Shown here: positions 1 through 30,559 of the stretch, piece after piece
Layout of the letters: every line of letters starts with the position of its first letter
How positions within the stretch are numbered: position 1 is the first letter of the stretch
From: a virus
DNA length: 30,559 nt
Virus record (IMG/VR): IMGVR_UViG_3300020451_000996
Location: 1 to 30,559 of that record
Direction: 5' to 3' (one strand)
The notes under the pieces: model-generated
Told to the model about the DNA's origin: nothing
Database searches by the model: none
The model's input: the letters and a program-made list of their open reading frames with translations, nothing else
Position numbers and translations under genes: made by a program

Positions 1-1751
1 ATTTAGATGTAATAAAGGACTTTGATACAATCCCTAATGTACATTTCCACGATGACGTCACACTTACAAAAACTGTACAAAGTTATGATATTTTTGTGTA
101 CCAACCTACAGGTGTTGACTGTTCTGCCGAACTGTTATACCTGAATGAAACATTTGACAATGTTCAAGTGATTGAAAATATGCAGTACATAGGAGCATTA
201 TTGATTGCGGCGGCAACTAGTCAAACAAAACATTTTTGGTTTATTGATCCACAAAATGATCATAAGAATTTTGATTTTAATTGGATGCCTCCTTTATGGG
301 AGCGTGATCATGTACACGCTTTTCCAAATGAATATCAAAAATACTCCGGCACAGTACTAGGACACAAAGACAGTATTCTAGCATTATATGATAAAATAAA
401 GACATATCGCGATATAATTAATTTACATTTTCATGATGACATACCTTTAACACGCAACAAGGGACTAACAGAAGTATGGTGGTTAGACTGTAATAACAAT
501 AACAAACCACCAACAGTTTATGGAGAACTTAGAACAACAAGATTTTTTGGCGATTGGTTTAGCACAATTAAAAGAATTGCAAACAAAACCAAGCAAGACT
601 TTTTTTGGGTTGCAGGAGGCATGAACAATTATGATTCATTTGACTTCAACTGGGTACCACAAGCATGGGAGTACGATGCCTTACATTGTTTCTCAACAGG
701 CAAACAAGAATATGGAGATACCTTTTATGTAAATAGAAAAACATTTTTAGAACAAGCAGAAAAAATAGAAAAACTTAAACACTTTAACTACATTCACTAT
801 TACAATGTAGATACAATACAACGTGAACAATATCCTGTTTATGAATTTGAATTAGGAAAAGCACAAACAGTTCTACAAGCAGTAGATACAGCAAGTGATT
901 ATTTTTGGTTAGTGAACAAAACTTGCAGTCCAAAAACTATTCCTGACTATGTGCCAGAATACTGGCATGACAGACAGATACACGCATTTGGTGACTATCA
1001 GGATATGATGTTAATACCACAACAAGCAAAAACTGTGGTAAAAAATCAACTGTATGATTATCCACACGTGAAATTACATACTGCTGGCATATATCATAAA
1101 CCAATGGATATTGTATTTGTTAGTTACGACGAAGTAAATGCGGAAAATAATTGGCAACTGTTAAGTCAAAAGTTCCCAAGAGCAAAAAGAGTTGATAAAG
1201 TAAAAGGTCAGTTGACTGCTCTAAAACAAGCGGCAGAAATGTGTGATACTCCTTTTGTTTTTTATGTGTTTGGAAAAAATAAAATAGACGACAACTTTAA
1301 TTTTGATTTTCAACCGGATAGATTATCCAATCCTAAGAACTATATTTTTTATGCACACAATGAAGTTTTAAATTATGCTTATGGACATGGTAGTATATTG
1401 TTGTATGATCGTGAATGGTTATTAGCACAGACTGAAGAAACAATCGGAATAGATATAACTCTGAGTCATGAATTGGAAGTTATTCCTGAAGTCAGTAGCA
1501 CAATTTGTTTTGATGATTCATGGTCGGCATGGCGGACTGCTTTTAGAGAAAGTTACAAACTAGCACAATCGGATAATGCAACAGACAAATATAGATTAAA
1601 GTTATGGTGCTCTAGTGATAAGACAGAGTTTGGCAAGTACAGTAAAGATGGGGCAAACAAAGGAAAAGATTACTATACAAATAACCCAAACGATGTTAGA
1701 ATTAATGATTGGTCATTCTTAAAGGAAATGTTTAAAGAGGCATGGGAATAA
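1..1751 (+). CDS. Repeat protein with glycosyltransferase-like modules, 5' end outside window
   Basis: The reading frame is open from base 3, so the N-terminus lies outside the window; the GTG at 96 is not the real start, because the residues before it (NVHFHDD) match a later repeat (NLHFHDD). About 583 residues are visible. They consist of diverged modules of roughly 100-125 residues. Each has an aromatic F-W/F-Y strand (near nt 234, 603, 903 and 1254), then in most copies an FDFNW- or FDFQP-like segment, and in the first three a W-E/H-x-D-x-x-x-H-x-F segment. The last module starts DIVFVSYDE followed by FPRAKRVDKVKG, which recalls the nucleotide-sugar-binding half of GT-A glycosyltransferases. 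That family link is inference. A sugar aminotransferase follows one base after the stop, which fits a role in glycan synthesis. A structural (fibre or adhesin) role is the alternative. Confidence 0.6.
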   Translation, partial: LDVIKDFDTIPNVHFHDDVTLTKTVQSYDIFVYQPTGVDCSAELLYLNETFDNVQVIENMQYIGALLIAAATSQTKHFWFIDPQNDHKNFDFNWMPPLWERDHVHAFPNEYQKYSGTVLGHKDSILALYDKIKTYRDIINLHFHDDIPLTRNKGLTEVWWLDCNNNNKPPTVYGELRTTRFFGDWFSTIKRIANKTKQDFFWVAGGMNNYDSFDFNWVPQAWEYDALHCFSTGKQEYGDTFYVNRKTFLEQAEKIEKLKHFNYIHYYNVDTIQREQYPVYEFELGKAQTVLQAVDTASDYFWLVNKTCSPKTIPDYVPEYWHDRQIHAFGDYQDMMLIPQQAKTVVKNQLYDYPHVKLHTAGIYHKPMDIVFVSYDEVNAENNWQLLSQKFPRAKRVDKVKGQLTALKQAAEMCDTPFVFYVFGKNKIDDNFNFDFQPDRLSNPKNYIFYAHNEVLNYAYGHGSILLYDREWLLAQTEETIGIDITLSHELEVIPEVSSTICFDDSWSAWRTAFRESYKLAQSDNATDKYRLKLWCSSDKTEFGKYSKDGANKGKDYYTNNPNDVRINDWSFLKEMFKEAWE

Positions 1752-1752
1752 A

Positions 1753-2835
1753 ATGAAAGTAGGATACGCAAATTTAAAGAGACTTGTAGACACATACAAA
1801 AAAGACATTGATTCGGCTATTGCAGAATGTTTACAGAATAGTTGGTATATCAAAGGACCGGCAGTAAACACTTTTGAAAAAAAATTGTCAAAGTATTGTA
1901 ATAATTCTGCAACCACGTGTAGCAGTGGAACCAGTGCATTGTTATTAGCCTATGAACATTTAGGTATAGGCCCTGGTGACAAAGTAATTGTGCCTAGTTT
2001 TACGTTCATCAGTACTGCAGAAATGATTAATAAAGTTGGTGCTACACCAATATGGGTTGACATCAATATGGAAAACTATACTGTAGATATTGAAGATCTA
2101 CAGAAAAAAATGGACATACATGGTTACGACGTCAAAGCAATAGTAGGAGTTGACTGCTTTGGTCATACTTGTGATTGGGACAGTATCAAAGAGATTGCTG
2201 ACCTATATTGCATTCCTGTGATACAAGATGCCGCACAATCTTTTGGTGGCAAGTACAAAGATAAAATAAATGGAAGTTATAATTTGTCATGCTTATCATT
2301 TTATCCAGCAAAAAATTTATTTTGTTTAGGCGATGGTGGGGGAGTAACAGGACCAAAAGAAGATATAGATAGAATAAGAATGCGAAGTGATCATGGACGT
2401 GACACAAAATGGGAACATCAGTTTTTAGGTTGGAATGAACGTATGGATTCTATACAAGCAAACATTTTAAACAAACTTATACCATACATAGATAAATGGA
2501 ATTCAGACAGGTTAAGAATCGCAAATATTTATAACGATAATTTAAACATAAATTCTACACCTAAAACAGCAGAATGGTGTACTCATACATTCAATCAATA
2601 CACAATTATGGCAACACACAGAGATGAACTATTCGACAAACTTGCAGATAAAGGAATAGGTTGTGGTAAAGCATGGCCGTATGGATTACATCAACAAGAA
2701 TGCTATGCAAATGATGATGCCGTTTGTCCTAACACTGAAATAGTAGCGGAAGAAATAATAAGCCTACCTTGTTATCCTGGTTTGACAGAATCAGAACAGG
2801 ATTATGTTATACAACAAGTTAATAAACTAACTTAG
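1753..2835 (+). CDS. DegT/DnrJ/EryC1/StrS-family PLP-dependent sugar aminotransferase
   Basis: A 360-residue, full-length member of the DegT/DnrJ/EryC1/StrS family, which transfers an amino group to keto-sugars bound to a nucleotide. Visible hallmarks are SSGTSALLLAY (58-67) for the cofactor phosphate, PGDKVIVPSFTF (74-85), the Asp contacting the PLP ring nitrogen in QDAAQSFGG (D159), and the Schiff-base lysine in SFYPAKNL (K187). It follows the repeat protein after one base, so the two are probably co-transcribed. Its end overlaps by 17 bases the end of the oppositely oriented oxidoreductase. A second, diverged aminotransferase of the same family lies at 3714-4811 on the other strand. The exact sugar substrate cannot be read. 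Confidence 0.92.
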   Translation: MKVGYANLKRLVDTYKKDIDSAIAECLQNSWYIKGPAVNTFEKKLSKYCNNSATTCSSGTSALLLAYEHLGIGPGDKVIVPSFTFISTAEMINKVGATPIWVDINMENYTVDIEDLQKKMDIHGYDVKAIVGVDCFGHTCDWDSIKEIADLYCIPVIQDAAQSFGGKYKDKINGSYNLSCLSFYPAKNLFCLGDGGGVTGPKEDIDRIRMRSDHGRDTKWEHQFLGWNERMDSIQANILNKLIPYIDKWNSDRLRIANIYNDNLNINSTPKTAEWCTHTFNQYTIMATHRDELFDKLADKGIGCGKAWPYGLHQQECYANDDAVCPNTEIVAEEIISLPCYPGLTESEQDYVIQQVNKLT

Positions 2836-3721
2836 ATTCAATTAAATCTACAACTTTTGCAACACCAATAGCATCATCTACATTAGTCTTTGGTCTTTGA
2901 AGTGCAGAATATCCTTGATTACGGTATGCAATACAATCGAAGAAATGTTTAAGTTCACATGATAAGGGACTTGGTCCTTCAAATGAAAATGTTTCGTTGT
3001 GTAGATCTTTGTTCAATTTGCCATCAATAATTTTATGGTTAGTTTTAATAAGTGTTTCTTTGTCGGAATCCCAAACAAGTGTGCCTTGTGTGCCAATTAC
3101 TGTGACAAGTCTTCTTCTTGTAGGTGAATACCAACTTACATCGCATTCTGCATGGATTCCATTGACAATGCCTTTGAATCTAACACGATCAGGTACATTA
3201 TTGTTAGTATAATTATTGCTTTCAACATGATTCACATTTATTATACCGTCACCTAAATAGTTTAATAAACTAATATCATGTACTGCAAGACTACTGACTG
3301 GCGTAATTTTTGTTTGATATATACCCCAGTTTGTTCTTTCGGACTTAATGCTAATTACTTTTCCAATATCTCCATTAGTAATAAACTTTTTCATAAGTTG
3401 ACCATGCATATGATGAATGAATATATGACCCACCATCAGTACATTATCTCCCTCTAATCTTTTAAGAGCCTCACATTGATCCTGTGTTTGAGCCATTGGC
3501 TTTTCAACGTACACATCACGATTGCGGAATAAAAAATATTTTGCTTGATCAAAATGTTGATCTGCTGGTGTTGCCAAAATTACAGGCCATGGTTGTGATG
3601 CTTGTTCTATGGTTGTGCCTTGTTTAGTGTCTATCACAGTTACTTCCTTGCCAAGACCTTTTAGTTCTTCCAATACTTTAGAACCCCAGTAACCAGCACC
3701 AACTAGATATACGTTATCCAT
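2819..3721 (-). CDS. Gfo/Idh/MocA-family NAD(P)-dependent oxidoreductase
   Basis: A 300-residue oxidoreductase with an N-terminal Rossmann fold: LVGAGYWG (6-13) is the dinucleotide loop and D31 ends the second strand, suggesting NAD preference. VEKPMA (72-77) is the family's EKP motif, and VHDISLLNYLG (147-157) holds the likely catalytic H148/D149 pair. Members oxidise or reduce nucleotide sugars; paired with a DegT aminotransferase they can make 3-amino sugars (the WlbA/WbpB with WbpE type). Here the upstream neighbour on the same strand is such an aminotransferase, overlapping by 8 bases, with AAAGGA five bases before the ATG. At about 300 residues it is slightly shorter than many members (330-350). 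The substrate is inferred from context only. Confidence 0.88.
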   Translation of the reverse strand: MDNVYLVGAGYWGSKVLEELKGLGKEVTVIDTKQGTTIEQASQPWPVILATPADQHFDQAKYFLFRNRDVYVEKPMAQTQDQCEALKRLEGDNVLMVGHIFIHHMHGQLMKKFITNGDIGKVISIKSERTNWGIYQTKITPVSSLAVHDISLLNYLGDGIINVNHVESNNYTNNNVPDRVRFKGIVNGIHAECDVSWYSPTRRRLVTVIGTQGTLVWDSDKETLIKTNHKIIDGKLNKDLHNETFSFEGPSPLSCELKHFFDCIAYRNQGYSALQRPKTNVDDAIGVAKVVDLIESKLVY

Positions 3722-4811
3722 AAAATTCCTTTATCTTGTTAATTACTAGTTCTTGGTCCTGAAGTGTATGATAGCAGGGCAGACTTAGAACATTTTTTGT
3801 AACACTTTCTGTCCGTGGTAATGATTCTAAACAATAATGTCCGTATGCTTCAGTCATATGTATTCCTAATGGCCATGATACCCGTGTTTGAATGCCATTA
3901 TTTTCTAAATAAACTTGCAAATCGTCACGTGTATTGTCCGGACAACCTATTGCATATACATAATAGGTATGATATGAATGCATTCTTTTTTTAGGAGTTT
4001 GAACAACACCGTATAATTCTTCATCATATATATGACACAATGCACGTTTAGAATCTATCCATTCGTCAAGTTTTTTAAGTTTTGCATCGCACACTATGGC
4101 ATTGATATTTTGTATTCTAGCATTGTAACCTGGCTCATTAAATTCTCCTCTAGTGCCATCTCGTCCATGCACACGCAATGATCTAATACTGTCACACACT
4201 TCATGAAATCCACTTACTGCTCCTGCATCTCCAAAAGATCCTAAGTTTTTTTGGACATTAAAACTAAAACAAGTTATATCTGCTAGATTGCCAACTTTAT
4301 TATTTTTGTAAGTAGAACCAAATGCATGAGCACCATCTTCTATCAGACACAGGTTATTTTTTTCTGCTATTTTTCTTAATTTATCTGTATCTGGTGTTTG
4401 CCCATACAACGACACATAACATATTGCTTTGGTTTTCTCAGTAATGGCTTCTTCAATTTTTGTCACGTCTATGTGAAAATATTCATCTACATCAACAAAT
4501 ACTGGAGTCCCACCTGCTTGAACAATGGCTTCAATTCCAGCACCAAAAGTTAAAGACGGTGTAATAACTTCATCACCTGGATCAAGTCCTAATAGTGTGT
4601 ATGTTAGTAACAATGCAGATGTGCCAGAATTTACAGTGGCAACATCAGGTGCACCGGTATATCTAACCAAACTAGATTCAAAATTAGTGTTTATATCTCC
4701 ACCCAAATAATTTGAATCTTTAATTAGATTTGCAATACCTAGATCGATTTCTTCTTTACATTCTTGATATTGTGAGTGTGGATCCCAGTATGGTACTTTA
4801 AATGACTTCAT
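3714..4811 (-). CDS. DegT/DnrJ/EryC1/StrS-family PLP-dependent sugar aminotransferase (second copy)
   Basis: A 365-residue PLP aminotransferase. Motifs are NSGTSALLLTY for phosphate binding, PGDEVITPSLTFGA, the Asp in IEDGAHAFGS (D159) and the lysine in FSFNVQKNLG (K188, counted from the chosen start). I chose the ATG at 4811 because AAAAGG sits about five bases upstream and the protein then begins MKSFKVPYWDP, the usual start of the family. An in-frame ATG at 4844 would add 11 residues and a longer overlap without a clear ribosome site. It overlaps the epimerase upstream by 14 bases and the oxidoreductase downstream by 8, so the three are tightly coupled. It is clearly diverged from the + strand aminotransferase, so the two probably act on different sugars or steps. 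Confidence 0.9.
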   Translation of the reverse strand: MKSFKVPYWDPHSQYQECKEEIDLGIANLIKDSNYLGGDINTNFESSLVRYTGAPDVATVNSGTSALLLTYTLLGLDPGDEVITPSLTFGAGIEAIVQAGGTPVFVDVDEYFHIDVTKIEEAITEKTKAICYVSLYGQTPDTDKLRKIAEKNNLCLIEDGAHAFGSTYKNNKVGNLADITCFSFNVQKNLGSFGDAGAVSGFHEVCDSIRSLRVHGRDGTRGEFNEPGYNARIQNINAIVCDAKLKKLDEWIDSKRALCHIYDEELYGVVQTPKKRMHSYHTYYVYAIGCPDNTRDDLQVYLENNGIQTRVSWPLGIHMTEAYGHYCLESLPRTESVTKNVLSLPCYHTLQDQELVINKIKEFYG

Positions 4812-5628
4812 CAATGCCTTTTCTAAAATCATATTTTGATTCATAGTCTAATAATAATCCTGCTCTATTTGTAGATAATGTCCCACGTTTTGGATACTTT
4901 GCGTCATGATCTTCCACTACGACATTACCTTTGCCTATTTTTTTTACAATGTAATCTGCAACTTTTTTAAGTTTTACTGCTTCACCGTGTGTAATATTGA
5001 AAGTTTCATTCTTAGAATTTCTTTTGTTGATACATCTTATAATACCATCTACAATATCATCAACGTAGGTGAAATCTAATTGACTGTTTCTCCCTTTTAC
5101 TGTAAGATACTGTCCTTTTTTTGCGGCTTTGATCCATAAAGAAATAACTCTGTCTGGTTTATCATTTTTGCCATATACGGCACTGGGTCTTATTATTGTA
5201 TAATTTTTATGTAATAATTTTACAATGCCTTCACCTGCTAATTTTAATTGTCCATACAAATCTATAGGTTTGCAATAATCACTCTCTGTAACAATATCTT
5301 TATCTTGTGGCCAGTCTCCGTACACCATGCTAGAACTTAAAAAAATAAAATGACTTTTATTAAATTGTGTAACAACATTCACTAAACCTTGTGTCATTGT
5401 TTTTACTGCCTCAATTGGCTTTTTATTTACTGCCCTAGAGTTGGCTTCAGCGGCCATATGTATAACACAGTCAAAAGTGTGTGCTTTGTCATATACCTTT
5501 TTCCAAGTTTTTATGTCGTTAATATCAGTGCCGTTGACTATATCAACAACATGAACTTCATGTTCTTTCAAATGTTCTTGAAGATGGGTGCCGATGAACC
5601 CGGCACCCCCTGTGATTAATATCTTCAT
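4798..5628 (-). CDS. NAD-dependent nucleotide-sugar epimerase/dehydratase (extended SDR)
   Basis: A 276-residue extended short-chain dehydrogenase/reductase. It shows the NAD-binding TGGAGFIG (6-13), VVDI at the end of the second strand, HMAAEANS (57-64), the serine strand LSSSMVYG (97-104), and the catalytic pair YGQLK (Y125, K129), followed by RPSAVYG. Relatives epimerise, dehydrate or reduce UDP-, GDP- or dTDP-sugars. It heads the epimerase-aminotransferase-oxidoreductase trio and overlaps the aminotransferase, so it likely supplies or matures the same nucleotide sugar. The product could decorate a virion protein or a host surface glycan; the sequence does not decide. It is somewhat short for the family (usually 300-330 residues). 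Confidence 0.88.
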   Translation of the reverse strand: MKILITGGAGFIGTHLQEHLKEHEVHVVDIVNGTDINDIKTWKKVYDKAHTFDCVIHMAAEANSRAVNKKPIEAVKTMTQGLVNVVTQFNKSHFIFLSSSMVYGDWPQDKDIVTESDYCKPIDLYGQLKLAGEGIVKLLHKNYTIIRPSAVYGKNDKPDRVISLWIKAAKKGQYLTVKGRNSQLDFTYVDDIVDGIIRCINKRNSKNETFNITHGEAVKLKKVADYIVKKIGKGNVVVEDHDAKYPKRGTLSTNRAGLLLDYESKYDFRKGIDEVI

Positions 5629-5642
5629 GGCCCTTGGACCTA

Positions 5643-6206
5643 CTATTCAGTTTTTGTTGCTTCTTTAGTAGTGCCTACTGGTCTTCCACGTTTTGGTCTC
5701 AAAGATGGGTCTAATGCGTATGCAGATTCTCTAGATATAGATGCTTTGGCTTCCATTTCTTCTGCTTGAGCAAGTAGTGCCGCCGCTTCTTGTTTTTGTG
5801 CCACATCATTATCTACTACAGGCTCATCTGATTCTTGCACTGACAACTCTTCAACTTTCATGCCTTTTTGTTCAGCAATAACTTTGTTAAGTTCGAACAG
5901 TGAAATCGTTGCTTGATCATCTGTCATAACAATGTCTTTTGTAGACATCTTTTTTAACAAACCTTGTTGGTGGATTGATTCAAGCATATTAGATTGATCT
6001 GGAAGTGTAAGTCTTGTTGCAAAGTCTCCAAATTCAAATGCCGCTTGTCCGCCCGGTGATGCTATACCATCTCTTACTGCATCTTCCAAAAATGGACGTA
6101 ATGCGTCAAGATCAAGTACTAAACAGTTTTCAGGTTCATTAGGAACAGTTTTAAAAAATACTGCTACTTTAGATCCTTTGTCTTTGATCATTCCTAAGTG
6201 TTTCAT
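5643..6206 (-). CDS. Conserved phage-type protein with C-terminal AT-hook-like tail
   Basis: A 187-residue protein I cannot assign to a named family. The N-terminal half (about 1-100) looks folded, with strands such as KVAVFFKTV and CLVLDLDAL. The middle (about 130-165) is rich in Ala, Glu and Gln and probably helical. The tail reads RPKRGRPVGTTK (170-181), which contains the KRGRP core of an AT-hook, a minor-groove DNA-binding motif. Its start overlaps the stop of the preceding 95-residue gene as TAATG, with GAGGAG upstream, so the two are translationally coupled. A DNA-associated or scaffold role is inference from the tail alone. Confidence 0.75.
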   Translation of the reverse strand: MKHLGMIKDKGSKVAVFFKTVPNEPENCLVLDLDALRPFLEDAVRDGIASPGGQAAFEFGDFATRLTLPDQSNMLESIHQQGLLKKMSTKDIVMTDDQATISLFELNKVIAEQKGMKVEELSVQESDEPVVDNDVAQKQEAAALLAQAEEMEAKASISRESAYALDPSLRPKRGRPVGTTKEATKTE

Positions 6207-6493
6207 TATTTCTTCTCCTCAGATGCTTCTGCTTCTTTTTGAGCCGCCATCTGTTCATCAAGACTTGTTAAGAATTTACTAAGTTTATCAAAGATTGTGC
6301 CAACTGCTGAAAGTTCAGCGGCCTTAAAGGCACCTCTGTTTGTCGCTACTTCAATAATACCTTGAATGCTTTTTAAGTCTCCAACACTGAGTCCACCTGC
6401 TCCATCATCTTCTGGATTGGCCGCTGGTGCTGGTGCTTCTGTTGTCGCAGGAGCCTCCGCTACTGCTTCTTGTTTTTTTGTTTCTTCTGCCAT
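6206..6493 (-). CDS. Small acidic Ala/Pro/Glu-rich phage protein, function unknown
   Basis: A 95-residue protein in three parts. The N-terminus (1-32) is low-complexity, rich in Ala, Pro and Glu. The core is a compact helical segment LSVGDLKSIQGIIEVATNRG (about 35-54) continuing through AFKAAELSAVGTIFDKLSKFL. The tail is charged. The core resembles small conserved proteins of unknown function in marine T4-like phages (from memory, not checked). It is the first gene after a strong promoter (6519-6548), with GGAG six bases before the ATG, and is coupled to the 187-residue gene. A role in virion assembly or DNA binding is possible but unsupported. Confidence 0.75.
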   Translation of the reverse strand: MAEETKKQEAVAEAPATTEAPAPAANPEDDGAGGLSVGDLKSIQGIIEVATNRGAFKAAELSAVGTIFDKLSKFLTSLDEQMAAQKEAEASEEKK

Positions 6494-6518
6494 AATGGTC
6501 TCCTACATTGATAATACT

Positions 6519-6548
6519 ATTATAATAATATCGGTACTAATTAGTCAA
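6519..6548 (-). promoter_or_regulatory. Sigma70-type promoter for the 95-aa gene unit
   Basis: On the minus strand TTGACT (6543-6548) and TATAAT (6519-6524) are separated by 18 bp. It lies in the gap after mazG and directly downstream of a terminator-like hairpin. It should start transcription of the 95-aa, 187-aa, epimerase, aminotransferase and oxidoreductase genes. The initiated mRNA would carry a GGAG ribosome site. Confidence 0.8.
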
Positions 6549-6554
6549 TATATA

Positions 6555-6598
6555 AAAATAATAATATGCTACTATTTAATTGGATTATATTAGCATAT
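6555..6598 (-). terminator. Hairpin with T-rich tail downstream of mazG
   Basis: Arms 6591-6598 and 6564-6571 form an 8-bp perfect stem (ATATGCTA against TAGCATAT) around a 19-base loop. On the minus strand it is followed by ATTATTTTTATAT. It lies about 35 bases after the mazG stop and just before the next promoter, as expected for an intrinsic terminator. The stem is AT-rich and the loop long, so it may be weak. Confidence 0.45.
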
Positions 6599-6632
6599 AA
6601 AGAAAGTGGCTTGTAAAACCAGTTCTCTATGC

Positions 6633-7136
6633 CTATAGATCGCCCTTTTTACGATTTTCTGAGTGGAATGCACTAAACTCCCCTTCTGGATAACGACTTT
6701 TCAATTTTTCTACATTCTCTAACACCACATCGTCCGGATTTAAGCCTAATGCTCTGCAGGCATTTATCCAGTACCACAAAATATCACCCAATTCACGTTT
6801 CATATGATATCTAGTGTCATCATGTAGTTCTTTTCCTTGAAATAAAACTTTCTTAACAATCTCTTGAAATTCTCCAGTTTCAGAACCTAAACCAATAGCG
6901 GCTGTCATCAGTAGTGAAACATTGACTTCAGGACTGTAATTCTTTAATCTATTGAATACCATTTGCAAGTCTTCCATGTTGTTACTTTCGGCACTAGTAA
7001 CTTTATCAACAAATTGTTTATAATCATTTAATTTAACAGGGTCTGGTCTAGTATATCTTGGTGGCATATTATGTTGTTGTGACTTATAGATATGATTTGT
7101 TGATCGCATAAATTCAGCATCATTTTCTTTGCTCAT
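6633..7136 (-). CDS. mazG: MazG-like nucleoside triphosphate pyrophosphohydrolase
   Basis: A 167-residue protein of the all-alpha NTP pyrophosphohydrolase (MazG/dUTPase-2) superfamily, which hydrolyses NTPs or dNTPs to monophosphates with Mg2+. The metal-binding signature is visible: GSETGEFQEIVKKV with the E-x-x-x-E pair (about residues 85-98), and RELGDILWYW with the E-x-x-D pair (about 114-123). An N-terminal extension of about 40 residues precedes the domain. The start overlaps the end of the upstream MptE-like gene as ATGA. MazG homologues are common in marine T4-like phages, where roles in nucleotide-pool or host-response control have been proposed. It ends its unit; a terminator-like hairpin follows. 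Confidence 0.85.
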   Translation of the reverse strand: MSKENDAEFMRSTNHIYKSQQHNMPPRYTRPDPVKLNDYKQFVDKVTSAESNNMEDLQMVFNRLKNYSPEVNVSLLMTAAIGLGSETGEFQEIVKKVLFQGKELHDDTRYHMKRELGDILWYWINACRALGLNPDDVVLENVEKLKSRYPEGEFSAFHSENRKKGDL

Positions 7137-7774
7137 ATGTATTCTCCTAATTCATTATATGTTATTACACTATATTTTTCTTTATTTGTCAATATACTTT
7201 CCGCTAATGGGCCTTTGTGTTTACGTTGATAATCTTCTGGTAATACATAGTAATAATGTGTGTATTGCCTATTTTTGTCTATAAGACTTATAAATGCTTT
7301 ACGTTCCTTTACATAGGCCGGACCTTCCTGTGTGCTTGTTTTGTAAGCATTAGTATCTTTGTAGATATTGTTAAATTCATTATTATTGTTATTTGTCATA
7401 TCAAATCCTAATATAAAAATGTTCTTTGGTTTTTCTTTGACTGCTAAAGTTAAAGCCTGTAATCCTGCATAATAATGAATATGTGTATTGGTGTTAGGTA
7501 TAGGAAAAAGATTAGCATTCTTTTGGCTTGTCTCATCATTATATTTGTTAAGGACAAATGTTCTTACATCTGGATAGGTATATGCTTTGTTAGATAGTAG
7601 ATAATCAGTTTGATACAGTTCATCAGTGATGTTTAAGTCTTTACTAACAAGAACAGACACTTTATAGTCTCTAAATATTGCATTACATCCATAGGTAATT
7701 TTGTTGTCTAACAACGCAAGATTAAAATTTTTTCTAGATTCGCCGTTGCCAATTACATAAATGTCTTTTACCAA
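7133..7774 (-). CDS. DUF115/MptE-like or Cst-I-like Rossmann protein
   Basis: A 213-residue protein starting KDIYVIGNGESRKNF (3-17), then TYGCNAIFRDYKVSVLVSKD. Later it has HYYAGLQALTLAVKEKP followed by NIFILGFDM. The IGNGxS opening with a distal G-FD/G-ID strand is shared by the MptE-like/DUF115 fold and by Cst-I-type sialyltransferases (GT42), all nucleotide-binding Rossmann-like enzymes. This pattern match is by eye and does not decide between a glycosyltransferase and a pterin-type pyrophosphokinase. It overlaps the PLP-enzyme-like gene upstream by 7 bases and mazG downstream by 4, so it sits inside one operon. Confidence 0.65.
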   Translation of the reverse strand: MVKDIYVIGNGESRKNFNLALLDNKITYGCNAIFRDYKVSVLVSKDLNITDELYQTDYLLSNKAYTYPDVRTFVLNKYNDETSQKNANLFPIPNTNTHIHYYAGLQALTLAVKEKPKNIFILGFDMTNNNNNEFNNIYKDTNAYKTSTQEGPAYVKERKAFISLIDKNRQYTHYYYVLPEDYQRKHKGPLAESILTNKEKYSVITYNELGEYI

Positions 7775-9111
7775 AAATATTTTCCTTTAAAGTCTAAAAG
7801 TTTCTGTATGCACACGAATTCATCTAAAAAATAATGTCTACTAATATGCCCTTTTTCATCATGGATAGCAGAATCATGTTTTGTAAACCACAGAACAGAT
7901 GTTGGTTCAAGATCAAAAGTTTGCATAATGTCAGCAACAGAATCTTTGGTCGTGTTGTAGATATGCCCAAAAGTAAATTTGTCAATTAACTTCATAAAGA
8001 TATTTGCAGATGCTTTTGGATACATTCCAATTTCGTAGTCATAAGTTTGTCGGTCATTGATTCTTTCACGTGACCATCTAAACGCAGGTCTAAGATCATG
8101 TATTGGCCAGGCTTTGTTCATGCTAAAAAATATTTGATCTATCCCATCTAGATCTAGTTGTATTTTGTCTGTTGCAACTGGAAGCCAAGTCAAGTCTAAT
8201 GCAATTTTTGCCTGTTTTTCTTTGGCTAATTTAATCACATTGTCTAATTCTTCGTTAGTGTACCAAGGTGATGGATACTCTAACAACACATTGGCATACA
8301 GTGGAATCGGTCTTTCGAAAGGATCTACTCTTATTAAGTCTGTTTCATCAAATAGTTCGCCATGCATATAATACATTTTTGGTGGCATCATTATGACTCT
8401 TGTGTTATTCACAAAAGATTCTAGTGAATCTGATACACCATTAGAGAATGTAAAGTGTTTGAATGGCCATCCATTTATTTTAACTCTTTCTGACTTAGAT
8501 ATCCAATCTATTATTTTAGATTCAGCATCATTTTCTAAAGGATTTCGTATATCTTTTAGTTTTGTTTCATTGACTACTTTGGTAATTGCTTGTGACTGTG
8601 GGGGTGTTGACCCAGTGTACATAAATTTTGCATCGCGATGAATAGTTTGAAAATTTTTATTGCGATGTTTATTGCCTTTGATTGGCCATTTTGTGTATTC
8701 AAACTCTTTGTCTGCAATAGTCCATGCCGCTTTTTTTAATAGATCATTACATTGATTAATTTTAATTTCTAAACGTCCTACATAACCGAAGTATCCGTCA
8801 AATTGTATTTCTTCTGGAGCATCTGGATGTAGATGTTTGTCGACTTTGTATTGTTGCTTTTCTAAAGAAGATTTAAAACTGCCACCATTAATCATGAAGT
8901 ATTGTAGGGTAGCATATGAGTCTTCGTCTGCTGGATCAAACTTTGCAAAGGCAACAGAAAGAGTATTTTCTTCTTCTATTTGATCTGCAGATATATTGTA
9001 TTCTGGATTTGGTGTAAGCATTTTTCCGTTCCATGAACAGGCTAAAAACCCTCCGCCAACTAGGTTGAAATTGAATCTGATATTTTCTATAGGATAATCA
9101 AACTTTGTCAT
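7768..9111 (-). CDS. Two-part protein with divergent fold-type I PLP aminotransferase-like C-terminal domain
   Basis: 447 residues from the ATG at 9111; an in-frame TTG at 9132 was rejected as it only deepens the overlap. The first 150 or so residues look beta-rich and are unfamiliar. The rest resembles class I aminotransferases in order: FTFSNGVSDSLESFV (compare T-x-G-x-x-x-A/S-L), VLLEYPSPWYTNEELDNVIKL (the N-P-x-N-P-T-G region), AKIALDLTWLP (the D-x-x-Y strand) and FFSMNKAWPIHDLRPAF, where NKAW matches the S-K-x-x-x-x-G-x-R lysine region. Several signature residues are replaced, so a PLP-binding but altered or inactive enzyme is possible. It lies between the metallopeptidase/VWA gene and the MptE-like gene, overlapping both. 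Confidence 0.65.
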   Translation of the reverse strand: MTKFDYPIENIRFNFNLVGGGFLACSWNGKMLTPNPEYNISADQIEEENTLSVAFAKFDPADEDSYATLQYFMINGGSFKSSLEKQQYKVDKHLHPDAPEEIQFDGYFGYVGRLEIKINQCNDLLKKAAWTIADKEFEYTKWPIKGNKHRNKNFQTIHRDAKFMYTGSTPPQSQAITKVVNETKLKDIRNPLENDAESKIIDWISKSERVKINGWPFKHFTFSNGVSDSLESFVNNTRVIMMPPKMYYMHGELFDETDLIRVDPFERPIPLYANVLLEYPSPWYTNEELDNVIKLAKEKQAKIALDLTWLPVATDKIQLDLDGIDQIFFSMNKAWPIHDLRPAFRWSRERINDRQTYDYEIGMYPKASANIFMKLIDKFTFGHIYNTTKDSVADIMQTFDLEPTSVLWFTKHDSAIHDEKGHISRHYFLDEFVCIQKLLDFKGKYFW

Positions 9112-10372
9112 CGTAATTACAAGACACTCCAAACGGTGGTTTTATTGGATCACCAAATTGACTGTGAATAATCCAAAGTGTATCACAGTAGTCTTCATCG
9201 CCCCACTCATATGTGTATCCATCTGTAAAACACACAAATTGTTTTGGAACAATACCGTTTTCGTCCATCCACTTGTAATTAGCACTGATATCTGTACCGC
9301 CATAACCACCTGGCTTCCAATCAAATAATTCATCAGCATTCTCTGGTGTATAGTCTGTGACACTACTTTCATGAACTTCTGTATCAAATGACCAAAGTTT
9401 TATATTGTAATCTGTGTATCCATCCATGATGTGTTTAATTTCACTTAGAAAGTCTTTTATCTGATCATCACTAATACTACCGGAAGTATCTATTGCAACA
9501 CAAAGATCAATTGTATTTTCAATAGATGATGCCGGCAAAATTGCGTCCATGTGCCAAGTTTTTCTGTTAGGACGAGCAAATGTAAAGTCCGATCTTACAG
9601 TACTCTGTATCTGTTGGCTCAACAAGTCTCTCCAATTAATTTTAGGAGCAGTAATATCATTGATCAACTTTCTTACTGCACCTGGTACCTTATCTCTACC
9701 AGCCGCCTGTCCACCTTGTAGTACTGCTTCTTTAATCTGATCTTTAAGTTCTTTTTGTTCTTCTTTGCTCATCTCAGGACATTTTACTTTGTGCTCATTA
9801 CCATCTTCATCTGTGTAGGTTGCTTCACCTTTATCAAGGTCCATGTGTACATCTAATGATTTGAGTTGGTCCAGTAACTGCATCTGGTCTTTATATTCTT
9901 CATAAAGATCATCATATATTTCTTCTGATGATTTACCTTTGTATTTGTAGTCTTGCAATATAGGAACTGAATGTATTTTTTCACCTACATTTTCATCAAC
10001 AAGTATTTGGTTCACTGCATAGTCACAAGCGATATTGAACAGTTGCGGATCACGGTCATTACGTCTAAGCAAATGTTCAAATGTCACGTGTAATACTTCG
10101 TGACCAAATAAAAACTCAGTTTCTTTCGGAGTCAATATATCAATGAAATCTGAATTGTAATAAAAGTTCTTACCATCAGTGGCCGCAGTTGGAATCCAAT
10201 CACTGGCTTCAATCAGTTTCAGTCTTGTTGCTAAATTGCCAAAGAATGGTTGTTTCAATAGCAAACCAACTCTAGCAGTGACTAATTTCTCCTTCATTGC
10301 TTCTGGGTCAGCCTTAACACCTTTGCCGACCCAATCAGTTGCTTGTTTTTTGTTTACAGTGGTAGCAGTCAT
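9098..10372 (-). CDS. VWA-like protein with N-terminal metallopeptidase-like domain (DUF2201 type)
   Basis: 424 residues. The N-terminal part holds a zinc-protease-like helix, FGHEVLHVTFEH (HEVLH at 91-95), matching the putative metallopeptidase domain found with VWA-like domains. A charged Lys/Glu-rich linker (about 155-240) follows. The C-terminal half is a von Willebrand A domain with an intact metal-ion-dependent adhesion site: AIDTSGSIS (D295, S297, S299), GGTDIS (T360) and CFTDG (D384). Its start overlaps the stop of the MoxR-type ATPase gene as TAATG. MoxR ATPases with VWA proteins typically work as a metal-insertion or remodelling chaperone pair; here the client is unknown. Confidence 0.88.
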   Translation of the reverse strand: MTATTVNKKQATDWVGKGVKADPEAMKEKLVTARVGLLLKQPFFGNLATRLKLIEASDWIPTAATDGKNFYYNSDFIDILTPKETEFLFGHEVLHVTFEHLLRRNDRDPQLFNIACDYAVNQILVDENVGEKIHSVPILQDYKYKGKSSEEIYDDLYEEYKDQMQLLDQLKSLDVHMDLDKGEATYTDEDGNEHKVKCPEMSKEEQKELKDQIKEAVLQGGQAAGRDKVPGAVRKLINDITAPKINWRDLLSQQIQSTVRSDFTFARPNRKTWHMDAILPASSIENTIDLCVAIDTSGSISDDQIKDFLSEIKHIMDGYTDYNIKLWSFDTEVHESSVTDYTPENADELFDWKPGGYGGTDISANYKWMDENGIVPKQFVCFTDGYTYEWGDEDYCDTLWIIHSQFGDPIKPPFGVSCNYDDKV

Positions 10373-11457
10373 TATTCCCCCATTGCAGAGATTACATACT
10401 TGCCATACTTCTTATGGAACTCATCAAAACTTTTTAGTTTGGAAGGATCAAACGGAAGTTGATAATTAGTAAGGGCAACCTTTACACCCATCACAACCAA
10501 CTCAGTTTCAAAGTTATCCATCATAAATCTAAAGAAGTTGTCTGCCATTTTGTACCAATCAGCAAGTTTGCCTTTGGCTTTATCATGTGCATCCTTAAGT
10601 TCATAACACATCGAAATTGTCAAAGAATATTGTGCCGACACTTGGTCGATACTTACTTCTTTAACTTTGCCTTTCAACACATCAGTTGGGTTCGGTAACT
10701 CACTAGCAACCTTACGGTGTGCCATAAACTTGACAGCAAGTCCGTCCCCAACTGCCCCTGCCACAAGGTCAGTGAGGGTTGATTCAGGCAGGTCATCGGA
10801 TAGTAACTGACTCACAAATGCCCAAGTCCTAGGAGTAGCAAAGGCTCTACTTGCTCCCTTAGGATCAAAGTCATATAAGTCTTGTTTACTAAAACCACAA
10901 TATCCAACTACATCTGGATGAATTTTGTTATTGGTTGCCCATTGTGTCCAGTCATCATGGTCAACTCTCATTGTTAAGTGAACAAATCTATTTGCCAACG
11001 GTGCCGGCATTCTGTAAGTAACACCTTTGTCACCTTCTCTGTTACCAGCGGCCACAATCGACACACCTTCTGGCAATTTATAAGTGCCAACTTTTCTGTT
11101 CAATATAAGTTGATATGCCGCCGCCTGTACTGCAGGTGCCGCCGCATTTATTTCATCTAAGAATAAAATTGCTTTAGATTTAGGATCACTTGGAAGTTCA
11201 CTTGGTGGTGCCCATTCCATACTGTTCTTTTTACTGTTGAAGAATGGAATACCCTTAATATCTGTAGGTTCCCATAACGGAAGTCTAATATCAATGACTT
11301 CTCTTTTTTGGTCTGTGCCAATTTGTTGTATAATGTCTGACTTACCAATACCAGGTGCACCCCAGATCATAATAGGTCTTTTGAGCGTCAGTGCATATCC
11401 AACGGCCTTTTTGGCTTCATTTGGACTGACTGTTCTTGCTTCAATTGTTTCGGACAT
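10372..11457 (-). CDS. MoxR-type AAA+ ATPase
   Basis: 361 residues with a central AAA+ module: Walker A GAPGIGKS (33-40), Walker B ILFLDE (97-102), then NAAAPAVQAAAYQLILNRKV and sensor-1-like IVAAGNREGD. The overall pattern (LWEPTDIKGIP, MPAPLANRFVHL) is that of the MoxR/RavA group. It is the first gene after a strong promoter (11491-11518), with AAAGGAG seven bases before the ATG, and is coupled to the VWA gene. By analogy with bacterial MoxR-VWA pairs it probably remodels or loads a protein together with that partner. T4 itself has no such pair to my knowledge; I recall similar pairs in marine T4-like phages (unchecked). Confidence 0.88.
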   Translation of the reverse strand: MSETIEARTVSPNEAKKAVGYALTLKRPIMIWGAPGIGKSDIIQQIGTDQKREVIDIRLPLWEPTDIKGIPFFNSKKNSMEWAPPSELPSDPKSKAILFLDEINAAAPAVQAAAYQLILNRKVGTYKLPEGVSIVAAGNREGDKGVTYRMPAPLANRFVHLTMRVDHDDWTQWATNNKIHPDVVGYCGFSKQDLYDFDPKGASRAFATPRTWAFVSQLLSDDLPESTLTDLVAGAVGDGLAVKFMAHRKVASELPNPTDVLKGKVKEVSIDQVSAQYSLTISMCYELKDAHDKAKGKLADWYKMADNFFRFMMDNFETELVVMGVKVALTNYQLPFDPSKLKSFDEFHKKYGKYVISAMGE

Positions 11458-11490
11458 CTCACTGCTCCTTTGTTTAATTAATATACTATT

Positions 11491-11518
11491 ATTATACAGT
11501 CATATGGTAATATGTCAA
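11491..11518 (-). promoter_or_regulatory. Sigma70-type promoter for the MoxR-VWA unit
   Basis: TTGACA (11513-11518) and TATAAT (11491-11496) on the minus strand with a 16-bp spacer. The predicted start near 11484 leaves a leader of about 27 bases containing AAAGGAG. It should drive moxR, the VWA gene, the PLP-like gene, the MptE-like gene and mazG. Confidence 0.82.
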
Positions 11519-11547
11519 GCGATCTGCTCATCTGCAAGTCTTTGATA

Positions 11548-11928
11548 TTATTGATTTTTTAAATTATTTTTGGCTTTGACTCTGCCATACTTGGCAATAT
11601 CGCCAGCAAATAAGGCCAATTCTGTTGCTTTTTTTTCAGCGAACACGTGAATATGTGTTTTCTTGGGTGCTATCCAATACGGACAATCGATGAAACGATC
11701 TATGTCTAAAGTGACCTGTGCATTCATATTCATATCATTTGGCATTTTGATACGATATTCTTTTAGTTGAACCTGCTTGGTTAGAAAATTATATCCGTCT
11801 TTTGTCAGTCTCATGGATGGATGATTCTTTCGCAAATTTCTCCACAGCCTGCAATACCATTCTTTTTCATCACCATCTATGTTTGCTTCTTTTAGAAATG
11901 CTTTGGTTAGAAGTTCTTTAGTTGCCAT
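11548..11928 (-). CDS. Hypothetical protein, 126 aa
   Basis: A 126-residue protein of unknown function. It is basic, and the first half is helical with aromatic residues (EKEWYCRLWRNLRKNHPSMRL, about 21-41). A middle segment has alternating strands (QVTLDIDRFIDCPYWI), followed by KKTHIHVFAEKKATELALFAGD. The H-I-H-V-F strand and the single CPYW motif carry no catalytic signature I recognise. Its start overlaps the end of the guanidino-modifying enzyme gene by 11 bases, so it is probably translated from the same mRNA. No signal peptide or membrane segment is visible. Confidence 0.75.
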   Translation of the reverse strand: MATKELLTKAFLKEANIDGDEKEWYCRLWRNLRKNHPSMRLTKDGYNFLTKQVQLKEYRIKMPNDMNMNAQVTLDIDRFIDCPYWIAPKKTHIHVFAEKKATELALFAGDIAKYGRVKAKNNLKNQ

Positions 11929-13051
11929 TTATTGGCGTCCTTTTTAGATCTAGAGTGATACAATGTATTCCTCCATCCCAGAAATATCTGTGTCGCCATG
12001 GGACATGGATATATCCCATATTATGTTTTTTTAAAAAATCAATTACAGTAGGATTTTTATTATTAATGCAAACTGTTTCTGGATCTAATACAAGAACATT
12101 TACATCAAACACACTTTCCTCACAAAAACCAACCCAGTGTGACAACCATGTGTTTACAAAATGTTGGAAGTCAGGATTGTCTTCTTGATCTGGCACCCAC
12201 CATGATTTTGTTATTCCTGCTTTTTGTGACAGAAAGGGACTTACCTTTGTCCATGATTCGTTGTGCAAATAACACACGTCCCAGTCTGGAAATACTTTGG
12301 CATGAGTACCAACACCTTCAACTGACAGAATAGCATCTTGTTTTATAGTATGAAACACTCCATCAGTATGCCCTCCTTCATCAATTCTTACAATATTAAT
12401 ATTTGGATATAAATTTTTAATTGTTGCTATATTTTCTTTGTAGAGTAATTCCCATCGTGGTATTCCTTTTGTCAATGAATATTTTGTAGGGGTTACAGGC
12501 AGATCTACATTAGTAATACTTGGATGCAATAATTGTGTCATCCATGGATGTGGTTCATCGCCGCCATCAACATCGATCAATAAATCATTATTAACAAGTG
12601 TATGATTAGGAGCACTGAATACATTATCTTTTAGTCTTACAACATTATCTGTACTGTATTGATCTAAAGCAACCTGGATGTTTGAGTGAGAGTCGTGAGT
12701 ACAAAATAAATGATCATTTATAACCAAGTGTGTATTTCTTGGTTCAAGTGGACTCCGTGGTACACCCTGTTGAAACCACTCGGGATCGTCTTTTCCTAAG
12801 GTTCCATGAGAATCAATATGATTCATAATTGAGTCGGAACGGTCCATTATTGGTCTAATTACAGATGCTCCGTAATTTTTTAGAACCTTTTCAAAATTTT
12901 CTAGATCCTCAAGTGTTTCATCTGCAATCTTACTCAGTGCAGATCTTATATTATTGTTTTTGATATCCCGAAAAAAGTCGGCATCATAGTTGTTTCCTAG
13001 CATGACAACCTCAAGAGGTTCCCATTTATTCCGTACACTGAAAGCACTCAT
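11918..13051 (-). CDS. Guanidino-group modifying enzyme superfamily (amidinotransferase-like)
   Basis: 377 residues resembling glycine/inosamine amidinotransferases and related arginine-modifying hydrolases, which work through a covalent thiouronium on a cysteine. The catalytic elements are in place: IDEGGHTDGVF (about 223-233; H228 and D230) and, near the end, FWDGGIHCITLDLKR with nucleophile C364. The early part has RNTHLVINDHLF, the expected strand pair. The family includes amidinotransferases (transfer to an amine) and dihydrolases; the sequence alone does not choose. It is preceded by a late-type AATAAATA box only 5 bases from its ATG. Possible roles are arginine or polyamine metabolism; speD lies elsewhere in the window. 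Confidence 0.82.
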   Translation of the reverse strand: MSAFSVRNKWEPLEVVMLGNNYDADFFRDIKNNNIRSALSKIADETLEDLENFEKVLKNYGASVIRPIMDRSDSIMNHIDSHGTLGKDDPEWFQQGVPRSPLEPRNTHLVINDHLFCTHDSHSNIQVALDQYSTDNVVRLKDNVFSAPNHTLVNNDLLIDVDGGDEPHPWMTQLLHPSITNVDLPVTPTKYSLTKGIPRWELLYKENIATIKNLYPNINIVRIDEGGHTDGVFHTIKQDAILSVEGVGTHAKVFPDWDVCYLHNESWTKVSPFLSQKAGITKSWWVPDQEDNPDFQHFVNTWLSHWVGFCEESVFDVNVLVLDPETVCINNKNPTVIDFLKKHNMGYIHVPWRHRYFWDGGIHCITLDLKRTPINGN

Positions 13052-13056
13052 GCTAA

Positions 13057-13064
13057 TATTTATT
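13057..13064 (-). promoter_or_regulatory. T4-type late promoter box (AATAAATA), leaderless geometry
   Basis: AATAAATA on the minus strand, 5 bases (TTAGC) before the ATG of the amidinotransferase-like gene. T4-type late promoters use TATAAATA near -10, and NATAAATA variants are known in marine relatives. Transcription starting 5-7 bases downstream would begin at or just before the ATG. The box overlaps the stop of the 94-aa gene. Confidence 0.5.
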
Positions 13065-13344
13065 TTTCGAGTTTGCCGCTGGTAAGTTTGTAGACCTCAA
13101 ATTTGTTTTCGTTAAACATCTTATTGAGTTTTTTGGCTAAGTTTCTTGCATGACCTGGATTTGAAAAAGAAACTTTCTTATATTTAGGTCCAGGATAATT
13201 TGTAACTAAAGATGAGTTTTTCAAATTAATTGGTTTGCCATCATAAAACACGGCCCATACTGCTTCTGCAGATAATACCTCATCGACCTTATAGGTGGCC
13301 TTGTCAGAGTGCTGAAGAATCACGATTGGCTTTGGTCTACTCAT
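13060..13344 (-). CDS. Hypothetical protein, 94 aa
   Basis: A 94-residue basic protein with no recognised family. The pattern is short strands early (PKPIVILQHSD), AVWAVFYDGKPINLK in the middle, then KKVSFSNPGHARNLAKKLNKMF and a short Lys-rich tail, which looks like a small alpha/beta fold. It stands after its own late-type box GATAAATA (13364-13371) with AGGA upstream of the ATG. It ends 8 bases before the amidinotransferase-like ATG. Late expression would suggest a virion-assembly or packaging role, but that is inference from the promoter alone. Confidence 0.75.
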   Translation of the reverse strand: MSRPKPIVILQHSDKATYKVDEVLSAEAVWAVFYDGKPINLKNSSLVTNYPGPKYKKVSFSNPGHARNLAKKLNKMFNENKFEVYKLTSGKLEK

Positions 13345-13363
13345 AGTTTTTCCTAACTAAGAG

Positions 13364-13371
13364 TATTTATC
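13364..13371 (-). promoter_or_regulatory. T4-type late promoter box (GATAAATA)
   Basis: GATAAATA on the minus strand, 19 bases before the ATG of the 94-aa gene, in the 32-base gap after glutaredoxin. Between box and start lies TTAGGAAAAACT, containing an AGGA ribosome site. Spacing fits a short normal leader. Confidence 0.5.
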
Positions 13372-13376
13372 GCAGA

Positions 13377-13619
13377 TTATTGTATATCTAATTTAACTAA
13401 ATCGTCAAATCCGCCAATTCTTTCACCATTAATGAAAATTTGGGGTACTGTGCGGACGGTAGGATAATCAACCATAAAAGATTCTCTAATAGCAGGGTCT
13501 TCCATATTTACTTCTTCCCATTCAAGTCCTTTTGACTTTAATAATGCTTTTGCTTTTACACAATAAGGACATACCTTCTTTGTGTACATTTTTACTTCTT
13601 TAATTTCCGATACGTTCAT
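13377..13619 (-). CDS. grx: Glutaredoxin
   Basis: An 80-residue dithiol glutaredoxin. It has the classic active site CPYC (17-20) after the strand VKMYTKK, the cis-proline segment TVRTVPQIFING (about 55-66) and the glutathione-contacting GGFDDL. It would reduce disulfides, most relevantly in ribonucleotide reductase during deoxynucleotide synthesis, as T4 NrdC does. The start follows the stop of the 88-aa gene without a gap, in a unit led by the 123-aa gene and the RNase H-like exonuclease. Length and motifs are normal for the family. Confidence 0.93.
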   Translation of the reverse strand: MNVSEIKEVKMYTKKVCPYCVKAKALLKSKGLEWEEVNMEDPAIRESFMVDYPTVRTVPQIFINGERIGGFDDLVKLDIQ

Positions 13620-13886
13620 TTATTCTCCTCCATTATCAAAAAATTCTCCGCCGTCCATTTCAACTTCTACAGTTGATGATTCCTTAACTTTTGTAAGAGC
13701 ATCAATTGTTTCTTGTTGAGAAACAACCAGTCTAGCAAGTATCAGCGATAAATTTGTAGATAATCTTTTTGCTTCAGGCATAGATAAAACAATTCTTCCT
13801 TCTTTCATGTCCTCGGCCGCTTTGACACGATTCAAAAAATTTTGTATTTCTACTGTGTTTAATGCTTCTTTAGTTCCTGCTGGCAT
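13620..13886 (-). CDS. Hypothetical protein, 88 aa, helical
   Basis: An 88-residue protein, mostly predicted helical: EIQNFLNRVKAAEDM and KRLSTNLSLILARLVVSQQETIDAL could form a helical hairpin or coiled coil. The tail is acidic (EVEMDGGEFFDNGGE). No catalytic motif is visible. Its start overlaps the 159-aa gene by 17 bases and its stop abuts glutaredoxin. The acidic C-terminus recalls phage proteins that bind partners through such tails, but no assignment is made. Confidence 0.75.
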   Translation of the reverse strand: MPAGTKEALNTVEIQNFLNRVKAAEDMKEGRIVLSMPEAKRLSTNLSLILARLVVSQQETIDALTKVKESSTVEVEMDGGEFFDNGGE

Positions 13887-14349
13887 TTGATAGTTGCTTT
13901 CTCATTTCAAGTTCAGTTGTGAAAGGGCCTTGATATGTGTATCTTTGCAAAGTAATTACTTTGGGACAGAACGACTTTACCCAACCTTTCTCAAACTTAA
14001 TTATGTAATATCCTGCCGCATACATACTAGTTGATTTGGGTGTTTTACTGTATATAGGCAGTCTATTTTTGCAGTCATACACAGGATTATATGGTTTACT
14101 ACTGCATGGATAATCATATACAGTATAATCTTTTTTTGATTTTGCTTTGACTGTTGTTATTAATATTGTTTCAAAAAAGTCCTCTCCATATTGCTCAGTG
14201 ATATCACGATTAGATAATTCAACTTCTTTTCCGGTGTTTTTATCTACCAGTAGATATGTGTTGTTATCTTTTTTGCTAAGTGTACCCACTTTCTTACCTT
14301 GTTCTTCAACAATCCAAAACTTATCTTTTACTAGTTCTTTTGCTTTCAT
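13870..14349 (-). CDS. Hypothetical protein, 159 aa
   Basis: A 159-residue protein with a beta-rich N-terminus: FWIVEEQGKKVGTLSKKDNN, then YLLVDKNTGKEVELS. This is followed by a Tyr/Pro/Cys-containing middle (YDYPCSSKPYNPVYDCKNRLPIYS) and AAGYYIIKFEKGWVKSFCPKVITL. The two Cys pairs are not in a zinc-finger spacing I recognise. It overlaps the exonuclease end upstream and the 88-aa gene start downstream. Its place in the exonuclease-glutaredoxin unit suggests early or middle expression. Confidence 0.75.
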   Translation of the reverse strand: MKAKELVKDKFWIVEEQGKKVGTLSKKDNNTYLLVDKNTGKEVELSNRDITEQYGEDFFETILITTVKAKSKKDYTVYDYPCSSKPYNPVYDCKNRLPIYSKTPKSTSMYAAGYYIIKFEKGWVKSFCPKVITLQRYTYQGPFTTELEMRKQLSNASRN

Positions 14350-15344
14350 ATTCCATACCTTGCGTTTAAAGGCTCTGCATATAGTTGAGCATTATCCTTA
14401 ATTCTTTGCAAATCATATCTATGACATAATTTTAACAGAAAAACACCCACTTGAGCAATCTTTTTAGGATTGTCAGTTGACTGTTTAATAGTTTCAAAAA
14501 TATGTTCTTTTACGCCATCTGGTTGTTGTGTTAAATCAATTAATTGTTGATTACGTTCATAATCTTCTTTGACCCTGTGCTCATTACCTTCGTGATCAAC
14601 CCACTTACTCAGCATTATATTATTCCAAACAAATCCTTTGTTGTTGCGATCTTCAAATGCTTCAACTAATTTGTTCTTTCTTACTTTTGGAAATGCTGAA
14701 AAAACATTATCCGATGAATCGCCTCGCATACATTTTTCAAACAATAACCATTCTGGGTCAGGTGGTGCTTTAGGTTCTTTGCTTTTTTTGTCAATTACTG
14801 TTTCACCTTTTTTATCCAAGTATCCATTGATGGTAGTTGTAACTTCAGTAATACCGTTGTATTGCGAAACAGTCGGTGATATCAGTTGTGCAAAATCTGA
14901 ATCGGAAGAAATAATGACGTGCTTGTCATCTGGATGTGATTGCACCCAACCTGCAATCAAATCATCTGCTTCAAGTCTTTCATTTTGTAATACTGTGCAA
15001 TTTGTTTTGTTTGCGATAAATGTTGTAAATGTATCAAAGGCTTCCCAGAACTCTTTGTCTGCTTCTTGTTCAGCAGGTGTAAATTTTTCACGTGTCACTT
15101 TTCTATTTGCTTTGTATCTGGGATAATAATCTTTACGCCATGAACGACCTTCTAAGCAAAATATCACATGATCACCATCGAAGTCATTCCATGCTTTTTT
15201 AATACTGTTCAATGTTATGTGAAGTGCTAGGCCAATTTTAGTATCAAGGTCGCCATTAGCAACCACGTGCCTAGCACGAAAGAATGTGTTTGCAGTATCT
15301 ACAATTATATAATTTTTTGGACTATCCAATTTCTGTTTTGCCAT
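14346..15344 (-). CDS. rnh: T4 RNase H-like 5'-3' exonuclease (FEN family)
   Basis: 332 residues of the FEN/5'-3' exonuclease family; the T4 member removes RNA primers from lagging-strand fragments. The metal-binding acidic residues are all in place: IIVDTANTFFRAR (D16), RLEADDLIAGW (E125, D127, D128), IISSDSDFAQL (D148, D150) and RGDSSDNVFSAFPKVRKNK (D209, D212, with the helix-hairpin-helix start). RKDYYPRYKANR (70-81) matches the helical arch base. Length is close to T4 RNase H (305). It overlaps the 123-aa gene by 23 bases and belongs with the polymerase and clamp elsewhere in the window. Confidence 0.88.
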   Translation of the reverse strand: MAKQKLDSPKNYIIVDTANTFFRARHVVANGDLDTKIGLALHITLNSIKKAWNDFDGDHVIFCLEGRSWRKDYYPRYKANRKVTREKFTPAEQEADKEFWEAFDTFTTFIANKTNCTVLQNERLEADDLIAGWVQSHPDDKHVIISSDSDFAQLISPTVSQYNGITEVTTTINGYLDKKGETVIDKKSKEPKAPPDPEWLLFEKCMRGDSSDNVFSAFPKVRKNKLVEAFEDRNNKGFVWNNIMLSKWVDHEGNEHRVKEDYERNQQLIDLTQQPDGVKEHIFETIKQSTDNPKKIAQVGVFLLKLCHRYDLQRIKDNAQLYAEPLNARYGI

Positions 15345-15693
15345 CGTCTCTTAATACACGATTAACATAACCAGATCCACCCAACTGGTCACTAACTTGT
15401 TCTTCTGTAGCAATATTTCTACACAATTCTTGGAACCATTGATCCACTACTTCTTCGTCAGTTGTGCCTCTGAATCCATTTGTTCTAAGGTGCTCTACAA
15501 AATATTGATTCCAATCCAGTTCAAAAAAACCATTACGTGGATTGTCTGGATTAAGTTTTGTTTCTAAAACTCTTATATAAGGTTCTTTGTTTGCATCTGC
15601 TATTTCTTTTTCATTAGTTGGCTTTTTAGGCTTGGCAGTATATTTTTTTGCCACTTTTTTCTTTGTAAACCACTCATTCATTTTTTCAAACAT
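15322..15693 (-). CDS. Hypothetical protein, 123 aa, probably from a leaderless mRNA
   Basis: A 123-residue protein of unknown function. The basic N-terminus (KKKVAKKYTAKPKKPTNEKE, about 11-30) is followed by a folded part with NGFFELDWNQYFVEHLRTNGF and EEVVDQWFQELCRNI, ending in a short GGSGYVNRVL segment. Its ATG is only 6 bases after a TATAAT box and has no Shine-Dalgarno sequence; the in-frame ATG four codons later (15681) is the only other start and also lacks one. It leads the unit with the RNase H-like exonuclease. A role in replication is suggested only by that neighbour. Confidence 0.75.
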   Translation of the reverse strand: MFEKMNEWFTKKKVAKKYTAKPKKPTNEKEIADANKEPYIRVLETKLNPDNPRNGFFELDWNQYFVEHLRTNGFRGTTDEEVVDQWFQELCRNIATEEQVSDQLGGSGYVNRVLRDDGKTEIG

Positions 15694-15699
15694 AATACT

Positions 15700-15727
15700 A
15701 TTATAAACTCTTTTTCCTGTTTGTCAA
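15700..15727 (-). promoter_or_regulatory. Sigma70-type promoter with -10 box adjacent to ATG
   Basis: TTGACA (15722-15727, overlapping the queE stop codon) and TATAAT (15700-15705) with a 16-bp spacer. Six bases then precede the ATG at 15693, so initiation about 7 bases after the -10 box would begin on the start codon itself. It drives the 123-aa gene, the exonuclease, two unknowns and glutaredoxin. Confidence 0.82.
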
Positions 15728-16620
15728 GTACCAATTGCATTTCCAAAAAGATATACATGAACTCTTGCCGCTACATTGTAGCCACGTTGGAATGCCTTTT
15801 TAGCCACTTCACCTGCAGTCATACTTTGCTCTTCTTCTCTTGCTCCTACTGGCATGATCCACACAGGCCAATCAACACCTACATCTCTAAATTGTTTAAC
15901 AACAAAGTCAAGTTCTTCCCATTCTCTGTCCCTATGACCAACCACAAATTTTAATTGTCCTAAGTCTCTTGTTTCCTTGTATTCTGCCACTGTCTCTGGT
16001 TTGATTGCTTTTGCCGCCTTCTCACCTGCTACAGACCAAAGTTTTGGACTAACTGAAAAGAATACTTCTTGTTCCATATTTGCTAAGAATTCTTTGGTTG
16101 TATCTTTCAATTTTTGTGTGCCATTTGTTTCAAATGTAATTGAACTTGGAGTGTTTTCACGTTCTTGCAAGGATTTCATAATACCAACAATGGCATCCTG
16201 TGTCATCAACATCAATGGCTCTCCGCCAGTAAAACAAAGATGTTGCGTCTGACCCGACACAGGATGTCTAAACAATCCATCAGGATTGGAGTCGTTGCGG
16301 AGAATATCTACAATTTTGTCTGCTAATACTTCTGGTGTTTCTTGTCCCATTAAGTGTTTGAACTTTTTTGCCCATGTATATGAAGAATCACAACCATGTT
16401 TCCATACTGGTAAATCTTCAACCCTGTTTACAGACATAGGGTCAAAGTCTTCATATGGTAATTCATAAGTTTCGGGATTAGTTGGATCTTTTTGTCCAAA
16501 CCCATTACATTGTAAGTTACACAGAAAAAATCTGATCCATGCAGTCGGCACACCTGTATAGTGTCCTTCACCTTGGATAGAATAAAAGATCTCGGAATAG
16601 TAATACTTCTTGTCAGACAT
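15724..16620 (-). CDS. queE: 7-carboxy-7-deazaguanine synthase (QueE), radical SAM
   Basis: 298 residues from the ATG at 16620. QueE converts carboxytetrahydropterin to 7-carboxy-7-deazaguanine with SAM and a 4Fe-4S cluster. Seen: YYSEIFYSIQGEGHYTGVPTAWIRFFLCN in pieces (Y7 to N35), the QGEG substrate loop (16-19), cysteines C34, C38 and C77 as the likely cluster ligands, CDSSYTW after the third, and the SAM-binding CFTGGEP (129-135). The third cysteine is displaced by a 38-residue insertion, unlike the compact CX3CX2C. A TTG start at 16662 was rejected because it would overlap the upstream gene and the promoter. It has its own promoter and probably a leaderless mRNA. Works with FolE and a QueD-like protein encoded nearby. 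Confidence 0.88.
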   Translation of the reverse strand: MSDKKYYYSEIFYSIQGEGHYTGVPTAWIRFFLCNLQCNGFGQKDPTNPETYELPYEDFDPMSVNRVEDLPVWKHGCDSSYTWAKKFKHLMGQETPEVLADKIVDILRNDSNPDGLFRHPVSGQTQHLCFTGGEPLMLMTQDAIVGIMKSLQERENTPSSITFETNGTQKLKDTTKEFLANMEQEVFFSVSPKLWSVAGEKAAKAIKPETVAEYKETRDLGQLKFVVGHRDREWEELDFVVKQFRDVGVDWPVWIMPVGAREEEQSMTAGEVAKKAFQRGYNVAARVHVYLFGNAIGT

Positions 16621-16627
16621 ATTGTAT

Positions 16628-16655
16628 ATTATAGTATTTAATTTGTGTTTGTCAA
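16628..16655 (-). promoter_or_regulatory. Sigma70-type promoter for queE, leaderless geometry
   Basis: TTGACA (16650-16655) and TATAAT (16628-16633) with a 16-bp spacer; seven bases separate the -10 box from the queE ATG. No ribosome site fits in that space. The -35 box lies in the 3' end of the upstream gene. Confidence 0.82.
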
Positions 16656-17294
16656 CGTGCAATTTGTAATGTTGTATATATTAGAAAGGACATCCTGCTC
16701 AGTCATTGCATTGTCCTTCCAACCGGGTATAATGGTTGGATATAGCGTCATATCTGCAAAATTTGACATGGTATTCCAGTCACTGGTGCAAAGGTCTTCC
16801 GCATATCTTTTCCAAAAACTTATCAGTCTTTCTTCGTCTTTTGAATCCTCTCCTAGATGTCTAATTGTAATATCAATAACGGCATCATCTGGTAATAATT
16901 TTGTGTGATGGGTGTCTGCTTGATTCTGCATTATAAATCTATCTTTGTATCTACAATTTTCAATCTTCTTTTGAATATGGCCCACTTGACACCAAACATC
17001 TTTTGGTATTAGTATTTGAATAATAATAGCATCTGGAACTTGTTCCCTTATTTCTTTAGGTGTTTTATGCGTTGCTGTCACGCAGTATTTTTCTACATCT
17101 ATGGCATGGGGTTCATCAATCAAGATTCTTCCAGTTTCAGGTATTATAGTTGTGCTGAGTGTATTACAATTCGGATGTTCTGATATCAATGATGCAAGTT
17201 TTTCACCACCTCCGCCTGGCATATGGCATACAAAAATCCGTTTTTTATGATTAGTATTTTCTAGTTCCCATCCACAATCATTTAAATCGGCCAT
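16638..17294 (-). CDS. Unknown protein with Gly-rich P-loop-like N-terminus
   Basis: A 218-residue protein I do not recognise. After the start, KRIFVCHMPGGGGEKLASLISEHP (about 19-42 in all) has a hydrophobic strand, a glycine-rich loop and a helix, like nucleotide-binding or sulfotransferase PAPS loops, but it lacks the classic G-K-S/T. A second strand, AIIIQILIPKDVWCQVGH, resembles the later strand of a P-loop fold, and a C-terminal helix-rich part follows. It lies between the cupin gene and queE at the end of the gp45-led unit. A sulfotransferase-like or kinase-like fold is possible, with low confidence. Confidence 0.7.
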   Translation of the reverse strand: MADLNDCGWELENTNHKKRIFVCHMPGGGGEKLASLISEHPNCNTLSTTIIPETGRILIDEPHAIDVEKYCVTATHKTPKEIREQVPDAIIIQILIPKDVWCQVGHIQKKIENCRYKDRFIMQNQADTHHTKLLPDDAVIDITIRHLGEDSKDEERLISFWKRYAEDLCTSDWNTMSNFADMTLYPTIIPGWKDNAMTEQDVLSNIYNITNCTLTNTN

Positions 17295-17297
17295 GGA

Positions 17298-17651
17298 TCA
17301 TTTTACTTTGGTTCCAACTGTTCTGCGTACTATATCATCATGATTGAACTCTGCCCAATACAATTCAAATGCAACACCGTCTTCAACACCTTCAAACTGG
17401 TGTATCTTACCAGGTTTGACCTGTGTGAAATCACCTGGCAATAATATTGTTTCATCAACTAGTCCTTGATCTTCTTGCCATACTCTCACAAGCATTTTGC
17501 CAGACTCTACGTAGAATCCGTTCCATTTATACCGATGTTCATGTTCTGAACATTTGAATCCTTTTTTGTATTCTATTCTATGAAACTCAAGAACTCCATT
17601 AGCATGAATTAATTCTGTTTGTCCCCAAATTTTACCTGCTTTCATTGTCAT
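17298..17651 (-). CDS. Small single-domain cupin
   Basis: A 117-residue cupin. Motif 1 is visible as CSEHEHRYKWNGFYVESG (H37, H39 region with a downstream acidic residue) and motif 2 as LLPGDFTQVKPGKIHQFEG, giving the usual 2-His/Glu/His metal site. Small cupins of this type include sugar-phosphate isomerases and epimerases, dioxygenases and metal-binding sensors; nothing here fixes the reaction. AAGGAG lies five bases before the ATG at 17651, favouring it over the in-frame ATG at 17645. It overlaps the upstream phosphoribosyltransferase gene by 20 bases and may act on a product of the same cluster. Confidence 0.82.
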   Translation of the reverse strand: MTMKAGKIWGQTELIHANGVLEFHRIEYKKGFKCSEHEHRYKWNGFYVESGKMLVRVWQEDQGLVDETILLPGDFTQVKPGKIHQFEGVEDGVAFELYWAEFNHDDIVRRTVGTKVK

Positions 17652-18132
17652 CTTTTCTCCTTATTTGATCCATGTGCCATATCTCCCATGGGTACACAAT
17701 ATACGGATCAGTGCTCCCCTCTGTTTTACTGTTTATTGTTGTATTAATTTCTGCCCAGTAATCTGGTTGGAAATTGGCACCAGTGTTATAATATAATACT
17801 GCATACTTGACGTCAATATTTTCTTCTGCATCACAGTTGGCCTTTATACCTGCAAGTGTGAAACCTTCACCGCAATCATCATCTATAACCAAATACTTGC
17901 CTGCAGGAATACCAGTGTCCCAACTTTCATGATCTATCACACTTGATGCAATTGGTATGCATGGCACGTCAAAATAATGACTCAACATCACTGCAATTTG
18001 TAATCCACCTCTGTTTACTCCAACAATGGCATCTGGTTCATAGTTGTCTAGTTTCATTTTAGACACAATAGTATCCAACATAGATGATATGTCTTTTTGT
18101 GTAATATATAATTTATTTGGTGTACTATTCAT
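17632..18132 (-). CDS. Phosphoribosyltransferase, downstream paralogue
   Basis: 166 residues of the type I phosphoribosyltransferase fold. AIVGVNRGGLQIAVMLSHYF (35-54) is the early strand-loop-helix and YLVIDDDCGEGFTLAG (80-95) is the PRPP-binding loop (D-D-x-x-x-x-G-x-T). Such enzymes attach PRPP to a purine or pyrimidine base. The protein is closely related to the gene immediately upstream, the first 60 residues being nearly identical. This copy has DDDCGEG where the other has DDICDEG, plus a longer, more basic C-terminus (RRKDDNESR). The substrate is unknown; a xanthine/hypoxanthine-type enzyme is plausible beside guaC. Confidence 0.84.
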   Translation of the reverse strand: MNSTPNKLYITQKDISSMLDTIVSKMKLDNYEPDAIVGVNRGGLQIAVMLSHYFDVPCIPIASSVIDHESWDTGIPAGKYLVIDDDCGEGFTLAGIKANCDAEENIDVKYAVLYYNTGANFQPDYWAEINTTINSKTEGSTDPYIVYPWEIWHMDQIRRKDDNESR

Positions 18133-18148
18133 ATACTTTATTATGTGC

Positions 18149-18598
18149 TTAGTCTATGTGCCATTCTTCCCATGGATAAACAATCCAACACGGATCTTTA
18201 CTCTTATCTATCTCTACTGCCCAGTAGTCTGGAAGAAAATTGGCAGGCCTGTTATAATGTAAGACTGCATATTTTACTTCGATATCTTCTTCATCATCAT
18301 AATCACCTTTCAATCCAGCCAATGTCCAACCTTCATCACAGATGTCATCTATAACAAGATATTTGCCTGGAGGAACAGTAGTGTCCCAACTTTGATGATC
18401 GCGTAGACTTGCTTTGATAGGAATACAAGGCACATCAAAATAATGGCTCAACATAACTGCTATTTGCAAACCACCTCTATTGAGGCCAACAATAGCATTA
18501 GGTTCATAATTATCAACTTTCATTTGTGTAATGATCTTGTTTAACATTGACTCAATGTCTTTTTGGGTAAAATATATTTTATTTGGTGTACTGTTCAT
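18149..18598 (-). CDS. Phosphoribosyltransferase, upstream paralogue
   Basis: 149 residues with the same fold as its downstream neighbour. AIVGLNRGGLQIAVMLSHYF (35-54) is followed by the PRPP loop YLVIDDICDEGWTLAG (80-95), and the C-terminal hood is shared (NFLPDYWA, IVYPWEEWHID). The PRPP loop here matches the textbook acidic pattern better than the downstream copy. The start region, including an AATAAAGTAT stretch before the ATG, is also nearly identical to the other copy, so the duplication includes the translation start. It overlaps the end of guaC by 20 bases. A purine-salvage role, supplying or consuming guanine-type bases, is inferred from the guaC neighbour. Confidence 0.84.
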   Translation of the reverse strand: MNSTPNKIYFTQKDIESMLNKIITQMKVDNYEPNAIVGLNRGGLQIAVMLSHYFDVPCIPIKASLRDHQSWDTTVPPGKYLVIDDICDEGWTLAGLKGDYDDEEDIEVKYAVLHYNRPANFLPDYWAVEIDKSKDPCWIVYPWEEWHID

Positions 18599-19628
18599 AT
18601 ACTTTATTTTGTGCGTTATGGGTTTTTACAAATGTTGCACACTTAGGCATATCTTTTAAACGTCTTGCTCCTATGTAAGTTGCTGACGATCTTACTCCGC
18701 CCAGTATGTCCTCCACTGTCTCTTTTACAGGCCCTCGATATGGTAATGATATTAATCTACCTTCGTTGCCTCGGTATCCGTCTTTTCTTTTTCCATGTAC
18801 TTCCCTTGCTCTGTCTGAACTCATCCCGTAAAATTCTATATTGCCATCAACTATCTCTTGCTCTGATTCATCATGGCCTGCTAACATTCCTCCGATCATA
18901 ACCATATGTGCACCACCGCCTAATGCTTTTGCTATATCTCCTGGATAAACACATCCACCATCTGCCATGATATGTCCGTCAACTCCATTGGCGGCATCTG
19001 AACATTCAACAATAGCGGAAAATTGAGGTATGCCTACTCCAGCCATTGTTCTTGTTGTACATACCGATCCAGGACCTATTCCTATTTTTACTACATCTGC
19101 ACCATTAATTATTAGTTCTTCAGTCATTTCAGGTGATACAACATTTCCAGCAATTATTATTTTATCTGGATATTCATCTCTTATACGTTTAACAAAATCT
19201 ACAAAATTTTGATGATATGCGTTTGCTACATCTATGGTAATAAATTTTACATCAGGAAAACTTGTTAATACTTCTTGCATTGTTTTATAATCTGGAGCGT
19301 CTGGATCCCACATTATATTTGTTCCTGTACACACAGACACACTTTGTAATCGTACACCTGTACCAACTGCTTTACGCCATGTGTCTATGTTTGTTGACTT
19401 TGTTATTACAGTCATCATTTTATAATCTTGTAACACCTTAGCCATTGAAAATGTTCCTACGCCATCCATATTGGACGCAAATATAGGACAAAATTCTAGT
19501 TGTTTGCCACTGTTAATAAAATTAAAAGTCCTAGTCATTTTAACATCTGCCCTTGATGTAAGAGTAGATCGTTTAGGTTGCAACAAAACATCCTCGTAGT
19601 TTAATTTTATTTCTTGTTTTATTCTCAT
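18579..19628 (-). CDS. guaC: GMP reductase
   Basis: 349 residues of the IMPDH/GMP reductase family without CBS domains. It has LNYEDVLLQPKRSTLTSRAD (9-28), the nucleotide loop GIGPGSVCTTRTMAGVGIPQ (184-202 region) with catalytic C190, HIMADGGCVYPGDIAKAL, MIGGMLAG, then EFYGMSS, YRGNEGRLISLPYRGPV and DILGGVRSSATYIGA, which follow the GuaC rather than the GuaB pattern. GMP reductase converts GMP to IMP with NADPH, letting a phage rebalance purine pools from degraded host nucleic acid. The start overlaps the folE stop as ATGA, so the two guanine-nucleotide enzymes are translationally coupled. Confidence 0.9.
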   Translation of the reverse strand: MRIKQEIKLNYEDVLLQPKRSTLTSRADVKMTRTFNFINSGKQLEFCPIFASNMDGVGTFSMAKVLQDYKMMTVITKSTNIDTWRKAVGTGVRLQSVSVCTGTNIMWDPDAPDYKTMQEVLTSFPDVKFITIDVANAYHQNFVDFVKRIRDEYPDKIIIAGNVVSPEMTEELIINGADVVKIGIGPGSVCTTRTMAGVGIPQFSAIVECSDAANGVDGHIMADGGCVYPGDIAKALGGGAHMVMIGGMLAGHDESEQEIVDGNIEFYGMSSDRAREVHGKRKDGYRGNEGRLISLPYRGPVKETVEDILGGVRSSATYIGARRLKDMPKCATFVKTHNAQNKVYEQYTK

Positions 19629-20311
19629 CTAGGAGCAAATTCTTGTTGCAATTTAATATTGTCCATGAACTCTTTCTTGGTTGCTGGATCATCTTTGAAT
19701 GCACCTTCTAGCACAGTGGTCTGTGTCAAACTTGAATGTGCCATGATACCTCTGTTCTCACAACAACCATGTGTTGCTTGAATGTAAACACCAACGTGTT
19801 GAGATTCAGTAGACTTTTTTATTTCTTTTGCAATTACCATAGCAAGTTCTTCTTGTAGTGTGCCACGTCTTGCACACCATTGGGCAATCCTTGTGTATTT
19901 GGATAAGCCTATTAGTTTTTTATGTGCAATTATGCCAATGTATGCCACACCTGCTACTGGTTGGTGATGATGTGAACACATACTTTTAAGTTCTGATCTT
20001 ACTACCAACATTCCTTTATATGCTTCTAATGAATCATTTGGAAATGCAGTTGCTTTAGGACGTGGATCATATCGGCCACTCATTATTTCATTCACATACA
20101 TTTTTGCAAGACGTCTTCCTGTGTCTGCTGAATTAGGATCATTGTCAGTATCAATCACTAGTGATTCTAATACTGAATGAAACTTTACTTGAAGTTCGTC
20201 TATTAGTTGTTCTTTTTCGCCAGGTTCAATATGTTCTGAAATATTGTCACCTGCCCAATATCTCGCACCTGCATCTGCAAGTCTTTTTCTTATTATATCT
20301 GATACACTCAT
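19625..20311 (-). CDS. folE: GTP cyclohydrolase I (FolE)
   Basis: 228 residues, normal length for FolE. It opens the guanine ring of GTP to make dihydroneopterin triphosphate, first step of folate and of 7-deazaguanine synthesis. The zinc and active-site residues are present: SMCSHHHQPVAG (C112, H115; the usual form is CEHH), FolE strand KLIGLSKYTRI (132-142), RRGTLQEELA (148-157) and HGCCENRGIMA (H181, C183). Its distance from QueD-like, DpdA-like and QueE genes suggests use for DNA modification rather than folate. CGGAGA sits upstream of the ATG. Coupled to guaC downstream. Confidence 0.93.
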   Translation of the reverse strand: MSVSDIIRKRLADAGARYWAGDNISEHIEPGEKEQLIDELQVKFHSVLESLVIDTDNDPNSADTGRRLAKMYVNEIMSGRYDPRPKATAFPNDSLEAYKGMLVVRSELKSMCSHHHQPVAGVAYIGIIAHKKLIGLSKYTRIAQWCARRGTLQEELAMVIAKEIKKSTESQHVGVYIQATHGCCENRGIMAHSSLTQTTVLEGAFKDDPATKKEFMDNIKLQQEFAPR

Positions 20312-20344
20312 TGTATTCTCCGATGTTGAGGCAGTGGATTGCCG

Positions 20345-21394
20345 TTATGTGTTAATTGTAGCATATAAATTCGTTGCAGTAAAGAAATTTTTCTGTAAAC
20401 TTTTTGCCTGTTTATGAACGTGTGGCACTAGTTTTGAATGATTCTCCATAAAGTATTTTATTTTGTTAATAATTTTTTCTTTGTGTTGATTATATGCATT
20501 AAAGTCGGTAGTCCATTCAGATGGATATTTGAATTCATCCATATACATTTCACTATAACTTAATCTGTCTGGCACCATTGGAATTGAATCAACCAATGCA
20601 CCTTCATAACAAGAAATACCAAGTGTCTCTTGCAAGTTTGCACTGAACACAATCTTAGATTCGCCTAGTATATTGTAGTATTCATTTTTTGTAAGTTGTT
20701 TTGTTTGGCATACTACCCATTCATATTCTGGTAAATGATTTGCCAAGTCCTCAAAAATGTCCAGTTGTTTTTCTGGGGCCAATCTGTGCGGAAACACAAT
20801 CATTTCTTTTTTATCCATCCCTTTGTAATTAGACAATAAACTGTCCATGTATCCCATGGGCCATCCTGTTCTTACAATTTTGCCAGGTTCATTTCTTAAG
20901 TACAAATTTTTAGTAAACATATCTATATGAAAGTCTGTTGCAAAGTAATTGTGATCAATAGCATGAAACAAAGCAGTTTCAAAACTGTATGACCATTTTT
21001 TGTCTGGTATCAGTCTACCTAAAAAGTCTTGTGGATCATATGATCCGGCGTGCCATAGTGCGTGTATTTTGCAATCAACCTGTAACAGTTGTCTCATATA
21101 TTGCAGTTGTATAATACTTGGATTCCATGCGTCAGTGTACACGAAATGATCTCCTGCTTTAACTTTGTTGTCAGCAAACAGTTTAGCAACATCTATGGAT
21201 TGTTGACTTTTGTAAACATTGGTTCCTGCAAAATTTAAGAAAGCACCTGGTGTTGTAGTCTGTGGTACATTTCCTCCTGACACGGTTATAACTTTATCAT
21301 TTGTTAATCTTGATAGTTCTTGTGGAATAAATTTTTTCCATTGTGCAGTATATCTACTTTCTACTGGTTCAAGATCTATAATGTAAATGGTCAT
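20345..21394 (-). CDS. GT-B fold glycosyltransferase (GT4-like)
   Basis: 349 residues resembling retaining GT-B glycosyltransferases. The C-terminal donor-binding half is the clearest part: MIVFPHRLAPEKQLDIFEDL (P-H-R-x-x-x-E-K-x, about 198-218), YEWVVCQTK, YYNILGESKIVFSANLQETLGISCYEGAL (with the E-x-x-G-x-x-x-x-E-A motif). The N-terminal half begins with IYIIDLEPV and has ALWHAGSYDP and a predicted acceptor region. Its place between folE and the queD-like gene, downstream of dpdA in one unit, raises the idea that it glycosylates modified DNA bases, as T4 glucosyltransferases do, but glycan or protein acceptors are equally possible. Confidence 0.8.
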   Translation of the reverse strand: MTIYIIDLEPVESRYTAQWKKFIPQELSRLTNDKVITVSGGNVPQTTTPGAFLNFAGTNVYKSQQSIDVAKLFADNKVKAGDHFVYTDAWNPSIIQLQYMRQLLQVDCKIHALWHAGSYDPQDFLGRLIPDKKWSYSFETALFHAIDHNYFATDFHIDMFTKNLYLRNEPGKIVRTGWPMGYMDSLLSNYKGMDKKEMIVFPHRLAPEKQLDIFEDLANHLPEYEWVVCQTKQLTKNEYYNILGESKIVFSANLQETLGISCYEGALVDSIPMVPDRLSYSEMYMDEFKYPSEWTTDFNAYNQHKEKIINKIKYFMENHSKLVPHVHKQAKSLQKNFFTATNLYATINT

Positions 21395-21603
21395 TTTTTA
21401 ATTTTCTTTTTCTTTGCAAGTAATTTTTTATCTACTTTTCCTGTTTCTTTAAACACTTGTAGTACTTCCCAAGCAGTTCCTTTTTTGTATAATCCGCCTA
21501 CGTCATTAAACATATTGTATTGATATGTAAAATCATACAGTTCTTTCAAGTCATCGTGAATTTGATTTATGTCGCTTGGTATTGCGTATGGATCTCTACT
21601 CAT
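21391..21603 (-). CDS. Hypothetical protein, 70 aa, lysine-rich tail
   Basis: A 70-residue protein: an aromatic-rich helical part (INQIHDDLKELYDFTYQYNMF), then GGLYKKGTAWEVLQVFKETG, and a strongly basic end (KKLLAKKKKIKK). No family recognised. It overlaps the QueD-like gene by 8 bases and the glycosyltransferase gene by ATGA. The basic tail could contact nucleic acid; the location between two modification-cluster genes makes an accessory role conceivable. Confidence 0.72.
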   Translation of the reverse strand: MSRDPYAIPSDINQIHDDLKELYDFTYQYNMFNDVGGLYKKGTAWEVLQVFKETGKVDKKLLAKKKKIKK

Positions 21604-22000
21604 TTTCCTCTATTCCTTCCCAATTCTCATAGGTTTGAAAGCATCCGTTCTCTCCATCTTCAGATACTTCTATCCATATAGCACGTTTAGGATATTTTGT
21701 TTTGATTTGTTCTGCTAGATCATCTGCCATCATTTCACATGATTTGTAATCTAACTGAAGAGTTTCTTCTGCATACAGTTTTTCTAACCATCTTTTGAAC
21801 TGTATAAATTCAATATCTCTGTCGTCATGGAATACTTCAATCCATACTTTGAAATGAAATATATGTCTGTGTGGATATCCTAAAAAAGACACATCATATT
21901 CATCTCCTGTTGCTAGTGTTGGATCATCTAGTGCCGCAGGAAATTTGTGTATTCCTTCTTTTCTAAATGTTACCCATATCATTTTTGTTGGTAATGTCAT
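21596..22000 (-). CDS. QueD/6-pyruvoyl-tetrahydropterin-synthase-like protein (divergent)
   Basis: 134 residues from the ATG at 22000, which overlaps the upstream stop as ATGA and has AAAGGA nine bases before it. The layout follows QueD: IHKFPAA (H18, compare F-x-A-A-H), GYPHRHIFHFKVWIEV (H44, H46; compare H-G-H-x-Y-x-V), IEFIQFKRWLEKLY (compare V-x-D-F-x-x-L-K), SCEMMADDLAEQIK (E89; compare P-T-x-E-N-x-A) and AIWIEVSEDGENGC (compare V-x-V-x-E). QueD makes carboxytetrahydropterin, the substrate of QueE, from the FolE product. The identity is by pattern, since catalytic residues are shifted, but a folE-queE-dpdA context supports it. Confidence 0.6.
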   Translation of the reverse strand: MTLPTKMIWVTFRKEGIHKFPAALDDPTLATGDEYDVSFLGYPHRHIFHFKVWIEVFHDDRDIEFIQFKRWLEKLYAEETLQLDYKSCEMMADDLAEQIKTKYPKRAIWIEVSEDGENGCFQTYENWEGIEENE

Positions 22001-22521
22001 ATGATTGCGTCCTTTCCATATTGTTCCCATTCTGTTTTTGTTTCGTCTGTAGTAAGATCTTTTATTTTGTGAACATAAATTGCATCATTAGTGGTATCAA
22101 AATCTACATCATCTATTTTTATACAAGTGTTTACATTCCAATTCATGTCTGGTACAGGTACACTGATCAACGGAATCAATTTGTTATTATGCATAGTACC
22201 TTTGTGTTGTGTAATCAATAGTGAATAAGTTTTTGGATCAATATCTAGTGTTACCCAATATCCTTTTGAAAGTAGTTCATCGACCACGTTCATTAATGCT
22301 TGAATATGATCTGTATCAATATTTTTAAAACTGTGATTTGCACCCAAGTAGATATGTTTACATGGATAATGACTGTCTAGTGTTTTGCCAACTATTGTAC
22401 TGGCTGACTGCATACCAACCACAAACAAAGTTTGCATATTGTGAGCAGGAGTTTTTTCTACTTCAATACCTGTAAAGAATATTGCAGTATCATTCATGCC
22501 AGATTCATATGGTCGTTCCAT
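21997..22521 (-). CDS. Conserved hypothetical protein, 174 aa, in the deazaguanine cluster
   Basis: 174 residues from the ATG at 22521, which overlaps the stop of the DUF2061 gene as TAATG and has AAAGGGA five bases before it; a farther ATG at 22569 was rejected. It opens MERPYESGMNDTAIFFTGIEVEKTPAHNM and has strands TLFVVGMQS, HIYLGANHSF, YWVTLDIDP and KLIPLISVPVP, so it is probably an alpha/beta fold. No motif that I recognise marks a catalytic site. Its tight coupling to the QueD-like gene (ATGA) argues for a role in the same pathway. Confidence 0.78.
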   Translation of the reverse strand: MERPYESGMNDTAIFFTGIEVEKTPAHNMQTLFVVGMQSASTIVGKTLDSHYPCKHIYLGANHSFKNIDTDHIQALMNVVDELLSKGYWVTLDIDPKTYSLLITQHKGTMHNNKLIPLISVPVPDMNWNVNTCIKIDDVDFDTTNDAIYVHKIKDLTTDETKTEWEQYGKDAII

Positions 22522-22757
22522 TATATTCCCTTTGCTTTTTTCCATGCAGAATGCAATACATAAAACCATAACCCGTTGATAGAAGGTTCAATCAGTGCCA
22601 CAGCACCTGCCTCCCATAAACTTGCTCCTGTCATGGCACTCACAACAATCATTGCAATGAATATGTGTCCAGTTGTGTATATTAATGCCAAAGTCAAACT
22701 TGAACTTTTTATAAGTTGCTTGAATGCTCCTTGTATTCCTTGTGTAAATTCAGTCAT
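22521..22757 (-). CDS. DUF2061-like small membrane protein
   Basis: A 78-residue protein with two hydrophobic segments: LTLALIYTTGHIFIAMIVVSAM (about 21-42) and a second around AGAVALIEPSINGLWFYVLHSAW (50-72). The pattern G-A-V-A-L-I-E-P-x-I-N-x-x-x-F-Y-x-x-H-x-x-W matches DUF2061 predicted membrane proteins. Topology is probably a helical hairpin in the inner membrane. Function of the family is unknown. Its start overlaps the dpdA stop by one base. Why a membrane protein sits in a DNA-modification cluster is unclear. Confidence 0.75.
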   Translation of the reverse strand: MTEFTQGIQGAFKQLIKSSSLTLALIYTTGHIFIAMIVVSAMTGASLWEAGAVALIEPSINGLWFYVLHSAWKKAKGI

Positions 22758-24220
22758 TATACTTCCTCAAATAAATTGTTAAACATTGTTCCAGCATTTA
22801 CTGTTTTTTTGCCTACTGCACCTCTTGTTCCTATGATGCTTTGCCATAGTTTATTATATTCTTCTATTATCATAAGTGACTCATCTTTATTATCTGTTGC
22901 AAATATTGCCTCTACTACATCTTTAAAATACACTGAATCAAACCTTTCGTCAACTAACATACCAGGTATTATGCCTTTGTCATACTGTTCATTGGCTGTT
23001 TGTACTGCATCAATATGACTCCAAACATTATGACCCATTTGTAATGCATAAGAAAATGAATCCCAACTGGTTTTACCTTCTTTACCAATCTTGTTTAAAT
23101 CACCTGGTGCATAAACACACACATCTTTTACCAACATCTTGTCAGATAATGGACTATCTGTAAATGTACTAAACACGCCATCTGCCACAACGGCATCTGA
23201 AAACTTTCTATTATCTGTGGCATACTTTTTGTCATCTACACTTGGAACCATTCTGTACACCCATTTGGTCCTGTCCGCAGTTTCTGTTGTAATGTAAAGT
23301 TGGCCATTTGCAGTTGCAAGAAATGGTGAAGCACAATCAAAACTAATTGTAAAGTTTTCATTGTGATATTTTCTTACTGCTCTTTGTACATCTGTCAATA
23401 ATGTTGCCCATTCTAATTTGGATGTACCTAAGAAGTGCATCCAATCATGTTTGCCTTTTTCTAATAATCCATCATGTCTTATGTGAACTAATCTTTTCAG
23501 TAACAAATGAACATCACACATATTTTGCCCACCCATCGACCATCCTCTAAAATGTGTTTCTGGATATACTTTTGGATCACTGTAATCTTTCATTCTTGCA
23601 TACCAGTCATCTGCTTCTTGGTGATTTTCTCCTTGTAATACATTTAAAAATTTACAAGCACCTGTTGAATGTTTCATAAAGTATTCATTATTGATTATAG
23701 TTGCCTTGCAGGCATCTTCATAAGTCAATATTCCTACTTTGTTTGCTACATCAACATCTCTAACCACCCATGCTGGAATATCTAGAACCATGCCATAGTC
23801 CATTAAGCCGTCCATCCATTTCAACACAAGGTCTCTCTTCTTTTGTGCTTTTGGACAGTTAGGATCTTTCCAGTCACCTTCCCATCTGCCTTTACCTATT
23901 TGGAATCCGCCTGAGTCGCCTACTAACAAACTAGATCCGTCTCTTGGTCTCTGTCTGATCCAGTCTTCTCTTGGCACATCTTTTGTTAGATCTAAGTCTG
24001 CATGACCTGCCGAATATAATGCGTATTTGTAATAAAAACTGCCGGCTTCTGGTTCAAGGAAATTTAATTCTTCAACTCCATTTGTAAATGCAGTTGGTAT
24101 TCTTGTTGATGGTATATAGTTGGGATCGGATCGTTGTTTTCCTATATAAGTTGCATAGAATGAACTAATGGCAGGTAAGAAAACTGCATAATCTTTTTGT
24201 CTGGACGTTAAATCCTTCAT
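22757..24220 (-). CDS. dpdA: DpdA-like DNA guanine transglycosylase (TGT superfamily)
   Basis: 487 residues related to tRNA-guanine transglycosylases, most like the DpdA enzymes that insert 7-deazaguanines into DNA. Seen: LLVGDSGGFQIGKG (98-111) with the base-recognising aspartate D102; MVLDIPAW (144-151); KFLNVLQGENHQEAD (190-204), the glycine-containing substrate loop; GWSMGGQN (226-233); and ISFDCASPFLATANGQLYI (292-310) with the nucleophile D295, compare F-D-C-V-x-P-T-R-x-x-R-N-G. The CxCxxC zinc site of tRNA-type enzymes is not seen; only one cysteine (C368) lies in that part. It follows the sliding clamp gene, and folE, queE and a queD-like gene are nearby, so it should act on phage DNA. 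Confidence 0.87.
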   Translation of the reverse strand: MKDLTSRQKDYAVFLPAISSFYATYIGKQRSDPNYIPSTRIPTAFTNGVEELNFLEPEAGSFYYKYALYSAGHADLDLTKDVPREDWIRQRPRDGSSLLVGDSGGFQIGKGRWEGDWKDPNCPKAQKKRDLVLKWMDGLMDYGMVLDIPAWVVRDVDVANKVGILTYEDACKATIINNEYFMKHSTGACKFLNVLQGENHQEADDWYARMKDYSDPKVYPETHFRGWSMGGQNMCDVHLLLKRLVHIRHDGLLEKGKHDWMHFLGTSKLEWATLLTDVQRAVRKYHNENFTISFDCASPFLATANGQLYITTETADRTKWVYRMVPSVDDKKYATDNRKFSDAVVADGVFSTFTDSPLSDKMLVKDVCVYAPGDLNKIGKEGKTSWDSFSYALQMGHNVWSHIDAVQTANEQYDKGIIPGMLVDERFDSVYFKDVVEAIFATDNKDESLMIIEEYNKLWQSIIGTRGAVGKKTVNAGTMFNNLFEEV

Positions 24221-24224
24221 AGGC

Positions 24225-24962
24225 TTACTTCTGTTGTGCTGGTAATATGTATTTGTAAGTTGCTAATCCTGAATCAACAGTAATCTGTAATGCACCATCA
24301 TTGGAAAATGCCATTGTTAGTTTACCTGATTCACCTAATTTTAAAATTTGTAATACCTGTGCTACTGGCCATGCCCAATTTTTATCAAGTGTGCCTTTTA
24401 CTCCTGGTTGGAAAACAAATTGACCTGCGTGTGTACTGTGGTCACCAAAAGTAAATTTAAGATCATCGCCATCAGTCTGTGCCACAAATGTTGTTTCTTC
24501 TGCATTCGCCGCCGCTTGGAAATTTAATTTTTGTGTTGCCGCCATGCTTGGTTCAAACTCAACATCCCAATTAACTCCTCTAAACTTCACAGTTTTAAGT
24601 TTTTCATTTATGATTTCTGAATTCATAAATCTGTAATCATTTTGAAAATCACCTGTTGCATTTTTAAACTGAATGCCTACTGGTACGTCTTCACCATTTC
24701 TGCTTTGTTTGTTTACTGTGATTGTTGCGTTGGATTTATATTCTGGACATTTCAAATGAATATCTAATTTGCCCAGTTGTGGCATACCAAAAGTACCTTC
24801 AAACTCTGCAACCGGAGATGTAATTTCTCCCTGCATAATTACTGAACGATCTTCTGCCATGCTGTCTAGTGTTGTTTCTTTATCAGAGCCTGTAATCTTT
24901 ACAATGTCAAGAAAGCCTAGTGAATGTGTGTGTTTTACTACATCTTGTAATATATCTTTCAT
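24225..24962 (-). CDS. 45: DNA polymerase sliding clamp (gp45-like)
   Basis: 245 residues, close to T4 gp45 (228). It has the opening FLDIVKITGSDKETTLDSMAEDRS in part (18-40), then EFEGTFGMPQLGKLDIHLKCPEYK (53-76), a beta-rich body and the tail ALQITVDSGLATYKYILPAQQ (about 223-243), all typical of the trimeric clamp. It tethers gp43 to DNA and in T4 also activates late transcription with gp33 and gp55. It has its own promoter and leads the unit that continues with dpdA, so clamp and DNA-modification genes share a transcript. The clamp loader genes 44 and 62 are not in the window. Confidence 0.85.
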   Translation of the reverse strand: MKDILQDVVKHTHSLGFLDIVKITGSDKETTLDSMAEDRSVIMQGEITSPVAEFEGTFGMPQLGKLDIHLKCPEYKSNATITVNKQSRNGEDVPVGIQFKNATGDFQNDYRFMNSEIINEKLKTVKFRGVNWDVEFEPSMAATQKLNFQAAANAEETTFVAQTDGDDLKFTFGDHSTHAGQFVFQPGVKGTLDKNWAWPVAQVLQILKLGESGKLTMAFSNDGALQITVDSGLATYKYILPAQQK

Positions 24963-24994
24963 AGTGTGCCTATCCTAAGTTTAGTTAATCTTTT

Positions 24995-25024
24995 ATTATA
25001 TCTTATTTCGACTTCGTTTGTCAA
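24995..25024 (-). promoter_or_regulatory. Sigma70-type promoter for the clamp-dpdA unit
   Basis: TTGACA (25019-25024) and TATAAT (24995-25000) with an 18-bp spacer on the minus strand. The -35 box lies inside the end of the methyltransferase gene. The predicted start leaves a leader of about 25 bases with AGGATAGG before the clamp ATG. It should transcribe gp45, dpdA and the following modification and purine genes. Confidence 0.8.
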
Positions 25025-25901
25025 TATCATAATTAGTTGTGCCAATCGCTTTCAAAAGGCTAGTAATTGTTCCTGGTTTTTGCAATATTACCGAACTGAT
25101 CTTACTGGTTGGTTCGTCCCATGATTTAACTTGGAATCCTGCTCTGTCGACAAGATGTTGCATTCTGCTTTTAGTAAAAAATCTGTATCCTTTCTCGCCA
25201 ACTAGTTTGAACTGTGTAGGAATAGTTGCATTGGTATAAGTTATAATGGCATGACCACCTGGACGTAAAATTTTATATATTGATTTCAAATATGCTTTCA
25301 TGTTGTCTGGAGTAAGATATTGAAATACATTAATACATTGTACATATCCCATTTGCTTATAAGGTACTTGATGTTTTGTTATGTCACAATTAGAATCTAC
25401 AGTGATCCAGAATATTTTTTTATCTAAATTTTTTTTTGTGGCATTCCTATTTTTGCTTGTCCAAGTGCCGTAACATTGATTGTAATATTTTTGCAGATCT
25501 AAAAGATATATAGGACTAAAAGCCAATACCATTTGTAGTGAATAATGTCCATAACCGTATCCTATTTCACAGGCTGGCAGTCGCCAATCAATAAAACTGT
25601 TAATAGAGGTGTCGATATATTTTTCCAGTATAGGCGAAAACTCAACATCTGTATTTGAATTGTCCCACCATGTTTTACTTTTTATATTTGAAAACTTATC
25701 TTGCAGATATGAAATTTCTTTGCTGTCATGTAAAGCATTTGTTTCGCCAATCTTTTTATCTAACGATGAAATGATATCTTCAAGATTAGAATCCTTAAGT
25801 TTTTTAAGATCCGTCAATAATGTATGTAATTGTCCATAGTTTAAACTTTTGATTTTGATCGAATTGATAATATCTTGTAAGTTTTTTATAATGTTAGTCA
25901 T
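24996..25901 (-). CDS. Class I SAM-dependent methyltransferase
   Basis: 301 residues. After an N-terminal helical region of about 100 residues (LLTDLKKLKDSNLEDIISSLDKK) comes a class I methyltransferase core: ACEIGYGYGHYSLQM (motif I, about 110-124), YVQCINVFQYL (motif IV region), then LKSIYKILRPGGHAIITYTN (motif V/VI, K-x-L-R-P-G-G). There is no DPPY or similar amino-methyltransferase motif, so a small molecule, sugar, protein or base carbon target is more likely than adenine N6. It sits between the polymerase and clamp genes, overlapping the polymerase end. Involvement in the deazaguanine modification is possible but not shown. Confidence 0.82.
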   Translation of the reverse strand: MTNIIKNLQDIINSIKIKSLNYGQLHTLLTDLKKLKDSNLEDIISSLDKKIGETNALHDSKEISYLQDKFSNIKSKTWWDNSNTDVEFSPILEKYIDTSINSFIDWRLPACEIGYGYGHYSLQMVLAFSPIYLLDLQKYYNQCYGTWTSKNRNATKKNLDKKIFWITVDSNCDITKHQVPYKQMGYVQCINVFQYLTPDNMKAYLKSIYKILRPGGHAIITYTNATIPTQFKLVGEKGYRFFTKSRMQHLVDRAGFQVKSWDEPTSKISSVILQKPGTITSLLKAIGTTNYDIDKRSRNKI

Positions 25902-28555
25902 TAAAATTCAAACAATGCATTGAATGTATTATTTTCCTGTGTAGCAATTAAATTCCAATTAAGTACACCAATTAAGTTGTCTAGTTTAGCATTAATTATC
26001 GACTCTTCCATGGCATCATGATCAAATGGCAATTCTTTAAACCATTCAGGCACTCTCAGTTGATCAACAGGATATGCCACACTGGTATATTGCAATGGAT
26101 TTGATTTTAATTTACATACTACCACTTTAGATCCATCTACTAAAGGTTTTGAATGTTTATCGGAATACATTTTTAACAGTCTATTCCAGTTCATACTGGC
26201 TCTTACATGACCAGGCATATTTGCTCTGCCTTGTCTTTCTTCTTTCCTTACATATTCTGTAAGATTATTACATCTTTTTGGTGATCCTTTTTCCCAGCCT
26301 GGTCTTTGCTTGAACTCTTTCCTAAAGTCCATAATAAATTCGGATACTTCTTCTTCATTAGATCCTGTCAGTACTTTTAATAATACATCACTCAAAAAGT
26401 TTTGTATGAATACTGGAGTGTCTGACCTTTTAAGATCCAGACCCATTGCTTTTACTTTGCCTTCCGTTTCTGTATCAGTCCGTTTGCCTTCAAGATCATA
26501 AATTAATATAGCATATCTTTTTTTAGTAATGAATATGCCTTTTGTTGCTATTGCTTCTCTACCTGCTCTAATAATATCACCTTTTTTCCTTGGTGTATGG
26601 AATGCCTTGTGTGCAAAGTCTGGAAAACTTGTATTCACTTCATCACCTATTCTGTCATATAAGGATATTACACTATCTTTTGTCCAAGGCAGTTTGCCGC
26701 TTTTAATATCCTCTTCTAGACTTTTGTAGGCACTAAAATACACAGAATCTGTATCACCATATATGACTGATTGACCTTTATGATCATACACACCGGTAAT
26801 AATCTCATTTACTTTTGCTCCCATGTGTTTTGTGATAACTCGCCCAGTCAGTGTTGTGCTTTGACCTAGTCTTGAATCAAAAAATCTGCACCCTGGATTC
26901 AACAATGCACCATACAGTGAATTCAAATTAATCTTTTTTACTAGTTGTCTTTTATCCCAAAACTCTGTTTCAATTTGATTGCCGGCAGTTATAGCATCTC
27001 GCATTTTGCCTTGCATTTCTTTTCTTTCTGCGTACCATCTTTCTAGCAGTCCTGGAATCACGCCTTCTATTTCAAATGTAAAGATAGTACCGTTGGCACT
27101 TAACCCCCATTTTGAATTTGAATTGTATATCATTTCGTGAACTTCAGCGGCACTCATTACTTGTTCTTCGCCATTCTCCCAATCCACCGTGATAGTTTTT
27201 GCTCTGTCCTTCTCCATTACTGCTTGATATTCAAGTGTTCCAAATTCTCCCTCCCAGGCACCTGCGAAACTCATTTTTTTACGCATACGATCTGCTATCA
27301 TGGCATCTGTTTCTTCTGGTCTAAGTTGTCCGACGATTGTTTCTGGTGCCATGTTCAATGCTCTAATCACAGAAGGATACAGAGAATTCAAATCAATTGA
27401 CCCAATCCAGTCATGCATACCTTTCTTTGGAGTAGCAACATAGGCACCTGCCGCTGGCTCAGACCCAGGCTCACGTCTGACTCTGTCTGGCACTACCATA
27501 CCACGTCTGTGTGTTTCATTTAGTATTGCTTGTTCAGTCACTGCCACTGCACCCATTGTTGTTTGAAGTAAAACTGTGTTTGCATGAGCCAGTTCACTTG
27601 CAAGATCGATAAATTTTAGTTTCTTGTCAATTTTATCAAGCAGAGCAGTATCTTGTCTGTTGTATTCTATAAATCTTTCAAAGTCTCTGTTGTACAGTTC
27701 ATCTAATGATCCTTCATATTCAGTTTTTCTTTCACCAACTTCCATTTCAGCAATATAATCTAGTGCGTATGAATGCCTTTCTTCATACATATACTTTCTA
27801 TACAGTTGCATATAGTCCAAATGCACACGGCCTATTATGTCAAATGTAACTTCTTCTTTGCCAAATCTTTCAAACTGTCTTTTGCGTGGAGCAATATTCC
27901 ACAGACACATTCTTTTTGTGTCTTGCTTACTGAGAACTTTTGCTATCCTGTTTACAATGTAAGGAATATCATAACCTTCACTGTTCCAACCTGATATTAT
28001 GTCTGCATCATCTAGCAAAGTTAAGAATGTGTCCAAAAGTTCTGCTTCATCTGTAAAGATAAAACAGTTGTCGAACTTTTTGCCAACTTCTTCAGCAAGT
28101 GCCTGTTGTCCTTTTGGAGCCAATGCCAATGTTATCAGTTGTTCAGTCCAGTTTAAGTATATTGATATTGCAGTTATTGGCATAAATGGATCTGCAGGAC
28201 TGGCATAACCACGTTCTGGATCAAAATCTACTTCAATATCTAAAAATAAACAGTTCATCTTAGGAGCATCTTTGCCTAAGTAGTTTTCTTCAAGACATCT
28301 AAAGATAGGATTTACATCACTTTCATATGTGCGTTTGCCTTTGTGCATAGAAAGTTCTCTTTTGAACTCTTTGCTTTGCTTTGTTGAAAAACGTGATACA
28401 GAATCACCATATATGCTTCTGTGTTTGCCTTTTGGATCATCATAATAGAACACATACCTTGCAGGGTAGTCAACAAACTTACGTTCGCCGTTGACTCTTT
28501 CTACAATGTTAATCTGATCACGTTCGCGATCAAAGTATGCGTCTATGTATGACAT
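25901..28555 (-). CDS. 43: Family B DNA polymerase (gp43-like)
   Basis: 884 residues (T4 gp43 is 898). The 3'-5' exonuclease domain shows FLDIEVDFD (Exo I, about 105), GWNSEGYDIPYI (Exo II) and YNRQDTALLD (Exo III). The polymerase domain shows DLNSLYPSVIR (motif A, about 387), KINLNSLYGALLN (motif B) and YGDTDSVYF (motif C, about 600). The C-terminus ends TFNALFEF, a plausible clamp-binding tail as in T4-like polymerases (L-x-F). It replicates the phage genome with the clamp encoded nearby. The start overlaps the speD stop as TAATG. Polymerases of this family accept modified bases in templates, which would be needed here. Confidence 0.97.
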   Translation of the reverse strand: MSYIDAYFDRERDQINIVERVNGERKFVDYPARYVFYYDDPKGKHRSIYGDSVSRFSTKQSKEFKRELSMHKGKRTYESDVNPIFRCLEENYLGKDAPKMNCLFLDIEVDFDPERGYASPADPFMPITAISIYLNWTEQLITLALAPKGQQALAEEVGKKFDNCFIFTDEAELLDTFLTLLDDADIISGWNSEGYDIPYIVNRIAKVLSKQDTKRMCLWNIAPRKRQFERFGKEEVTFDIIGRVHLDYMQLYRKYMYEERHSYALDYIAEMEVGERKTEYEGSLDELYNRDFERFIEYNRQDTALLDKIDKKLKFIDLASELAHANTVLLQTTMGAVAVTEQAILNETHRRGMVVPDRVRREPGSEPAAGAYVATPKKGMHDWIGSIDLNSLYPSVIRALNMAPETIVGQLRPEETDAMIADRMRKKMSFAGAWEGEFGTLEYQAVMEKDRAKTITVDWENGEEQVMSAAEVHEMIYNSNSKWGLSANGTIFTFEIEGVIPGLLERWYAERKEMQGKMRDAITAGNQIETEFWDKRQLVKKINLNSLYGALLNPGCRFFDSRLGQSTTLTGRVITKHMGAKVNEIITGVYDHKGQSVIYGDTDSVYFSAYKSLEEDIKSGKLPWTKDSVISLYDRIGDEVNTSFPDFAHKAFHTPRKKGDIIRAGREAIATKGIFITKKRYAILIYDLEGKRTDTETEGKVKAMGLDLKRSDTPVFIQNFLSDVLLKVLTGSNEEEVSEFIMDFRKEFKQRPGWEKGSPKRCNNLTEYVRKEERQGRANMPGHVRASMNWNRLLKMYSDKHSKPLVDGSKVVVCKLKSNPLQYTSVAYPVDQLRVPEWFKELPFDHDAMEESIINAKLDNLIGVLNWNLIATQENNTFNALFEF

Positions 28556-28956
28556 TAATAAATTTCTTTGAATCCGTTTGTTTCTTCTTTGATAGCATAT
28601 TCTCTGTCGAACTGTTTATATTCTACTTTCACAGGGTCAAAGTCGTCAAGTGCTTCAAACACTTTATTTTTATCCAGTGATGAACAGGTATATACGTCTA
28701 ATTGTATTAGTGCAGGATTAGATTCATCCCAAACGTGCATAGCAATATGACTTGTTTCGATTATTCCACAAATTGTAAGGCCTGCGTTGCCGGGTGTGTC
28801 CACATAACCACAAATTGGATTGTTTTGGATGTCTAGTTTTGCCATACCAATGGAATCAACAAGTTCATTCCACCATTCGACAGCAACATCACAATCACGT
28901 GGAGGTTTTTCGCACAAGGCTCTGATAATGATGTGTTTGTGTTGTGGTTTAATCAT
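28555..28956 (-). CDS. speD: S-adenosylmethionine decarboxylase (SpeD-like) proenzyme
   Basis: 133 residues, normal for bacterial-type SpeD, which decarboxylates SAM for spermidine synthesis using a pyruvoyl group made by self-cleavage. The core is GLTICGIIETSHIAMHVWDE (59-78 in all), with the serine to be converted to pyruvoyl S69 and H70, followed by IQLDVYTCSSLDKNKVFEAL (C91 as the likely proton donor). The residue before the serine is Thr (T68), where the family normally has Glu, so cleavage would be T-S. It lies between dsbA and the polymerase gene, overlapping both. speD is a known marine T4-like phage metabolic gene; polyamines bind packaged DNA. Confidence 0.85.
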   Translation of the reverse strand: MIKPQHKHIIIRALCEKPPRDCDVAVEWWNELVDSIGMAKLDIQNNPICGYVDTPGNAGLTICGIIETSHIAMHVWDESNPALIQLDVYTCSSLDKNKVFEALDDFDPVKVEYKQFDREYAIKEETNGFKEIY

Positions 28957-29212
28957 CTTCTTTCAAGTGTCCTGTTGATACAAGAATGCTTTCCAGTTCA
29001 TCCATCTGTTCTTGTACATCAGCCATATTACTTTTGAATGCTACATTTATTGCTTTGTTTAAAATTTGCGGTTTTATTTGCATTTCGTCTGCTACTGCTT
29101 TCACAGTTTCTCTTAGTCCTTCTGATAAATCTTGTACTTCTTGTTTTACATTAGTACCTTCTGCAATCAGTTGTCTTAATTTTGCTCGTTGTTCTTCATT
29201 GTAAGTTCTCAT
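28949..29212 (-). CDS. dsbA: DsbA-like dsDNA-binding protein
   Basis: 87 residues, close in size to T4 DsbA (89), a small helical dsDNA-binding protein that helps late transcription. Seen: charged N-terminal helix (YNEEQRAKLRQLIAEG), a central part ETVKAVADEMQIKPQILNKAINVAFK (35-60), and the acidic ending DVQEQMDELESILVSTGHLKEDD. The order helix, helix-turn-helix-like segment with K-P, acidic helix agrees with the T4 protein, but residue identity is low, so a general small DNA-binding or chaperone role is the alternative. It is first after a strong promoter, with TAGGAG before the ATG. Confidence 0.62.
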   Translation of the reverse strand: MRTYNEEQRAKLRQLIAEGTNVKQEVQDLSEGLRETVKAVADEMQIKPQILNKAINVAFKSNMADVQEQMDELESILVSTGHLKEDD

Positions 29213-29235
29213 GAGACTCTCCTAGTTGATATACT

Positions 29236-29264
29236 ATTATACAATTGACTATGTGTTTAGTCAA
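29236..29264 (-). promoter_or_regulatory. Sigma70-type promoter for the dsbA-speD-gp43 unit
   Basis: TTGACT (29259-29264) and TATAAT (29236-29241) with a 17-bp spacer on the minus strand, in the 54-base gap after the kinase gene. It shares TATAATAGTAT with two other promoters here. The leader carries CTAGGAGAG before the dsbA ATG. Confidence 0.8.
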
Positions 29265-29266
29265 GG

Positions 29267-29935
29267 TTATTTTTTTGTTTTAATAAATTGGATTGCTTGT
29301 GGTTTTGATGCTGGTTTCTCTAAGAAGTTTCTTGTAATTTTTACAAAGGATTGTATTTTTGATTTGGAATCTGGTTGTGTTTCATCACTGTTATCGAACA
29401 CATGAAAGTCTCCTTTGAACATTCCTTGAAATTGTCCAATGTTGTTTTGAATCACATTCCAATTTTTCTTAAGCACACTCAAAGGAACTGTTCTTTCTCT
29501 TTCATAATTACGTCTGATAGCAGTTTTTAAATTTGTATTCACATACAACATCATGGTGTCATAACCAAGATCATCTAATTTGGCCTTGATAGCACCTGTT
29601 TTCTCCAAATCTCTACCTGTGCCATCTAAAACTATTCCTAGTCTTCCATCACGCCATAATTGTTCTTGTTTGTCTGCCATTTCTTTTGCTTTTGTTCTTA
29701 CCACATCACGTTTGGCTTTTTCTTTGCTGGGCATTTTAAGTGATAATCCTTCTTTGTCCATAAGATACTTTAAAAACTTATCGTTGTTCAGTACTTTTAG
29801 ACCTTGAAACTGTCCTAATACATTTCTAACCACAAAAGACTTGCCCGAGCCTGCTCCTCCGGCCATGAATATTGCTTTAAAAATATAGGGGTCGTTTATA
29901 CCCTCATTTTGTTGTAGTATTTCGCTTATGTGCAT
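29267..29935 (-). CDS. P-loop kinase (zeta-toxin/PNK-like)
   Basis: 222 residues from the ATG at 29935, chosen because AAGG sits seven bases upstream; a GTG at 29983 extends it with no ribosome site. Walker A is AGGAGSGKS (25-33) in AIFMAGGAGSGKSFVVRNVL, followed by the helix start KVLNNDKFL, a lid-like KAKEMADKQEQLWRD, and the strand LGIVLDGTGRDLEKTG, whose D-G-T-x-R/D is seen in zeta-toxin and adenylate/polynucleotide-kinase-like folds. RRNYERERTVPLSVLKKNW adds a basic lid. It would phosphorylate a nucleotide, nucleic-acid end or sugar nucleotide. No antitoxin gene was recognised beside it, so a toxin role is not claimed. Confidence 0.82.
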   Translation of the reverse strand: MHISEILQQNEGINDPYIFKAIFMAGGAGSGKSFVVRNVLGQFQGLKVLNNDKFLKYLMDKEGLSLKMPSKEKAKRDVVRTKAKEMADKQEQLWRDGRLGIVLDGTGRDLEKTGAIKAKLDDLGYDTMMLYVNTNLKTAIRRNYERERTVPLSVLKKNWNVIQNNIGQFQGMFKGDFHVFDNSDETQPDSKSKIQSFVKITRNFLEKPASKPQAIQFIKTKK

Positions 29936-30059
29936 CGCGGTGCCTTGGTGTGTTTTGCTGATCTTTGGCTTTTTGCAGTCCACGAGCGCCTGGACTTTGC
30001 GGTTGTGCTATTTGAAGTTTTGCATCAATGTGGCCTTCAATTAAATCTGCTATTTTCAT
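29904..30059 (-). CDS. Possible small protein, 51 aa
   Basis: An ATG at 30059 opens a 51-codon frame (starts MKIADLIEGHIDAKLQIAQP, ends with KRNTTTK). It fills the space between the 49-aa gene and the kinase, overlapping the kinase start by 32 bases. The first 20 residues look like an ordered helix and the rest is basic and polar. A GGTAAATA box five bases upstream resembles the late boxes seen before two other genes. No ribosome site and no homology are evident, so this could be chance. Confidence 0.4.
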   Translation of the reverse strand: MKIADLIEGHIDAKLQIAQPQSPGARGLQKAKDQQNTPRHRDAHKRNTTTK

Positions 30060-30067
30060 AGCAGTAT

Positions 30068-30217
30068 TTACCTGTGTTTACCCTGTCCTCGGTATCTCTT
30101 AAAGTTTCTTCTTTTGTGTTTGTTCTTGGGACGTGATAGTCTTGATTGACCTATTGATGTTCTTTTCTTTGGACCAGGTTCATGTGCCTGCTGAGCATAT
30201 TTTGATATTTTTGCCAT
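30068..30217 (-). CDS. Small very basic protein, 49 aa
   Basis: A 49-residue protein starting MAKISKYAQQAHEPGPKKRT and ending KNKHKRRNFKRYRGQGKHR. About a third of the residues are Lys or Arg, concentrated in the last 20, so nucleic-acid binding is likely. I recall similar short proteins with the RPKNKHKRR and YRGQG signature in marine T4-like phages, but this was not checked. It starts five bases after an AATAAATA late-type box, which points to late expression and perhaps a virion or packaging role. It is short and easily missed. Confidence 0.7.
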   Translation of the reverse strand: MAKISKYAQQAHEPGPKKRTSIGQSRLSRPKNKHKRRNFKRYRGQGKHR

Positions 30218-30222
30218 GCTGA

Positions 30223-30230
30223 TATTTATT
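30223..30230 (-). promoter_or_regulatory. T4-type late promoter box (AATAAATA), leaderless geometry
   Basis: AATAAATA on the minus strand, five bases (TCAGC) before the ATG of the 49-aa basic gene. The arrangement AATAAATAT[T/C]AGC-ATG is almost identical to that before the amidinotransferase-like gene at 13051. The box lies in the 32-base gap after the partial gene at the right edge. Confidence 0.5.
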
Positions 30231-30249
30231 AGAATGTTGAGTGGTCGTA

Positions 30250-30559
30250 TTATTCTGTAGATTTACTTTGTTCTAATGCTTTTGAGTATTGTGCAATTTT
30301 AACTGCCACAGGATTTGATTCTAGTTCAGGATTTTTTTCCATTAGTCCCGCAAATAACATTTTAGGTGTAACACCTAGTTTTTTTGCAAATTCATTCACG
30401 TTTGCTTGAAAGTCAATCAGTTGTTGTTTTAGATCTACTTCATCTTTTACAAGATTGCCATCTTTTTCTACACTATGGCCTTGAGGAATTGGTTTACATT
30501 TTTGTTCATCATTACAATAGTACTGTCCGTCCGGACATTCTTTGTCATTTTCTGCAAAC
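30250..30559 (-). CDS. C-terminal part of an unknown phage protein with a Cys-rich motif
   Basis: The frame is open to the right edge and ends at 30250; about 102 residues are visible. It contains ECPDGQYYCNDEQKCKPIPQG with a CX6CX5C pattern, resembling a small metal- or disulfide-stabilised knuckle. After that come EKDGNLVKDEVDLKQQLIDF and a helical end KKLGVTPKMLFAGLMEKNPE. I recall a similar C-P-x-G-x-Y-Y-C motif in cyanophage proteins of unknown function (unchecked). The start and total length are unknown. It is upstream of the late-type box and the basic 49-aa gene. Confidence 0.65.
   Translation of the reverse strand, partial: FAENDKECPDGQYYCNDEQKCKPIPQGHSVEKDGNLVKDEVDLKQQLIDFQANVNEFAKKLGVTPKMLFAGLMEKNPELESNPVAVKIAQYSKALEQSKSTE

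Follow-up and report, generated by a model that had tools for sequence, protein, structure and literature searches.

The question raised by this locus is which base a phage would put into its DNA when its genes point to 7-carboxy-7-deazaguanine (CDG) and queC is missing. The window analysed here, 30,559 nucleotides long, is the entire virus record IMGVR_UViG_3300020451_000996 of IMG/VR, and this record is itself a genome fragment. The initial annotation had proposed a 7-deazaguanine DNA hypermodification pathway (folE, a QueD-like gene, queE and a dpdA-like gene), with the plain carboxy form as the simplest guess for its end product. We propose instead a phage operon that hypermodifies guanine in DNA without QueC, by means of a QueD-fold paralog, a DpdA-like enzyme and a glycosyltransferase, a scheme that, taken as a whole, we consider to have an even chance of being correct.

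The gene run

All genes of the run lie on the minus strand. The first (24225..24962) encodes a clamp-like protein; the label "gp45" that it had received was not confirmed, its match, PHROG12062, being of "unknown function". FolE (19625..20311) has a GTP cyclohydrolase I domain (PF01227, 1.2e-39), and QueE (15724..16662), the radical SAM 7-carboxy-7-deazaguanine synthase, both matches its profile (PHROG2076 "QueE-like", E 3.1e-55) and keeps the radical SAM cysteines, C48, C52, C91 and the TGGEP motif being at least 95% conserved over 60 sequences; the NCBIfam scores of both proteins are under the cut-offs. Four genes of the same run were absent from the earlier account, namely a glycosyltransferase, a GMP reductase (GuaC, 18579..19628; NF003470, 450 bits for a cut-off of 397) and two phosphoribosyltransferases, the first at 17632..18132 (PF00156, 3.6e-7) and the second, possibly for guanine salvage, at 18149..18598 (PF00156, 4.7e-9). 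GMP reductase is present in 16 of 144 related loci, and the family of the second phosphoribosyltransferase is found near 72 of them. A conserved 190-aa protein of unknown function (21997..22569) has no match in Pfam or PHROG, and its family occurs in 136/144 QueD-like loci. Sugar-nucleotide genes are located elsewhere in the window, at 1753-5628.

The TGT-fold enzyme

The 487-aa protein (22757..24220) has no significant match in Pfam, PHROG or NCBIfam, and the Pfam TGT profile matched 0/39 related records. An HMM profile of the DpdA-like family found nothing in 9g DpdA, E. coli Tgt or the nt-1 ORFs (among which the DpdA2 gene was not located), hhalign gave a weak match to Tgt (E 0.0024) and none to 9g DpdA (E 0.42), and PDB sequence searches with the protein families gave nothing useful. 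The assignment comes from the predicted structure and the conserved aspartates. With the AF2 model (pLDDT 92, pTM 0.90), a Foldseek search that could have placed the protein in a non-transglycosylase family returned TGT/DpdA structures in 49 of the 50 rows shown, rows 1-48 all belonging to the TGT family; DpdA 7ui4 is among these matches, and most of the solved structures nearest to the model are tRNA TGTs. A second structure comparison (VIA) gave Z 19.5 for TGT/DpdA structures. The two aspartates already pointed out, D102 and D295, recur as D102-SGG and D295-C, at least 97% conserved over 147 sequences; in an alignment with E. coli Tgt, D295 falls on the FDCVMP motif, and D102 is placed by its DSGG motif, following the numbering and catalytic roles of the TGT aspartates. 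Although no profile names the protein, fold and conservation thus agree with the claim of a TGT-family enzyme with both catalytic aspartates, and we regard a 7-deazaguanine pathway that ends in a TGT-fold enzyme as well supported.

A QueD-fold paralog

The 144-aa protein (21596..22030; PHROG17812, E 3.8e-35) has the fold of QueD (T-fold), with E. coli QueD (4ntk) as the closest structure, and shares His and Glu positions with it. H28, H54, H56 and E124 are invariant in 36 sequences; the three His are candidates for the zinc triad, two of them (H54 and H56) aligning with the HG[HY] motif. However, the counterparts of the catalytic Cys27 and of the Asp-His pair of E. coli QueD are missing (Leu50 stands at the position of the cysteine), and we therefore do not class it as QueD. 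This is where the earlier reading gives way: FolE and QueE are clear and the TGT-fold enzyme stands, but the QueD role of the 144-aa protein is not supported, and production of CDG by FolE, the QueD-like protein and QueE alone is not borne out, since a canonical QueD was not found in the window. A 133-aa ORF (28555-28956) was considered for this role and rejected, being S-adenosylmethionine decarboxylase-like.

Relatives carry a separate PTPS-family protein, in 16/35 contigs (6/6 of those >150 kb) and in 12/12 named phages at E 0.01, 11 of them above the cut-off. Its gene is either distant from, or within, the same cluster. Since two of the three zinc His are missing in 17/24 of these sequences (over the stretch compared, two of these look the same), we considered a split QueD, with the His triad in the paralog and the Cys in the variant PTPS protein; we rejected it as the main reading because PA5oct, Bakedbeans and contig G013 pair a canonical-looking QueD with the paralog.

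The absence of queC, which had been claimed for the window, applies to the whole record, fragment as it is. QueC is also missing from nearly all relatives searched, with partial matches just above the cut-off in 2/35 contigs, and the named phages that carry the QueD-like gene, 11 in all, yielded one partial match above the cut-off and one below. Intact QueC is found where the paralog is missing: Vibrio phage 2.275.O has QueC at 172 bits and neither paralog nor glycosyltransferase, and in Menderavirus IME-SM1, which has no paralog either, QueC (41 bits) adjoins the TGT-like gene. ACP17, a relative of IME-SM1, has a TGT-like gene, the glycosyltransferase, the paralog and QueE. The paralog, in turn, is found where QueC is missing, with the exception of D479, in which the paralog coexists with a partial match to QueC.

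The glycosyltransferase

The 349-aa glycosyltransferase (20345..21394) is of GT4 type and related to QTMAN by profile kinship. PF00534 matched 10/27 members of its family, and no NCBIfam match names the protein. Searched against 299 bacterial genomes, the family profile gave 37 matches, 34 of which are QTMAN-type ORFs (19/21 + 15/16); judged by sequence, these are its nearest cellular relatives. The hhalign match to QTMAN (prob 98.9) is limited to residues 147-289 in the C-terminal half, the GT4 half in which both share the HR..K, EX7E and P.RL.Y.E motifs, and H203, R204, K209, E256 and E264 of the HR..K and EX7E motifs are kept in 102/102 sequences. Unlike QTMAN, the window protein is viral, lies in a putative DNA-modification operon and lacks a PF12038 (QTMAN_N) match, as do 27/27 members at E 0.1. 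According to PMC12518689, QTMAN adds mannose to queuosine, a 7-deazaguanine base of animal tRNA, and requires a specific hydroxyl on its substrate. This hydroxyl is absent from CDG and 7-deazaguanine.

The glycosyltransferase follows the paralog in 104/105 loci with at least 2.5 kb downstream by clustering and in 93/105 by direct BLAST, 11 of the 105 having a divergent subtype joined by clustering only; over all 144 paralog loci the figures are 133/144 and 120/144, respectively. Seen from the other side, and among the matches listed, the paralog occurs in 79/80 glycosyltransferase loci (75/75 with at least 1.5 kb upstream) and dpdA in 63/63 with at least 5 kb upstream. dpdA is present in 136/144 paralog loci and the clamp-like gene in 132/144, and a DNA polymerase gene also adjoins the deazaguanine gene run. 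These loci are not independent, because most share replication genes and, of the 80 glycosyltransferase loci, at least 11 sit on contigs already counted. Paralog and glycosyltransferase occur together in five named lineages (PA5oct, the Sinorhizobium phage Phosso, ACP17, X1 and BUCT-ZZ01); the TGT-like proteins of ACP17, X1 and BUCT-ZZ01 belong to the X1 group, and a search with the window's protein does not find them.

Proposed pathway and alternatives

The QueC/paralog exclusion and the QTMAN-related enzyme beside the paralog together argue for a further processed base, and phage DNA may carry one that bears a sugar. From the genes present, the folds of their products, the conservation of catalytic residues and of neighbours, the pattern in which the paralog replaces QueC and the relationship to QTMAN, we infer the reactions and their order, the exact base, the sugar and the DNA target as follows. 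FolE, a QueD from outside the fragment (or from the host) and QueE would make CDG, which the paralog would convert in place of QueC, most simply by removing the carboxylate, presumably as a DpdL-like CDG decarboxylase. The DpdA-like enzyme would swap the product for guanine in DNA via Asp295 and Asp102, the GT4 enzyme would then put a sugar on the inserted deazaguanine, and the guanine set free would be salvaged through GMP reductase and the phosphoribosyltransferases. Since a decarboxylated base has no obvious oxygen for a sugar, the paralog would have to catalyse some other step, or the sugar would have to be attached at another place.

It is also conceivable, though in our opinion unlikely, that the paralog is DpdL in a known-type dDG pathway, with 7-deazaguanine in DNA without a sugar and the glycosyltransferase acting on something else. 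Cui 2023 is said to describe DpdL as a CDG decarboxylase, along with dDG and DpdA3. The paralog retains the zinc-type His and the base-binding Glu, and the glycosyltransferase is missing in 6/11 named phages with the paralog, which must therefore have its own role; phiST, too, has the paralog and no glycosyltransferase. However, the glycosyltransferase accompanies the paralog almost as regularly as dpdA does (104/105 loci with room versus 136/144), and QTMAN-type ORFs are its nearest relatives in cells.

That CDG is inserted unchanged, as initially guessed, would agree with the missing QueC, but leaves no role for the conserved paralog and glycosyltransferase; the paralog-for-QueC pattern and the adjoining glycosyltransferase in the window's own group weaken this guess, and plain dCDG in this phage's DNA is now less likely, indeed improbable. 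We find it similarly hard to believe that the viral TGT and the QTMAN-like enzyme make a glycosylated Q-like tRNA: QTMAN is indeed a tRNA enzyme (PMC12518689), but the PA5oct gene set has already been assigned, in PMC7824862, to deazaguanine synthesis and incorporation into DNA. Moreover, the tRNA TGTs that dominate the closest solved folds are accompanied by DpdA 7ui4, and the clamp-like gene and DNA polymerase adjoin the run. Finally, most phage GT4 enzymes being of the surface or virion glycan kind, the enzyme could be a mere neighbour building such a glycan, an idea to which the sugar-nucleotide genes of the window and the sugar-related genes (judged by eye) near roughly 30/144 loci lend some colour, but which its pairing with the paralog in five named lineages and its QTMAN-specific kinship make very improbable.

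Comparison with known systems

The phage DpdA systems of 9g, nt-1 and CAjan, as presented in Hutinet 2019 (PMC6884629), share FolE, QueE and a TGT-fold enzyme with the window, and their PTPS-family protein with its relatives; they differ in that the window has no QueC and has the paralog and the QTMAN-related glycosyltransferase instead. The paralog is absent from nt-1 and 9g. The Pseudomonas jumbo phage PA5oct group shows this arrangement of neighbouring genes, with DpdA-like (34%), glycosyltransferase (41%) and QueD-like (61%) proteins, then a PRTase and QueE, but with two PTPS-family genes elsewhere (the one inspected has canonical motifs) and with no 190-aa protein found in the stretch searched. 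In the literature searched, outside which lay Cui 2023, the 2024 MMBR review and Iyer 2013 (these may describe parts), we found no report of glycosylated deazaguanine in DNA.

That such a glycosylated 7-deazaguanine is present in the DNA of many aquatic phages and of several cultured ones, made without QueC, with CDG processed by the paralog and the sugar added by the QTMAN-related enzyme, seems to us nearly, if not quite, an even bet. If true, it would be a DNA counterpart of the mannosyl-queuosine of tRNA, would add glycosylation to 7-deazaguanine DNA chemistry and would tie the modification of viral DNA to a family of tRNA glycosyltransferases, with cultured phages named for direct testing. 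Four distant homologs of the glycosyltransferase (24.5% identity, 62% coverage) occur in PhiXhv/Ep032 phages, of which PhiXhv-12 is without the paralog. The module itself is common, viral-contig scans giving at least 598 relatives in each of two and 384 in another, the best 80 of each having been examined.

The gene run and its TGT-like enzyme

The window is the whole IMG/VR record (30,559 bases), a piece of a larger virus, and carries a gene run on the minus strand alone from 24962 down to 15724. In order, this run encodes a clamp-like protein (24225-24962), a 487-aa protein (22757-24220), small ORFs, a 190-aa protein in which no known domain was found (21997-22569), a 144-aa QueD-like protein (21596-22030, hereafter the paralog), a 349-aa GT4-type glycosyltransferase (20345-21394), FolE (19625-20311), GMP reductase (18579-19628), two phosphoribosyltransferases (18149-18598 and 17632-18132), a cupin, a 218-aa unknown protein and QueE (15724-16662). 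The conserved cysteines 2 and 3 of QueE (C52, C91) are separated by 38 residues. We infer that the phosphoribosyltransferases and the GMP reductase, the latter rare among relatives (16 of 144 loci with the paralog), recycle guanine. Elsewhere, an S-adenosylmethionine decarboxylase-like gene (28555-28956) adjoins the DNA polymerase.

The 487-aa protein has no naming match in Pfam, PHROGs or NCBIfam. The initial annotation read it as a TGT-family enzyme with catalytic D102 and D295, and both fold and conservation agree with this. With an AlphaFold model (38 input sequences, pLDDT 92), the structure search that could have placed it with a non-transglycosylase returned the TGT family: among the Foldseek matches listed, this family fills rows 1-48 and 50, and DpdA 7ui4, a DNA preQ0 insertase, is also present. 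VIA aligns the model with bacterial TGT over 304 residues (Z 19.5, 4.4 A). At least 97% of 147 sequences keep D102, within DSGGF, and D295, within FDCASP. A weak pairwise hhalign match to E. coli Tgt (E 0.0024) sets D295 opposite the FDCVMP motif of that enzyme. No match to 9g DpdA was found by HMM or hhalign. In tblastn against 50,697 phage records, relatives occur in 13, namely the PA5oct group (11), Phosso and Vibrio phage 2.275.O.

Two near-constant companions

When the neighbours at 144 paralog loci are clustered, 137 loci have dpdA (the TGT-like gene), 136 have the 190-aa protein, 133 the glycosyltransferase, 99 folE and 57 queE; direct BLAST with the window proteins detects dpdA at 136 loci and the glycosyltransferase at 120. 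These loci are often cut, and where at least 2.5 kb remains downstream of the paralog (105 of 144), the glycosyltransferase is found in 93 by direct BLAST and in 104 by clustering, L142 being the only locus without it by either. The 11 loci linked by clustering alone carry a divergent subtype. This subtype (start M[RK]KLFYMGLE) takes the place of the window type in L063, L064, L065, L076, L082, L096, L108, L160 and others.

Reciprocally, of the best 80 among at least 598 glycosyltransferase loci, 79 have the paralog. It is present in all 75 loci that extend 1.5 kb or more upstream, and dpdA is present in all 63 that extend 5 kb or more. Of 20 tblastn matches of the glycosyltransferase in phage records, the 16 long ones (11 PA5oct-group records, Phosso, two of ACP17, X1 and BUCT-ZZ01) all have the paralog; the remaining four (PhiXhv, Ep032) are distant and partial, and no paralog was found in PhiXhv-12. 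In the Synechococcus phage BUCT-ZZ01 (L192, 3376-7530), two GT4-type glycosyltransferases flank the TGT-like and QueD-like genes.

The paralog and the scarcity of QueC

The paralog had been assigned a QueD role. The QueD fold is present (E. coli QueD is its closest Foldseek match, and VIA gives PTPS and QueD entries Z 10-11, tied with dihydroneopterin aldolases, which have this fold as well), but Leu50 occupies the catalytic Cys position and the Asp-His pair is missing. Across 36 sequences, H28, H54, H56 and E124 never vary. A second protein of the PTPS family is encoded in 16 of the 35 contigs of relatives longer than 50 kb (one of the 16 below the curated cut-off), in all six above 150 kb and in all 12 named phages (E 0.01; 11 above cut-off); in ACP17, BUCT-ZZ01, phiST and RHph_I1_18 it lies within the same cluster. 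Among 24 such proteins read, 17 have RQ...HGY in place of AH...HGH (seen among L170-L181 and L198-L209), and, to judge from this motif, likely do without the usual zinc site. The paralog gene also occurs in seven contigs of bacterial and archaeal MAGs (L218-L224), probably phage contigs binned with hosts.

As initially noted, the window has no QueC. In the 35 contigs that exceed 50 kb among the 160 loci, where direct BLAST of the stretch examined finds the paralog in 34, dpdA in 33 and the glycosyltransferase in 29, QueC gives two partial matches barely above cut-off. Among 12 named phages it is strong in Vibrio phage 2.275.O (172 bits), in which neither paralog nor glycosyltransferase was found, partial in D479 and below cut-off in X1. 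In IME-SM1, where no paralog was found, QueC (41 bits) adjoins the TGT-like gene and QueE; the corresponding place in ACP17, a related phage according to PMC9025141, holds the TGT-like gene, glycosyltransferase, paralog and QueE. The paralog is present without the glycosyltransferase in 6 of 11 named phages and therefore has a role of its own, the simplest being that it replaces QueC at 7-carboxy-7-deazaguanine (CDG).

A glycosyltransferase akin to QTMAN

Among 27 members of the glycosyltransferase family, 10 match Glycos_transf_1 and three a PHROG glycosyltransferase, with weak matches only in NCBIfam. The family profile was run on genomes belonging to the same phyla as two MAGs. Among the first 99 genomes (E 0.01), 19 of its 21 matches are ORFs carrying QTMAN_N (PF12038), the domain of the tRNA-queuosine mannosyltransferase QTMAN, and these are all 19 such ORFs found there. 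The two other matches were scored with a QTMAN profile that we made from 18 ORFs; one reaches 54 bits and the other gives no match. In a further 200 (E 0.001), scored with this home-built profile in place of PF12038, 15 of 16 matched ORFs reach at least 275 bits and the remaining one 43. With hhalign, the glycosyltransferase matches QTMAN over residues 147-289 (probability 98.9). Because the N-terminal PF12038 domain is unmatched in the 27 members, the glycosyltransferase is, as far as its sequence tells, a relative of QTMAN and not a member.

The initial guess of plain CDG as end product leaves two near-constant genes, the paralog and the glycosyltransferase, without a task. From kinship and neighbourhood we infer that a sugar would be added. 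The chemical weak point is that QTMAN, which mannosylates queuosine of tRNA-Asp, uses a substrate hydroxyl (PMC12518689) that CDG and 7-deazaguanine lack; the sugar may therefore go onto a different base, onto the carboxylate or onto a carbon. PA5oct is credited in PMC7824862 with a deazaguanine synthesis and incorporation system and five momylating enzymes, and the literature searched, whose reach stops short of key papers, yielded no mention of a glycosyltransferase linked to deazaguanine systems. At 1753-5628 the window also carries a nucleotide-sugar set (two DegT-type aminotransferases, a Gfo/Idh/MocA oxidoreductase and an NAD-dependent epimerase), which might supply the donor for the glycosyltransferase.

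Follow-up and report, generated by a model that had tools for sequence, protein, structure and literature searches.

Combining structure prediction with comparative genomics on a 30,559-nucleotide stretch of viral DNA (IMG/VR record IMGVR_UViG_3300020451_000996, hereafter the window), we identified a GT-B glycosyltransferase (GT) set within a conserved block of 7-deazaguanine genes, and we propose with moderate confidence that this enzyme glycosylates the deazaguanine of phage DNA, the block forming a DNA-base hypermodification module. The order DpdA, 174-aa protein, QueD paralogue, GT, FolE and QueE recurs on hundreds of IMG/VR contigs from environmental phages, and the module extends to the isolates PA5oct/MIJ3/Paride, ACP17, X1, Phosso and BUCT-ZZ01. 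No report of glycosylated 7-deazaguanine in DNA was found in the open-access literature searched. If true, the proposal would introduce a further class of base in DNA, provide the T4 glucosyltransferases with a purine-analogue counterpart, and unite deazaguanine replacement and DNA glycosylation, both known as anti-restriction strategies, within a single conserved module; it might also explain the nuclease resistance of such phage DNA.

In the interval from folE to the DpdA-like gene, the open reading frames (ORFs) of the minus strand are linked by overlaps of 1 to 8 bases (Table 1). The first-pass annotation of this interval had listed a GT4-like glycosyltransferase with a 70-aa Lys-rich, a 174-aa and a DUF2061 membrane protein, all of which are present as ORFs, but had omitted a fifth, the QueD paralogue, which ranks with the block's best-conserved genes and is the most informative of those lacking an assigned role. 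The latter reads as 144 aa in full or as 134 aa from an ATG at 22000, which is preceded by a Shine-Dalgarno-like AAAGGA and lies in a 4-base ATGA overlap. The 174-aa protein, rightly described as conserved, has an ORF that stays open to 22569 (190 aa), the start at 22521 matching that of its relatives; its comparison with solved structures returned no convincing match, the hit, on a designed propeller, being a repeat match of 20 residues. By contrast, the 70-aa ORF recurred in 1 of 80 related loci, which is a near-identical contig, and the DUF2061-like ORF in none of the 80. Both genes lie physically within the operon but stand outside the conserved module.

Table 1. Genes of the deazaguanine block and its surroundings, in window coordinates.
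Feature	Position	Strand	Basis
QueE-like radical SAM protein (7-carboxy-7-deazaguanine synthase)	15724..16662	-	TIGR03963 QueE E 3.4e-11, score under the equivalog cut-off; MIJ3 homologue annotated queE
Phosphoribosyltransferase 2, tandem copy	17632..18132	-	similar in sequence to copy 1; 58/80 loci
Phosphoribosyltransferase 1	18149..18598	-	PF00156 E 4.7e-9
IMPDH/GMP reductase-family enzyme	18579..19628	-	PF00478 E 6.8e-66; phrog_9582 E 7.3e-102
FolE, GTP cyclohydrolase I	19625..20311	-	PF01227 E 1.2e-39; phrog_2197 E 1.2e-44
GT-B (GT4-like) glycosyltransferase, 349 aa	20345..21394	-	AlphaFold2 model, Foldseek, 22-orthologue alignment
70-aa Lys-rich ORF	21391..21603	-	within operon; 1/80 related loci
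QueD paralogue (T-fold)	21596..22030	-	AlphaFold2, Foldseek, phrog_17812 E 3.8e-35
Conserved 174-aa protein	21997..22521	-	71/80 IMG/VR loci and ACP17
DUF2061-like 78-aa membrane protein	22521..22757	-	PF09834 20.2 bits, below the cut-off of 23.1
DpdA-like DNA guanine transglycosylase candidate, 487 aa	22757..24220	-	TGT motifs, DpdA2 profile match, context

The AlphaFold2 model of the GT (pLDDT 83, pTM 0.84) displays two Rossmann-type domains in a GT-B fold, and Foldseek matched it to GT-B enzymes of the PDB with a probability of 1.00 and E-values down to 1.9e-10, the best matches being glycogen synthase, GlgM, BshA and MshA; superposition over the two domains gives a high rmsd (about 7-11), leaving their relative orientation unmatched. 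Among 22 aligned sequences, E256 and E264 of the EX7E donor motif are invariant and R204, K209 and H115 are conserved. In a second GT subtype occupying the same slot, four of five aligned sequences have the first E replaced by D. The window GT exceeded no family threshold in Pfam, NCBIfam or PHROGs (sole Pfam hit PF04577, E 0.087), and its profile retrieved nothing useful from PDB sequences; it is therefore GT4-like by fold rather than a member of a Pfam or CAZy family. Its remote homologues in X1 and BUCT-ZZ01 pass the cut-off of PF00534 or PF13692. The resemblance to T4 alpha- and beta-glucosyltransferase would be one of role, that of a phage GT-B enzyme placing sugar on a modified DNA base: neither T4 enzyme appears among the best 50 PDB matches of the model, and no T4-type family was found for the window GT in Pfam or PHROGs at E up to 1. 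The proposed acceptor would differ too, as a purine analogue brought into the DNA through base exchange, whereas that of T4 is a pyrimidine, hydroxymethylcytosine, made as a dNTP.

Across 80 IMG/VR loci, the GT is kept at 56-60% amino-acid identity (the near-identical contig excepted) and in the same gene order, so the block is no chance assembly. Anchored on the GT, these loci contain the QueD paralogue in 77 cases, dpdA in 68, folE in 61 and queE in 51. Taking DpdA as anchor, the GT lies 1.0-3.6 kb downstream in 64 of 80 loci; of the 16 remaining loci, 15 break off no more than 1.5 kb from dpdA, whereas in the last (L191) the 174-aa protein, the QueD paralogue, folE and queE are missing from that place as well. 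Anchoring on the QueD paralogue recovered the GT in 77 of 80 loci. Divergence of the GT and of dpdA across loci correlated weakly (r = 0.28, versus 0.78 for polB and the clamp), partly because two GT subtypes occupy one slot, and we left this co-divergence out of the supporting evidence. As the IMG/VR loci come from related phages, their synteny is not independent evidence.

The GT was also found with genes of these kinds around it in five distant groups of isolates. MIJ3 and PA5oct carry dpdA with the GT directly behind it, followed by the QueD paralogue, gpt and queE; Phosso has the order QueD paralogue-GT-folE-queE, with its DpdA homologue elsewhere; ACP17 shows queD-folE-174 aa-DpdA2-GT-QueD paralogue-queE, Xanthomonas phage X1 folE-GT-DpdA2-QueD paralogue-queE, and Synechococcus phage BUCT-ZZ01 queE-gpt-queD-folE-second GT-DpdA2-QueD paralogue-GT. 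The GT profile matched all 10 GT-group genomes and none of 11 others. These distributions bear on the view that the GT targets host or virion surface glycans and that its place in the operon reflects chance or co-expression. Its PDB neighbours, small-molecule and glycan enzymes, include PglA and PimB', the window holds a cluster of sugar-type genes (1753-5628), and jumbo phages do possess surface-polysaccharide glycosyltransferases (PMC7824862). However, such enzymes are sporadic and polymorphic (PMC7824862), while the GT studied here is fixed beside DpdA at the identity given above, remains in the company of DpdA, FolE and QueE genes in distant isolates, and is missing from the 11 other genomes; we regard a glycan target as improbable. 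The deazaguanine system of PA5oct has already been noted (PMC7824862), and the open-access papers searched made no connection between it and the adjoining GT.

Genes that could supply a donor sugar accompany the GT in many loci. Those with GT subtype 2 contain galE in 54 of 80 cases, abutting the GT in 53, and the two galE tested both scored above the GalE equivalog cut-off. In 82 of 151 distinct loci, the stretch from polB to the GT holds sugar-type genes (cytidylyltransferase-like, SDR epimerase, phosphomannomutase-like, GFO/IDH, ADH). No sugar gene occupies this stretch in the window, whose sugar-type cluster is 15 kb away, and within subtype 1 no clear signal linked GT sequence to the sugar-gene cassette. 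In some loci the polB-GT interval also contains a methyltransferase-like gene.

The GT-bearing genomes share with known DpdA/DpdA2 systems (9g, nt-1 and KVP40-type) the clustering of FolE, which catalyses the first step to 7-deazaguanine, with QueE and a DpdA-like transglycosylase, together with QueD in most genomes. They differ by lacking QueC and QueF above threshold, by possessing the QueD paralogue and the GT and, in the window, by a DpdA of a divergent subfamily. Of 14 GT-group records, none had QueC above its cut-off, which QueC did pass in the DpdA phages KVP40, pf16, 1.081.O, 2.275.O and Moby, which carry no GT. Together with the DpdA/FolE/QueE linkage, galE and the sugar-type genes, this gives comparative support to the earlier suggestion that the GT decorates a deazaguanine. 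The same data oppose a scenario in which the sugar goes to a different base or another modification of phage DNA, the linkage merely marking a shared defence island: the methyltransferase-like gene of the polB-GT interval and the second GT in the BUCT-ZZ01 cluster would fit it, but in every group examined the linkage is specific to deazaguanine genes, and whether QueC is present or absent goes with the GT. We give this scenario little credence, as little as a glycan target.

The gene named dpdA in the first-pass annotation has no identifying match in Pfam, NCBIfam or PHROGs, and its profile retrieved nothing useful from PDB sequences; the name is taken from context, from transglycosylase (TGT) motifs and from a tentative profile match. 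The product contains DSGGFQ (102-107), LQGE (195-198) and FDCASP (294-299), with D102-G105, Q107, L195, G197, F294-D295 and A297-F300 invariant among 19 sequences, and hhalign matched it tentatively to the DpdA2 family, with TGT motifs aligned (probability 71%, pairwise E 3.7e-5). PF01702 (TGT) was detected in none of 15 genomes, including X1, ACP17 and BUCT-ZZ01, whose DpdA2-type proteins it also missed, so its absence is uninformative. Modification of DNA is a candidate function, suggested by sequence, for the DpdA-like protein. This probable kinship with DpdA2 also makes it very improbable that the GT glycosylates a modified tRNA base instead of DNA. Enzymes making mannosyl- and galactosyl-queuosine (QTMAN, QTGAL) do glycosylate a 7-deazaguanine in nucleic acid (PMC8654956, PMC12518689). 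Yet they act on tRNA and attach the sugar to queuosine through its cyclopentene hydroxyls, groups absent from 7-carboxy-7-deazaguanine (CDG), and they show no Pfam relation to the GT, for which no QTMAN-type family was found at E up to 1. The partner here resembles DpdA2, whose studied members modify DNA, and the queuosine-specific genes queA, queG and queH were not found in the viruses analysed by Hutinet 2019.

The QueD paralogue was modelled by AlphaFold2 with a pLDDT of 86, and its best Foldseek match is E. coli QueD (6-carboxytetrahydropterin synthase; E 4.3e-4, TM 0.71 by target length). Like QueD, it has a predicted T-fold with three conserved histidines, H28, H54 and H56 being invariant in the alignment, and would bind zinc. 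The catalytic Cys of QueD sits ahead of the HxH motif; no Cys precedes this motif in the alignment of the paralogue, which we therefore file as such rather than as QueD. An hhalign comparison with phage QueD yielded no match, but the QueD set contained wrong-frame ORFs. We ruled out that it is the missing QueD of these phages, as several genomes hold both: ACP17, BUCT-ZZ01, MIJ3, Phosso and X1 encode a separate PF01242 protein. A role as GT-specific partner was likewise ruled out, as it adjoins FolE in phages without GT too. Cui is said to have named DpdL in 2023 as a predicted CDG decarboxylase.

In the pathway we propose, FolE, a QueD whose gene lies elsewhere in related genomes, and QueE would convert GTP to CDG, and the DpdA-like transglycosylase would exchange guanine in phage DNA for CDG or a derivative. 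The QueD paralogue, because of its place beside FolE in GT-less phages, may act on the free base or help insertion. The GT would then draw on a nucleotide sugar to glycosylate this deazaguanine at its 7-substituent, most likely once the base is in the DNA, in the manner of the T4 glucosyltransferases with hydroxymethylcytosine. We infer the substrate (DNA), the stage of the base (CDG) and the identity of the sugar; the reaction probably starts from the 7-carboxy base. Two points of chemistry weigh against the proposal: the sole acceptor of CDG is its carboxylate, glycosylation of which would yield an uncommon type of linkage, a glycosyl ester, and if the QueD paralogue decarboxylates CDG, no acceptor group would be left at C7. 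Moreover, host QueC could supply preQ0, so the gene content of the phage leaves the base unfixed.

The order of these steps could be reversed, the GT glycosylating a free base, nucleoside or pterin, with DpdA inserting the glycosylated base or the pterin glycoside being otherwise used. FolE opens a pterin route, a UDP-Glc:tetrahydrobiopterin glucosyltransferase (9v0w) ranks 34 among the best 50 PDB matches of the GT, and exchange of a large base is possible in principle, the eukaryotic TGT inserting the finished base queuine (PMC3660597). But 9v0w is no nearer than many other GT4 enzymes, a pterin product would leave the steady company of DpdA and QueE unexplained, and DpdA-type enzymes of known chemistry insert small bases: nt-1, a DpdA2-type phage, has dPreQ0 in its DNA (PMC6884629), and a vibriophage with DpdA2 has dPreQ1 at 15% of dG (PMC12028318). 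Such a reversal seems unlikely, though it is the strongest of the alternatives. Returning to glycosylation on DNA, we see an even chance that a glycosylated 7-deazaguanine made without QueC, bearing galactose, glucose or a phage-made variant through its 7-substituent, is widespread in the DNA of large aquatic phages and present in that of Pseudomonas jumbo phages, with donor sugars differing between lineages.

Purine enzymes complete the neighbourhood. The IMPDH/GMP reductase-family gene, present in 33 of the 80 loci with GT subtype 2, may serve purine supply or recycling, and the family of phosphoribosyltransferase 1, recovered in 28 of 29 sets by neighbourhood clustering, possibly salvages the guanine freed by base exchange.

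The gene block of this 30,559-base IMG/VR virus contig reads, from the polB side on the minus strand, polB, methyltransferase-like, clamp, dpdA-like, DUF2061-like, 190/174-aa and 144/134-aa genes, followed by the 70-aa ORF, the glycosyltransferase (GT), folE, a guaC-like gene, two phosphoribosyltransferases, a cupin, a 218-aa gene and queE. Most internal junctions share 1 to 8 bases, in agreement with the overlapping starts and stops described in the first-pass annotation, whose 174-aa length was also confirmed, the ATG at 22521 being the start in relatives of the 190-aa protein.

A GT-anchored scan of IMG/VR recovered 80 loci, with nearly all GT relatives at 56-60% identity, that were searched with 25 window proteins. 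The module kept the gene order of the window and comprised the QueD paralogue (77/80), the 174-aa protein (71/80), dpdA (68/80), prt1 (64/80), folE (61/80), clamp (58/80), queE (51/80) and polB (48/80). By protein search, the 70-aa ORF was found in one of these loci and the DUF2061 ORF in none, and when the gene neighbourhoods of the window and 28 loci were clustered, the outcome agreed with the protein counts, so that neither ORF is a conserved member. Thus, of the genes initially listed between folE and dpdA, the GT and the 174-aa protein stand as conserved members, these two ORFs do not, and the QueD paralogue had been overlooked. Reciprocally, the GT was present in 77/80 loci anchored on the QueD paralogue and 64/80 anchored on DpdA. 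Fifteen of the 16 DpdA-anchored loci lacking it had a contig end less than 1.5 kb from dpdA; in the sixteenth, L191, the whole biosynthetic block was absent from the site. Since these IMG/VR contigs represent related phages, recurrence in distant phages is stronger evidence of linkage: the GT accompanies DpdA, FolE, QueE and the QueD paralogue, in differing orders, in MIJ3/PA5oct, Phosso (DpdA homologue ~170 kb distant), ACP17, X1 and BUCT-ZZ01.

Features of the window and of compared phage or IMG/VR records (L-numbers are record handles)
Feature	Record	Position	Remarks
GT (349 aa)	window	20345-21394 (-)	GT-B, GT4-like
QueD paralogue (144/134 aa)	window	21596-22030 (-)	
174-aa protein	window	21997-22521 (-)	ORF open to 22569 (190 aa)
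DpdA-like protein (487 aa)	window	22757-24220 (-)	
Sugar-type cluster	window	1753-5628	two DegT/DnrJ-like aminotransferases, GFO/IDH oxidoreductase, NAD-dependent epimerase
377-aa protein	window	11918-13051	
S-adenosylmethionine decarboxylase-family protein	window	28555-28956	PF02675, E 3.3e-11
259-290-aa family, GT-less phages	L307	480-1349	
259-290-aa family, GT-less phages	L340	9683-10540	
259-290-aa family, GT-less phages	L341	9417-10289	
259-290-aa family, GT-less phages	L343	9795-10574	
293-aa protein	L342, Chryseobacterium phage MA9V-3	8428-9309	QueD paralogue as C-terminal part
383-aa protein	L339, Vibrio phage Bakedbeans	8212-9363	QueD paralogue as C-terminal part
dpdA locus without GT	L191	1630-6252	lacks 174-aa protein, QueD paralogue, GT, folE, queE; HIT-like protein instead
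Two glycosyltransferases	L162, BUCT-ZZ01	5001-6344 and 7992-9158	447-aa Glyco_trans_1_4 protein between folE and DpdA2; counterpart of window GT behind QueD paralogue
Distant GT relative	L164, Xanthomonas phage PhiXhv-12	7144-8858	24.5% over 62%
Inositol-3-phosphate synthase (annotated)	L345, Stenotrophomonas phage Moby	3454-4704	between folE and queC

The QueD paralogue most likely starts at 22000 (134 aa), where AAAGGA lies upstream and the start overlaps the preceding stop as ATGA. Its 144-aa form was predicted to adopt the T-fold of QueD (AF2, pLDDT 86), with E. coli QueD as top PDB match (E 4.3e-4, TM 0.71); in the alignment, H28, H54 and H56 are invariant and no Cys precedes the HxH motif. 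We consider it a paralogue because five GT phages (ACP17, BUCT-ZZ01, MIJ3, Phosso and X1) encode a separate PF01242 protein elsewhere. It also occurs without GT, beside or near FolE, in phages of Rhizobium, Vibrio, Aeromonas, Chryseobacterium and Cellulophaga, which assigns it to a wider deazaguanine route rather than to the GT step. Several of these phages carry behind it a 259-290-aa protein, whose family matches nothing in Pfam or NCBIfam above threshold and could be another, smaller transglycosylase type. Two phages encode the paralogue within a longer protein (L342, L339).

The 487-aa protein matched no library profile (Pfam, NCBIfam, PHROGs). When its 19-sequence profile was aligned with a DpdA2 set (X1, BUCT-ZZ01, ACP17, KVP40, Moby, pf16, 1.081.O), the probability was 71% and the pairwise E 3.7e-5, DSGGFQ, QG, FLG and FDCASP falling on the corresponding DpdA2 motifs; judged from these sequences it is likely, though not proven, to be a DpdA. 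DpdA2-type phages are known to carry dPreQ0 (phage nt-1; PMC6884629) or dPreQ1 (PMC12028318).

Regarding the base, QueD was found in 11 of 15 genomes. QueC passed the cut-off in 0/14 GT-group records, some IMG/VR ones being fragments, and did so in 2.275.O, KVP40, pf16, 1.081.O and Moby, all without GT; QueF passed only in KVP40, 1.081.O, 2.275.O and pf16. The route encoded by the GT phages thus ends at 7-carboxy-7-deazaguanine (CDG), the product of QueE (PMC13329287), with QueC possibly contributed by the host. D479, a compared record with the QueD paralogue and no GT, has a QueC-family match, and the QueC split therefore tracks the GT, not the paralogue. The inositol-3-phosphate synthase gene of Moby sits in a DpdA2 cluster without GT.

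The GT model (AF2, 19 orthologues; pLDDT 83, pTM 0.84) gave 131 PDB matches at E < 0.001 (Foldseek), with GT4-type enzymes of GT-B fold on top (glycogen synthase, GlgM, BshA, MshA and PimB'); among viral models, the ACP17 GT was best. E256 and E264 (EX7E), R204, K209 and H115 are invariant in a 22-sequence alignment. From this conservation and the modelled fold, the donor site looks intact, which says nothing on the acceptor.

A second GT subtype (BUCT-ZZ01-like, 388 aa) occupies the same slot in a further contig group, where 80 loci contained dpdA (76/80), the QueD paralogue (77/80) and galE (54/80), the latter directly behind the GT in 53 of its 54 loci; two galE tested passed the GalE equivalog cut-off. 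In 82 of 151 distinct loci the polB-GT interval also carries sugar-type genes, whether for a cytidylyltransferase-like, SDR epimerase or phosphomannomutase-like protein or for a GFO/IDH and ADH pair; the interval of the window contains none. Both placements favour a donor sugar supplied by the phage, which may differ among lineages. The sugar-type cluster of the window lies 15 kb from the GT. BUCT-ZZ01 has two glycosyltransferases in a single deazaguanine cluster, making a second sugar or a disaccharide conceivable.

We lean, with some reserve, towards a GT acting on deazaguanine in DNA. FolE, QueD and QueE would produce CDG, the DpdA-like enzyme would insert into DNA either CDG or a product of the QueD paralogue, and the GT would then attach a sugar on DNA. 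On CDG the sugar would have to go onto the carboxylate, giving DNA with an unusual glycosyl ester linkage; a further step may therefore alter the 7-substituent prior to glycosylation. The phosphoribosyltransferases and guaC-like enzyme could salvage the guanine freed by base exchange. The deazaguanine system of PA5oct was already recorded (PMC7824862), and a 2026 review covers predicted deazaguanine in jumbo phages with glycosylation unmentioned (PMC13282480); we found no report of glycosylated deazaguanine in phage DNA in the open-access literature searched.

The distant GT relative of PhiXhv-12 and its relatives has no annotated deazaguanine gene in the 17 kb of sequence inspected and adjoins an annotated glucosamine-6-phosphate synthase-type aminotransferase and a GlcNAc-malate deacetylase. 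In the window, the 377-aa protein, with no Pfam or NCBIfam match at E 0.1, resembles an amidinotransferase/agmatine deiminase by eye, and the S-adenosylmethionine decarboxylase-family gene adjoins polB.
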